64,000 nucleotides of DNA, taken from assembly GCA_036925085.1 (NCBI GenBank), contig JAUPFP010000032.1:1899501-1963500 (forward strand). Direction: 5' to 3'. Numbering within the stretch: the stretch's first letter is position 1; each line of letters begins with the position of its first letter. The stretch comes from Brachycybe producta. Its lineage: Eukaryota > Arthropoda > Diplopoda > Playtdesmida > Andrognathidae. This document shows, piece after piece, positions 1 to 64,000 of the stretch. The position numbers were made by a program, and so were the translations under genes. Under the pieces are notes generated by a model that saw only the letters and a program-made list of their open reading frames with translations, had not been told where the DNA came from and searched no databases.

Positions 1-195
1 TGTGGCTTGAAAATGTCATTGGTAGAAAAGGTCTTATAACGACCGTATGCGTAAGAACGCCCTCTAGTGGCGAAAATTATCACAATGGCCCGTAAATGTC
101 AAAGGGTTTCTTTCACAGGCAGAACCTACATTTATTTAACGTACAGTACTCCAACGAAAGACACTAAATCATTTGGAAAGAGAGAACAAAAAAGT
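1..195. other. Left-edge spacer
   Basis: No gene, RNA or clear repeat is visible before the minisatellite. A short open frame runs through it into the array, but it has no similarity I recognise and ends in repeat-encoded residues. Confidence 0.5.
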
Positions 196-882
196 GGTTT
201 AGGGCAAATGGTTTTCAGGGCTAATGTCCCTTTAGGGCAAATGTCTCTAGGGCAAATGGTTCTAGGGCAAATATCTCTTTAGGGCAAATGTTTCTTTATG
301 GCAAATGTCCCTTTAGGGCAAATGGTTTTAGGGCAAATGGTTTTAGGGCAAATGGTTTTAGGGCAAATGGTTCTAGGGCAAATGTTCTTTTAGGGCAACT
401 GGCCCTTTAGGGGAAATGGTTTTAGGGGAAATGGCCCTTTAGAGTAAATGGTTTTAGGGCAAATGTCTCTTTAGGGCAAATGGTTTTAGGGCAAATGTCC
501 CTTTAGGGCAAATGGTTTTAGGGCAAATCTCCCTTTAGGGCAAATGTTTCTTTAGGGCAAATCTCCCTTTAGGGCAAATCTCCCTTTAGGGCAAATCTCC
601 TTTTAGGGCAAATATCTCTTTAGGGCAAATATCTCTTTAGGGCAAGTGTTTCTTTAGGGCAAATGTTTCTTTAGGGCAAACGTTTCTTTAGGGCAAACGT
701 TTCTTTAGGGCAAACGTTTCTTTAGGGCAAATGTTTCTTTAGGGCAAATGTCTCTTTAGGGCAAATGTCCCTTTAGGGCAAACGGTTTTAAGGTAAATGT
801 CCCTTTAGGGCGAATGACCCTTTAGGGCAAGCAGATTTAGGGCAAATAGTCTTTTAGGTCAAATGGCTTTAGGGCAAGTGTC
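196..882. repeat. TTTAGGGCAAATG minisatellite
   Basis: About 35-40 imperfect head-to-tail copies of a 13-20 base unit, core TTTAGGGCAAAT followed by a variable spacer (GTCCC, GTTTC, CTCCC, ATCTC or GGTT). The TTTAGGG word resembles a telomere motif, but the spacers and lack of pure heptamer runs argue against telomeric DNA. The array ends about 210 bases upstream of the palmitoyltransferase start codon. A single related word occurs at 20657-20675. Confidence 0.9.
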
Positions 883-1093
883 TATATCCCGTATTTATGT
901 TATGGCTGCTGCTTAATAAAAACTATTTTATCGTTCAATCATCTGTCTCGTCGATTAACGAGGCACACGGCTTCGGATACTCGAAATAATTGTAACGGTT
1001 ATTTTGTTCGACCCTCAAACGGTCACTTTCTTGATTGTGAACGTTATTTTTTTTTGTATTTTTCAGTACCTGTAGCATAGTCGAACGAAGAAG

Positions 1094-4000
1094 ATGAAAC
1101 CGTGTCGTCGTCCTCGTACGAACGGCTTCACCTGTCCACTTCATCCGTTCCAGGTTCTTGTCTGGTTGGTTTTGGTCTTCGTCCAGGCCTGTTTCCTCGG
1201 AGCCATCGTTCCTGCCCTCCCACAGACTTTTGACATTGTCGCTTTCATCGTATCCTTTCTTAATGGAAACGAAAACTATTAAAACGTAATGGTTTAATCG
1301 TCTTTAACTCGTTATATCAAGACAAATGCCGTTATCTTTGTTGTTCATATGGTGTCACACGTTTGCTGCCTACTTATCAATCCGGCCGATGAAAAACTTC
1401 TTATCGATTGGAGTCCTCAGAAACCACTTCCGGACTTTGATCGAAATTCTCATCGGCATGTCATCGAAGACCAATTTTGTAACATCTGTAACATTCTAGT
1501 GTATGTCAGTCGTGTCGGGAAGAAGAAAAAAAACTCCTTAATTAACAGATTTAATGTTGTTATTTTTCAGAGGAAAGCGGACGAAACATTGTAGCAGTTG
1601 TAACAAGTGCGTCGTTGACTTCGACCACCACTGCAAATGGCTGAACACGTGCATTGGCGGACGCAACTATCTGTAAGCGAAGTGGTCGATTTTGTGTCAA
1701 GTTGTTTATGATTAAATGTGAATTGACGGAGCGCTACATTTAATTGCAGTTTTATGCATTAGCTGAGTTTAGCGCCTGTTTGAATTTGAAAATTTACTCT
1801 GCAAGTTGAAAATTTACTCTGCAAGCAGCCGAGAAGGCATGTGGCAGCGGTACGAGAGTTCAATTTGCAGCATGTGAAGTGCAGTGTCGAAACTAGAGGT
1901 GGGACGAATCCTAAATTTTCTCGAATCCAAATCCTGAAAGGTTCTCGAATCTCTTGAATCCTTCATATACGACTCCTATATTATTCATTAAGAAAAGATA
2001 CAAATAAATGAAATAATATTAAATATTAAATTATTATGAATAAAAAAACAGTGTGTAGCACTCAGGGTCGCCGCAAGGTGGCCCCATTGGTGACCTGGAT
2101 ACAACACCGAAATTGCAACAATCGCCGGTTTTTTTTTGTTAGTGAACGCTTCTATTGGACGTCTTGGATTTAAAACTAATTTTACAAAAGTTTTAACAGT
2201 TTTTTTTAGGTTAGGATTCGAAAGATTCGAAAGACGAAACTAGCGCGAAGATTCGTGTTTTCGAATCTCGAATATTTTTCAAGATTCGCGGGATTCGATG
2301 ATTCGAATTCCAATAAACCTACGTTTCTATAAAAATTGAAGTTTTTTCTTGCGGCCCACATAAAGTTAGACCTTGTTTATTTGGCCCGGTGTTAGCCTTT
2401 GAGTTTGACATGCTTAGTTTAGGACAAGAGCCTTTTGTGAGCCGCTTAAAATCAGTCTTCTTTGCGAGTAAACTGTCGCAACCAAGCTCCCGAAAGCATT
2501 TTCGTGGCACTCTGGTTCATCTCAGATTTGCCACAAACCAAACCTAGCAGCTCGACGTTGAACCATTTCAACCGAATGAACTAACTCTGCAATGTGGAGA
2601 CTCCACGCGGTGCTGCATTTTGCAATATCCGCATCCGAAAACCTTTCCGATTTCACTCTTTTGCTTTCTTCAGGTGGTTTTTGGTTTGCCTTTCTTCTGC
2701 TTGGCTCGGGTGCTTCTTTCTTTCTATCGTATCGTGTCTTTGTCCAACGATGTACTTTGTTGATCGTCATTGGTTGCGGCCTTTTGCATCACCTACGAAA
2801 GAAAGTACATTCTAAGTTGCTACTAAGTTTTTTTGTTTTCAAAAGTGCTAGTCGAAGTAAACAATGTTTGTTTCTTTCTTTCGTAGCGTATCATAATTTA
2901 TCGACATCTTCATCAAACGGTGCTAATGTAACAAATTTTATACACAATGGTTTGACGCCTCCCGTTGGTATCGGTGAGAACCCGTAACAATCGGAAGTTG
3001 AGAAGGGTTTTTTTTTTTTGGTGCTTTTTACAGTTTGCCATTTTTCACGTTTTAAAGGTCCGGTGTTGACGTTTCTTGCACCTGTTAACAACGAAGCTTG
3101 GTTGGCTGTCGTGTTTTTAACCGGTGGCTTAATGGTTGTGGCTACCGGTCTCATCGGCCATCTTCTATTTTTTCATGTTTATCTCGGTTTGTAAAATTTC
3201 TAAACTTATTGCAATCTTTTACACAGGTTTTATAGAAAGACGGAAAGGTATCCGGTCCACGCTCAGATCGGCTCGGTCCCACGTGCGGCAGAGGAAACAC
3301 ATGTTTTTCAAATTAGAAAAACTCGGTTGATTTTCAATATGAAGAAACTTTAATTGCACAAAAAGAATGGTTTTACAACGCAGTTTTCGTAAGACAGTTT
3401 TGAATTACGTCCGAAAAATAATGTCCATCATTTTGTCTTCCCGTTTCGGTGATATTCCTTGGCCACGTTGCTCCACCGGACCTGTTTTTTGTGGGCTTAC
3501 CTTAAATTAAATGTCTAAATAAACCACGAAACTTCCAGAAGTTGAAAAGGTCCACTCGCCAGGAAATTCCTATTGTTGGAGAAGAAATATTGGGAAGACC
3601 AATGCAGAATTTCGAGGAGAGGTTGCAAGAAGGGCGTCACATGGTGGACATTTATTTTTCGGATGTAATTCAAAAATGTTCAACAAAAACTGCATTGTAA
3701 AGGTTGAATTATTCCTGCGCATCTGCGGCCGGACTGCTTCCAATAGTTCTTTATCTGAGCAGTTCCTTCGATGCGTATACGTCTGGCAACCAGATTGTGC
3801 AGCCAGCGACTCTGCTGTGCGACCGGTGTTTCTACTGCTCAGAGAGCAGTACAGCCGCAGACGCAGTGGTAAAAGGGTCTTTTTTATCGAGTTTCTTTGT
3901 GCTTGTTGTAGTTGTTTTGTTGGTGTATCTACGTTTCGGAGAATGCAAGTTGGCTCAGGACTGATGATGCGAAACGAACGCGGCTATTGACGCAGAAGAC

Positions 4001-6685
4001 TTCAGACGCGGCCGCAGATGAGCCGGGTGAATCCTAGGGGTGGCAAAACCTACATGTTTTGCGTCTCGTGGGCAAGGAAAAGGAGAGTCTCCGTTCGTTT
4101 CGCATCATCAGTCCTGGTCAACTTGCATTTTCCGACAGAGCCACAGAGTCGCTGGCTGCACACACTGGTTGCCAGATGCATACGCATCGAAGGAATTGCT
4201 CAGGTAAAGAACTATTGAAAGTAGTACGGCCGACAGGACGCAGACGCGCCGGAAGAATCCCACCTTAAAACCGTTCTTTTTGTGTAATTAAATTTTTTTC
4301 ATATTGAAAATTAACTGAGTTTTTATTATTTGAAAAACATTTGTTTCCTCTGCCACACATTGTACATGCGACGCGTGCTCGAAATTTTTCGAAAAACGGT
4401 ATTAGGAAATCAACCATTCGCGAATCTTGAAACTTTTCTGTAAATTTCAGTTTGTCGAGGAATGAGCACGTACCAATTGGTTGTCCAAAGTCGCATGATG
4501 AATGCGAATAACGGCAAGAAATCGACGATACTTTTTTCTAAGTGCAGTTCGACGAACATTTTAAAATATTGCTCAAACAAAGAATTACACAAAGTTCCGG
4601 TAAAAGGTTCTATTTTTTTTGGATTTCTCGTATTTTTTTTCATATTTTCGTATATATATTTTTATATTCAGAAAAATCAAGTTCTGCCTTCAGTTATGGA
4701 ACCGGAAGTAACGATCCATCGTTGGAGACCATCCATTCAACTGTCGTCGACAGAGGTGCGTCCGAGTGGCAGGTTGACGTTGAGCAAGAAATCATCGATA
4801 CGGGCAAACGATTCGATCGAATCGCGTGCGAAGGAGGAACAAAACGGTGACAGACCTAGATCGTCGCCGAGCACCCAGCGGAACTCGGATGCTTCTGGTT
4901 TGAGCGATGTAAACGATGTCGTTGATTGCGATGACTCACTTCGGGGTGATTTAACCGTAACTAAAGGTCAGTTTATGATTTTGTTGATAATATTTCTTTT
5001 TATTTTTTCCATGTCTTAAGGTGGATCTACCAATATTTATTTTGCTTCTGTCCCACCAGATGGCGCCACTGCAGTGGCTAATGCTGTATGCCATAGACGT
5101 TTTTTGCAAAATTTGGATGCGAAAACATAAAGCGAACATTTTATCGAAACAACATTGTGAAAAAATTCAAATTGTTTTCAAAACTAGAATGATAAAAGAT
5201 TATGTTAAGAAACTTTAGAAGTGCCACGGACGTCAATGGGGTGATATATCGGCCAACATAGATATCGGCCGTTATAGGGGCGCGGACATCGTTAAAACAA
5301 TTATTGTTTGCGAAAAAATGTTTTAAAAAATATTTCTAACAATTATATATATATATTGAACCAGGTCTGTGTGGGTGTGTGTGTGTAACATCGGAATTTA
5401 TATAAATTTAAATTAATGAACCACTTTTTTTTCTTAAGGTCAAGTATATGTTGCACACTCCCAATCCAAGAACCCCATGATATTAAATTACAGGAGGGAA
5501 AAGGTTGGAAAGTGTAGAAGGGGGGGGGAGAGACAGAAACGTGGAGGGGAGGAAAAAAGTGGGAGGGTTGACTGAAATTGAAATGAAAGGAGTAAAAAAA
5601 GGAAAAAAAAAAGACGCACATGCTTACACCAGAGAAAATGAAAAACTCATTTTCTCTTTCAAATATAAAAAGGGGAGGGGATAATAGTAGCAAAATTAAA
5701 CCAGAGTTTATCACGGGCAATTGTGCCCAGCATTAGAATTTCTTTTGCTCCGCCCTTTTATGAACGTCATCAATTTCTAATTGGGTTTGTTACTTGGTGT
5801 GACGTCATAAAAACTACTTTCGACCTTTTTGAAACTGTCATAAAAAGTTTATTTTGAAAGATATCATCATGAAAAAAAACTTTTAGCATTATCACCGACT
5901 ATTCTAGTTTCTAAAACACTTTGAATTTTTTTCGTAATGTTTCTCCTGAAAAACGTTCACTTGAAAAATAGAAATTTTCTCAAAGTGCAGGGTGAGGGAG
6001 AAGAGACTTTCCTATAGAAGATAATAGCCACTGCAGTGGCGCCATCTGGGAGGACACAGGCAAAATGAATATTCAGCCACCTTAAGGACACGAATATTTT
6101 GATTTTTTTTTTTCAGATAATTCGTCATCGTATAATTTGAGGTCATTGCAGTCGAAGTGTCTTTCGGAAGCAGCTTCTATACAGAGTTTAAAAAAGGTCA
6201 ATTCTGTCAAAGAAGTTGGTTGTGACAGTGAATCACGAGTACCTTCTGTCGATCAATCGGAAGAAACGGAAGATATTCGTCGCAGGCCGGTCACTGTCTG
6301 TTGGGACGAAGTAAATAACAGTGCATCGGATACTTTTGTCGTTCGAGATAATATTTCGAATAGACGTATGTCCTTGCAAATTACAAAGGGCACATCGGTA
6401 TCTGTTTCGAACGAAGAGACGCCCGACGATGCTAGATATTGGGCAAAAAGAAAAGTTGTCACAGACGAAAATTGTGCGGATTCAAAGGCTGTTCGTAAGA
6501 GTTCTTTAATTCGCACCGAGTCTGTCTCCGATGATTTCAAGGAACCGGTTGTTCGTGATTATCGTGTAATTCAGCACGGTCAATATAATTCAATACATGT
6601 TAGACCGACCATTGGATACTCTAAAGAGAACTCAAATTTATCGAAATACAATGATGCTTTGTATTTTCAAGAAGTTCTGCTTTGA
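1094..6685 (+). CDS. ZDHHC1: DHHC palmitoyltransferase, ZDHHC1/11 type, 9 exons
   Basis: Predicted integral membrane S-acyltransferase that moves palmitate from acyl-CoA to protein cysteines. Exons: 1094-1249, 1322-1500, 1571-1672, 2674-2804, 2887-2973, 3034-3186, 4451-4599, 4672-4966, 6117-6685; all borders are GT-AG, phases agree, and the total of 1821 nt gives 606 aa plus stop. Residues 1-110 align with ZDHHC1 around the RRNG..PPHP-like start, two membrane segments (about 20-45 and 53-71) and an NPAD motif. The cysteine-rich domain covers about 98-145 with the catalytic motif D130-H131-H132-C133. Two more membrane segments lie near 147-175 and 240-268. The family TTxE motif reads STYQ at 275-278, so its Glu is replaced. 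A long Ser-rich, charged cytosolic tail (about 285-606) follows. The ATG fits the N-terminal alignment, but human ZDHHC1 has about 30 more residues upstream; a pyrimidine-rich AG at 1063-1072 could end a 5' leader intron. The least certain borders are the exon 4 donor (2805) and the exon 1 donor. Confidence 0.92.
1783..1893 (+). mobile_element. Family C MITE fragment
   Basis: Terminal part of a recurrent element: TTGAATTTGAAAA, then ACTCTGCAAGCAGCC, then GGCAGCGG..ACGAGAGTTC (elsewhere GGCAGAGGGACAAGAGTCC). The first 15 bases or so are duplicated. A family B element follows directly. Lies in intron 3 of the palmitoyltransferase gene. Confidence 0.7.
1894..2310 (+). mobile_element. Family B hAT-like MITE
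   Basis: Begins TAGAGGTGGGACGAATCC and carries the family interior: ATATTATTCATTAAGAAAAG, a CAGTGTGTAGCACTCAGGGTC block, the ACAACACCGAAATTGCAACA block, and GATTCGAAAGATTCG toward the end. The 3' terminus has decayed. In intron 3. Confidence 0.8.
3230..4370. mobile_element. Nested inverted-repeat element in intron 6
   Basis: Outer arms at about 3285-3380 and 4264-4365 are imperfect reverse complements (GGCAGAGGAAACA, TTTTCAATATGAA and CACAAAAAGAA words). An inner inverted repeat pairs about 3730-3975 with 4075-4210 (TTCCTTCGATGCGTAT, GTGCAGCCAGCGACTCTG and CTGATGATGCGAAACGAACG words). It accounts for most of the 1264-base intron. The open frames in it read through the arms and are not convincing exons. 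Confidence 0.75.
5019..6090. mobile_element. Family F MITE, composite
   Basis: Ends are inverted: AAGGTGG..ATTTATTTTGC..CCAGATGGCGCCACTGCAGTGG on the left and CCACTGCAGTGGCGCCATCTGG..GCAAAATGAATATTCAGCCACCTT on the right. The middle (about 5347-5812) is an unrelated insertion matching the 11.1-kb Helitron-like copy and half of a family E element. It occupies intron 8 of the palmitoyltransferase gene. Confidence 0.8.
5347..5812 (+). mobile_element. Helitron-like 5' part fused to family E half
   Basis: Aligns with 11118-11530: TATATA run, GTCTGTGTG repeat, AACATCGGAATTTATATAA, then CAATCCAAGAACCCCATG, GGTTGGAAAGTGTAGAAGGG and GCAATTGTGCCCAGCATTAG, ending in CTCCGCCCTTTTATGA..TGACGTCATAAAA. Unlike 11.1 kb it lacks the terminal hairpin and CTAG end, so it is 3'-incomplete. 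Confidence 0.65.
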
Positions 6686-6789
6686 ATATTCTCGAATATT
6701 TATCATTTAGATCGGGAAAGGGGGGGGGGGTGGAGATAGAGAGAAGAAGTTTTCTTAAACATTACTCACATAAAACTAGTTTAGTGATT

Positions 6790-6795
6790 AATAAA
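6790..6795 (+). promoter_or_regulatory. Poly(A) signal for the palmitoyltransferase
   Basis: AATAAA 105 bases after the stop codon, the first canonical signal downstream. The family B insertion begins 23 bases further on. Confidence 0.55.
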
Positions 6796-6817
6796 GAGCC
6801 TTAGACATGGTTTATAC

Positions 6818-7033
6818 TAGAGGTGGGATGAATCCCAAATTTTCTCGAATCCGTATTCGAAAGGGCTCTCGAATCTCTCGAATTCTTCAAAATAAGAATC
6901 CTATATTATTAAGAAGATACAAATAAATGAAATATTAAATTATTAATAATAAAAAAACAGTGTGGCACTCAATTCGTGTTTTTGAATCTCGAGTATTTTT
7001 CAAGATTCGTGGGATTCGAATGTCCCATCTCTA
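6818..7033 (+). mobile_element. Family B hAT-like MITE with perfect target duplication
   Basis: Runs from TAGAGGTGGGATGAATCC to GAATGTCCCATCTCTA and is flanked by an exact 8-base direct repeat GTTTATAC (6810-6817 and 7034-7041). Eight-base duplications are the hallmark of hAT transposition. Internally shortened compared with the copy at 1894. It has landed on the edge of another element that begins TTTATACTCTCCA. Confidence 0.88.
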
Positions 7034-7386
7034 GTTTATACTCTCCAGCTACGCGGCAAAGCAGCCTTCGAAGCTTCAAAAAAAATTAACGACAGATTTT
7101 AGCCTTCGCCAAGACCATGAGGTTGGCTTTGAAATTGTTTAACTTTTCAAAGCTTAGCAATTCAAAGCACCAATCACGAAACAGATACACAAATGGGATG
7201 AACAAGTCAATTTCTTTATTTCAGAAGGGAAAGGGTTCTATTGTTTTATAGATAAAAGTTATAAAATATCATAAACCTTGCAAGACCACATGTTTGTATG
7301 AACAAGCTAAGCTTTGGAAAGCTAATTTTTTAGCAGTTTAGGAGCTTCAAAACTCGCAAATCTTAGCAAAGTTTGGAGTATAAATC
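7034..7386. mobile_element. Short TIR element
   Basis: Starts TTTATACTCTCCA and ends TTTGGAGTATAAAT, giving imperfect terminal inverted repeats of about 12 bases. Interior has CTTCGAAGCTTC and TTTGGAAAGCTAA words in opposite orientations. No coding potential. Confidence 0.5.
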
Positions 7387-9035
7387 TACCATTTGGATAA
7401 TGAGTATTCATGTACTACATGCATAGCACAGCCTAATATCTAAAACATAGGCCCTTTGCTTTAATTTCTTGGACCTTTGTTGCTTCGGAAGATTGCAAAG
7501 GGACTGTAAGATACTGCAGCCAGTATAGGCTTGTAAAAGCGGGGAAACTGTGAAAGAGGTTGAAAGTGGTTATTGTTTATGAGTAAAGATGTAGAATTGT
7601 AGGTGTGTTCTTTTTTTAGAGCACTCTGCAATACACTTGCTATTAAGAGCCTAGATTTAATTTAAAATTTTTCCGAATGTATGCGCTACGATTGTTTTTG
7701 GTATAAAAAAATGGGTTTTATCCATGTATGAAGTCACATAAAATAATGAAAAAATAATTGTGCGTGCGAAGCTTATAAAAAACAATCAGCGTGAAGCCAA
7801 TACAGTAATGCAAGCGCTAATTATTTTTTATTGTTCTAAGTCGTTTTTATCGAGAGCTCTTCAAATTTTTAAGGGGAGGGTTTTTTGGATCTATGGGATT
7901 TAACATGGAGTTAAAAAAAATGTACGATTTTAAACATTATTTAAAAATGGAAGGACCTTTTCAAAATTTCTATAAAGGGATCACTTAATGAACAATACTT
8001 TCTATTGCATTTTGTGCTTTAATGTATCTTCGTTGAACGATTGCGAGACTATTTCTTGAAATGTTAGTAACACCATATAGTAACACTCGTACGTCTCATT
8101 GAAAAGAACAAGATGGAGGTGTATCTAGGTTCTTAGGTGTATTACCCTGCATTTAACAACTTTGATTGTTAAAGATTTGTAACAGTAGAGCACCTGTTAC
8201 GGGACTCAAGTCTAGATCCTTTTAGTTTGGGGCGAATACCACCTTACGCTGAGGGTGATTCCAAATGGTGCCAGGGTCGTTCCCTTTGGTATTTCCTGCG
8301 AATGCAATTGTGGAGAAGAGTATGAATGAAGACAGGCGAGACGAATGCAGATTGTCGAGTTACGTATTTAATGCACACAACCATTGAAATTACATTAAAC
8401 AGAGAAGAATTACGACTATGGCATTGCTTAGCCACCAGACCATTGAATGAGTTATTTCATATTTCGATATCAGAGAATGGACCTCGAATCAATCAAGACA
8501 CGGACCTTTATACTTAGCGCCTTTGTGCACCTACACAGGTGCGCCCATGCCCAAGGGACCGTGCATCGATTCGTATCCATCCGCCGATACCGTTACCAGG
8601 ATGTGGCTTTGATACTTTGGGGGGGGGTCTTGTAGTTTAACGAAAGGGGTGGAATGCGGCACTTGGGGTACAAGGAACCCTAAGGCTATGGTAATACAGT
8701 GAAGACGAAATACAGGGTGTTACAGATTCTTGCCCCAAATCGAAAAACCAATTTTCGAGCGGTTTAGCGTTACCACATGGTTGCATGTGATTCGAGCAAC
8801 TTCATAATCACCGAAATGACCCGTGTCGCGTGTAATACTCAATGCTTCTAAGCTCTTAGTTAATTTATCTTCGTGATTGAATATAACCTCTTATCACTTT
8901 TATGACGTTTTTTACATTTGTATTAGAATAGGAATGCATTTTTTTGTAAGACAAACTCAATTGCTTTTGCCAAAAGCAAACACATTGTAATATGTGTTAA
9001 TTTGTATTTTATAAAAAAAAAAATTGAACATTGTT
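7387..9035. other. Spacer without recognised gene
   Basis: AT-rich. Short frames around 8244-8635 overlap on both strands and have no recognisable similarity or splice context. The 8210-8700 stretch is less AT-rich than its surroundings, but I cannot assign it a function. Confidence 0.4.
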
Positions 9036-9324
9036 AGGGCTGGCGATATTTTTGAAAAAATCGAAATCGGTCCGATATTTAAAAAGAAATCGATTTTTAA
9101 TTATATATCGAAAAAATTAAAAAAAAATCGAAACACCGAAAAGAATCGAAATTTCTTAAAAAAAAATCGAAAATTACAGAAAAAATCGAAAATTACAGAA
9201 AAAAAAATGTCAAAGATGTAGAGCAGTTTTTATTTCGTTTTTAATATAAAGTTAACTGGAAATATTGTAGGCCTATTAATATTTATTACTCTTTTTATTA
9301 TCATTGTTCGAGAACTCAGTTCAA

Positions 9325-9893
9325 CGCTTGGTGGGACGAATCCTAAATTTTCTCGAATCCGAATCCTAAACGGTTCTTGAATCTTCCGAATGTCGAATCC
9401 TTCATATAAGGATCCTATATTATTATTCATTAAGAAAAGATACAAATAAATGAAATAATATTGAATGTTAAATTATTAATAATAAAAAACACAGTGTGGC
9501 ACTCAGGGTCGCCACAAGGTGATCCATTGGTGATCTCCGGGTACAACACCGAAATTGCAACAATCGCCGGTTTTTTTTTGGTTAGTCCACGCTTCCATTG
9601 GACGTTTTAACTCAATTGACGTCCAATAGAAGCATTCACTAACGAAAAAAAACCTGGCGATTGTTGCAATTTCGGTGTGGTATCCGGAGATTACCAGTAC
9701 CACCTTGTGGCGACCCCGAGTGCCACACTTGTTTTTTATTATTAATAATTAAATATTTAATATTATTTCATTTATTTGTATCTTCTTAATGAATAATATT
9801 GGATTCTTATATGAAGGATTCGAGAAATTCAAGGGATTCGAGAACCTTTTAGGATTCGAGAAAATTTAGGATTCGTCTGACCTCTAATTAAAA
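9325..9893. mobile_element. Head-to-head family B palindrome
   Basis: Two partial family B copies meet near 9600-9610 in opposite orientations. Both halves carry the ATATTATTC..TTAAGAA, AACACCGAAATTGCAACA and GAATCCTAAA words as mirror images, and the outer ends read GGTGGGACGAATCC and GGATTCGTCTGACCTC. Nested in the AGGGCTGGC element. Confidence 0.75.
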
Positions 9894-9904
9894 CTATTGG
9901 CCAT

Positions 9905-10530
9905 TCAAACATTTTTCGATTTTTTTTTTTCGGATTTTCAATTTTTTCGATTTTTTTTTTCGGATTTTCAATTTTTTTGATTTTTTTTCTTCGGATTTTC
10001 AATTTTTTTAATTTTTTTTTTTCGGATTTTCAATTTTTTCGATTTTTTTTTTTCGGATTTTCAATTTTTTTGATTTTTTTTTTTCGGATTTTCAATTTTT
10101 TTGATTTTTTTTTTTTCGGATTTTCAATTTTTTCGATTTTTTTTTTTCGGATTTTCAATTTTTTCGATTTTTTTTTTCGGATTTTCAATTTTTTCGATTT
10201 TTTTTTTTTTCGGATTTTCAATTTTTTCGATTTTTTTTCTTCGGATTTTCAATTTTTTTGATTTTTTTTCGGATTTTCAATGTTTTCGATTTTTTTCTTC
10301 TGATTTTTAATTTTTTCGATTTTTTTCTGATTTTTAATTTTTTCGATTTTTTTCTGATTTTTAATTTTTTCGATTTTTTTCTGATTTTTAATTTTTTCGA
10401 TTTTTTTTTTTAGGATTTTTAATTTTTTCGATTTTTTTCTGATTTTTAATTTTTTCGATTTTTTTTTTTAGGATTTTCAATTTTTTCGATTTTTTTCTTT
10501 CGGATTTTCAACTTTTTCGATTTTTTCATA
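9905..10530. repeat. TCGATTTTTTTTCGGATTTTCAAT array
   Basis: About 20 copies of a roughly 30-base unit made of TTTTTTCGATTTTTTTT plus CGGATTTTCAA or CTGATTTTTAA. Inverse words (AAAAAATCGAAA) lie at the element's other end, so the array probably grew from a subterminal repeat. The Phe-rich and Lys-rich frames through it are artefacts of the repeat. Confidence 0.85.
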
Positions 10531-10588
10531 TATCGAGTACACTATGTTTTTAAAAATATCGAAATATCGAAAAAATGTTGCCAGCCCT

Positions 10589-11117
10589 AAACATTGTAAT
10601 GGTATTTAAGAAATGTTAATTATCATGTAGAATTTTGTTTAAATTGTTTTCTTCTTGAATTTCAATTACGGAACTGTTAATTCTCTTAGCACTATTTCAT
10701 GTTTAACGTTATTCTTTACTTGAGAATTTTGTTTTTCTCGCTAAATGACATTTAACTTTAATTATATTAAGGAGAAAACATTGAAGCAAACAGTCATATT
10801 TATTTATTTATATAATTATGTTTAATTGTACGGAATGTACAATTTGTGTGATAAACAGGGCAAGGAGGTTCATGTAAATGCATGTTTAGTATTCTGGCTC
10901 AGAATTCATGCTAAATGAGATAGGAACATGATTCATATCATGCTGAAGCTAAATATATAAATTTTATATAATGCATGTTTTTGCATATATTGTGATTTTT
11001 TTTTCAAAGCATGCATATTTTGCCAAAATTGGCAAAAAAAAGTGCATAAATTGTAATTTTTGCAATTTTTTCAAAAAAAAAAATAGGTCTCTTAACTTTT
11101 CTGACTTCGTGAAAATT
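10589..11117. other. AT-rich spacer
   Basis: No gene or named repeat seen. Scattered small inverted words (CATGCATATTTTGCC and similar) only. Confidence 0.4.
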
Positions 11118-11614
11118 GTGGAAATATTATATATATTAAGCGAGGTCTGTGTGTGTGTGTAACATCGGAATTTATATAAATTTAAGTGAATGAACCGCTT
11201 TTTTTTCAAGGTCAACAATATGTTGCACACTCCCCATCCAAGAACCCCATGATATTAAATAGGAGAGGGGGAAAAGGTTGGAAAGTGTAGAAGGGGGGAG
11301 AGGGAAACTGAAATTGAAATGAAAGGAGTAAAAAAAGGAACAAACAACGTGCATGCGCACACCATGAATAACTCATTTTCTCTTTCAAATATAAAAAGGG
11401 GAGGGATAATAGCAAAATTAAACTAGTTTATCACAGGCAATTGTGCCCAGCATTAGAATTTCTTTTGCTCAGCCCTTTTATGAACGTCATCAATTTCTAA
11501 TTGGTTTGTTACTTGGTCTGACGTCATAAAAGGCAGGAGGAAAAGAAATTCTAATGCAGGGCACAATTGCCTGTGAATTTTGCTCCCGTCATTTATGACG
11601 GGTTACCCCACTAG
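11118..11614 (+). mobile_element. Helitron-like non-autonomous element
   Basis: The 3' end has the Helitron layout: a perfect stem with CCCGTCAT and ATGACGGG arms (11585-11602), nine bases, then CTAG at 11611-11614 followed by T. The 5' side has a TATATATTAAG run and a TCTGTGTGTG tract. No Rep/helicase gene is present. The same 3' end appears inverted at 31865. About 11466-11530 is half a family E element carried inside. Confidence 0.72.
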
Positions 11615-12695
11615 TAGTGTATAAGGGGTAACATAGAATCAGGTTCATCTCAGAAATGAAATTAACAATGAACTTGATACAAATGATACTCTGAACCACT
11701 TACGCTCCTCCTCGTACATCCTTTGATGTTGAGAGAAATTTTTCTGAAATATTAAAATTTTATGACAAAAAATCGATGAAGTTTTGAATTTGAAAATTTA
11801 AAAATGTTGCTTGTTGCCATTTTCTTCAATTTTCATGGGTGAAATTTTGAATAAGATTTTTTTATAGTGCACATTTAATGGCATATTTAGTTGTTTTTTG
11901 TTGCCTAAATACATACATAAATTTGTTGCTTTTAAGTGCATGAACCTCCTTGCCCTGGTGATAAGTGAGGCGTGCATTTCCATAACGTTGTAAATGCCAC
12001 ATAAGGGCAAAATACGTTTTAAATCAAAAATGCGTTGTAAACGCCATGCTTTTTTGCAGGGGAGTTTGCTAGTCACAAAATTGCTGAAAAACTGAAGTAG
12101 AATTGTTGTGCGAGACATAACGTTGTAACAGCCAATAGCAATTTGAGTGGCAACCTGGCCAGTTACTTAGTGACTATAGTCACGTTGTAAACGCCAACAA
12201 TGTCACTATATCGACAACTTGTCAGGATATGTTGGCATTTGCAACGTTTATTGGGGAACTGAAGTGAAGTTTAAAATTTTTTTTTTAAAAAAAATATTCT
12301 AATGCTGATTTAATAATTTTTAATTGATTCTCTTCATTTCTTTGCTTCCTGTAATTTGTATTACAATAATTAATGCCTTTACTGTAATTTGGTTTAGTAG
12401 AAAATTTGTTTTTTTTTTCTCTTGTCTAATGAAAAATTTCAATTTTGGCATCTACAACGTTTTTTTTGGAAATGCCACGCTTCATGTAATCCTTTCTACT
12501 TAGGGTTTTAGTCTAGTCTTGAGAATGTATTTTTTTTTTTTGGTTGAAGCATAATTTGTATTTATTAATTTTATTTTGATATTTATTTTTACATGATGTG
12601 TTTACGTTCGTTTTGTTCGTGTAAACGTATATTAAATTATTATCGCCAAAAATAACTTCGAATTATTACAAATTACAATTAAAAATTACAAAAAA
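11615..12695. other. Spacer with GTTGTAAACGCC words
   Basis: No gene. The motif ACGTTGTAA(A)CGCCA or a close variant recurs near 11990, 12030, 12120 and 12183, and in reverse near 12230 and 12450, suggesting remains of one or two inverted-repeat elements. Only short frames. Confidence 0.4.
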
Positions 12696-12775
12696 AAAAT
12701 ACTCTGCAAGTAGCCGGTTGGTCTATGGCAGAGGGATCTTAAGATCCAAGGGCTGCAAGATGCATTGTCAATATA
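12696..12775 (+). mobile_element. Family C MITE fragment
   Basis: ACTCTGCAAGTAGCC, CTATGGCAGAGGGA and GATGCATTGTCAA in family order. Lies immediately upstream of the broken gene at 12796. Confidence 0.65.
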
Positions 12776-12795
12776 TAATAACTACGGAACTGGTC

Positions 12796-14246
12796 ATGTC
12801 CGACATTAGTTCTGATAATCGATATTCTACTGTATTGAATAAAATCGAATTTTTGCTGTCTATGAAATGTTTAGGATCTAAGGGAGACTCTAAGGACAAG
12901 GAGACTAATTTCGTTTGTTTATTAATGGCGGTCACATAAAGTAAATATTGCACAAATGAAACATTTTGTTTTACAAATAAATTGCTGATGAATAATACTT
13001 TTAATATTTTATAGGACTGATGTTGGAGAAATAAAAGGAAAACGTTTTGCAACATGTAGGTGAAGGGGAGGAAACACAACTGTTTAAACCATTTCGAAAC
13101 CACATCTCAAACACGAGACATTTTATGCATTGCCTGCAGGATCAGTAAAGATGTTACTGTATCATATTGAAACAATATTTCTCTTTGTGATCACTTTCAG
13201 AATTCAAAGCCGAAGTGGCGATATATTAACGAAGAATGTTCCGAACTACATTGACCAACTGCATGCACTATTGAAACAATTATCAGATAACGATGTTTGT
13301 AATTCCAATTCAGCTCCTTTAGTTTTTTTTTTGAATTTGAATTTGAAAAATTACTCTGCAAGCACAGCCATAAAGGCGTATGGCAGAGGGACAAGAGTCC
13401 AAGTGCAGCATAGAAAATGCATTGTCAAAACCAGAAAATATAAAACTCCATTGATATGAACCCAACAACAGTTTCAATATTTTTTTTTAATGCTGCAATG
13501 CTGCATTGCTGCATTGTCAAAACAAAACAAAATTATGATTCCCATAAAATACGTTTTTCCTGCACAAAATCCCCGGCAAGCGAGTTCCATTGTCGAATCG
13601 CCCTAGGGACAAATGACCAGTAATAAGAATCTGTTCGTGCACAGAGAACTGACCACTCTCTGCGCGCAAAACCCACATGGCGCCGACGCTCAACCATGCA
13701 CGTCGTCAGGCATAACACATCCCTAGTGGCGAGGGATCGTTCAGACCTTTAACTTAGTTTCGGATCTGAGGAATCAGTTACCACAAGGCATACCTGCATG
13801 GAACCAAAGTGGTTATATGAAGTGGACATTACAAAGTAAGAATTTCAAATTTATTGCATTTTTAATATATTTTTAAATTTTTATTACTTTTTGTAGTGTT
13901 GGATGCAACCGGAAAGCCAATGAATAACTTCGTAGATTGGAATTTGGAATCCTTGGGGAGTTTTCGGACTGTCTAAGAATTAAGAGTGCTAAAAGAGAAC
14001 AGCACTCAAGTTGCCTTCAAAGGCAAATATTGCATTGCCAGCCTTGATGTAAATATGGTATCATTTTTTTTTTTTGGTTTATTGAAACTGCACTCATTTC
14101 TAATTCTGTTGGTCAGTTTGATGACTTTAGAAACAAGTATGGAAATCCTTTATTCATTGGAATATGTTGGCCATCATTAATCGTAAAGTTAAATTACGAA
14201 TGTCGAATTCTTAATTTAACTTTACGATTAATGAAAACCATGTGTT
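12796..14246 (+). pseudogene. Broken multi-exon gene of unknown family
   Basis: Several exon-like blocks read as ordinary protein and sit between splice-like borders: 12796-12936 (MSDISSDNRY..), 13015-13059 (..TDVGEIKGKRF..), 13201-13324 (..GDILTKNVPNY..), 13758-13835 (SDLRNQLPQGIPAWN..), 13897-14057 (LDATGKPMNNFVDWN.. then QVAFKGKYCIASLD), and 14117-14246 (FDDFRNKYGNPLFIG..). Damage: an in-frame TAA at 12937-12939 before a plausible donor, a phase mismatch into the next block, a family C MITE inserted within block three, and an in-frame TAA at 13974-13976 after which the same frame continues. Introns remain, so it is a duplicated or decayed gene, not a retrocopy. A perfect 22-bp hairpin (arms 14175-14196 and 14212-14233) overlaps the last block. 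I do not recognise the family and have not reconstructed the product. Confidence 0.5.
13325..13745 (+). mobile_element. Family C MITE inside the broken gene
   Basis: Near-full copy: TTGAATTTGAAAAATTACTC, GCAAGCACAGCCATAAAGGC, GGCAGAGGGACAAGAGTCC, then CCTGCACAAAATCCCCGGCA, CATTGTCGAATCGCCCTAGG and AGAATCTGTTCGTGC. CCTTTA followed by GTTT-like sequence appears on both sides, a candidate but imperfect target duplication. The open frame on either side of it is otherwise continuous. Confidence 0.75.
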
Positions 14247-14943
14247 AATAATAATATTAAATTTTATATATTATATTATATTTTTTTTATTATAACAATA
14301 ATTTATCATAACATTTTTTATGTATTTTATTCACATATCAAACAGCTGACACATTAAAAACTAATAAACATATTTAAAAAAAAAACAAATATCTATCTGG
14401 GAAAAAAAATAGAAATTTAAACGCAAGTCAAACAGAAAACCGTTTGCTATCAATAGGGCAAAACCTAAATAAACGCAAATATATATGTACTGTGACGTTG
14501 CAATATGGCGTCTGTCCTTTGCGGGCGGGGCTTTTTCCTTGAGTTATCAGCACACCTCTTACTCTACAAACCGTGGCCCAAATCAAAGGAGTCGACATTG
14601 AAGAAAATCATGTACGAGATTCACTTAAGATTCGCAGTTGATCATGTATTATGGAAAAACATTTTACTTTTTATTCGCGTTTTACAGGATATCAAAAATA
14701 TAATTGAATCGTGAAAATTCAATAAAACGCGGGTAAAAAGTAAAATGGCTTACAATACCGTACGAGATTCACCCTGAATGTCCTCTCCCTTGGCCCAAAA
14801 GGTTCTTTGCTATTTTAGTACTGGCATCACTGTAATGACGTCATATCACAGAGCTAAGGCCCAGAATAAGGAGATATATCCTTATTCCGTATATACATGT
14901 ATATCCTTATTCTGTGGCTAAGGATACGAAGGCTATGGCTGAG
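14247..14943. other. Spacer with a foldback near 14600-14775
   Basis: GTACGAGATTCAC and AAAAGTAAAAT/ATTTTACTTTTT words are repeated in opposite orientation around 14612-14675 and 14730-14775, outlining a small foldback. A frame beginning at 14505 (ATGGCGTCTGTCC) runs into it and is not convincing as a gene. Confidence 0.4.
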
Positions 14944-15138
14944 ACAGGCATGTAAGGATAGGGACACGCAGACGTTTGCTCCGCCCTTTTATGAGCATCA
15001 GACCAAATATCAACCAATTGGAAATTGAAAAGGGCGGGGCACAAAATTTCAGACCACATAACAAACCAATTATAAGTTGCCTATCCTCATAAAAGGGGCG
15101 GAGCGAACGTCTCCTTGTTCCTGTCACTCTTGCCTGTA
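14944..15138. mobile_element. Family E palindromic MITE
   Basis: Ends ACAGGCA and TGCCTGTA. Internal mirrored blocks GCTCCGCCCTTTTATGAG and CTCATAAAAGGGGCGGAGC, with CCAATTGGAAATTG-type centre. Very short; must rely on a transposase elsewhere. Confidence 0.85.
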
Positions 15139-15600
15139 TGGCTTAACAAGACAATTATACAGCAGCGCCTTTATAAAATTCGAACTTTGATATTTGAAGA
15201 ATAATAATCGATTCTCCAAATAAAAATCGCCACCTGAAAGATCGATAAAAATATATTTTATCGATCATTTAAATTTAAAGGATCGATCCAATAAGAGTAT
15301 CCCTGCTGGTTCTTCCCCTCCCCCTTTTAAAACATAGTTGCTAATTATAAACTTATTTATGTTTATTTATTATATGGATTTTTCTATTTTAATTAATAAA
15401 CATGAAATTTAAGAGACGGATCATTGTTTGCAAATATTTTATTGCGCAAAAACGATGTAGAAAAACAACCAGAAATAAGAAATCTGAATGATTCTCGTGC
15501 GCCTCACTAAAGTTCAATAACGTTTACGAGAAATACTCAAGACATTTTTTTTTCTCCCCAATCTCCATTGAGTTTCACGCAGTTTTTTGAACCGCGCCAT
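15139..15600. other. Spacer upstream of PPP4R1
   Basis: AT-rich with ATCGAT-rich words around 15195-15290 that look like remains of an inverted repeat. No gene seen. Confidence 0.35.
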
Positions 15601-15764
15601 TAAAAATGTCGTCACGATGACGTCACATCCAGGGGCGGTAATACAACATCCAATGAACGCTGAGCGGTTCTATTATAGTAACCAATTAGCGATATCGTTT
15701 TCGCTCTCTAGATTGAAAATAGCGCTCCGTAGCGGCCTCGATAGTCTTTTGGCTTTCTTTCAAG
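15601..15764 (+). promoter_or_regulatory. Candidate PPP4R1 promoter
   Basis: A perfect CRE palindrome TGACGTCA lies at 15618-15625, a GGGGCGG box at 15632-15638 and a CCAAT box at 15682-15686, all within about 150 bases of the start codon. No TATA box is obvious. This fits a constitutively expressed gene, but no transcription start can be seen directly. Confidence 0.5.
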
Positions 15765-18700
15765 ATGGCGGGTAGGTTGTGTGTGTGTTTTCTATTTGTG
15801 CCAGCCCACTCTTATGTGTTTCTATGCATTTTTTTGTCGTTAATTTCTGCGTTTTTCTCTTCTTAATGGATTCTCATCATTTGCGTGCAATCGACGCTTC
15901 GTCAATTTATGCCTCTTGTGTGTGTTAATTGCAGACCTGCAGTTTCAAATTGAACTGGATATGGATTCAGAAACGAATGGACGAACAGGTAAAGAGAAAC
16001 GTTTTTATTAATAAGTGGATCAGTTCATTTTATTTAGCGTATTACACCAAATAGGGGGGGGTGAAGGTAGGAAGGAGGTTAGAGAGTAAAAAACCCCTTG
16101 TTTTATTAGACTTCGATGCATTTTTACTACGAACCCATGTTGGGTTTTTTTTTACTATGATTTGTTTTTGATGCATTCTTTAGATTAGCAATCGCTAACC
16201 TCTATGCGAGGGCCGTGAATCTTATGTAGGTTACGTTGAAGGCGCGAAATAAGGGCTGAAAAAAGCTTTAAAATGTCCTGCTTAGAGGCTAGAGATATTT
16301 CTCACGTTTTTTTTTTATTTCAAATGTTATTTAATGCGAAATTAAAATGTTAATTTGTTAAAAATGACTATTTTTTTTCGAGTTGTGAAGGTTTTGTTAT
16401 GTTTTTTTTTACGTTTAAAAATTTACATTCATTTCGATGGTTGAATTGAACGGTGCGTCTTGATTGGCTTGAAGGCCATAAAACATTTTGGCGCGCGGAG
16501 AAAAACGTTGGAATGAATAAGAAGGAGAGGAGGGAGTTGATGGAGGGAGAGAGACATAGAGAAAGAAGAGGCCTCGTAAAGGGTGGAGAGGGATAGAGGA
16601 GAGCGTTTACAAAAACGTGTTTACCGTTTCCGCAATGATTTGTGACGTCATGCGGAGTTTTTTTTTTTGCGGGGGGGGGGGCACACGATTGAAATCGATA
16701 TTGTTGACATCATTGCGCGGAAATCGCAAACGTAAACGCTTGCATCAACCGTTAGAAGGGAGAGAGGGAGGAGGGGGGAAGAAATTACAAGGACGAGTCT
16801 ATTCATTCTGGGTGTATTGCCTTTTTTTTTATTTTACTATCGTTATGGCGGAGTTCATTGAGAGTAAAAAGGGGGTGGTGGGTTTGCGGATGTCCCGTTC
16901 TATGGGATGCTGCGTGAAAGGTTTTTTTTAATGGTTTTACAGTGCGATGCACTGTCAGTATGTTGTTTTTGTGATGAGAGGGTGAGGCCAATTGTAGGGG
17001 AGGGGGGAGGGACAGGGGGAGGCGTCACTATGCCAACAACAGGGATCACAATGATGGAAAAATGGAGAGAGAGTGAGAGGGTAGTTTAGGGGGAACACTG
17101 AACTGCTGCGTTCATAGGCAATGTTGAAATTTTGGCGCATTCCTCTTTTTTTTTTTTGCCCTCCCCTCTCTTCCCCTCCCCTCTCTTCCCCCCCCCCTTT
17201 TTTTGCGAGTAGTTAGGGTTTTTTTTTGTGTGGTTAAATTGGTTAAGTTTGATCACGTGACCTTTTTTTTCTCGTTAGCTTGGTTAATTTTTTTTTTGTT
17301 CTGTTATCGTTTTGGATTCCAGAATAAATTTTGAGGGGGGGGGGTTTAGATCAGAGAGCCCCGCTAGCCTCTAAGCTAAGGTGGTAGAGTTGTTTAGCTT
17401 GTTCGAAAAGCGATAGCTAAGGCACGGATTTTTATGCAAATATCAAAAGGAAAATGTTTCTCAATCTGTGGCCCCAAGAGCCAATTGTGAAGTAACAATC
17501 TCGTTTACATCGAACAACAATTATGATTTTTTTTTTAACTCAAAATCAAAAACACGGGTTAGAGGCTAGAACTCTAGTTAAGTAGCCTTCATCCAGCCCT
17601 TTTTTGATTAGAAAAAGCATAATTGCTGGATGGTCTAATGATGATTACTTCATAATTGGCACTTGGGCTACAAATTGAGAAATATTTGCTTCGATATTGC
17701 ATGAAAATTCGAGCCCTAGCGATAGAGGCTAGGCGGAGCTGCTGCTAATTGGAAGAAATTCCAAAATTTATAATAAGTTATTAAAAATAAAGAGAAATGT
17801 GTATTTGTTTTAATAAATTTTGAAGCAGAGGAGGAGGAGGAGACAGAGAGGCTACAAAAAGGATGAGGTTGTTTTTGAGTTAAACAAAAAAAAAATGAGG
17901 GAGGGAGGGGGGGGGGGCACATGTGCAGCCTTCTGTTATTATTGGAAGGGGCCATTTCTCAAGGGGGGTAATTGTTAGAGTTTGGGAATAAATATTTATC
18001 ATGATTAAGGTGGCTGAATAGATATTTATTTTTTGTTCGGGGGGGCTCCCTCCAGATGGCGCCACAGCAGTGACTATTATATTCTATAACAATCGGTCTC
18101 TTCCCTCCACTCGCGGTTTTGGCTAGCGTTAGCCCATTAGTATTAGCAGAGCGCATGCGTATTGCCATCTTATCGTTTTATCTAGCAAAATGATTGCAGA
18201 TTTGCATTAGCAGCGCCATCTATTGATCACCAATGGAAACAATAGATGGTACTGCTAGCGTGCATCTACGATCGTTTTCCTATATAAAATAAGATGGTAA
18301 TGCGCAATGCGCTCTACAAATTCTAATGCGCTAGTCGGTTTTGAAAAAATTTCTTGTTTTTCACGTGAACGTTTTTCAGAAGAAACATTACGAAAAAATT
18401 CAAAGTGTTTTAGAAACTAGAATAGTTGGCGATAATGCTAAAAGTTTTTTCGAGGATGATATCGTTCAAAATAAACTTTTTATGACAGTTTGAAAAATAA
18501 GCGAAATGGAAAAACCCAAAACCGGGTCGTTTTCAAACTGCCATAAAATGTTTTATTTTGTAAGATATTGCCACGAAAATACTTTTAGCATCATCTTTTA
18601 CCATTCTAGTTTTTAAAAAAATTTGAATTTTTTTTCGTAATGTTGTTTCTAAAAAAACGTTCACTTGATGTTTTTGTGTCCAAAATTTTGCAAAAACAAC

Positions 18701-21700
18701 TATGGAACATAGCAGTATGCACTGCAGTGGCGCCGTCTGGGTGGACAAAAGCTAAATAAATTAATATTTTTAGATGACAAACTTGGGTAGAGGCTAGAAT
18801 TCATTGGCTAGTGAAGAAGCCAGGATGATGGCTGAGTCTAGGTAGAACTAGCCTCTGACTAGGTTCTTTGACTGCAAAACGCATCTGGTTTTATTACCTT
18901 AATCGTGATTATGGCAAAATTTGAGCAGCAAGATACAGTCGTTTGCCCCGCCCTTTTATGAGCGTCATGCCAAATATCAACCAATTAAAAATGGAAAAAG
19001 GCGGGGCATGTGACGGCAGACCAAATAACAAACCAACTAGAAGTTGCCGTTTCTCATAAAAGGGGCGGGGCAAACGACTGTCTTGCTGCGCACTCCTGTT
19101 TAGAGGCAAAGAGTTTGGACCTAGGTATTCATCATGTTAACCAAGATTACTAGCGTCTGGAGGCTTGTGTTTTTTCATAGCGCATGCGCATTCATTGCCA
19201 TCTCGGTTGGTTTGTATAGGAAAGTGATGGCAGATTTGCGTTAGTAGCGCCATCTATTGATGACCAATGGAAACTACGGTGCCCCTTATAAGACGTGGGC
19301 AGTTTCCATTGGTCATCAATAGATGGCGCTGCTAACGCAAATCTGCCATCACTTTCCTATACAAACCAACCGAGATGGCAATGCGCATGCGCTATGAAAA
19401 AACACAAGCCTCCAAACGCTAGTACCAAGATTGAAGATTTTTCATGGATTTTAGCCTCCAACCTGTCGTTTTGATTAAAAAGAAAGGCAGATTTTTTTCG
19501 CCTTAAGATAGTTTATGAAGAGCTGATTTTCGAACTCTTATTCTGTCTTTCAGAAGAGCAAAATTAAGAGAAACTAGAAAGGGTTTTAGAAACTAGACGG
19601 GAACATCTGAATCACTAAGTGTATTTTCTGGTTATCGACTGTCAAAATAAACTTTTTTCTAGACAAAAATTGAAACGTATTGTCTGAAACTCAAAGAAAA
19701 AGCTTATTTTGAAAGATGACAACATGAAAATGCTCTTAGCTGATTGGGCTACCCTTCTAGTTTCTAAAACATTTAAGTTTTCTCTTCATTTTGCTCTTGG
19801 AAAGACAGAATGATCAAGAGGGCGCGAAGAGACGTTTAGACTAGAGACCGAAATGGGCTCCCGTCAAGGAGGAAATCCCATCTCGTCCCATCCCATTGGA
19901 TGGGGGGGTCCCCCCCCCCAACAAGTAAACAAAAATAGATGGGACTCGTGGGATCTGTGAGGTGATGGGTCGGGATGGGATGAAGCCACAGGCAGTTAGA
20001 AATAGGCGAAAACTTCAGTTGGCTCCGCCCTTGTTATGACGAACGGTAACTTCTAATTGGTTGATTATGTGGTTCGACGTTGTAAAGGGCGGAGCATGTG
20101 ACGTCAGACTACATAACCAACCAATTAGAAGTTGCCGGTCGTCATAACAAGGGCGGAGCCAACTGAAGTTCTCCCCGATTTCTAACTGCCTGTTTTTTAT
20201 TCGGCCATGTTAATTATGCCATGTTTCGCGCACCATACTCTAATAATTAAATTATTGCTGCTACAAGAGGGCGCTTGCAATTATTTAATTATTAGAGTAT
20301 GGTGCGTGCAACATGGCATAATTAACATGGCCGATTAAAAGTCGACATGTCGAGAATTCTGGGAAAAATCGACATGTCGAGAATACAGGCATTTAGAAAT
20401 CGGGACGAACTTCAGTTGGCTCCGAGTAGAATGTTATTAACAACTTTGACAACGGAAAGAACTTGCTAGTAACATTTTGTTATCAAAATTTCTGCTATTA
20501 ACAAAGTTAGCAACAATATTATCGACATGTTAATGGAAAAAAATGATGGTGAAAGCGAAATGTTATTGACAAAAGTTAATAGCAAAATGTTATTGACAAA
20601 CGTTAATAGCAAAATGTTATTGACAAACGTTAATAGCAAAATGTTATTAACATTTCTAGGGCAAATGTCCCTTTTAGTTATCATTTCGTACGAAATCTTT
20701 ATTTTGCAACGAAATGAGGCGGAAATGACGTCAAAATCTATCTTTTCGTATAAATAAAATAATTCCGTACGAAATTTCGGTGTTAGCTTATTGTATTGTT
20801 TGGAACTAATTCCTAATTTGTCCATTTGTATTTTTTTTTAGTAGTCGATACGGGAGGTGGAACCTGGGATGTTGAAGACTCGGACAGTGACACTGTTTTA
20901 GGCGACGAGAACAATGGCGGAGCCGATGCGGGTGCGACCGATTCGCCAGCTTGGCTTTCTTCGAATCTGGAACATTTCGTTGATAGCGAGAATATATTTA
21001 ATAGGTAGGTAGGTGCTCTTGATTGTCTAATGTTATAATCTGGTTGAACCAACCAATCATCGTAATCCTATAGCTATTGGCTACCGGGGGGGGGGGGGGG
21101 GGGGGTATACGTCATGCGCGAGAGAGAAATAAATTTCTGAGTTTTAACTAAAAGTAAGATGAATCTCGAATCTCCCGGATCCTAAATGTTCTCGAATCCG
21201 AATCCTAAGAGGTTCTCGAATCCGAATCCTAAAAGGTTCTCGAATCCGAATCCTAAAAGGTTCTCGAATCCGAATCCTAAAAGGTTCTCGAATCCGAATC
21301 CTAAAAGGTTCTCGAATCCGAATCCTAAAAGGTTCTCGAATCCGAATCCTAAAAGGTTCTCGAATCCGTAGCCTAAAATGTTACCGAATCCTAAATTTTC
21401 ACGAATCCGAATCCTAAATTTTCACGAATCCGAATCCTAAGAGGTTCTCAAATCCGAATCCTAAGAGGTTCTCAAATCCGAATCCTAAGAGGTTCTCGAA
21501 TCCGAATCCTAAGAGGTTCTCGAATCCGAATCCTAAGAGGTTCTCGAATCCGAATCCTAAGAGGTTCTCGAATCCGAATCCTAAGAGGTTCTCGAATCCG
21601 AATCCTAAGAGGTTCTCGAATCCGAATCCTAAGAGGTTCTCGAATCCGTAGCCTAAAATGTTCTCGAATCCGAATCCTAAATTTTCACGAATCCGAATCC

Positions 21701-24700
21701 GAATCCTGAGAGGTTCTCGAATCCGAATCCTAAAAGGTTCTCGAATCCAAATCCTAAAAGGTTCTCGAATCCTTCATATAAGAATCCTATATTATTTATT
21801 AAGAAGATACAAATAAATGAAATAATATTAAATATTAAATTATTAATAATATAAAAACAAGTGTGGCACTCAGGGTCGCCACAAGGTGATCCGGGTACAA
21901 CACCGAAATTGCAACAATTGCCGGTTTTTTTTGTTAGTGAACGGTTTCTATTGGTCGTCAATGGAGTTAAAACTAATTTTACCAAAGTTTTTAACATTTT
22001 TTTTTAAGGTTAGGATTCGAAAGATTCGAAAAACGAAAAAAGCGGCAAAGATTCGAGTTTTCGAATCGCGAATATTTTTCTAGATTCGCGGGATTTGAGG
22101 ATTCGAATGTCTCATCTCTAGTTAAGAGGCTAAGATATACTTCCATCTTGAAAATAGCCTCGCAAGCGTTCAATGAATTATTAAAGAAGGTTCGAAATCG
22201 TTGATTTTTTTAAAAAAAACTCCATGTTAAATCCTATAGACAATACCGGATATCCGGCAAAGGCTGTCGGATATCCGTGCGGCATCTCTAAAATATTGTT
22301 ATTTTAAAGATTGTTATAAAATATTTTCTGTCACATGTTGTAAGAAAATTAGGTTACGTTATTTCGTTACTTCTCTCCGTGTTCTCGATAAACTTTTAAA
22401 ATTCCTTATAATCTTAGAAAGGCTATTAAAGTATTAATGACATATACACGGCCTTATTAGAAAACGTTGCCAACGCTAAGCTTTTCAGGTGAATAAACAA
22501 TCAAGGTAACCTTTTCAGCAACATGTTTAAGAGGCTACATCGGAAAAATACTTTGAAAAATCTCCACAAGGAGCGCTAAGCATCGTTTTTTTCTAATGAG
22601 CCCATAAACCTGATGTTAAAAGAAAAAATGTTAATTTTTAAAATACACACAGTCGCGGCGGCAATATGTTGATTTTTCATATTTAAACTTGTCCAATTTT
22701 GATGGTTCAAAGTGCAATGTGCACCTTAAATATATGCTGATCGAGTGATAGAATGACAAAAAATTGGTAAGTGCGGTTCTATTTTTAAAAATTATTTCAA
22801 AATCGCGAATTTCTAACTTTGTTAAACTCCATTGAGTTCGTCCAAATTAGAAAAGAACATCCATTAAAATTTGTTGGTAAAAATAATTTTAAAAAACCAC
22901 AACTAATCCACAGTGAAGCCAACACATTGGCGCACGTGCTGATTTTTTTCTGTTTTTTTCAAATTATTTTTAGGTATTTTTACGGGCATTTTAATGGATA
23001 TTTTTTTTGGCTACTAGCGCGTACTCAATAGAGTTTAACATAAGAGTTAGAAATTCGCGATTTTGAAATAATTTTTAAAAATAGAACCGCACTTACCAAT
23101 TTTTTGTCATTCTATCACGCGATCAGCATATATTTAAGGCGCACATCGCACTTTGAACCATCAAAATTGGACAACTCTAAATATGAAAAATAAACATATT
23201 GCCGCCGCGACTGCTGTGTATTTTAAAAATTAACGATTTTTCTTTAACATCGGGTCTATGGGCTCAGTAGAAAAACGATGCTAGCGCTCTTTGCGGAGAT
23301 TTCGCGAAGTAGTTTTGCAATGTAGCCTCTTGATATTTTCTACTGGTATTAAGGTAAATTCATGGCGTTTCGAATTGTCGTTTGGTTGCTACAGCCATTT
23401 GAGCAACTTGTACGTATGTCGGTTTTTATCGTGATCGCTTTTCGAGCTCGCGTGTTTAGTCGTACACTGAATATAGGGAACTTTCCAATGTGTTTCTAGG
23501 CAGATGGTTGCCAGGGGTCTGTTGGACACGTTGCGGTCGGTTGTCCACGTCCAAGCTGATGTGTCCACTGTGATTGCCGTTTTGCTGCGGCTGTCCGAAG
23601 ACACAGGTTAGGCCTTCTTTTCCATCGGAACTTCAGTTTTTTTTTGGTTTGAGATGGTTGTTCCTTTTTCCATTGTCGGGGGGGTTTTTTTTTTTGTAGA
23701 ACCGAGTGTGCGTGCCGAATTGGTCGAGCAAGTGCCACACATTGCATCGTTTTGCCGAGAACATGCAAATTACGGTTTAGTCGAGATCTTCTCTCGATAT
23801 CTGTTGCCGTTGGTCATCAAGTACATCGCCGATCCGAACAACCAAGTTCGAAGAGCAAGTCACTCCGCTCTTTTGGCGCTTCTCGAACAGAGTATCGTGA
23901 GCACAGGTTAGCCATTGTTTCGAACGATTTTTATCGAGTAAATCACTGCTTTTTCTAAGCAATTTGCTCGTTGTTTTTTGTTCTTCTCTCTTTTTATCTC
24001 GTAATGCAGACGAGTTGGAGGAACAGGTTTGTCCCGTTCTCTTTCACTTGATGGATGTCGACAACTTGGAACATTACCGAACGGAAGTTGTTACCGTAAG
24101 TATAAAATGTACACGTGTTTTTGTTCCCATTTCTGAAATTGTGGGCTGTTTTTTCGTAAGCAAAATCTGTTTGCTGACGAATTTATTCTCCTTATATGCC
24201 TGCAATTGGGTCGAGAGGCACGTGGCAGGAGGGAGGAGGGAGGATTCCCCGATCGTAAATGATTGTTATTTTATAGACAGAGTTTAGACATTATCGTCAA
24301 ATTGAATTCCTTCTAACACGGAACTATCCGCAGGATGAGAATTCCGTATTCGAAAAGACCAAAAATATGCATCGGTTTTTTGCTCGGATCGAAACAGAGA
24401 TGGCGATGGCGATCGTGATCGTTATTTACACTTCTCGGAGAAACGTCGGACGTTAAAGCGTGCTTCGAAACGATTACCCCGACGTCGGATGCTGAAATAG
24501 AATTTTTCCGGCTGTTCTTTGAAAGACATGGGTAGTGAGATGTGGCGGCCAATAAGATAGCCATCTCACTATCTTGTCTTTCAAGGAACGGACGGTTACG
24601 TTTGTCGAAATTGTCGGTCGGCGAAGCCCAAATGTGAGTTACAGCTTTTCGAGACGTCCGTACTTTTCGTTACTAAGGTACGCTGTTAATCGTGCTAGTC

Positions 24701-27700
24701 GTTTACGATTGTTGTATCGAATCGAGATATGTTCGTGTAAGGTAGGCGAGGAAAGAACCGTAGGAAATGGTCAGCTTTTTTGCTAAGAAAACATGTCGTT
24801 TCTGAGGGCAATTTTTGTGTTGTTTACCTCTTTCTATTTAACTTATGTCTTTGTGGTTTGGAAAGCTCTCGGAATCGGGTGTGGATGATGGCGCTTGCAA
24901 TCGGCATGAAGGTCGTAACATTATCAACCGCCAAATTTTAGTGCAAACATGTCAGGTTTTTTTTTTTTGGACAGCCAATCGAAGCAGTCGATGTACGCTT
25001 ATGCCGCAGTCACACTAGGCTGGTTTCCCAGCCGCTGGTTGCTGCTGGCTGGTTGTAGCGCTCTAGCAGCATAGTCTGAACTGCTACTAGCAGCTGCTTG
25101 CTTTCTCCAGCGGGCTAGTGATTTTAACAGCAGCTGGTGAAGTTGGACATGTCCAACTTTAGCAGCTACCAGCTGGTCATGTGACTCTTTTCTTGCTGCT
25201 GCCATCTAGTGTGAACTTTTTGTTGCTAGTAGTGGCACTAGTGGTAGTTGAAACTCCACTGCTTGGGTTAGTTGTTGTTAGTGTTTTTGCAAGATGGTGA
25301 TTGGATGACTTGCACTGCTAATACCAGCAGTGACTGGACAAGTGTGAACCCAAAGCAGCTGCTGCTTGCTGTTGCTGGCTTGTAAACCAGCCTAGTGTGA
25401 CTGCGCCTTTAATGTGAAAGATGGAGAATAACGAAGTTCGTGCCCTAGTAAAATATCCGGTGACGAAGGATTTAAACGTAACCGATATTACCGGCTTTAA
25501 AATAGCTTGCGTTTAATCCCTTCTTTGCTAAATATTTTATTACGGCACGAACTTCGTTATTCTCCATTTTTCACATTAAGCGGACATCGACTTCTTCGAT
25601 TGGCTGTCAAAAAAAAAAATAAACCTGACATATTTGCACTAAAATTTGGCGGTTGAAAATGTTACAACCTTGATGCCGATTGCAAGCGCCATCTATATCC
25701 GATTCCGAGAACTTTCCATACCACTCTCGTCTATATGTTCCCGTAGACTTCAGTATGTTTAAGAAAAATAGTGAAATGATTGCTGAACATTCTATTTAAA
25801 TAACATTAAAATACACATTCATAATCATAGCCGAAAAACGAACATCGTGGTTGAATATCAGAAAGGAATTTTAAATATTTAATGGCAATGGCGCCGTTTA
25901 TTAGCCAATATCTGCTGTGCAACTAGAAGCTCTCGTGTATCGTGGTTTGAATTTATTGAACAGTACGAGAAAAATTAGTGCGTAGCTTTTTTAGATAAAA
26001 GTAATCGTTTATGGCAAAAGTTTACGGTTTGCAGTAAGCTCAAGACTTATTCGGTTATTTTGTTTCGAAAGGTTTTAAGCACAAGTTGAAAAACAGCTTC
26101 GTCGACAACAACTTTTTTTGTAACCTAACTCGTACGGAGAGAAGTACTGCAACATCGTATCTACGAGTTCACACGATTCGAATTCGTACGGTTCGAGGAC
26201 TTGCTGTGTAAAATTACTCCGCACGCAGCCATTTTCTCGGTTGCGTGCAGAGTGATTTTTCCAAATTCAAATACAGAGGGACAAAAGTCTAATAGAAAGC
26301 ATGCGAAATGTGTTCTGGCCGGTTAGTATGTTGAAAAAACATTGAGAATTAAGGGAAATCGTCGGAACGTAACCGTTTACAACGGGACACAATCATGTCG
26401 TAAGTGGTCTTTTGTGAAACCTACATGGACAGCATTAAGGGTCACTAGATTAACTTTCGTGCATATTGTATCAAATTCCCTTTTATGGTTTAATGTACAA
26501 ATGACCTCGCTAAACTTTCGACTTTCGAAGTTCTACGTTTGCATCGAGTCTTTTTTTAAAGAGTATTGTTTTTGCAGGAGTTGGATTTTCGTGCAAGTTT
26601 TTGGCATCAAAACTGGTTTGTCATAGCCTGGGCTGACTGTCTATCACAGCCAGATTTGATGAGCAAAACCTTGCAAGCTTCGGTGTCCAATCGGCGTACA
26701 AGAAAAAGTTTTCGGTTTTATTTATTCGGACAAGAATGAAATTCAGCTGGTGGATGACTTTTCACGCGAAATTTTATGTGGCATTGGGTGCAGTCGTCAA
26801 AGGGGCTGTGGCATGCGTTAAGCGTTTACACATTCATATCACAGCCTTTTTGATGAGCTGGACTTAGTTTGCAATGCATCATCTTGTTCAACGGCAGCAG
26901 CTTTATCTGAAAATCTTCCTTTCTGAGTAACTACATTTTGGAGGCGGTCACTCAGTCGTCAAGTTGACTTTGGTTTGGTGGTAATTGAGCTCATATCACA
27001 GCCATCTTGACGAGCTGAGATTTCTCGTCCAGATCGTCGGGACTTGTGGACGTCGTTGGATCGACGAATACGTCGTAGTTTTCGTTCGAAAGGCTTCACT
27101 GTTGTCCGGCTCTCAAAGTGGCTGTCATGTGGCTTGCTTTCCGGAACATATCACAGCCAGCTTTGATGAGTTGGAATGCGGTGGTTATTTTGCTTCTGTG
27201 TAATGGAAATTTAAGTCTAAAATAATCTAAAACACAAAAATGATTTAAACATTTGCTTTATTTATGCAGTTTGCTCGTTAAGAGGCTTTTAAGGCATTTT
27301 TTTTTCAATTGTTGATTTCTATGCGCGCATAAAAGTGGGTGGAGACTGGAGAGTAGTCTTCTTTCATGGCTTTGGCACTAAAATGGCAGCTAAATTGGCA
27401 GCACTAATGGTTGCGTTCTTAATTGATCGTAAGTCTAAATCGTAGGATCTAACTGACCATTATTTTTATTGTCTACTTTTAATTAAAGTATGTTTAAGAA
27501 AGTTTGCCCTGGGGTGACCACGCAAGGAACATTAGACTATTGCCAAGACTATTATTAGTTTCCCCCCCCCCCCCCCCCCCCCCCCCGAGGTTTATACTAC
27601 AATTAGTGTTGTAAATTTAAAAAAAAAGTGTTTTTAAACGTGATTTTTTTTAAAAACGTGTTTTTTTATATAAAAAAAACCGTGAATTATTTTAAAATGT

Positions 27701-30700
27701 GTTTTTAAAAAACGGTGGAAAATTTTTTTTAAAAAAAAACGGCGGGAAAAGAAAAACGCAAGAAAGAAAGAAGATTGATCAGTTTTAAGTACATGTTCCC
27801 GAGGTTACTGAATGATTCCGTTAGAAATGTAAATTAAAAATGTTTGTTTTTTTGAAAAAAATCATGTTTTGTTTAAAAAAAAAAAGCTGGGGTGGGGGAG
27901 GAAATGCAAAGAATAAGCCTTTCTTTAGGTATGTTGGTGGTGAATCCTGATTCCTGATTGGTTTCAGTTTTACGATAAGGAAAAACTACAAAGTTTACAT
28001 TAAGCAGTGAAATGCAAATTAATGAATTAAGAATATAAATTATGTCAGATTCGTGAATTAAGTCATTTTAATTAACTTCACTAAATATGATACAAAATCT
28101 GAAAATCATTTTTTGAATTTTTTTTAAAAAAATGTTTGACACTTAATAAACTTTGGTAACTTAAAAATAAACATGATAGTAAAAAAACACGTTCATTTTC
28201 AACGCTAGTAGGGTTGGAAAATGAAAAAAAAATCTCGGTAAAAAAGTGTGATCTGTACGGCCGATTTTGAAAGTTTTTTAAAATAAAAGCGCACTTACCA
28301 ATTTATTGTAATTCTATCACTCGATCAGCATATATTTAAGGTGCACCTTGCACTTTGAACCATTAAAATTGGACAACTTTAAATATGAAAAATAAACATA
28401 TTGCCGCCGCAACTGTGTATTTTAAAAATTAACGTTTTTCTTTAACGTCGGGTTTATGGGCTCAATAGAAAAACGATGCTAGCGCTCTTTGTGGAGATTT
28501 TTCAAAGTAATTTTGTGGGCGCTTTAATGTGCAGAATGCACTAGAACTAGGGCTAATGTGTGGCTTCCCGTATCGTATTGTTTTTTGAAAAAATTGTAAT
28601 GTTTGTATTGATAGCAAATTAGTTTCCCCAGACTTGTATGGAGAACCTTGAAAAACCACGATGCCATTTAGTGCGAAAACTATGAAGAAGAAGTGATACA
28701 CACTGTGACTCCAGCCACTTTAAAGTACTATTTTGTTGTTGTCATTGCTAATTTGCTGCAATTCTTCTGTCATACTGATGTACATTTTTTATTTATGTTT
28801 GCCATTATGTGGAAAGTTTTCGTTTTGTAACTTTTTTGGGATTACAATTTTTTTTTTGTAAATTTGTATTTTTTTTTGTACGAATTCTGCAAGAAATGAA
28901 GGGTAAATATACATGGGGCACTAGATAAGTAGTCTTGTCTGATGTAGAAGTGATACTCTTGTTACAATTACAATTAGTACTCTGCAAGCAGCCAAATAGG
29001 CCTATGGCAGAGAGACATAAAAGTCCAGATGCAGCATTAAGCATTGTCAAGCACATATACATGCACATATATAAAAACAAAATAAATATACGAATGTCAA
29101 TAATACAAAACAAAATTCTCCCCATTCACCACTTCTTCCTCAGGAAGAGAGTTCCATTGTCTTATAACTCTAGGGGCGAAGGCCAATATTATGAATCTGT
29201 CCTAGCAACTGCACTTGTTGCACTCAAATCTCGTGCACATGTTGGGACATGCTTTGGTGGTTATACTGCAGTGTCGTGCCAGTCGCTTCGTTAAGTCTCA
29301 GGCAGATCACATCATTTGTGAAGAGTGTCACACAAAAATAGACAATTCATATTTGGGTTACTCACTTTTGACAGGCCCATTTCCTCGTGTAAAATGTTGA
29401 TGACTGTCAGTTCTTTGGCAATATCTGACGTAGGATGGGACATTCGAATCCCGCGAATCTTGAAAAATATTCGAGATTCGAAAACCTGGAATCTTTGCGC
29501 TTTTTTATCTTTCGAATCCTAACCAAAAAAAAAATTGTTAAAAACTTTCGTAAAATTAGTTTTAACTCCATTGACGTCCAATAGAAGCGTTCGCTAACAA
29601 AAAAAACAGCAATTGATTCAATTTCGGTGGTCGGACCCAGATCACCAATATCACCTTGTGTTCCACACTTTTTTTATTATTAATAATTTAATATTTAATA
29701 TTATTTCATTTATTTGTATCTTAATGAATAATATAGGATTCTTATATGATGGATTCGAGAGATTCGAGAACCTTTTAGGATTCGGATTCGTGAATATGTT
29801 GGATTCGAGAGATTCGAGAACCTTTTAGGATTCGGATTCGAGAATATGTTGGATTCGTCCCACCTCTAATCTAACGCTTTATTTTGCCTGTCCTTTAAAA
29901 TCATTCCTTTGATTTTTATCATCTCCATTGGTATATTTGGCCCGTAACTTGAAAAAGAGTCGATGAAGAGTCTCCCATACACGGTGCCGTAAGCAGTCGT
30001 GAATAACATTTTTCTCTCTTGTCACGGAGGAGCGGTGCTCCGAGTGTGAGTTGTCCATTTTCGTGTGACACTCTTCGCCAGTGTTGTGATACAACATATG
30101 ATAAAAATCCAAAATGAAGAAACGGCTTAATTAAAACTTTTATTACTAAGGCTCGGATTTTCATGCAATATCATAGCAGATGTTTCCCATTCTGTGGCCC
30201 AAATGCCAATTAAGAGGTTTTATTATCAGCGTTAGAGCAACTTCAATTATGCTTTTTCTAATCAAAAAGGTTGGTTAGAGGCTAGATGTTTGGTTACTAT
30301 TAGTTGTCAACTAGAGTTCTAGCCTCTAGCCAGTCTTTTTGATTAGAAAAAGCTTAATGATTACTTCACAGTTGGCATTTGAGACACAAGTTGAGAAACA
30401 TTTGCTTGACATTGCGTAAAAATCCGAGCTCTATCATTGTTGTATGTAATATTGAAACTTAACTGGCGGATGTGTGCCATGTAAGAAATATATAATTGCT
30501 TCTAAAATAAAAACAGGTGAATTTACAGGCTTTAAAAAGCTGTATCGTCAACACTGTGCAGCAGTGTTCTGCTTTGGGGCAGTTCGTCGACATTTGGGTT
30601 CGGATTTTCATGCAACGTCAAGGCAAAATGTTTCTCAATCTGTGGCCTATGAGTCGTTGTAACAATCCCCGTTGAGAACAACCAACAATTACGATTTTTT

Positions 30701-33700
30701 TCTATTCAAAAACGCGATAGAGGCTAGAACTATCTAACGACTAGGCATCTAGCCTCTAACCAACCTTGATTAGAAAAAGCATAATTGCAGTTTTCTCTAA
30801 TGATGATGGATTTCTTCACAATTGGTACTTGCAGGGCCGTGCTATGATACAGAGACTTGGCCGCATTAGGCGGCACCATAAGGGGGGCGGCATATGCAGT
30901 GAAATGAAAATACAATTATTTTTGGTATTTTCTCTACCCTATTTTAATAGCATGATAAGCATCATCTTATTCCCCCCCCCCCGGGGGCGGCGTTTCGAAG
31001 ACTTGCATCATACTGAGAAAATTACTGCACGGCCCTGGGTACTCGATCCACAGATTGAGAAACATTTTGCGTGATTTTTGCATAAAAATCCGAACCCTAA
31101 TCATGTTTATTAAGTTTATTTTGTTGTTGTTGCTTTATATAACTTTCGAATGGAATCGAGGTATTGCACTCTCATTTTCTTTTTCCCATTATCCAGTTAA
31201 TGAGCCATTTGGCAACACTGATGAACAAGGAATGGGCACGAGAATTATTTTTGGACCGTTTTGTGTCTTTGTCCTCTGATAGTTCATTTCAAGTTCGAAA
31301 GGTTTAATCTTTATTGCTATTTTGTACTTATGTTTGTGTTGCATGACTACGGTTAACCTAAGGTTAAATCTTTTCAGGTTTGTGCGGCACAGTTTGGCGA
31401 TATTTGTTCGGTTATGGGGAATCAGATCACCGAAGATGTTCTCGTACGTTTTCGTTATATATTTTTATTTTAAGTTGTGCTTAAGTAAAGATTGGGATTT
31501 CGGTTTACTCGAAAACGGCGGTTTTTCGATGAAAAACCGAAACCGCAAAACCGTCTCTGATAAAAGCGGGTGTCGATTTTATCAAAAATAAAACAGGAAT
31601 TTGCAATTTTTTTAAAAAAAAGTACCAAAAACCAACATCAGCATATTGTCGTTTAAGATGTGATACCATGTAATACCTTGTACGCACATGAGTTAAATGA
31701 ATTCGAATTAAATGTGTGTAGGTGAATTATACGGAATCCAGTTAAGGACACATGAACCAAATAAAAATTGACTTTATTATTTAATATTTTAAATAGAAAT
31801 ACTAAATCAATATTTTGTCAATAGTTTTAATATTATATTTAAGTATTAACTCAATATTTTAAGACTAGTGGGGTAACCCGTCATAAATGACGGGAGCGAA
31901 ATTCACAGGCAATTGTGCCCTGCATTAGAATTTCTTTTTCTACACTTTCCAACCTTAAATTTAAATTTATATAAATTCTGACGTGCTTCAAGGTAACAGC
32001 GTTAGATCAGGAAACACAGATAGACGTGGCTTAATATATATATATATATAATTAACTGAATATAAATTGAATTCGACATATTGTTTGGTTGTCCTTCACA
32101 GGGCTTGTAGAACACGTTAATTATTTAAATGCATTTAAATTATCAGGTGTGTGTACTAGGTATAACTGACATTTTTTATGCTTTTCAGGTTTTGGCATAA
32201 TAAAAAAAAAGCAGAAAAGAAGTGCATCGTTCGGGGAAAAATGTCGCGAAATAAACAAAAATTTATTTTAAAAGATAATGACTGGTAGAGACTTATGTTG
32301 GAGGGTATTCAAATCCATTTAATGTGCTTTTGCGAATATTACAAGAGAGAAAAATTGTTTGTGATGTCTTGTTCGTAACAATTATATTAATTATGGCTCA
32401 AAAAAACGTCGAAATGATTTTATTAGCCAAAAAATTCTGGAACAAAACCTTAAATTTGTATTATAACTTTGCATTGTTACGTTTTTACGTGTTTACGTTT
32501 TTGTTATTTACGTGGTATCACTTCTTAAATGACGGTATGTCGAAAGGACGTTTTTGTTGAGTAGGAATTTTTGTACAACACTTCGTTCACGATTATCATG
32601 ATTACCCAAAAAACCGCGGTTTCCCTAAATGAAACCCGAAAAACCGCGGTTTCCCTAAATGAAACCCGAAAAACCGAGGTTTCCCTAAATGGACACCCGA
32701 AAAACCGCGGTTTCCCGAAATGGACACCCGAAAAACCGCGGTTTTCCCGAAATGGACACCCGAAAAACCGCGGTTTTCCCGAAATGGACACCCGAAAAAC
32801 CGCGGTTTTCCCGAAATGGACACCCGAAAAACCGCGGTTTTCCCGAAATGGACACCCGAAAAACCGCGGTTTTCCCGAAATGGACACCCGAAAAACCGCG
32901 GTTTTCCCGAAATGGACACCCGAAAAACCGCGGTTTTCCCGAAATGGACACCCGAAAAACCGCGGTTTCCCCGAAATGGACACCCGAAAAACCGCGGTTT
33001 TCCCAAACTCTAGTGCTTAGAGCAGTGTTGAGAAAGTAATCTGCCAAAAGTAATGAATTGCTGTAATTAAATTACTTTTTTTTCCCCAGTAATTAGTAAT
33101 GAACCGCAGTAATTTTTCAAATTTTTGTTAGAAATCTAATTACTTTCACAATTGCTTTCTAATTACTTATTATTTCGTAAAATGCCTGATTTGAGTGTCT
33201 TTATGGCATTTCTGGTCTGAAAAGATTACTTCGCAGATTTATTGCACATGAATCAGAAACGGATGGAAAGTGACGAAAACGCGCGGAAAAATAAATATTA
33301 GGCTATTATAGGCGATACAAGGCACTGGAAAGCACGTAAAACACATACAAACACATGGGAAAGCGCGGAAAACACGTACAAACACACGGAAAAGTTTGTT
33401 TTTCGGGGTTTTGAAGTTTTCCGTTCCTTGTATCGCCTACTGTATAGTAGCCTAATAATTATTTTTCCTTGCGTTTTCGTCAGTTTCCATCCGTTTCTGT
33501 GTTTTAGTCTGCCCCGCTACATCCGATTGGTCGGGTTTAACACGTTCCCCATGAGGCCTGCAGGACAACAATGTCTTAATATTTATTATGCAATGCCATA
33601 ATTCAAAAGTTAGGCTAATTCAGAGTGGGCCGTGGTTGACATTTTCATATATATATGCTTAACAGGCAGTTAGAAATAGGAGAGAACTTCAGTTGGCTCC

Positions 33701-36700
33701 GCCCTTGTTATGACGACCGGCAACTTCTAATTGGTTTGTTGTGTGGTTCGACGTTGAAAAGGGCGGAGGATGTGATGTCAGACTACATAACCAACCAATT
33801 AGAAGTTGCCCGTCGTCATAACAAGGGCGGAGCCAATTGAAGTTCTCTCCTACTTCTAACTGCCTGTATTGTGCTTATGATTCCCGATCCACATCAAGCT
33901 GAAACGCCCGAAGCGCAAATAAAACGGAAACTCAAATGTTTTGAGACAAATTGGCAACAATTCAAAAAACATTTCTGCGACTTTCGTGTTGTTTTGTCTG
34001 CAATTTCGCAAACCTATGTCCCATCATAAGTCGGTAAACATGAAAAGGTTTTTGTCTCGGTTCTTCTTCGCAACATTTTGTCAACTTGTCCGTTCAGTGC
34101 GGACAGTTAGTATTAAAACAATAACAGAACAGTTGCGTAGTTTATGTAGGACACCGAAAGAAACAAAAACAAACGTAAATTTGTTTGTGTCGTGTCGTGT
34201 CACAAATTTGTTGTAGATATGTCTCGAGTACTCTGGACAGTTTTGTTTTCAAAATCTGTTTTTTCTAGCGTTTTTGTTGCGATTTTGTCTCGAACTCGTG
34301 TTGCACTTTTGTCAGCTTGGTGTGTGTGGGTTGGCATATAAGAAGTGGACCAAAAATGTACAGTAAAACCTTGGATCGCGAGCATAATTCGTTCCGGAGA
34401 CGTGTTTGTAATCTAAAGCACTCGTATATCAAAGCGAACCGTCGGCTCGGTTGTGGTCACGTGACGCTCGGCAGACAAAGCGTATACGTACTACTCGTAT
34501 TGCAAGACTACGCTCGTTTATCAAGTTAAAATTTATTTAAAAAAATTTGCTCGTCTTGCAAAACCACTCACAGACACGGTTACTCGCTATTTCGTGGGGG
34601 TTTTTTTATTTTTGGTTTTAACAGTTGTAATTATAATTGTTTTTTTTTTCTTCCGTTTTTAGCTTTCGTCTTTTGCCTCGCTTTGTTCGGACGATAATTG
34701 GGGTGTTCGCAAAGTTTGTGCCGACGTTTTTGTGTCGGTCGCTTGCGTTTGCTCGCCGATAACGAGGCGCTATCATTTGTCGCCTCTTTTTGTGTCGTTA
34801 CTTTCTGACGAATCACGATGGGTTCGTATGGCTGCTTTTCAGGCACTCGGGCCGTTCATTTCAACTTTCGGAGATCCAAATTCACAAAAGTTATACTATG
34901 ACGAAGAGGGAAATGTCCACGTTGCTACAACGATGTGAGTTGATGAGAAATATAAGAAAAATTGTGTTTTTTTTTTTAGTCAAGGTAGGTTAGAGGCTAG
35001 ACGTCTAGTTACTATCAGTTGTCGACTAGAAAATTCGAGCCTCTAACCGAGTGTTTTTTATTGAAAAAAATCATAATTGTTGGTTGATCTCTAAACGAGG
35101 ATTTGCAATTGGCTCGTGGGCCATAGATTGAGAAGCATTTTCATGCGAAATCAAGCAAGTGTTTCTCAATCTGTGGCCCAAGTGCCAATTGTGAAGTACC
35201 GGTAATCATCATCATTAGAACAACTGCAATTATGCTTTTTTCTAATCAAGGTTGGTTAGAGGCTAGCCGTCTGGTTACTATCAGTTGTCAACCGGAGAAT
35301 TGTAGCCTCTAACCAGGTGTTTTTGATAGAAAAATATCAATTGTTGGTTGATCTCTAAACGAGGATTCACAATTGGCTCGTGGGCCACAGATTGAGAAAC
35401 ATTTTCATGCAAAATCAAGCAAATGTTTCTCAATCTGTGGCCCAAGTGCCAATTGTGAAGTAATCATCATCATTAGAACAACTGCAATTATGCTTTTTTC
35501 TAATCAAGGTTGGTTAGAGGCTAGCCGTCTGGTTACTATCAGTTGTCAACCGGAGAATTGTAGCCTCTAACCAGGTGTTTTTGATAGAAAAATATCAATT
35601 GTTGGTTGATCTCTAAACGAGGATTCACAATTGGCTCGTGGGCCACAGATTGCGAAACATTTTCATGCAAAATCAAGCAAATGTTTCTCAATCTGTGGCC
35701 CAAGTGCCAATTGTGAAGTAATCATCATCATTAGAACAACTGCAATTATGCTTTTTTCTAATCAAGGTTGGTTAGAGGCTAGCCGTCTGGTTACTATCAG
35801 TTGTCAACCGGAGAATTGTAGCCTCTAACCAGGTGTTTTTGATAGAAAAATATCAATTGTTGGTTGATCTCTAAACGAGGATTCACAATTGGCTCGTGGG
35901 CCACAGATTGCGAAACATTTTCATGCAAAATCAAGCAAATGTTTCTCAATCTGTGGCCCAAGTGCCAATTGTGAAGTAATCATCATCATTAGAACAACTG
36001 CAATTATGCTTTTTTCTAATCAAGGTTGGTTAGAGGCTAGCCGTCTGGTTACTATCAGTTGTCAACCGGAGAATTGTAGCCTCTAACCAGGTGTTTTTGA
36101 TAGAAAAATATCAATTGTTGGTTGATCTCTAAACGAGGATTCACAATTGGCTCGTGGGCCACAGATTGAGAAACATTTTCATGCAAAATCAAGCAAATGT
36201 TTCTCAATCTGTGGCCCAAGTGCCAATTGTGAAGTAATCATCATCATTAGAACAACTGCAATTATGCTTTTTTCTAATCAAGGTTGGTTAGAGGCTAGCC
36301 GTCTGGTTACTATCAGTTGTCAACCGGAGAATTGTAGCCTCTAACCAGGTGTTTTTGATAGAAAAATATCAATTGTTGGTTGATCTCTAAACGAGGATTC
36401 ACAATTGGCTCGTGGGCCACAGATTGAGAAACATTTTCATGCAAAATCAAGCAAATGTTTCTCAATCTGTGGCCCAAGTGCCAATTGTGAAGTAATCATC
36501 ATCATTAGAACAACTGCAATTATGCTTTTTTCTAATCAAGGTTGGTTAGAGGCTAGCCGTCTGGTTACTATCAGTTGTCAACCGGAGAATTGTAGCCTCT
36601 AACCAGGTGTTTTTGATAGAAAAATATCAATTGTTGGTTGATCTCTAAACGAGGATTCACAATTGGCTCGTGGGCCACAGATTGCGAAACATTTTCATGC

Positions 36701-39700
36701 AAAATCAAGCAAATGTTTCTCAATCTGTGGCCCAAGTGCCAATTGTGAAGTAATCATCATCATTAGAACAACTGCAATTATGCTTTTTTCTAATCAAGGT
36801 TGGTTAGAGGCTAGCCGTCTGGTTACTATCAGTTGTCAACCGGAGAATTGTAGCCTCTAACCAGGTGTTTTTGATAGAAAAATATCAATTGTTGGTTGAT
36901 CTCTAAACGAGGATTCACAATTGGCTCGTGGGCCACAGATTGCGAAACATTTTCATGCAAAATCAAGCAAATGTTTCTCAATCTGTGGCCCAAGTGCCAA
37001 TTGTGAAGTAATCATCATCATTAGAACAACTGCAATTATGCTTTTTTCTAATCAAGGTTGGTTAGAGGCTAGCCGTCTGGTTACTATCAGTTGTCAACCG
37101 GAGAATTGTAGCCTCTAACCAGGTGTTTTTGATAGAAAAATATCAATTGTTGGTTGATCTCTAAACGAGGATTCACAATTGGCTCGTGGGCCACAGATTG
37201 AGAAACATTTTCATGCAAAATCAAGCAAATGTTTCTCAATCTGTGGCCCAAGTGCCAATTGTGAAGTAATCATCATCATTAGAACAACTGCAATTATGCT
37301 TTTTTCTAATCAAGGTTGGTTAGAGGCTAGCCGTCTGGTTACTATCAGTTGTCAACCGGAGAATTGTAGCCTCTAACCAGGTGTTTTTGATAGAAAAATA
37401 TCAATTGTTGGTTGATCTCTAAACGAGGATTCACAATTGGCTCGTGGGCCACAGATTGCGAAACATTTTCATGCAAAATCAAGCAAATGTTTCTCAATCT
37501 GTGGCCCAAGTGCCAATTGTGAAGTAATCATCATCATTAGAACAACTGCAATTATGCTTTTTTCTAATCAAGGTTGGTTAGAGGCTAGCCGTCTGGTTAC
37601 TATCAGTTGTCAACCGGAGAATTGTAGCCTCTAACCAGGTGTTTTTGATAGAAAAATATCAATTGTTGGTTGATCTCTAAACGAGGATTCACAATTGGCT
37701 CGTGGGCCACAGATTGAGAAACATTTTCATGCAAAATCAAGCAAATGTTTCTCAATCTGTGGCCCAAGTGCCAATTGTGAAGTAATCATCATCATTAGAA
37801 CAACTGCAATTATGCTTTTTTCTAATCAAGGTTGGTTAGAGGCTAGCCGTCTGGTTACTATCAGTTGTCAACCGGAGAATTGTAGCCTCTAACCAGGTGT
37901 TTTTGATAGAAAAATATCAATTGTTGGTTGATCTCTAAACGAGGATTCACAATTGGCTCGTGGGCCACAGATTGAGAAACATTTTCATGCAAAATCAAGC
38001 AAATGTTTCTCAATCTGTGGCCCAAGTGCCAATTGTGAAGTAATCATCATCATTAGAACAACTGCAATTATGCTTTTTTCTAATCAAGGTTGGTTAGAGG
38101 CTAGCCGTCTGGTTACTATCAGTTGTCAACCGGAGAATTGTAGCCTCTAACCAGGTGTTTTTGATAGAAAAATATCAATTGTTGGTTGATCTCTAAACGA
38201 GGATTCACAATTGGCTCGTGGGCCACAGATTGCGAAACATTTTCATGCAAAATCAAGCAAATGTTTCTCAATCTGTGGCCCAAGTGCCAATTGTGAAGTA
38301 ATCATCATCATTAGAACAACTGCAATTATGCTTTTTTCTAATCAAGGTTGGTTAGAGGCTAGCCGTCTGGTTACTATCAGTTGTCAACCGGAGAATTGTA
38401 GCCTCTAACCAGGTGTTTTTGATAGAAAAATATCAATTGTTGGTTGATCTCTAAACGAGGATTCACAATTGGCTCGTGGGCCACAGATTGCGAAACATTT
38501 TCATGCAAAATCAAGCAAATGTTTCTCAATCTGTGGCCCAAGTGCCAATTGTGAAGTAATCATCATCATTAGAACAACTGCAATTATGCTTTTTTCTAAT
38601 CAAGGTTGGTTAGAGGCTAGCCGTCTGGTTACTATCAGTTGTCAACCGGAGAATTGTAGCCTCTAACCAGGTGTTTTTGATAGAAAAATATCAATTGTTG
38701 GTTGATCTCTAAACGAGGATTCACAATTGGCTCGTGGGCCACAGATTGCGAAACATTTTCATGCAAAATCAAGCAAATGTTTCTCAATCTGTGGCCCAAG
38801 TGCCAATTGTGAAGTAATCATCATCATTAGAACAACTGCAATTATGCTTTTTTCTAATCAAGGTTGGTTAGAGGCTAGCCGTCTGGTTACTATCAGTTGT
38901 CAACCGGAGAATTGTAGCCTCTAACCAGGTGTTTTTGATAGAAAAATATCAATTGTTGGTTGATCTCTAAACGAGGATTCACAATTGGCTCGTGGGCCAC
39001 AGATTGAGAAACATTTTCATGCAAAATCAAGCAAATGTTTCTCAATCTGTGGCCCAAGTGCCAATTGTGAAGTAATCATCATCATTAGAATAACTGCAAT
39101 TATGCTTTTTTCTAATCAAGGTTGGTTAGAGGCTAGCCGTCTGGTTACTATCAGTTGTCAGCCGGAGAATTGTAGCCTCTAACCAGGTGTTTTTGATAGA
39201 AAAAATCATAATTGTTGGTTGGATTCGCAATTGGCTCTTGGGCCACAGATTGAGAAACATTTTGCTTGATCTTGCATGAAAATCCGCACCTTAGTCATGA
39301 ATCTTAAAATTTAATTGTAGTCGTATTTTGTTTTGTTTCGTTTCGCTTTTGGCTAGTGACGATTTAAGTTCCAATACGGACTTGTTGATCGATAGCCGAG
39401 ATAGTGGCTTTATCAGCCAAGAAGGAAGTAGCCCTTCGTCTCCTTCGGAAGATAGTGCCATGAACGAATGTTTAAAAGAAAGTATTTCCTCGGTCGTTGA
39501 CGATACAACGGAAAAAGAGAGTACCGTTGAAGTCTGCGACGAAGCTCAGGGACATTTTAACAGTTTTTTATTTTGGAGGCACCCGATCCTCGACCTCGAC
39601 GTGGTGACGGCACATAAAGAAAAAGAGTTGCCTCGTGCCTGCGAATATCAAGGATCGGGAATGTACGACGAGTGGTGGCGTCGTAATTATTTAACGGAAA

Positions 39701-42700
39701 GTAGCGAACCGTCGAGGCGAACTAGACAGAAGGACAGATTCGAAGTTACAAATTACGGCTTCGGCGGTACGAACCGTAGCACTAATATGCCCTCGACGAG
39801 TTCGTTACCTAGTGTTCCATCACAAGACATTGTGCCTCACGAACTATTGGAACAGTACGTTCGGATGACTGATTCGTCCAATGTGAAGAGTTTGGACGGT
39901 GATGTTGTGCGATACTGTGCACATTCTCTGCCAGCTGTTACGCTTACTTTGGGAAGGAAGCATTGGCCAATCTTGAGGCATCTTTACGAGAGTCTCGCCA
40001 GTGACATGCAGGTATTGTTTTTCAAAAAAATCCGATTACGGCGCAAAAGTACAAACCAGTAGAATGTTTAAAAACAAGAAAGTTGCTGAGCAACTTTCGT
40101 GTTTTTGAACTTTCGACTTTGTTTGTGTTTGTAGTGCACGTTTTCGCTAGTTTCGTTTATTGGTGAGTGTCGTTCTAAAGCACTTGCCACGTGCACGACG
40201 TGCATTCCCTTCGAGTTAATGTTGCCTTTCTATAGGCAACAACAACCACTTTCGTGTTACCCGCAATACAGGAATATTTTATGAGGGCGGTTTGGGAAAG
40301 TTCTCAAAACCGGGTATAGATGGCGGCTACAATCGGCACAAAGTTCGTTACATTTTCAACCACCATCTTAACCAATGCTAGAAATGCGCTCTTAAGATTT
40401 CAGTGCGATTTGTCCAACAGTTTCTTTTTGACAGCCAATCGAAGCAGTGGACGTATGCTTAATGTGAAAGAAATTAACGAAGTTCGTGCCGTGATAAAAA
40501 TATCTGGCGAAACCCTTCGTCGCCAGATAGTTTTTCACGGCACGAACTTTGTCATGCTCCATTTTTCACATTAAGCGTACGTCGACTGCTTCGATTGCAG
40601 AGATGGCAACAGGTAGAACCGAACTGTTTCTACTCGGTTCGGAACTGGTTTAACCGTGACTTTTTTGAGAACCGATTTTGATCAGTTCGTCGATCTTGTT
40701 CAACTTTGGCTGCGTTTTTTTTTTTTTTTTTTTTTTGGAGTGCTCTGCAATACGTAGCTTTTTTCGTCATACGAGGTGTGGTTTGGAATGTCCTCGGAAT
40801 TGGATATAGATGGCAGCTACAATCGGCACGAAGTTCGTTACGTTTTCATCCGCCATCTTTGCTAGAAACGCACTCAAAATTTCAGTGCGATACGTCAAAC
40901 AATATGTTTTGATGGCCAGTCGAATACAGATGACAGCGGTTCAAAACAGGTTCGCCAATTACTGTATCTGATAGAACCGGTTCACCAGTTTAGATCGAAT
41001 TGATAAGGACTGGTTTCAAAACGTTTCCGAACCGAGTAGAATCGGTTCGGTTCTACCTCTAATGTGCTGCGTAAATCTGCAAATTGGGAACCGGTTCTGA
41101 TCAGTTCGTTGATGTTACGAACTGGTTCAAATGCAATAGCAGATTTGCACAGCGTATTAGACTTAATGTGCTGCGCTATGTTGCGCATCTACAGCATAAT
41201 CTGTTGCACAATTTTGCTAATGCATATTGGGAACAGGTCCGTCAAGATCGATGAAGAGATCAAAATCGGTTCCCAAAAAATTGCGAACCGAGCAGAAACG
41301 GTTCGGCTTTACCCGTTGCCACCTCTATAATCAAAGCTGTCGATATACGCTTGAGAATGACGAAGTTCGTGCTGTGATTAAAATATCTGGCGAAACCCTT
41401 CGTCGCCAGATGTTTTATCACGGCACGAACTTTGTCATTCTCCGAGTGCTTTGATTGGCTGTCAGAAAGAAACTGTTGGACATATCGCACTGAAATCTTA
41501 AGAGCGCGTTTCTAGTAAAGATGGAGGTTGAAAATGTAACGAACTTCGTGCCGAATGCAGCACCATCTATACCCGGGTTTGAGAACTTTCCTAAACCTCC
41601 CTCGTAAAGTATTCCTGTATTGCGGGTAACACCAAAGTGGTTGTTGTTGCCTACAGAAAGGCAACATTAACTTGAGGGGAATGCACGGCGTGCACGTGGC
41701 AAGTGCTTTAGGGCACTCGTCATAGACGAAACGAGCGAAAAAGCGCACTAAGAACACATCTGCCGCTGCGTCAATGTTCGGAAATTACCGAGTATTGTTT
41801 TTTTTTTAGTGGAAAGTCCGAAGAACGCTTGCGTTTTCGATCCATGAATTAGCTGCTATATTGGGCATGGAGCTCGCTGCAATGGACCTCGTTCCAGTTT
41901 TTGACGGGTTTGTTCGAGATCTCGACGAAGTTCGAATCGGTATTTTACGGCATTTGTCTCGGTTTCTCGGGGTGAGTCGCAATATTCGATTCGTCTTGCT
42001 GAAGACATATTTTAATATTTGTTTCTCGGCATTTTTAAATGTAGCTTCTTCCCGCGCTCGAACGCAAAGCTTACTTGCCGAAGATAAAAGAATTTTTGGT
42101 TCTGGAAAACGAACGGAATTGGCGATTCCGCTTGGAATTGGCCGAGCAGTTATCGAAGTTGGGACCGTTGTTCTCGTCTAGTAACATTGCGACGCATCTG
42201 TTGCCTGTTGCGTTGAGTCTGTTGGGTGATCGCGTTGCCGAAGTGCGAAGGGTCGCAGGTCGGTCGCTTTCCGAACTGATTCATCACATTGACGGCGAAG
42301 ACGAGGAGCTCGAAGCTGTTGCTTTGCAACTCGTGGAACGTTTTGCTCACGGTTGTAAGTGGAATCACAGACAAACGTACGGTCTTGTTTGCGCGCTACT
42401 AAGGCCGTGTCTTACGCCCGACTTCTACGTGGCTCATCTGCTTCCGGCTCTCTTGGAGCTGTGCTACGATTCTGTCGCTAACGTGCGATTGACTGTTGCC
42501 AAAGCATTGGTTCCAGTGCGAAGCAGTCAGGGTAATTATATTTTTTATTGCAATTTTCACCTCATTTGTCGTGAGAGAAAGAAAAAAACAGACTATAAAA
42601 ACGGCATTGGATTCCCTTCATTAGGCTGAGTCCACATCAAGCTGACAAAAGTGTAACATGAGTTTGAGACAAAAACACAACAGAGAAACGCCAGAAAAAG

Positions 42701-43679
42701 CAGAACAAAACAAAACTGAAACAACTGTCAGCAATACAAAATGAGTTCGAGACCAAAACTCGACAACAATTCCCGAAAAAGCAGAACAAAACAAAACTGA
42801 AACATCTGTCAGTAATACAACATGAGTTCGAGACAAAAACACAACAGAAATGTCAGAAAAAGAACAAAACAAAACTCAAACTACTACTATCAGTAGTAAA
42901 ACATGAGTTTCAGGCAAAAATACATGAAAATGCAGAACAAAACAAAAAACTGAAACAACTATCAGTAATACAGCTTGAGTTCGAGACAAAAATACACAAT
43001 AGAAACGCGATAAAAAGCAGATTCTGAAAACAAAACAAACCTGAAACATCTGTCAGCTCTCGACAACTCGAGACAAAACCACAACAAATTTATGACACGA
43101 CACAATTTAAATTTGGGTTTTGTTTTTGTTTCACCAGCTGTCCTAACGTAAACTACGCAACTGTTCTGTTGTTGTTTTAATGCTAAACTGTCCAAACAGC
43201 ATAGCCAAAAGTTGCAAAAATGTTGCGTAGTACGGAGACAAAACGCAAACCGTTTGATGGTTACCGACTTGATGCGCGAGACATGGAATAGTTCGTGAAA
43301 TTGCACACATAACAAAACACAAGTAGCAGGAATGTTTTAGAATTGTCCCCAGTTTGTCTCGAAACACTTAAGTTTCTTCACCTAAAGCCACGTAGCTTTA
43401 GCTATTCATTTTGTTCATTCTCATCTAGGGCTTTTGAAACCCCAGTCTGTTTCGTACTGTTGACAGTGAAACACAACGTAGACCTTGCCTAACGTGCTTG
43501 TTTTATTTTTTTTTTTCGTTACAGAAACGGAATTAAATGTTGAAGAGATGAAAGTTACCGAAAAAGCTTTGAATAGATTAAAAAACGATGTCGATCGCGA
43601 TGTTCGCCAGGCCGTTGCTTTGGTGGGTGACTCGGCACTTAAAGACGAAGACGTTTCGCGAGGGAATGACGTTTGGTAG
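15765..43679 (+). CDS. PPP4R1: Protein phosphatase 4 regulatory subunit 1, 13 exons
   Basis: HEAT-repeat regulatory subunit that binds the PP4 catalytic subunit and directs dephosphorylation in the cytosol and nucleus. Exons: 15765-15771, 15935-15988, 20842-21004, 23500-23606, 23700-23906, 24010-24095, 31197-31301, 31378-31443, 34663-34934, 39357-40011, 41810-41971, 42045-42531, 43525-43679. All junctions are GT-AG and phases agree; 2526 nt gives 841 aa plus stop (human about 950). Diagnostic matches to PPP4R1 include SENIFNR, RAELVEQVPHI, NNQVRRASHSALLALLEQ, FGDICSVMGNQ, RWVRMAAFQALGPFISTF, HCAHSLP-like CAHSLPAVTLTLGR, DEVRIGILRHL and NWRFRLELAEQL. HEAT blocks span about 75-345 and 565-800, separated by an acidic, Ser-rich linker (about 355-555) that is shorter than in vertebrates; the N-terminal acidic segment is also short. 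The first exon encodes only ATGGCGG. Introns reach 7.1 kb and hold nearly all the repeats from 16 to 43 kb. AATAAA follows at 43840. Confidence 0.95.
15989..17359. other. Purine/G-rich intron 2 stretch
   Basis: No exon seen. Long G and T homopolymers and AGGGAGAG/GGGGGG-rich tracts between about 16500 and 17340 stand out from the AT-rich surroundings. Could act as a 5' regulatory or slippery region; nothing more specific is supported. Confidence 0.4.
17360..17743. mobile_element. Family D MITE
   Basis: CTAGCCTCTAA at the left and CGATAGAGGCTAGG at the right. Inside are mirrored blocks: ACGGATTTTTATGCA, AATGTTTCTCAATCTGTGGC, CCAATTGTGAAGTAA and their reverse complements. This is the family from which the 35-39 kb array derives. 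Confidence 0.8.
17990..18780. mobile_element. Family F MITE with nested inverted repeat
   Basis: Left end AAGGTGGCTGAATAGATATT with CCAGATGGCGCCACAGCAGTG; right end CACTGCAGTGGCGCCGTCTGG. Between about 18125 and 18330 sits a mirrored CGCATGCG..CAGCGCCATCTATTGAT element related to the palindrome at 19149. Confidence 0.75.
18925..19090. mobile_element. Family E palindromic MITE
   Basis: Mirrored GCAGCAAGATACAGTCGTTT / AAACGACTGTCTTGCTGC ends around CCCCGCCCTTTTATGAG and CTCATAAAAGGGGCGGGG. Confidence 0.85.
19149..19423. mobile_element. Near-perfect 275-bp palindromic element
   Basis: Arms of about 125 bases (GAGGCTTGTGTTTTTTCATA / TATGAAAAAACACAAGCCTC; CATTGGTCATCAATAGATGG mirrored) around a short centre near 19285. 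Divergence between arms is very low, suggesting recent activity or ongoing gene conversion. In intron 2 of PPP4R1. Confidence 0.88.
19511..19815. mobile_element. Foldback element, family F interior-like
   Basis: Outer words TTCTGTCTTTCAGAAGAGC / GCTCTTGGAAAGACAGAA, then TTTAGAAACTAGA / TCTAGTTTCTAAAAC mirrored. Shares the ATGCTAAAAGTTTT-type interior with family F. Confidence 0.65.
19988..20193. mobile_element. Family E palindromic MITE
   Basis: Ends ACAGGCAGTTAGAAAT and ATTTCTAACTGCCTGT, with TTCAGTTGGCTCCGCCCTTG mirrored. Very similar to the copy at 33662. Confidence 0.9.
20200..20395. mobile_element. Family I palindrome with TCGACATGTCGAG sites
   Basis: Mirrored arms ATTCGGCCATGTTAATTATG and TGCACCATACTC around AAGAGGGCGCTTGC. 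Two TCGACATGTCGAGAAT words follow at about 20341-20382. The related copy at 63.4-63.7 kb has them on both sides. Confidence 0.75.
20425..20760. repeat. Family J element with tandem AATGTTATTGACAAA units
   Basis: Starts GAGTAGAATGTTATTAACAA and contains CTTGCTAGTAACATTTTGTT, then about four copies of a 27-30 base unit AATGTTATTGACAAANGTT. Related sequence at 57.2-57.5 kb and 61.7-62.5 kb. Confidence 0.75.
21086..21106 (+). repeat. Poly-G run
   Basis: About 20 uninterrupted Gs in intron 3 of PPP4R1. Length in the assembly may not be reliable. Confidence 0.7.
21150..22125. mobile_element. Family B MITE with expanded internal minisatellite
   Basis: Right part is ordinary family B (ATATTATTTATTAAGAAG, ACAACACCGAAATTGCAACA, GATTCGAAAGATTCG, ending GTCTCATCTCTA). 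The left part is expanded: about 24-26 copies of a 23-24 base unit TCTCGAATCCGAATCCTAA plus AAGG or GAGG, in homogeneous blocks (AAAAGG first, AGAGG later). The expansion derives from the terminal GAATCCTAAA word of the family. Confidence 0.85.
22528..23332. mobile_element. Family A long-TIR MITE
   Basis: About 805 bases with inverted ends AAGAGGCTACATCG and ATGTAGCCTCTT and arms of 200+ bases (CGCTA..CATCGTTTTT, GGCGGCAATATG, CATATATTTAAGG words mirrored). TTAA-like bases flank it. In intron 3 of PPP4R1, 170 bases before exon 4. Confidence 0.85.
24096..24856. other. Intron 6 segment, unassigned
   Basis: No PPP4R1 exon fits here. TGGGTAGTGAGATG / CATCTCACTATCTTG and related mirrored words at 24525-24580 hint at a foldback. 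The region is less AT-rich and has short frames, but none with recognisable similarity. Confidence 0.35.
24857..25735. mobile_element. Nested foldback elements
   Basis: Three layers. The outer arms mirror GATGGCGCTTGCAATCGGCAT, AAATTTTAGTGCAAA and CAGCCAATCGAAG words (24890-25000 and 25585-25700). A second element occupies 25003-25408, with ends CGCAGTCACACTAGGCTGGT and ACCAGCCTAGTGTGACTGCG and CAGCAG-rich interior. A third palindrome lies at 25423-25575 around CGAACTTCGTTATTCTCCAT. Confidence 0.85.
25736..26640. other. Intron 6 segment with family C fragment
   Basis: 26205-26310 has a rearranged family C end (ATTACTCCGCACGCAGCC, then ACAGAGGGACAAAAGTC) around a small inverted repeat. No exon seen. 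Confidence 0.4.
26640..27200. repeat. Diverged ~155-base tandem repeat
   Basis: ATCACAGCCANNTTTGATGAG or a close variant recurs near 26645, 26838, 26995 and 27150. The intervening sequence aligns only loosely, so the duplication is old. Confidence 0.6.
27562..27586 (+). repeat. Poly-C run
   Basis: Twenty-five uninterrupted Cs in intron 6 of PPP4R1. Confidence 0.85.
27590..28261. other. Homopolymer-rich intron stretch
   Basis: Multiple A and T runs with GTGTTTTTAAA/TTTAAAAACG words in both orientations near 27610-27740 and 28110-28205, likely a decayed foldback. No exon seen. Confidence 0.35.
28262..28520 (+). mobile_element. Family A fragment
   Basis: Only the right arm of family A: CGCACTTACCAATTTATTG, GATCAGCATATATTTAAGG, CATATTGCCGCCGC, AAAAACGATGCTAGCGCTC. 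The left arm is absent. Confidence 0.75.
28970..29225 (+). mobile_element. Family C MITE
   Basis: ACTCTGCAAGCAGCC, CCTATGGCAGAGAGACATAA, GCATTGTCAA, GAGAGTTCCATTGTC and AATCTGTCCTAGC in the family order. The 3' terminus is unclear. Confidence 0.7.
29431..29868 (-). mobile_element. Family B hAT-like MITE with target duplication
   Basis: Ends GGATGGGACATTCG and CGTCCCACCTCTA. Flanked by ATCTGACG (29423-29430) and ATCTAACG (29869-29876), an 8-base duplication with one mismatch. A roughly 60-base block near the right end (GAGAACCTTTTAGGATTCGG) is present twice in tandem. Confidence 0.85.
30140..31100. mobile_element. Cluster of family D MITE copies
   Basis: Two or three copies or halves: CTCGGATTTTCATGCAATA at 30153, CAACTAGAGTTCTAGCCTCT near 30310, TTCGGATTTTCATGCAACG at 30600 and CAAAATGTTTCTCAATCTGTGG nearby, and AGATTGAGAAACATTTTGCG with a mirrored tail near 31050-31095. 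A piece with GCGGCACCATAAGG and CCCCCGGGGGCGGCG (30850-31000) is inserted in the last. Confidence 0.7.
31683..32165 (+). mobile_element. Family N element interrupted by a Helitron-like insertion
   Basis: Aligns with the uninterrupted copy at 49268-49592: ACATGAGTTAAAT, GTGAATTATACGGAATCCA, AATAAAAATTGACTTTATTA, TAAGTATTAACTCAATATTT, then after the insertion ATTAACTGAATA, GAATTCGACATATTG and AATGCATTTAA. The interruption falls between AAGA at 31864 and T at 32049. Confidence 0.82.
31865..32048 (-). mobile_element. Helitron-like insertion, boundaries from empty site
   Basis: Read on the minus strand it ends with a CCCGTCAT / ATGACGGG hairpin, TTACCCCA and CTAG before a host T, as at 11614. The other end is a TATATATA..TTAAGCC run. 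It shares GGCAATTGTGCCCTGCATTA and AATTTATATAA words with 11.1 kb but is much shorter (184 bases). Confidence 0.8.
32170..32605. other. Intron 8 segment, nothing recognised
   Basis: AT-rich and without recognisable repeat ends or exon. A frame from 32324 to 32560 is low-complexity hydrophobic and lacks splice context. Confidence 0.35.
32609..33006. repeat. 31-bp palindromic CCGCGG minisatellite
   Basis: About a dozen copies of a 30-31 base unit: GAAAAACCGCGGTTTTC followed by CCGAAATGGACACCC (first units have CCTAAATGAAACCC). The core AAAACCGCGGTTTT is a perfect palindrome. Because 31 is not a multiple of three, all six frames stay open over most of it, so the overlapping frames are artefacts. 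Later units are almost identical. Confidence 0.93.
33023..33515. mobile_element. AAAGTAATC element and adjacent foldback
   Basis: 33023-33180 has CAGTGTTGAGAAAGTAAT and repeated TAATTACTTT words in both orientations, typical of a common hAT MITE class. From 33242 to 33510 a foldback mirrors CAGAAACGGATGGAAA, AACGCGCGGAAAAATAA and GGCGATACAAGG words. Confidence 0.6.
33662..33867. mobile_element. Family E palindromic MITE
   Basis: Ends ACAGGCAGTTAGAAAT / CTTCTAACTGCCTGT with mirrored TTCAGTTGGCTCCGCCCTTG / CAAGGGCGGAGCCAATTGAA. Confidence 0.9.
33890..34335. mobile_element. Family L MITE
   Basis: Starts CCACATCAAGCTGA with GAGACAAATTGGCAACAATT; ends TGTTGCACTTTTGTCAGCTTGGTGTG. The same ends bound 42625-43390 and 50918-51262. 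Confidence 0.75.
34352..34600. mobile_element. Family K MITE
   Basis: Starts TACAGTAAAACCTTGGATCG and GCATAATTCGTTCC, then GTGTTTGTAATCTAAAGCAC and CAGACAAAGCGTATACG; the right end mirrors the left in GTTACTCGC. The copy at 47281 confirms the structure. Confidence 0.7.
34984..39293. repeat. 258-bp tandem array derived from family D
   Basis: One diverged 264-base leader unit, 15 complete units with exact 258-base spacing, and a diverged tail unit, filling intron 9 of PPP4R1 between exons 9 and 10. Each unit is a permuted family D MITE with two hairpins: GGTTAGAGGCTAGCCGTCTGG / CCGGAG..TAGCCTCTAACC, and a 23-bp stem of GGGCCACAGATTGNGAAACA paired with its complement. Units are nearly identical apart from an A/C change at the eighth codon of a 65-residue frame (35395 and every 258 bases). 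That frame is carried passively and is not a gene. Confidence 0.96.
40140..41757. mobile_element. Large nested foldback filling intron 10
   Basis: Outer arms of over 200 bases mirror CACTTGCCACGTGCAC, TAATGTTGCCTTTCTATAGGC, CCGCAATACAGGAATA and AAGTTCTCAAAACCGGGTAT (40140-40340 against 41570-41755). Inner palindromes at 40470-40575 and 41350-41450 share CGAAACCCTTCGTCGCCAGA. Family M (CGGTTCGGTTCTAC words) lies in between. The unit takes up about 1.6 of the 1.8 kb intron. Confidence 0.85.
42625..43390. mobile_element. Family L MITE with internal tandem units
   Basis: Starts CCACATCAAGCTGACAAAAG. From 42650 to 43060 about five 60-80 base units repeat ATGAGTTTGAGACAAAAACA, AGCAGAACAAAACAAAACTG and AACAACTGTCAG. 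The right part carries GCATAGCCAAAAGTTGC and TGTCTCGAAACA words shared with 33.9 kb. Lies in the last intron of PPP4R1. Confidence 0.75.
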
Positions 43680-43839
43680 TTCCAAACGCGGTGAATGCAA
43701 TCGGACAGACGGAATACACACTTTTGTCTGTTTTCCTAGTCCTTTTTTATTCTATTTACTTTTTATCAAACTGATTGACTGTGATAAGAATTGAAATGAG
43801 GATTGATTTTTATGATCTTCAAGCGGCAATCGATTTACG

Positions 43840-43845
43840 AATAAA
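43840..43845 (+). promoter_or_regulatory. Poly(A) signal for PPP4R1
   Basis: AATAAA 161 bases after the stop codon, followed by a T-rich stretch. Confidence 0.55.
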
Positions 43846-44004
43846 GCATTTTAAATGTTTTAAAATAGGTTTTTCGAATGCTTTCGAACTAAGCTTTTTT
43901 TTAGAGCTTCCTTTGGTAAAGTGCGACGTTGTACACGTCGCTACTTTTAAAACTGTTGGTTGTAACATCGAGCATGCAACAAAAGTAATACATTTCTAAA
44001 CGGC

Positions 44005-44495
44005 GCGTTTCGAAACTAGAATAGTTGGTGGTGATGATGCTAAAAGTTTTTTTTTCGTGATGGATGGTACCTTTCAAAATAAACTTTTTATGACACTTTG
44101 AAAAAGGCCAAAAATAGTTTTTCGTGAAATGTCAATGGGAAAAACCCCAAAACTGGCCATTTTTCAAACTGAAGTATAAAATGTTTATTTTTGAAGTAAA
44201 GGTAGCAAGGTTGGAGAGATTTTTGCACGAACAGATTCTTATTACTGGGCATTTGTCCCTAGGGCGATTCGACAATAGAACTGGCTTGCCGGGGATTTTG
44301 TGCAGGAAAAATTTATCTTATGGGAGTCATAACTTAGTTTTGTTGAAATTGTTGTTGGGATTATATCAATGGGGTTTTATATTGTCTGGTTTTGACAATG
44401 CATTTTCTGTGCTGCACTTGGACTCTTGTCCCTCTGCCATAGTAGGCCTTTATGGCTGCTTGCAGAGTAATTTTTTCAAATTCAAATTCAATTGC
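44005..44495. mobile_element. Family F fragment followed by inverted family C
   Basis: 44005-44180 has AAACTAGAATAGTTGG, GATGCTAAAAGTTTTTTTT and CAAAATAAACTTTTTATGAC as in family F interiors. 44195-44495 is a near-full family C copy on the minus strand, from TTTGCACGAACAGATTC through CGATTCGACAATAGAACTGG and GCTGCACTTGGACTCTTGTC to CAAATTCAAATTCAA. Confidence 0.78.
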
Positions 44496-45450
44496 CATGA
44501 AAAAACTTAACATTTTACCATTCTAGTTTTGAGAGAACCACTGGTTTACTGTAAATAGGAAGATAAGTAAATATTAAGGCTGTAGAGATCACTTTTTTAC
44601 GGAGCCAATACCGAACCGATCACAAAAAAAATTGACATGCTGATCGATTTAACCGAGCCGATTTTGGCTGCTTGCGTCGGCCAAGAGAGAAGCGATTCGC
44701 ACAAGAACGTATGGAAAAAAGAGTTAAATTATAATTGTCGAGTTTACAAAGCAAATGGCAAGACAACAATTTCCTTTTAAAGATGAATTAGTGATAAAGT
44801 TGGTAATAAATTGATTGGCCCTCCACTGCTGTCATTTTATGGGGGGGCAGACCTAATTATTGAGTGTGGAAATCGGTTAACAGTAAATCGGCAAAATCGC
44901 CTCGGTATAGTACCCGTTCACAAAACATTGAAAAATATTCGAGATTCGAATCTTTGCACTTTTTTCGCATTTCGAATACTAACCTAAAAAAACTGTTGAA
45001 AACTGGTGACATTAGTTTTAACTCCATTGAGGACCAAGAGTAGCGTTCACTAACAAAACGAGGCGATTGTTGCAATTTCGGTGGTACCCGGATCACCAAT
45101 ATCAGCTTGTGGTGTCCCTGAGGTGCCGCAGTGTGGCACAACTCAAAAAAACTTTTTTTGGGAAAATGAGTTTAAAGTTGCATTTTTTTTTCTATCTCAG
45201 TCTATTGTAGGGCTAGCCAAATAAACCGTTATTGTGATTAGATAAAATGGTTTTTGCACTTAAAAAGCTCAGCAAAGTAAACCATGGATTTTTTGTGCCA
45301 CTCTTCCTGTCGAGGTGCGATATACTTATTAAATCCAAATCATTTTAGTTGAAATCCAAATCAAATCATTAAATTTTTCTATAAAGATAAATCCAAATTC
45401 GAATCCATTCATTTTTACCCTAAATCAAATCTCAATCCCCAAATGCAATG
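44496..45450. other. Spacer with family B fragment
   Basis: 44925-45145 is an interior piece of family B on the minus strand (GAAAAATATTCGAGATTCGA, TTTTAACTCCATTGAGG, TTGTTGCAATTTCGGTGG). The rest shows only decayed inverted words (AACCGAGCCGATT, AATCCAAATC). No gene seen. Confidence 0.5.
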
Positions 45451-46720
45451 CACTGTTGTCCACGCAAACGGACAACAGTGTAACACCCGGTAGTTCGTGA
45501 TCCCTCCGGAATGCTAGCATGGGGGGGTGCACAACTCATCTCTGTCCCTCCCTCCCCTTTTATTCTTGGACTTTATTGGGCAGAGGGATATGTTTGGGAC
45601 CATGGTGAAGACAGGTCCAAGTGTATAAAAGGACCGTGTTTCTCTTTGTTCGATGTCCATTCCCTCGCTCAGCTCTGTTATACATAGATCTTGATCCGTA
45701 TCACATCATGGACATGTGGATGCACCTTTAATTTAAACCATTCATTCTTCTATGTCTTTGTTTCTGCCACAAGAATGAATAGTGTTTATAACCAGAAGCT
45801 GCGTGGTCTTTATGTTTGGAAACTAACCCTTCTCTGAACAGGTCGGAGGCACCATAAGGCAAGAGGACTATCGAACCCCTTTGGAGCAACAGGTCGACGA
45901 TCAGAAATGGATGGTCACCATCCTTCTGAGAGATTTCACTTGTTCTCAGGAGGACGTCTATCATCCATCACCATCCGCCTATTAGCGTCGCTCCAATCTT
46001 CGTGTGGCTACTATGCGATAGAAGAAGAAACGAGCTACCAAAATAGTCAAAAGGCGTCCTTGCTCACAACGGTCATGTCAAGTTAAATAAAAGTGTAAAA
46101 CGAGTAACTAATGATCCCTCCAAAACCATAGCCTGGGGGGTAAGCAACTCATACTTGTCCCTCCCTCCCTCTCTAATACCCAAGTGGCGGATTGATACTC
46201 TTAGGACCGTGGTCACTTGGACCTGGTTACACCTCGTAGGTGTACACAGATCCAAGGTATAAAAAGACCGCACTCCTCTTTGTTCTTCGTCCACTATTTT
46301 GCTCAACTTTTGTACTATGCCGATTATCACATCATGGGCCCATGGACACACCTTTAATATCAACTATTCATTCTTGTAACGTTGATGTTTCTATGCAAGA
46401 ATCAATAGTGTTTACAATATGAAACTGCGTTGTCTACTGTATCGAAACTAATCCTTCTCTAGACAAGCCGGAGACTCCATAGGGCAAGAAAGCGTATGGA
46501 TCCCTACGGAGGAGCAGATCTTCCTACCAAGAGGAAGATGAACAACAATGGCGACCAGAAGCGGATGGTCGCCATCCTTGTGATAGATTACACCCCTACA
46601 CATAAGGATGATTACAATCCGTCACCATCTGACTACTTCTGTAACTCGAATCTTGTACGTGTGGTCACAACGCGATCAAGAGAAGAGACGAGTTATAGAA
46701 AAAGAGAGCATAATGAGTTG
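45451..46720 (+). repeat. Diverged tandem duplication with TATA boxes
   Basis: Two ~615-base units (from 45479 and 46094), both beginning TGTAA and sharing TGATCCCTCC, a G run, CAACTCAT, TGTCCCTCCCTCCC, TATAAAA boxes (45624-45630 and 46258-46265) followed by GACCG and CTCTTTGTTC, then ATCACATCATGG, ACCTTTAAT, CATTCTT..CAAGAATNAATAGTGTTTA, CTTCTCT..ACA and GGATGGTC(A/G)CCATCCTT. Just before unit 1 is a perfect 11-bp hairpin CACTGTTGTCC / GGACAACAGTG (45451-45480). Units may be LTR-like or duplicated short transcription units; no long conserved frame supports a protein. Confidence 0.7.
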
Positions 46721-47280
46721 CTCGAAATTGGTCACATGTATGCCATCGGCTCACAAAAAGCTTGTATAAAAAATGAAACAACACCCTTAGTTTGTGGTAA
46801 CAAAATTTAATATTAAGTAAATCTTAAAACAAAAGAAAAACAACAATGTAAATGAGAAACTTTTCCGTTTCTCATTTTTTGATATATTTGGAAGGAGATG
46901 AGGGGGGCGGGGAAGAAGAGATATATAATATTTTTCAAAGAGACGACATAACTCACCAGGAGTTTTGTATTCAATAACAATAAATGTAAAAATTTGATGT
47001 TAGGGGGTTTTTTTGATGATTTTTTTTTAAGTTAAGTGAAATTTTTAAAAATTTAATGCAAAGTGGAGGAGGAGGAGGAGGGGTGGTGGAGAGGAAAGTT
47101 TTTTTTAAAAAAAAAATGCCAGCCAGTGCATTACGTTGAGCAAACCAAAATAACATATATGTCAATGATTACTTGAGATAAAAACCAAAACAAAAAATAT
47201 TTAAAAAGTTTTTTTTTATAAAAAAAAACAGGTCTTATTTGACAGAAAAGTGAGTTTGAGTTAAGGTGTGTGTGGCTCTA
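46721..47280. other. AT-rich spacer
   Basis: T and A homopolymers and a GGAGGAGGAGG tract near 47065. No gene or named repeat. Confidence 0.35.
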
Positions 47281-47690
47281 CAGATATTTACAGATAAACC
47301 TTTGGATTGCGTTCCAGAAACGTGTTTGTAATCCAAAGCTCACGTATATATCAAAGCGAACCAAAGGTTCAGTTGTGATCACGTTACGCTAGCTCGGCAG
47401 ACAAAGCGTATACATACTACTCGTATTTGAATTTGAAAAATTACTCTGCAACAAGCAGCCATAAAGGCCTATGGCAGAGGGACAAGAGTCCAAGTGCAGC
47501 ATAGAAAATGCATTGTCAAAACCAGAAAATGTAAACCCCCCCCCATTGATATAAACCCAACAACAATTTCAATATTTTTTTCATGCTGCAAATATATGCA
47601 TTGTCAAAACAAAATGCAAAACACTCGCAAACAACGTTACTCGCAATCCAAGGTTTCACTGTATTTTGCTTTTGTCATCTCAACATGACG
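47281..47690. mobile_element. Family K MITE with nested family C
   Basis: Family K left part (CCTTTGGATTGCGTTCCAGA, GTGTTTGTAATCCAAAGC, CAGACAAAGCGTATAC..CTACTCGTAT) ends at about 47427, where a family C copy begins (TTGAATTTGAAAAATTACTC, GGCAGAGGGACAAGAGTCC). Family K resumes near 47625 with ACTCGCAA..GTTACTCGCAATCCAAGG. ACTCG on both sides of family C fits an eroded target duplication. Confidence 0.78.
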
Positions 47691-47721
47691 AGCACCTACA
47701 GTGGCTATTCTGTTAGAAACA

Positions 47722-48040
47722 GTTGGGCGCAGCCAGAAAAGTTCGTTCTGATTGGTTATTTTGGTTTGATTCTGTTTGTTATTGGTCTGATGCTCATAAA
47801 GGGGCGGGGCTAACAGATTTTTTTTTTCTGGCTGCGCCCAACTGCCTGTATTATGGTTACAGGCATCTCTGCCCAGCAGTAAAATTGTATTGGCCTCCGC
47901 CCTTTTATGAACATCAGACCAAATATCAACCAATTAGAAACTGAAAAGGGCAGAGCATGTGACACCAGAACAAGTAACAAACCAATTAGAAATTGATGAC
48001 GCTCATAAAAGGGCGGGGCAAACAAGCTGAAATGCCTGTA
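47722..48040. mobile_element. Two adjacent family E MITEs
   Basis: 47722-47851 mirrors AGTTGGGCGCAGCCAGAAAA / TTTCTGGCTGCGCCCAACT around GGGGCGGGGC. 47859-48040 runs from ACAGGCATCTCTGCCC to AAATGCCTGTA with CTCCGCCCTTTTATGA mirrored. They lie head to tail eight bases apart. Confidence 0.83.
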
Positions 48041-48149
48041 TTATATTCTACTAGTATAAGTCCGTAAAAAGACTTGTCGTTGAAGCGATAGCTTTGGTCA
48101 ATTTCATTTTTCGCCAATAGGAATTTAGTATTTTATTTTTGCAGCCTAT

Positions 48150-48245
48150 AAAACCTGCTCTTCAGAATGAATAGTTTTATATACAGAATAGTGGCGCCAT
48201 CCTGTGAGACAAAAGCAAAATAGATATCTATAAAGCCACCTTAAC
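48150..48245 (+). mobile_element. Family F terminal fragment
   Basis: GTGGCGCCATCCTG, GACAAAAGCAAAATAGATAT and AAAGCCACCTTAA match the right end of family F. The left end is missing. Confidence 0.6.
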
Positions 48246-48414
48246 ACATATGTCCAATGACTTGCGTTTAACGAACTACCGTTTAGAATTGTAAAACGCG
48301 AATGAGCCCTATAACAACAAACACAACTTATTGAAGTAATGGGTGATTTCGTAAAGAATTGAAAAATTTCCAGAAATGTATTTCTCCGTAACTTGATTTT
48401 CTACGAACATCGAA

Positions 48415-48805
48415 TAGGTCGAGTTCGACTGCCAAAAAAAAGTGGTTGAAAACGACAACTGGTGGGCTATGTGCTATGGTTTACAATGTATTGCTATGGA
48501 AAACGTTTGGAACCATACACGGCAGCGGCTTCTCTACGACTGGTCGAACCGGTGGCTGAGCCTCGTCGCTGACGACAACGTTCGTTGTGACAATTTACCA
48601 CTTGTCGCGTCTGTACGACTGAGCAAAAATAACGAAAGTGTTTCCTCGACGAGTTCATTTTGTTTGAATTGGCTAGCGAGTTCGTTCCCGTGGTCTATTA
48701 ACTATTATTATCACTTCCCAACCACTGGCAGTCGACTCGAGTAGTCTGTTTTGTTGACATGTCGGCCACTTTTTAATGTCGAACTCGACCAGGGAAAAGT
48801 GAATC
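48415..48805. mobile_element. Inverted-repeat element with a GC-richer open frame
   Basis: GGTCGAGTTCGAC..AAAAAAAGTGG at 48418 mirrors CCACTTTTTAATGTCGAACTCGACC near 48765-48795. Between them a 100-residue plus-strand frame (48442-48744: WWAMCYGLQC.., LSLVADDNVRCDNLP.., NNESVSSTSSF..) has higher GC than the flanks. It could be a captured exon, but I do not recognise it and there is no splice evidence. Confidence 0.5.
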
Positions 48806-48849
48806 GCCAAAATGTTGGCACTGAAAGAGCTATAAAGGATTTGCCCGAA

Positions 48850-49215
48850 AGTGCCAGTATCACGCACGCAGTTTTGGTTCGGAATTGGTCTAATCAGTTT
48901 GGAACCAGTTAAATCGGTTCGGAACAGGTATAATCGCTTCGGAATTGGTTGTAATTTGTTCAGAGCCAGTTTAATTGGTTCGCGATTTTTTTGGGAACTG
49001 GCTCTAATCAGTTCGTTGATCTTGACTAACCGGTTCCCAATATGCATTAGCAGATTTGCGCAGCACATTAGTTAGAAGTGGCTAAGGGTATAACCGAACT
49101 GATTCTACTCGGTTTGGGACCAGTTTGACGTTTACTGACGGAACCGGTTCTATTAGTTTCAGTAGTTGGCATTCTGTTTCTACCAGTTCCAAACTGTTGA
49201 CGTCTTGTTGAATTA
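48850..49215. mobile_element. Family M MITE
   Basis: Degenerate CGGTTCGGAACAGGTATAATC, CAGTTTAATTGGTTCG and CTGATTCTACTCGGTT words, related to 40.6-41.3 kb and 51.6-52.4 kb. AATATGCATTAGCAGATTTG is shared between copies. Confidence 0.6.
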
Positions 49216-49267
49216 GACCACGGGAACAACTGGTGCTGCGTAACACGAGAGGCGTGCGCGCATACTA

Positions 49268-49592
49268 AGCATTTAACTAATACCTTCGACACACATGAGT
49301 TAAATAAATTCCAATTAAATGTGTTTAGGTGAATTATACGGAATCCAATTAAGGACATGCATCCAAATAAAAATTGACTTTATTATTAATATTTTAAAAT
49401 TGAAATACCTAAATCAATATTTTTTGTCAATAGTTTCTATGTTAGATTTAAGTATTAACTCAATATTTTCAGATTATTAACTGAATAAATTGAATTCGAC
49501 ATATTGTCCATTTGACCTTCACGGGGCTCTGTAGAACGTGTTTAATATTTAAATGCATTTAACTGTGTGTGTGTGTGTCGAAGGTATAACTC
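49268..49592 (+). mobile_element. Family N element, uninterrupted copy
   Basis: From ACACATGAGTTAAATAAATT to GCATTTAACTGTGTGTGTG. It provides the empty site CAGATTATTAACTGAAT for the Helitron-like insertion at 31865-32048. Confidence 0.78.
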
Positions 49593-50466
49593 GGTTATAA
49601 CGCATTTGTGACGTAACTGAGGTTACTTATATAGGAATTATTTTTGAATTGGCGCCATATTGACGTTATAGTCGAAGTTTCGTTTTTTAACCCCGAAGTC
49701 GCTATAATCTAGTTATGGAGTAATACATTTTTTAGAAAGTGTTCACTTCTTCTTGAAACACTTCGTATTACAAGCTTGATGACGCAAGTTAACATTATGT
49801 ACTTGTGTTTAAATTTTCTTTCTGAATACACGACCCCATAAGAGGGTGGATAATTATCTGGCAGCGGAACCGAAGAAATCCGCATCAAAGCGGAGCGTAT
49901 TCTTTGGCACTGACGCCCATTGCACCTCAAACACCCATGGCTTCCTCGGACAGTGATTGTAATGAGGCTAAGAGGTGTCGCTTTCCTCGCTCTTAGATTT
50001 CATTGCTCTAACGTCAATTAAAATTTTAATTTCGAAGAAGTTTTTCGAAAGTTGAAAAATGCCCATAATTGGTTTTTTAAAATTTCGAGTAATTACTATG
50101 CGAGCAGCCCAGAGAGCCTACGGCCGAGGGATAGTTTAGTCCACATGCAAACATTTCTGTTAAGCGTGATGTACATGGTGCTATTTTTTGTTCGCTTTGG
50201 ACAGGTTTCTTTAATTTGCCCGCGAATTCACTAGTAAAAACTTCTAAAAGACGCAGCTGCTTTTGTTCGCTAGCGTTTAAAGTTTTGAATTTGCGGCATT
50301 CGCTGGACACTACGTAAAAGTTGAACATGTCCAACTTTATCACTCGCGCCCAGCAACCAGCGGGCGAATTGTTCGGCTATTGCGCTTGTGCCAAAAGGCT
50401 GTCCGGCAGTAAAAACCTTCCCAAGCGCTCGCAACTTCATGCTTTTTAGCAGCACCGTGTAAACAG
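49593..50466. other. Spacer downstream of the NACHT-WD gene
   Basis: 50085-50150 resembles a family C end (GTAATTACTATGCGAGCAGCC, GGCCGAGGGA). 50220-50465 has mirrored GTCCAACTTTA..TTAAAC words, probably a decayed foldback. No gene seen. Confidence 0.4.
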
Positions 50467-50472
50467 TTTAAT
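50467..50472 (-). promoter_or_regulatory. Possible poly(A) signal for the NACHT-WD gene
   Basis: Minus-strand ATTAAA 154 bases after the stop codon. A variant signal; no canonical AATAAA was seen closer. Confidence 0.3.
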
Positions 50473-50625
50473 GCTAGCAACTTTATCAGCTTTGGAAGTT
50501 TCATGAAAAGTATTCCTGCTCTTGGACTCGTGTCCCTCTAGCACAGGCCCTCCGATGGCTGTCATCTGATACGATAACATCGAACCAGATATTATCCACC
50601 CACTCATAAAAAAGAACCTGAAAAC

Positions 50626-53600
50626 TTAACTTCCAAGGTCAACTTGGAGTCCGTCGTATTTTACGTCTCCATATGGTTCGACGGTTGGAACGGCATCTTC
50701 CAAAGATGTGTTGACGTCAACCGGAATCAGAGTATTGATGTTCCGCTGCATTTGAAGACCCAAAACTACCGCATTGCCATCCTCGGTCAGTTTGCAGGCT
50801 GTTGGCCTTTCGTCGGCCATGAACGACGCGAGACAAACACCTTTTTTTTTTTTTGTTACAAAAAAAAGAAAAGTCAATGTCTTGTTTCTTCGCAACAATT
50901 TGTTTCAACGTTAAGGCACATCCATGTCAAGCTGACAAAGCACAAACAAATCGAAACTCATGTCTTTCGAGACAAATTGGCAACAATTCTGAAACATTTC
51001 TGCAACTTGTGTGTTTTGTTTTGTCTGTAATTTCACAACAAAGTTTAGAAACAAAAACAAAATAGATAATGTTTCGAGACAAATTGGCAACAATTCTGAA
51101 ACATTTCTGAAACTTTTGTGTTTTGTCTGCAATTTCACAATTGTCTCGAGTTACAGCTGACAGTTGTTTCAGGTTTGTTTTGTTTTCAAAATCTGCTTTT
51201 TTTTCTGGCGTTTTTGTCTCAAACTCATGTTGCACTTTTGTCAGTTTGATGTGGTGTTCGGCGTTTAAATTTCAGGCTTTTTACCTTTGTTGAGATCCCA
51301 AAGACGGATTGCGAGATCTCGACCTTTCGGTAGATCCGCAGTGAGGCAACGTTGCCCCGACTTACCAAGTTGTATCATTGTGACTGCAGCCGTGTGTCCT
51401 TTCAAACAGGACCTGAAATAGGGATAAATAATAAAAAAGGTGCATTAGTCTCACTGCAGTGAAAACCGTTTAACACGAAAAACATCGGATAACACGAATT
51501 ATGTTCGGTCCGGTCTCTAAAGCCTGGTATTCACCAAAAGACCGAGCATGAGCAAACATTCCCGTCTCAACAACAACATCAACATCTCCCGTCCATTAGA
51601 AGGCGGTAGCACGAGCAAACATTTGCTCGTGCTACCGCCTTCTAATGGACGGGAGATCGGATCGGAAGAATCAGTAGAACCGGTTAGACAATTACTGCTA
51701 CTGATAGAACCGGTTCGCCAGTATAGGTCGAACGGATGAGAACTGGTTCCGAACCCGAGTAGATTCGGTTTGGTTCTAGCCTTTGCGACCTGTTACTAAT
51801 GTGCTGCGCAAATCAGCTATTGGTAACTGGTTCGAATCGATTCTGATCAGTTTGTCTACGCAGTCTGCAAAACCTGCTAGTGAATCTGCAAAATTCACCA
51901 TCTTAAAATGTACTGAGAATTTTGGCAGATTCACTAGCAGTTTGGTGGTTTTGCAGCTTGCCTAGGCAATCTGCAGATTGACTGATTCCGTAGATTGACT
52001 AACGTGCAGTTATACACTGTAGGCTTATAATGTTAGTTTGAATTTTGACTGCTTGGTGGCGCATTTACAAATGGAATGCTCCCATTGGTCGAAAAGTAAG
52101 TAGCACACCTGTTATATCTATCAGCCTTGAGATCGAATAATTGATCAGAACCAATTTCTGAAAACTCGCGAACCGCCAACCGATTAAACCCGGTCGCGAA
52201 CCGATTAAACCGGGTCGCGAACCGATTAAACCGGGTCGCGAACCGATTAAACCGGGTCGCGAACCGATTAAACCGGGTCGCGAACCGATTAAACCGGGTC
52301 TCGAACCGATTAAACCGGGTCTTGAACCGATTAAACCGGGTCGCGAACCGATTAAACCGGGTTGCGAACCGAGTAGAAACTGATTCGGTTCTACCCGTTG
52401 TCACCTGTAGACAGGGGTGACCCTTTTAAAAAGAAAATTACAGGAATGTTTGCACGAACAGACTCTTTATTTCTGGTCATTTGTATCTAGAGTCATTTCT
52501 ACAATGGAATTTACTTCCAGAGAATGCTGCGCATGTGCAACATGTTATGATTTGGAGAATTCTTAGGGGTTCGACTCGGACAAGGCATATTTGCAAATTG
52601 CATGGGGGAATTTGTTATAACAGGTACTAAGGTCCCCTTGCCACAGGCCCTCTCGGCCGCTTGCGGGGAGTACTTATTCAAAATTCGAATACCTGCAGGC
52701 ACCCGTAATGAGATCCCAGACGAGAATGTTGCTATCGAGAAGCCCGTTAACGACGCAGCCACCTTCCGACGATATCGCCACACTGCACGTACTCGACTCC
52801 GGTTTCCACTTCTTGAAAAGGGTTCCGTTTTGCAAGTCGTACACGATAATGAAGTTTGGCGTCGGATCGTTAACTTCCTGCAGATTTGACAACAAAAACT
52901 TTTAGAAATGACATACGAGGCGGGAAATCAAAAAGTTTCGCGATCTATAGCTAAGAAGGAATTTTTCTATTGGCTTGAAATTCCTAGTGCGTTCTAGCGG
53001 CTTGAATCGATTCAGTTTATACGATTAATCGGAACCAAAAAAAATCAATTATCCCGATTATCGATTCAGAATCGGACATCCTTAATGTCAACAGAAAAAA
53101 AAATCAATTGAAGAATCGTGTGGTTTTGAATTTAGTCGTTCGATTATTACGATATCATGAATCGAGTCCGCTTATACGATTAATCAGAACAAAAAATCGA
53201 ATTTCCGATTAATCGAATCGGAATCGGGCCTTCTTAATATCAGCAAGAAAAAAATCAAATAAAGAATCGTGTAGGGTTTTGAATCGAATAATTCGATTTT
53301 TTTTTATGATAGCTTGAATCGATTTAATTTATACGATTAATCGGAAGAATAAAAAATTGAATTCCCGCTTAATCGAATAGGAATCAGATGTTCTTAATAT
53401 CAGTTGATTCGTGTAGGGATTTGAATTGATTCATTCGATTTGTATGATAGAATGAACCTGTTAAATATACACGATTAATTGGAACCAAAAAATCGATTCT
53501 CCTATAGAAAGAATCGGAATCGCGGTGGCATCCCTAAGCTAGACCGTGAACTTTTTTGATTTCCAATTGTACTAAACATCCGATGCCACAAACCTGACAA

Positions 53601-56600
53601 ACGCAAACCACGTAATGACCATCGTTAGTGATAGCCGATAGATTGGTAACGAAATCGTGATGAGGTATACGAAGGTCATATAAAAGCTTTCGCCCCGCCA
53701 GATCCCAAACCAAAAGTGGAAATGGTTTTTGCGTCTCATCGCCGCAGACGCAGATGCTTCCATTAGCGCTAACCAATAGGCTGTTAAGGAAGCGATCCTC
53801 GCCTACTTTAAACGTAGCGACACAATCGCCATTACCGAGATTCATCATGTTGACGTACATTCGATTGCGAGAGAGTGCGACCAGATGATCGTTATCGTGC
53901 AAATCGTAATATGCCATTTTTTGATTCATAACACCTTTGAGTTTGACCAGAAATTTTCCTTCGTTAAGATCGTAGATGCAAAGCTCGCGATTGCAGAGGA
54001 TTACGGCTTTGTGCCGATCAATGAATTTGATGTCTCGCGGTTGCGGCACTCCGCCGAGACGCCGAACAACTTTCTGCTCGTAGACGTTCCAAACTGCGAC
54101 TTCGTTCTTAGTCGGATATAAAACGACGATGAAGGACGAACAGCCCTTGATGCAGTGGATCGTAAAGGAAATACGATCCACTTGGCTCGATTCTTTCGAT
54201 TTCGACGAAATCATCGCGGCCGAAAGGTATCCGGGAGATGGAGACAATAGACATGGAATGGGCGGAGTTTTTGCAATGCTGTCTAAGAGGCCCTGAAGAT
54301 GCGGATACGAAGATTGGTCCGAAGAAGACTGCAAGACTAAACGTGCATGCATTTGAGAGAAAAACTGACGGCCGTCGTAAGACAGAGCAGCCAGAGAAGC
54401 TCGTAAAACATCGCCAAAAAGTTGAATCTCGTCGTCCGTCGGCCGAACTTCGCTCAGATCCTCGAGCAATTCCTCGACGGAAGTATGGCAGATCTTTGCG
54501 AAGACCCATTTCCAGTCGTAGACGAACTGCGTGGCCGGCACGCCGCTAACGTAAGGTAACTCCTCGAGTTTCCGTCGATTGTTGTCCTTATACGATTCCC
54601 AATACTTTCGTACAGATACTTGCAAATCTTTCAGGTTTTTATCGATCTGATATCGCTGTTTGACGGCACATCTGACTGAATCGGATGCGAAACTGACGAC
54701 CACATCTTTTCCGATGATCGCGGGTGTCGTAAGAAAGCTCGATTTTAGAATGCGACATAAAAAATAAGCGAATTCGGCTGTGGTCGAGCGAAACGTCGGA
54801 AACTCCAACTGGAGGAGGTCCGAAAGTTCGACGACGGTGAGGCCGTGTTTCGATATAAACAAGTATCCGTAAGCCGATGCAATTGCCAGGTCAGGTAACT
54901 GTTGAAAGTGTTTTCGTACGAAGCTTTCGATCGTTTCCAAAAGGATCTCCGTTTGAGACGTGATATTGTCCTTCAAGCTTAAGGTTTCGGGTTGTACGCA
55001 CGATGACCAATGAGTGGCACAGTGACATAAACGGTGAATAAATAATGGATTTGGGCACTTCGTCATCTTTTCGCCTAGAGAAATACAAATATTAACATTT
55101 TTAGTCACGATTAAGAGGCTACATCACAAAATTACTTCGAAGAATCTCCGCAAAGAGCGCTAGCATCGTTTTTCTATTGAGTCCATATAGACCCGATAAT
55201 TTTTAAAATACACACAGTTCGCGGCGGCAATGTGTTTATTTTTCATATTTAAAGTTGTCCATTTCTGATGGTTTAAAGTACAATGTGCACCTTAAATATA
55301 TGCTGATGGAGTGATAGAATGACAAAAAATTGGTAAGTGTGCTTCTATTTTTTAAAAAAAATATTTCAAAATCGCGAATTTTTAATTCTTATGTTAAACT
55401 CCATCGAGTACTTGCTCGTAAGCAAAAAAAAAATATCCATTAAAATGCTTGTAAAAAACATAAAAATAATTTTTAAAAAACACAAGGAAACCACAGTGAA
55501 GCCAACACCTTAGTGCATGTGCTGATATTTTTTAAAAAAAAATTTTAGGTATTTTTATGAACATTTTAATGGTTTGTGTTTTTCTTACTCAATGAAGTTT
55601 AACATAAGAGTTAAAAATTCGCGATTTTGAAATATTTTCTAAAAATAGAAGCACACTTACCAAATTTTTGTCATTCTATCACTCGATCAGCATATATTTA
55701 AGGTGCACATTACACTTTGAACCATCAAAATTGGACAACTTTAAATATGAAAAATAAACATATTGCCGCCGCGACTGCTGTGTATTTTAAAAATTAACTT
55801 TTCTTCTTTAACATTGGGTTTATGGGCTCAATAGAAAAACGATGCTAGCGCTCTTTGTGGAGATTTTTCAAAGTAATTTTGCGATGGAGAAAATAAGTAA
55901 GCGTTCGACTATATCAGCTGTTCATAAAGCACTCTTAATTAATTAGTTAACAAACTGTAATTTAAAAAAATGCACTGTCTTAATTACCAACAACTTGAGC
56001 TTGATCAGCAGTTAAATTTCTTTGTTTCAGGTCCAGCTGAACTCTGAGTAACTGCTGGCAATCGTTTGGCTGCAACGGAGCGATAAAAACGAAATCGTTG
56101 GTGATCGAAGACGGAAGATTTTCCTTCAAGTGGTTAAGGAATGGAGACGGATCGGATGCCGTCAAAACCAAGCGAACGTTTTCTGGAAGAACGGTTGGAA
56201 CCCAATCGAATGAGGATGGTGATGATGGCAGTGAGGATGACGATGACGATGGCGAAATCGGACCAGCGATTGTTGCGACGGCGGAGGTCATGGCGAGGGA
56301 ATCCAGCCCATCAAGCATGATCACCAGTGGATGAAACGGAGACAGACTTTGAAGTAAGGCCGGCAAATCAAAAGCCTTTAATTGAATCAAAATTGCAACC
56401 AAAATTAGTTAATTCGTTTAACACGAAATAAAATATTTCGGTCTTTTGGACCCTGTTTTCACTGTGGCGAAAAATTTGCACTCCGAGAAAATTTCAACTG
56501 GCGAAAAAATATATGTATTAAGGCCTTGTTTCCATTGGGGCGAAAATTTTCACCGTGTAAAAATTTCAACTGTTGAAAAATAAGTGTTTACTATGGGAGA

Positions 56601-59600
56601 AGTGAGCTAATGCATTTCTATTGGTTGCCTAATATAACATCACCAATAGGAGAAAAGCCATTCGATAGAACGCCCGCAATTCCAAAAAAGCACAAATATT
56701 CGTCTAAAACGAGGTTGAAAAAAGTTGAATTTGATTCAACTTTTGTGAATATTTGTATTTTTTTGTGTTTTTTGAGGGCGTTCTGGTCGCCATCTTTCTT
56801 TTCTCTTCGTTTTCGGTGAGTTGTTTTTTCATCGATTTTTCTTCAATTTCTCATCATTTCAGGTTAATTAATGTATTTTAATTAGTTGTAGGATATATTT
56901 AACTATAGTTTTACAGAAAAATAACGCCATTTCGATGTAAATTTTGATGAGAAACGGCAATTTATCGTCTAGTTAAAAGTGGTAGAGCAAATGTGGTTTT
57001 CTCACTGCAATTGGCCTAAGGTAATGAACCAAACCATAACAGTGAATACGTGGGGGCCACGTTTGTTCTGTTATTAGTCAGCCATATCGAATTTATTTTC
57101 TCCTAATAATAGAAATGCATATCATATTTTCTCCATAGGAAACACTGTTATTTTTCAAGAGTCGCGACCTCGCAAGAATTTCAACAAATGAGAATACAGA
57201 GGTGGATTTGCAAACAAAGAAATAGCAAACACATTCTTAGTAGCAAAAATGTTAATAACAAATATGTTAATTAACAATTTTTGGACTGTTTTTGGTAAAT
57301 GTCAATAACAAAAGGATAACAACTATGTTTTTAACAAAAATGTTTGGTAGCATGTCGGCAGGAAACTGATCCACGAGTAGAATGTTATCAACGGTGTTGA
57401 CAACAGAATTACAGAAATAACTTGCTAGTAACATTTTGTTATCAACATCCTTTCATCAAGGCCAGATTTACAGCAAAGAAATAGCAAAAACATTATTAGT
57501 AGCAATATGTTAATTAACAATTTTCGGACTGTTTTTCGTTCAACAATGTACTAGCAAAAAAAATATCACCTGAAGCGATTTAGAGCGATATTCTCCTAAA
57601 AGAAACGAAGTTTGTTGAACGACGCTGCCCAGCAGACGATCGATAGTACGAGAACTCGGAGTGCGATTAGCGAAACGAAAGACTAAGTGGGAATCGGGAA
57701 GCCATTCCGAGCACAGCTTTGCGGCAACGCCGAGTATGGAGGTTTTGCCGCAGCCTTCGGGACCGTATATCACAAGGGGATGGGAACTACTACTCCCTTG
57801 AATATATTCTCGAACCGTCTTGAAGACTTCGGCATCTTGCGACGTTTCCGTTCGAACCTTAGTTACGTCTCTAGCCACTCTATGTTGAGCAACCATCTCG
57901 TGGTACAGATTCCAGCTGATTCCTGAAACGAGTAAACCGGCCACACTGGGTATTAACAGGCTACATCGCAAAATTACTTTGAAAAGTCTCCGCAAAGAGC
58001 GCTAGCATCGTTTTTCTATTGAGCCCATAGACCCAATGTTAAAGAAAAACGTTAATTTTTAAAATACACAGTCGCAGCGGCAATATATTTATTTTTCATA
58101 TTTAAAGTTGTCCAATTTTGATGGTTCAAAGTGCAATGTGCACCTTAAATGTATGTCATCTAGTGATAGCATGACAAAAATTTGGAAAGTGTGCTTCTAT
58201 TTTAAAAAAAATATTTAAAAATCGCGAATTTTGAACTACGTTAAAACCCATTTGAGTAAGACAAACAGCCATTAAAATGTTTAAAAAACTGAAAAAATCT
58301 GTAAAGTGAAGCCAACACATGGGCGCACGTGCTGATTTTTTTTCTGGTTTTTTAAAATTATTCTTAGATATTTTTACAAGCATTTTAATAGATGTTTTTT
58401 CTTACGATGAGTTTCACATAAGAGTTAGAAATTCGCGATTTTGAAATATTTTTTAAAAATAGAACCGCACTTACCATTTTTTTTTTGTTATTCTGTCACT
58501 CGATCAGCATATATTTAAGGCGCACATTGCACTTTGAACCATCAAAATTGGACAATTTTAAATATAAAAAATGAACATATTGCCGCTGCGACTGTGTATT
58601 TTAAAAATTAACGTTTTTCTTTAACATTGGGTCTATGGGCTCAATAGAAAAACGATGCTAGCGCTATTTGTGGAGATTTTTCGAAGCAATTTTTCGAAGT
58701 AGACATTTTTTAAAAAGAACGTTTCGATATGCGCACGAGAAACTTCGTCATGGACAGCGAACGCACCCATGAGTGGAGTTGTGCTAACAGCAGGACCAGC
58801 CGGCTGTATTTCATCTAAAAGACCGTTTATGACTGCTTTTACGGCAGGAATAAGGTGGCGGCTCAATTCCTCTTTGTAATATTGACCACCGTCGCTGCCA
58901 CTATCTTGAGAATACTTTAACTCGAGAATGTTTCTATTCGAAAGCCTTTGCCGTAGGATACTTTCGGTCGGAGTCGTCGCATCCTCGGACGATTTGTTCA
59001 GAATGCAAACGCACTGTCGAGCGATCGTATCGTTAGCCGAAATCTCTTTAATGATCCGATCCCAACCTGAAATCAGAAGAAAAAAATCGTTTTTTAACAT
59101 CGACTCGTATTTTTCCCTGCTATATCAAAACAAGGAGCCGCATTCCTTGTCGACAAAAACGTTCCTCGTATCTATTGGAGCAACGTTACGGCGTCCGTAA
59201 CGCCGTAACGATATTTGGACCAGTCGAAACGACTTGAGGAACGTGGTGATGTGGTTCCGACAGACACGAGAAAAAACTTACGAACAAGGAATTCCGGGCT
59301 TTTCTTTTAATCCGCACTTTCACGATACGAGTACGCTAGGACCGAGCACACTCTGATGCTCACTCGGTCACTACTCGTATCGTGTCAACATGTGATCCGA
59401 GCCCATTCGGACCGGCGTCATTCGAGCCAAGTGCAGCATGACTGTGCTCAACTTTTGCGAGTTAGCTCCCGTACGAGTTGTATTCAAATATGGCGGCTAG
59501 CGACTCCTAATCGAAAGAATACCTGGAGCCGCTTAGCCCATATAACAACTTCGCAACCTTAGCTTGGAGGCTAGCGATTCCTAATAGAAAACAATACTTG

Positions 59601-61686
59601 GAACTGTTTGGCCTCTATTGCTAGAAGGTTGTACAGCTCTTTCGGTTTAATGCACGCCTTCGACACAACCTTCACTTGGAGGCTAGCGTCTTCTAATAGA
59701 AAGAATGCCCAAAACTAGTTCTTCATAGCAAATGCAACGAGCCAATCTCACCTGTAAGGTGTTCGGCCGAATAACAAAGTTGAAGATTTTCCCATAGTTC
59801 ATTTCTCGTTTCCTCCGTAAAGGTTCCGCAACTCCGCAACACATAAATCTGTTCGCTCGACGTTGCATTTTCGTCTCTTTCGTAGAATTTCATGACAACG
59901 GAAAAAGAAGAGAGTTCTTCGTTGCTGCAAGGTGGAAGATGCCTCGGGATCGAAACAGCGAACGGAGCCGTAGACGCGTCACTCGAAACGAGGAGAAAGA
60001 TGTCGATGGTGTTGGGAAGGCAAATAGCGTCCTGCGCTTCCTTCCAAACTCCTCGTTCTAACTCCGGATGCAGACACAAGATGTGCATTTGATAACCAAG
60101 TCCAGCGTAGTGTTGAAATACATCATCTTCTAGCAGCTTAACGATTTGATCGTAAAGTGTCGTTTCCGTTTCGCCTGAAAATATAATCGAAATGTTTCGT
60201 GAAGGATAAAAAAAAAATCCGCTTAACGCTCGCTTGCGTACGTTACCGATGCACGTGTTGAAGCAAACGAGAATTCGAACCAGTCGAGGAACCGTTGGCA
60301 ACACGTTGTTATCGATGTTACGTCCAGTAACCAGATACCGCACGTGCTCGGACAGCATGGCGATGTCGGCTGCAGATGCATCGTGCTCACCTTCCTTGGA
60401 AGGTTGTCGCATCAACTGTAACGAAACAGATTAGAAATGTTGAGTTAAACGCGGAAGAATCGGATAACACGAAATTTATTTTCGGTCCGGTTCCTTAAAA
60501 TAACATAAAACATTCATTCTTTTAACACGAAAAAATATTGCGATCCCTTCCATTTCGTGTTAAATCTTTTCCAATGTACACTAAAGACAGCTTAACACAA
60601 AAAAAAACAGATAACACGAAATATATTTTAGGTCCGGGGGTCCCCTTTAGAATAACATAAAAATTCCTTCTTTTAACAAGAAATGCGTTTAACACGAAAA
60701 AAATATTCCATTCCCTTTCATTTCATGTCAAATTGTTTCCAAAGTAGAATGAAGAAAACAAATAACAAGAAATATCAGATAACATAAAATATATGTTCAG
60801 TACGGGTTGTTAGAATAACAAACAGATTCCTTCTTTTAACACGAAATTTGTTACACAGGGGGAAAACTATTCCGATCCTCTTCCATATCGTGTTAAATGC
60901 CTTTGAGTAAAAATCGTTTAACACGAAAACGGATAACATGAAATATTAGATAACACGAAAAATATTTTCGGTCCGGTTCTTTTGAATAACATAAAAATTC
61001 CTTCTTTTAACACGAAATTTGTTACACACGGGGAAAACTATTCCGATCCTCTTCCATTTCATGTTAAATGCCTTCGAGTAAAAATCGTTTAACACGAAAA
61101 CGGATAACATGAAAAATATTTTCGGTCCGGTTTTTTTGATTAACATAAAAATTCCTTCTTTTAACACGAAATTTGTTACACACGGAGAAAACAATTCCGA
61201 TCCTCTTCCATTTCATGTTAAATGCCTTCGAGTAAAAACCGTTTAACACGAAAACGGATAACATGAAATATTAGATAACACGAAACATATTTTCGGTCCG
61301 GTTCCTTTGAATAACATAAAAATTCCTTCTTTTAACACGAAAAAAAAAATATTCTGTTTCCTTCCATTCCGTGTTAAACGGTTTTCTGCTGTACCTGAAA
61401 AATTGCAGTTTTAGTGCCTATGGCAGAGGGACAATTTAATGCGATAATAAGCTGTAATAAGAAATGCATTATGGAATTAACCTGCGTCGGCGACATCGGA
61501 GACGATATTGAAGCAGAATCAACCCTTTCGATGTGAGATTTAAGTATCGGAGTCGGCTGCGGAGTTCCTGGAGGAATTTCCACTTGTTCCGCTTCCGGTT
61601 CCCCCTCTGCTTTCTGGTAAGCATAAACGCTCGAGTTGGACGCATTCGACTCTCGATGTTCTTGTTGAGTGCCATTTTTTTCGCTT
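50626..61686 (-). CDS. NACHT-WD40 STAND ATPase, NWD1/NWD2-like, 5' incomplete
   Basis: Predicted signal-transduction ATPase: nucleotide binding by NACHT is thought to switch oligomerisation of a WD40 sensor protein. Exons on the minus strand: 61686-61482, 60415-60247, 60174-59752, 59066-58721, 57945-57570, 56375-55988, 55074-53594, 52877-52693, 51412-51285, 50840-50626 (stop). Phases agree throughout, giving 1304 residues from the first visible exon, which begins after an AG with one base of a split codon, so the start lies to the right. Visible order: Pro/Ser-rich leader (1-120), DUF4062-like region (about 110-380; LVRILVCFNTCIGE.., NTIDIFLLVSS), NACHT with Walker A GPEGCGKTS (about 442-450) and Walker B LVIMLDGLDSL (near 530) followed by a Ser run, a helical region, and WD40 repeats from about 870 (LVWDLAGRKL, NILVWDLITG, LKGHTAAVTMI, LAIRLWDLNKG). 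The exon 4/5 junction is uncertain: 58737/57922 also keeps frame. Nearly every intron contains repeats. Confidence 0.88.
50918..51262. mobile_element. Family L MITE
   Basis: Ends GCACATCCATGTCAAGCTGA and TTTTGTCAGTTTGATGTGG. Inside, CGAGACAAATTGGCAACAAT..GAAACATTTCTG is tandemly duplicated (50977 and 51076). Takes up most of the last intron of the NACHT-WD gene. Confidence 0.8.
51640..52400. mobile_element. Family M MITE with 21-bp array
   Basis: Family M words (AGAACCGGTTAGACAATTAC, CGAGTAGATTCGGTTTGGTT) frame the region. 52170-52375 holds about nine near-identical copies of GAACCGATTAAACCGGGTCGC. The Arg/Phe-rich minus-strand frame through it is an artefact of the 21-base period. Confidence 0.85.
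52440..52692 (-). mobile_element. Family C MITE abutting the exon 8 donor
   Basis: Minus-strand copy, diverged: it begins ATTCGAATTTTGAATAAGTAC and CCGCAAGCGGCC directly after the donor bases, continues with CTGTGGCAAGGGGACC and ends near CTGTTCGTGCAAACATTCC. The intron's first 250 bases are thus MITE, and the GT donor is at or within its terminal bases. Confidence 0.7.
53000..53525. repeat. ATTAATCGGAACC tandem array
   Basis: Four diverged units of about 120-150 bases, each with TTGAATCGATT..TATACGATTAATCGGAAC, AATCGAATTCCCG and GAATCGGACATCCTTAAT. The unit itself contains CGATTAATCG-type palindromes. Fills the intron between exons 7 and 8 of the NACHT-WD gene. Confidence 0.75.
55106..55895. 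mobile_element. Family A long-TIR MITE
   Basis: Left end TTAAGAGGCTACATCAC; right arm ends GGAGATTTTTCAAAGTAATT. Takes up most of the 913-base intron between exons 6 and 7 of the NACHT-WD gene, starting 32 bases from exon 7. Confidence 0.85.
56440..57190. mobile_element. GGCGAAAATTTTCACC element
   Basis: Outer words GGACCCTGTTTTCACTGTGG and CTTGTTTCCATTGGGGCGAA on the left; TAATAGAAATGCATATCA and CCATAGGAAACACTGTTATT on the right, mirroring TAATGCATTTCTATT and ATAAGTGTTTACTATGG. Likely a foldback in intron 5. Confidence 0.6.
57195..57560. mobile_element. Family J element
   Basis: CAAAGAAATAGCAAAAACAT, GTTAATTAACAATTTT and GGACTGTTTTT occur twice; CGAGTAGAATGTTATCAACG and CTTGCTAGTAACATTTTGTT match 20.4 kb. 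Ends about ten bases from exon 5. Confidence 0.7.
57955..58712. mobile_element. Family A MITE making up most of an intron
   Basis: Left end CAGGCTACATCGCAAAATTA; right end TTTTCGAAGTAGAC, with mirrored arms. The predicted intron runs from 58720 to 57946, leaving roughly 10 bases on each side outside the element. Confidence 0.85.
59100..59690. mobile_element. Foldbacks in intron 3 of the NACHT-WD gene
   Basis: ACGATACGAGTACG / CGAGTAGTGACCGAGTG and GCACACTCTGATGCTCACTC outline one foldback near 59320-59400. GGAGGCTAGCG(A)TTCCTAATAG recurs at 59493, 59568 and 59678, outlining repeated TIR-like ends. Confidence 0.55.
60440..61390. repeat. TTTAACACGAAA tandem array
   Basis: About six or seven units of 110-150 bases built from CGGATAACACGAAATAT, TTTTCGGTCCGGTT, AATAACATAAAAATTCCTTC, TTTTAACACGAAA, TTCCGATCCTCTTCCATTTC and GTGTTAAATGCCTTCGAGTA. 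Two units near 60900-61270 are nearly identical. Single related units occur at 51465-51520 and 56405-56440. In the first visible intron of the NACHT-WD gene. Confidence 0.85.
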
Positions 61687-61719
61687 CTAAACAAAACCAC
61701 CAAAGAAAACATACGTTAT

Positions 61720-62600
61720 TAACTAGTTATTAGCAATGTTTTTAACATATCGGCCTATAACATTTTTCTTAAAATTGTTAATAACATCTTACTATTAACA
61801 TTGTTAAGTTTCTAGAAATGTTAAAAGCATTTTTACTTTTAACATTGTGAAAAGTCTCTAGAAAATGTTAATAACACTTTGCTATTGACATTGTTAAAAG
61901 TCTCTAGAAATGTTAATAACACCTTGCTATTGACATTGTTAAAAATCTCTAGAAATGTTAATAACATTTTGCTGTTAACATTGTTAAAAATCTATAGAAT
62001 GTTAATAACATTTTGCTATTGACATTGTTAAAAGTCTCTAGAAATATTAATAACCTTTTGCTATTAGCATTGTTAAGTCTCTAAAATGTTTATACCAGTT
62101 TGCTATTAACATTGTTAAAAGTATCTGAAAATGTTACTACTTTGCTATTGACATTGTTAAAAGTTTCTATAAATGTTAATAACACTTTGCTATTGACATT
62201 GTTAAAAAATCTCTAGAAATGTTAATAACCTTTTGCTATTAACATTATTAAGTCTCTAGAAATGTTAATAACATTTTGCTACTAACATTATCTTTTGTCA
62301 ATAACATTTGTTTTTCAGCATTTCTTATTTTATCCATTAACATGTTGATAATATTGTTGCTAACTCTGTTAATAGCAAAAATGTTGGAGGCGGTTCCGAT
62401 CAAAGGATCTTGGTAACAAAATGTTACTAGAAAGTTATTTCTGTTGTCAACACTGTTAATAACATTCTACTCGTGAGATCCGTTTCTTGCCGACATATGC
62501 AACCAAACATTTTTGTCAAAAACATTGTTATTAGCATTTTGTTAAAAAAAATTGTTAATTGACCTGTAACATTTTGCTACTAACAATGTTTTTGCTTATT
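61720..62600. repeat. Family J array, AACATTGTTAAAAGTCTCTAG
   Basis: About ten units of 55-60 bases from 61730 to 62310: CTAGAAATGTTAATAACA, TTTTGCTATTGACATTGTTA, AAAGTCT. The right part (62325-62600) is the unique terminal part of family J with TTGTTGCTAACTCTGTTAAT, AACAAAATGTTACTAGAAAG and TAATAACATTCTACTCG. No first exon for the NACHT-WD gene is visible here. Confidence 0.83.
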
Positions 62601-62625
62601 GCTTTTCTTAAATGTATACCTGTTT

Positions 62626-62745
62626 CAGAATAAGCAGAAGTTTGTGACGTCAAAGGGGTTAGCCCTCCTTTTTTATCAGACAAAATGATACAATCCTAAA
62701 CTTCTCGTCAACCCCTTTGACGTCACAAGCTTCTTCTTAGGATGA
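62626..62745. mobile_element. Small foldback with TGACGTCA in both arms
   Basis: AGAAGTTTGTGACGTCAAAG and AACCCCTTTGACGTCACAAG are mirrored around ATCAGACAAAATGATACA. Possible stand-alone MITE. Confidence 0.65.
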
Positions 62746-62825
62746 GGCAGGTATACATGTATTCTGACAGTGTAACCCCTTATGCTAGATGAACTTCAGT
62801 GGGAATCACTAGCAAACCGTATGCT

Positions 62826-63236
62826 GGTTATATGGCTTACCGGCCATGTGTGAAATGCAGGCATTGTATATAATGCCTAGGAAATCTATACAATGCGTGT
62901 AGTTTTTATGCCAAAGCATGAAATGTCTCTTGTTATTTTAAAATACAATATACACTTTCTCGAGGTATTGTATATAATGCTTAGGCATTATACAGAATGA
63001 CAAGCAATATTTAGGCAAAGTATGGAAAGAGAGTCATGAAGGTTAGGTGACAATAAAAACGTCATTGGCGGAAGTATTTTATACTTTGCCGGTTTCCTTT
63101 TGGCATTGCATAGAAAGGCTTAGGAAATGTGTGAAATATTAAGCGTTTCGTTCTTTGACGCCCCATTTACAGCATTCTATAGATTTCGTAGGCGTTATAT
63201 ACAATGCCTGCATTTCATACATTGCCAGTAAACATG
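62826..63236. mobile_element. TIR element with TGCATTGTATATAATGCC ends
   Basis: Left words TTACCGGCCATGTGTGAAAT and GCAGGCATTGTATATAATGC mirror GCGTTATATACAATGCCTGC and TTTCATACATTGCCAGTAAAC on the right. ATTGTATATAATGC recurs internally at 62970. Confidence 0.75.
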
Positions 63237-63414
63237 GGAGAAAATTGTGAAATTCCAAGGGGATGCTCAGGCACTCTTGAGCCACCTAGAGCCCGAGGCG
63301 ACTTTCTAATATTCGCTTTCTATGTTTATTTGTGAAATATAAGTTTAAAACCTCTTTTTATTTCAATTTGGAAACATTTTTTATGGAGGCCTGAACAGGA
63401 CATTTCGAAAAAAA

Positions 63415-63715
63415 ATTTTAATCTCGACATGTTGACTTTATTCTCGGCGTGTCGACTTTAATCTCGGCGTGTCGACTTTAATCTCGACGTGTCGAGTTTT
63501 ACTCTCTCTTATTCGGCCATGTTAATTAAGCCATGTTGCGCGCACCATACTCTATATAATTAAATTACTGCAAGCGCCCTCTTGTAGCAGCAATAATTTA
63601 ATTATTAGAGTATGGTGCGCACAACATGGCATAATTAACATGGACGAATAAAACAGATTTAAAAGTCGACATATGTTGAGAATAAAGTCGACATGTCGAG
63701 GTTTTTAAAAAAAAT
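63415..63715. mobile_element. Family I palindrome with subterminal TCGACGTGTCGA repeats
   Basis: Central palindrome 63510-63650 (ATTCGGCCATGTTAATTA, TGCGCGCACCATACTC mirrored). Left flank has four CTCGRCRTGTYGACTTTA words at 63424-63495; right flank has AGTCGACATATGTTGAGAAT and AGTCGACATGTCGAGG. The 20.2-kb copy has the same palindrome. Confidence 0.8.
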
Positions 63716-64000
63716 CTCGCATGGCCTTTACAGGGCTCCGTATTTTTTTCAAAGCAAAATGCGCGTTGCAAAAAAACAAAAAAACTAAATTGTTAAAACG
63801 ACACAACGGAAGTTCCCATTAATTTGGGCCATGCAACTTTGGTGTCCCTTGAGGCGCGCGCACCATACATAACTTCGAAACAATTTCTCGTTTAAAACGT
63901 TTCGCTAAAAATAGTTTTCGAATGAAACAATTTTCAGTCTTTTTTTTTGTTTTAAACAGAAAGTCTTTTTAAAACAAATTCTTTCGTGGCATTAACATCA
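63716..64000. other. Right-edge spacer
   Basis: No gene, repeat or exon of the minus-strand gene recognised. Confidence 0.4.

What the first reader, a model, noticed from the sequence alone, without database searches (positions are those of the whole stretch)
34984..39293. MITE-born 258-bp satellite with two alternating unit types in a PPP4R1 intron
Fifteen units have exactly 258-base spacing and are nearly identical, except for one base (35395 + 258n) that is A or C. In order the units read A C C A A C C A C A A C C C A. Units 1-4 and 5-8 share ACCA, which suggests block duplication. The base lies in the stem of a 23-bp hairpin, so A units have a perfect stem and C units have one mismatch. 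The unit is a permuted family D MITE that also occurs singly in this window. The array shows an element becoming a satellite inside a gene, with two states being maintained or spread together.
Basis: partly seen in the sequence, partly recalled or inferred. Interest (0 to 1): 0.72.

Follow-up and report, generated by a model that had tools for sequence, protein, structure and literature searches.

The report
Jumping-gene remnant turned tandem repeat
A small mobile DNA element in an intron has been copied head-to-tail fifteen times into a nearly uniform 258-base repeat, a fresh and unusually legible example of a known route by which mobile elements become satellite DNA.

Summary
Diverged copies flank them; together they fill 98% of one intron of a HEAT-repeat gene.

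The monomer is a permuted hAT-type MITE: termini TAGGGTTCGG/CCGAACCCTA, about 319 bp, 8-bp target duplications (10 of 24 sampled copies perfect), 835 terminus matches genome-wide. Each unit boundary is a right end fused to a left end at an ATTTT microhomology, the palindrome centre being lost; this makes the hairpin. The junction was found only here (16 of 19 pattern hits; the other 3 are not tandem junctions), so the array grew locally. Ten other loci carry two or three head-to-tail copies: six with other centre-deleted junctions, two intact, two of other structure.

C is derived (A in 80 of 80 terminal-repeat matches outside the array). 'Two maintained states' is not supported: one mutation plus multi-unit duplication suffices. 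Four duplications from ACA give the order (P about 0.04-0.07, test chosen afterwards); the ACCA-ACCA match alone is not significant (P = 0.35). MITE-to-satellite conversion is known. Ordinary in kind, instructive in detail.

The parts
34935..39356 (+). Host intron, 4422 bp, GTGAGT...CTAG; 34970-39293 (97.8%) is MITE-derived
   Evidence: Splice sites and in-frame joining of the flanking exons; HEAT repeat in the upstream exon
34970..35241 (+). Unit 0: diverged left flanking unit (89%), left end missing; carries the same fused junction; last 40 bases identical to the core
35242..39111 (+). Core array: 15 units of exactly 258 bp, two variable positions in all
35366..35459 (+). Fused right-TIR/left-TIR junction of unit 1 (repeats every 258 bp): hairpin with the A/C site at 35395
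   Evidence: Fold -62.2 (A) and -57.7 (C) kcal/mol; junction pattern found only at this locus
39112..39293 (+). Unit 16: right flanking partial unit; like the core for 93 bases with one change, then diverged; ends in a right terminus ...GCATGAAAATCCGCACCTTA
30147..30433 (+). Single dispersed copy of the same MITE family (no matching 8-bp flank repeat, 2 of 8)
17425..17718 (-). Single dispersed copy; 8-bp flank repeat 7 of 8 (GCGATAGC/GCGATAGA)

Best explanation
A hAT-type MITE of about 319 bp inserted in a small intron and became a head-to-tail pair. The pair's junction was a near-perfect palindrome (right TIR, spacer, left TIR). A deletion between two ATTTT repeats, one inside the right TIR and one near the left end, removed the palindrome centre and left a 258-bp permuted unit with an asymmetric hairpin. 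One derived unit then expanded recently between older, diverged end units by a few multi-unit unequal exchanges, carrying an A-to-C mutation along. No function is needed. Shown: element ends, 8-bp target duplications, junction structure, its confinement to this locus, derived state of C, diverged ends. Inferred: the order of events and the deletion and exchange mechanisms.
For: TIRs and 8-bp duplications: 10 of 24 sampled copies perfect at 8 bp; 1 of 24 at 5 bp and 0 of 24 at 6, 7, 9, 10 and 11. Family size: 835 terminus matches, 0 in the control. The junction is in all 15 units and in unit 0; the other 3 of 19 hits are two shortened right ends of family copies (L061, L063) and one place without family sequence (L062). 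Possible intermediates elsewhere: intact head-to-tail pairs (L018, L041) and centre-deleted pairs or triplets (L009, L010, L014, L020, L050, L051). Both end units have the ATCATAATTG form that the core lost; 6 of 7 regex matches in other copies have it and none has the core form. Unit 16 groups with the core at 98/93. Core mean pairwise difference is about 0.26% (arithmetic), against about 11% to unit 0. Four duplications give the A/C order.
Against: Unit 0 groups with the core only weakly (80/83) and its highest identity is to a dispersed copy, L011, at 87% (the program warns that the bootstrap had not settled). The left terminus and a matching target duplication are missing here, so the founding insertion is not documented. 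The first pair at this locus is not seen. The two units at L014, and the third units at L009 and L010, do not group with their neighbours. Four centre-deleted loci (L009, L010, L014, L050) have similar breakpoints, so these may not be four independent events.
Confidence: 0.77

Rival explanations
1. Rolling-circle origin: an excised MITE circle, its ends joined imprecisely, was replicated into a multimer and reinserted in the intron.
For: Units are nearly identical and share one imprecise end-to-end junction. A rolling-circle origin is reported for Bari1 clusters (PMC9659126, section 4 of its text).
Against: The junction is also in the strongly diverged unit 0, and the array ends in a right terminus, so the junction seems older than the expansion and sits within an old insertion. 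Head-to-tail loci elsewhere have only two or three units.
Confidence: 0.12
2. Assembly artefact: unit number or the A/C order is wrong because the assembler collapsed or expanded a repeat or mixed haplotypes.
For: Units are near-identical and reads were not available.
Against: The repeat (4.3 kb) has diverged, distinct ends and an aperiodic A/C order. The contigs are long (C1 22 Mb, C3 13.6 Mb, the window's own C32 2.8 Mb), which suggests long reads (inference).
Confidence: 0.07
3. Selected hairpin: the repeated hairpin is transcribed with the host gene and processed into small RNA, and the two hairpin types are kept for function.
For: The hairpin is strong (z about -12) and lies on the gene's strand; mir-71 and two mir-2 precursors lie on the same strand in the window.
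Against: No Rfam family reaches its gathering score over the array. The stem follows from fused TIRs. The A/C order needs only duplication. No expression data.
Confidence: 0.03

Closest known systems
MITE-derived satellites of Xenopus (Xstir, Hikosaka and Kawahara; miDNA4, Scalvenzi and Pollet), as described in the review PMC12628747 (passages read; the originals not read)
   Same: Tandem repeats tied to a MITE; stem-loop excision (Xstir) and microhomology (miDNA4) steps proposed
   Different: There the repeats come from internal MITE sequence (Xstir) or a repeat captured inside the MITE (miDNA4); here the unit spans nearly the whole element and the join is a fused right and left TIR
Tandem hAT MITEs at Atlantic cod inversion breakpoints, gadMor-hAT-1784 (PMC12368964, abstract and one results section read)
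   Same: hAT-type MITE, tandem accumulation at particular loci
   Different: 167-169-bp units within about 600-bp TIRs, at inversion breakpoints; here one intronic array of nearly whole elements
Double insertion of TEs as satellite seeds (McGurk and Barbash 2018; seen only as a reference-list entry; paper not held; a study of tandem P elements with target-duplication-sized junctions is summarised in PMC9659126)
   Same: Tandem pairs separated by a target-duplication-sized spacer, like L018 (8 bases)
   Different: This array has lost the spacer and the palindrome centre
Tetris TIR-220 satellite of Drosophila virilis (PMC4079207, abstract read)
   Same: Satellite built from an inverted-repeat element
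   Different: Repeats internal to foldback TIRs, amplified in beta-heterochromatin

Membership tests
hAT-type MITE | Terminal inverted repeats at both ends | tested here: met
   TAGGGTTCGG.../...CCGAACCCTA in dispersed copies; 835 terminus matches, control 0
hAT-type MITE | 8-bp target-site duplication | tested here: met
   10 of 24 perfect at 8 bp; mean match 0.78 against 0.50 for mismatched pairs; no signal at 5-7 or 9-11 bp
hAT-type MITE | Short element without transposase, moved by an autonomous hAT with the same ends | tested here: inconclusive
   Length about 319 bp. hAT transposase domains (PF05699) are present in the genome, 149 matches (after seven unanswered tries), but in the 12 loci held none is bracketed by these termini; terminus-like matches occur in 3 of 12 (L066, L068, L073), with at most 4 mismatches allowed and about 1.5 kb of flank on each side
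Satellite DNA | Head-to-tail tandem units of constant length | tested here: met
   15 units of 258 bp
Satellite DNA | Homogenised core with diverged edges | tested here: met
   Two variable positions in 15 units, about 11% divergence in unit 0
Satellite DNA | Long arrays, several loci, usually heterochromatic | tested here: inconclusive
   This junction was found at one intron only and the core is 3.9 kb; chromatin cannot be tested and genome searches are capped. Better called an incipient or satellite-like array
microRNA precursor | Match to a curated family, or processed small RNA | tested here: not met
   No Rfam gathering-level match over the array; small-RNA data not available

The most novel reading that the evidence does not exclude
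In this MITE family, deletion of the palindrome centre at a tandem junction may be the gate to satellite formation. Intact head-to-tail pairs stay rare and do not grow, while centre-deleted pairs become stable and can amplify. The genome would then hold the whole series: intact pair, trimmed pair or triplet, and a 15-unit array with TIR hairpins transcribed in an intron.
Probability: 0.22. Interest if true: 0.55.

Novelty: new member of a known kind. Interest (0 to 1): 0.35.

Why it matters
How dispersed elements turn into satellites is usually inferred from old, scrambled arrays (general knowledge). Here one genome seems to hold successive stages, with junctions readable to the base and a core so young that a single mutation marks the exchanges. 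It could be used to measure how far multi-unit exchange outruns mutation, and to test whether palindrome trimming comes before expansion.

Tried and rejected
Rejected: 'two alternating unit types being maintained'. C is derived and the mix is explained by duplications. Rejected as evidence: the ACCA-ACCA match (P = 0.35), the longest repeat (5 units, P = 0.30) and the run count (9), all as chance would give. Adjacent single-unit duplication alone is rejected by reasoning: one mutation would then give one block of C units, and four are seen.

Led nowhere: papers on mir-71/mir-2 with PPP4R1 (two incidental papers in the listings); an autonomous hAT partner (transposase domains exist, none shown to have these ends); the double-insertion paper (not held); the organism (not identified). 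A paper search for MITE, tandem array, intron, palindrome and satellite together listed 3 papers; I took no passage from two of them.

Limits: the genome searches with DNA score only 40 candidates each, so copy numbers are lower bounds. The loci were chosen by similarity to the unit (40 stretches, L048 overlapping L010) or by pattern hits and terminus hits (12 stretches; 3 more), so the frequency of tandem copies in the family is not estimated. The trimmed-junction search has a background: its control, the pattern read backwards, matched 2 on each strand against 20 for the pattern; it asks for exact arms, so C units and worn copies are missed. Of its 20 places, 7 are A units of this array; of the other 13, 9 contain family sequence and 4 (C6, C10, C22, C36) do not. 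Three of the family loci (L052-L054) could not be read as head-to-tail pairs, and L049 is a complex case: its hairpin is followed by a right terminus and then by a second, partial unit. The 24 target-duplication pairs are 22 insertions from L009-L048 plus 2 in the window. Five rows shown (L015, both of L018, L038, L041) were dropped before the count, and the other stretches, whose ends I had not listed, were never entered. L048 was left out of the tree and of the state counts. The 80 of 80 A count is of terminal-repeat matches, so a copy can count twice.
Full report
Observation. The window holds 15 units with exactly 258-base spacing from 35242 to 39111. Tandem Repeats Finder scores the array 8183 at period 258. 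A diverged unit 0 (34970-35241, 89% over the unit) lies to the left; its last 40 bases are identical to the core. A diverged partial unit (39112-39293) lies to the right, matching the core for 93 bases with one change before it diverges. Together these occupy 4324 of the 4422 bases of one intron (34935-39356), whose flanking exons join in frame with GT...AG borders; the upstream exon encodes a HEAT repeat. The name PPP4R1 fits but rests on recall.

What the unit is. Forty stretches around matches listed by the genome search (L009-L048; L048 overlaps L010) show dispersed copies of one element with long terminal inverted repeats, TAGGGTTCGGATTTTCATGC.../...GCATGAAAATCCGAACCCTA. An intact copy used as reference is 319 bp. 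Of 24 copies with both ends read (22 fetched, 2 in the window), 10 are flanked by perfect 8-bp direct repeats. The mean match at 8 bp is 0.78 against 0.50 for mismatched pairs, and lengths 5-7 and 9-11 show nothing. By established knowledge this is the signature of the hAT superfamily. A 30-base terminus pattern has 835 matches genome-wide with up to 3 mismatches, and none for the reversed control. The family also occurs singly in the window (17425-17718, 30147-30433), with two fragments. The genome does contain hAT transposase domains (149 matches to PF05699, 150 candidates scored). In the 12 loci held, with about 1.5 kb on each side, no domain is bracketed by these termini, so the autonomous partner is not identified.

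The junction. Read in element phase, each unit starts at ATTTTCATGC and runs to GAGAAAC, so the boundary between units is a right TIR fused to a left TIR. Compared with intact ends, about 30 bases of the right end and 10 of the left end are missing. The fusion lies at ATTTT, which occurs both inside the right TIR (ACATTTTGCTTG, as in the array's own right end) and near the left end (GGATTTTCATGC). A 25-base junction pattern with up to 3 mismatches gives 19 hits: the 15 units, unit 0 (2 mismatches), and three with 3 mismatches. I fetched these three: two are shortened right ends of family copies (L061, L063), one has no family sequence (L062), and none is a tandem junction. The junction is therefore specific to this locus at that sensitivity.

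Other loci. Orientation was checked with the asymmetric inner part of the element. Head-to-tail family copies, two or three each, are present at ten other loci: L009, L010, L014, L018, L020, L025, L041, L049, L050 and L051. Two keep both ends with a short spacer (L018, 8 bases; L041, about 11). The exact intact junction occurs once in the genome, at L018, in a search that allowed no mismatch. Six have lost the palindrome centre (L009, L010, L014, L020, L050, L051), with breakpoints other than this array's; four of these (L009, L010, L014, L050) resemble one another (ATTTGC or ATTTAC running into the left-TIR inner sequence, ending in CAAGC or CAAAGC), so they may be recurrent or copied. L025 and L049 have other structures, with a right terminus followed by a unit that lacks its left end. 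A search for closely spaced TIR arms found 20 places: 7 are A units of this array, 9 others contain family sequence and 4 do not. Its reversed control found 2. In a tree of the right-hand segment (58 rows; bootstrap not settled), two units at L009, two at L010 and the pair at L018 are sisters with high support, which fits local duplication. The third units at L009 and L010 and the pair at L014 are not so grouped.

History of this array. The right flanking unit groups with the core (98/93). Unit 0 does so only weakly (80/83) and its highest identity is to a dispersed copy (L011, 87%). Unit 0 nevertheless carries the locus-specific junction, which makes that junction older than the core's expansion. 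Both end units have ATCATAATTG where the core has ATCAATTG. In the 51 fetched stretches then held (L048 left out), a regex for this stretch found seven matches, six with the end-unit form and none with the core form. The core thus most likely descends from one derived unit and expanded between older neighbours. Its mean pairwise difference is about 0.26% (arithmetic).

The A/C site. A is the state in 80 of 80 terminal-repeat matches outside the array and in both end units. C is best read as one derived mutation, now in 8 of 15 units. The ACCA|ACCA repeat alone is expected by chance (P = 0.35), as are a longest repeat of 5 (P = 0.30) and 9 runs. A further test counts the fewest tandem block duplications that generate the order: four from ACA (ACA, ACCA, ACCAACCA, ACCAACCACAACCA, final). 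54 of 1500 random orders need four or fewer, and 107 of 1500 with A at both ends. This is weak support for multi-unit duplication, from a test chosen after seeing the order. Selection or co-maintenance of two states is not needed.

Mechanism. The best reading has four steps: a head-to-tail pair, microhomology deletion of the palindrome centre, local unequal exchange, and recent expansion. The first two are inferred from forms seen at other loci; the last is read from the core and its edges. A rolling-circle insertion of an excised circle is possible, but it explains poorly why a diverged unit shares the junction and why a right terminus closes the array. An assembly error cannot be excluded without reads. 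A function of the hairpin as small RNA has no evidence here.

Known kinds. MITE-to-satellite conversion is documented: Xenopus Xstir and miDNA4 (review PMC12628747, passages), cases listed in PMC9659126 (two sections read), Tetris in Drosophila (PMC4079207, abstract) and tandem hAT MITEs in cod (PMC12368964, abstract and one section). The review PMC12628747 also describes a stem-loop excision model close to the one proposed here. This is therefore a new member of a known kind, in an incipient state: short, at one intron. Its value lies in the series of forms within one genome.

Noticed in passing
24514-24590, 26790-26862, 27107-27175 (+): mir-71 and two mir-2 precursors (Rfam gathering level) on the same strand as, and apparently in introns of, the same HEAT-repeat gene.
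   Followed up: partly
1907-1951, 9337-9383, 21175-21772, 29744-29857: A minisatellite of the type CCTAAAGGTTCTCGAATC (period about 23-24, seen in either orientation) recurs at several places in the window.
   Followed up: no
L025 (C1:21955500-21957300): Two head-to-tail units of the same MITE that lack the left TIR, joined at CCGAACCCTA|ATCATCATC, beside an inverted full element.
   Followed up: partly
53534-61715 (-): Minus-strand reading frames with NPHP3-type NTPase, NWD1-like helix-turn-helix and WD40 matches, perhaps one gene.
   Followed up: no
L009, L010 (C3:3769000 and C3:4042000): Two three-unit arrays about 270 kb apart on one contig share a similar trimmed junction (ATTTACAAATCAAGC or ATTTGCGAATCAAGC), possibly one event that was later copied.
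   Followed up: partly
genome G000: 149 matches to the hAT dimerisation domain (150 candidates scored), some in open frames of more than 800 codons and several with equal scores, so some hAT transposase genes may be recently active in this genome.
   Followed up: no
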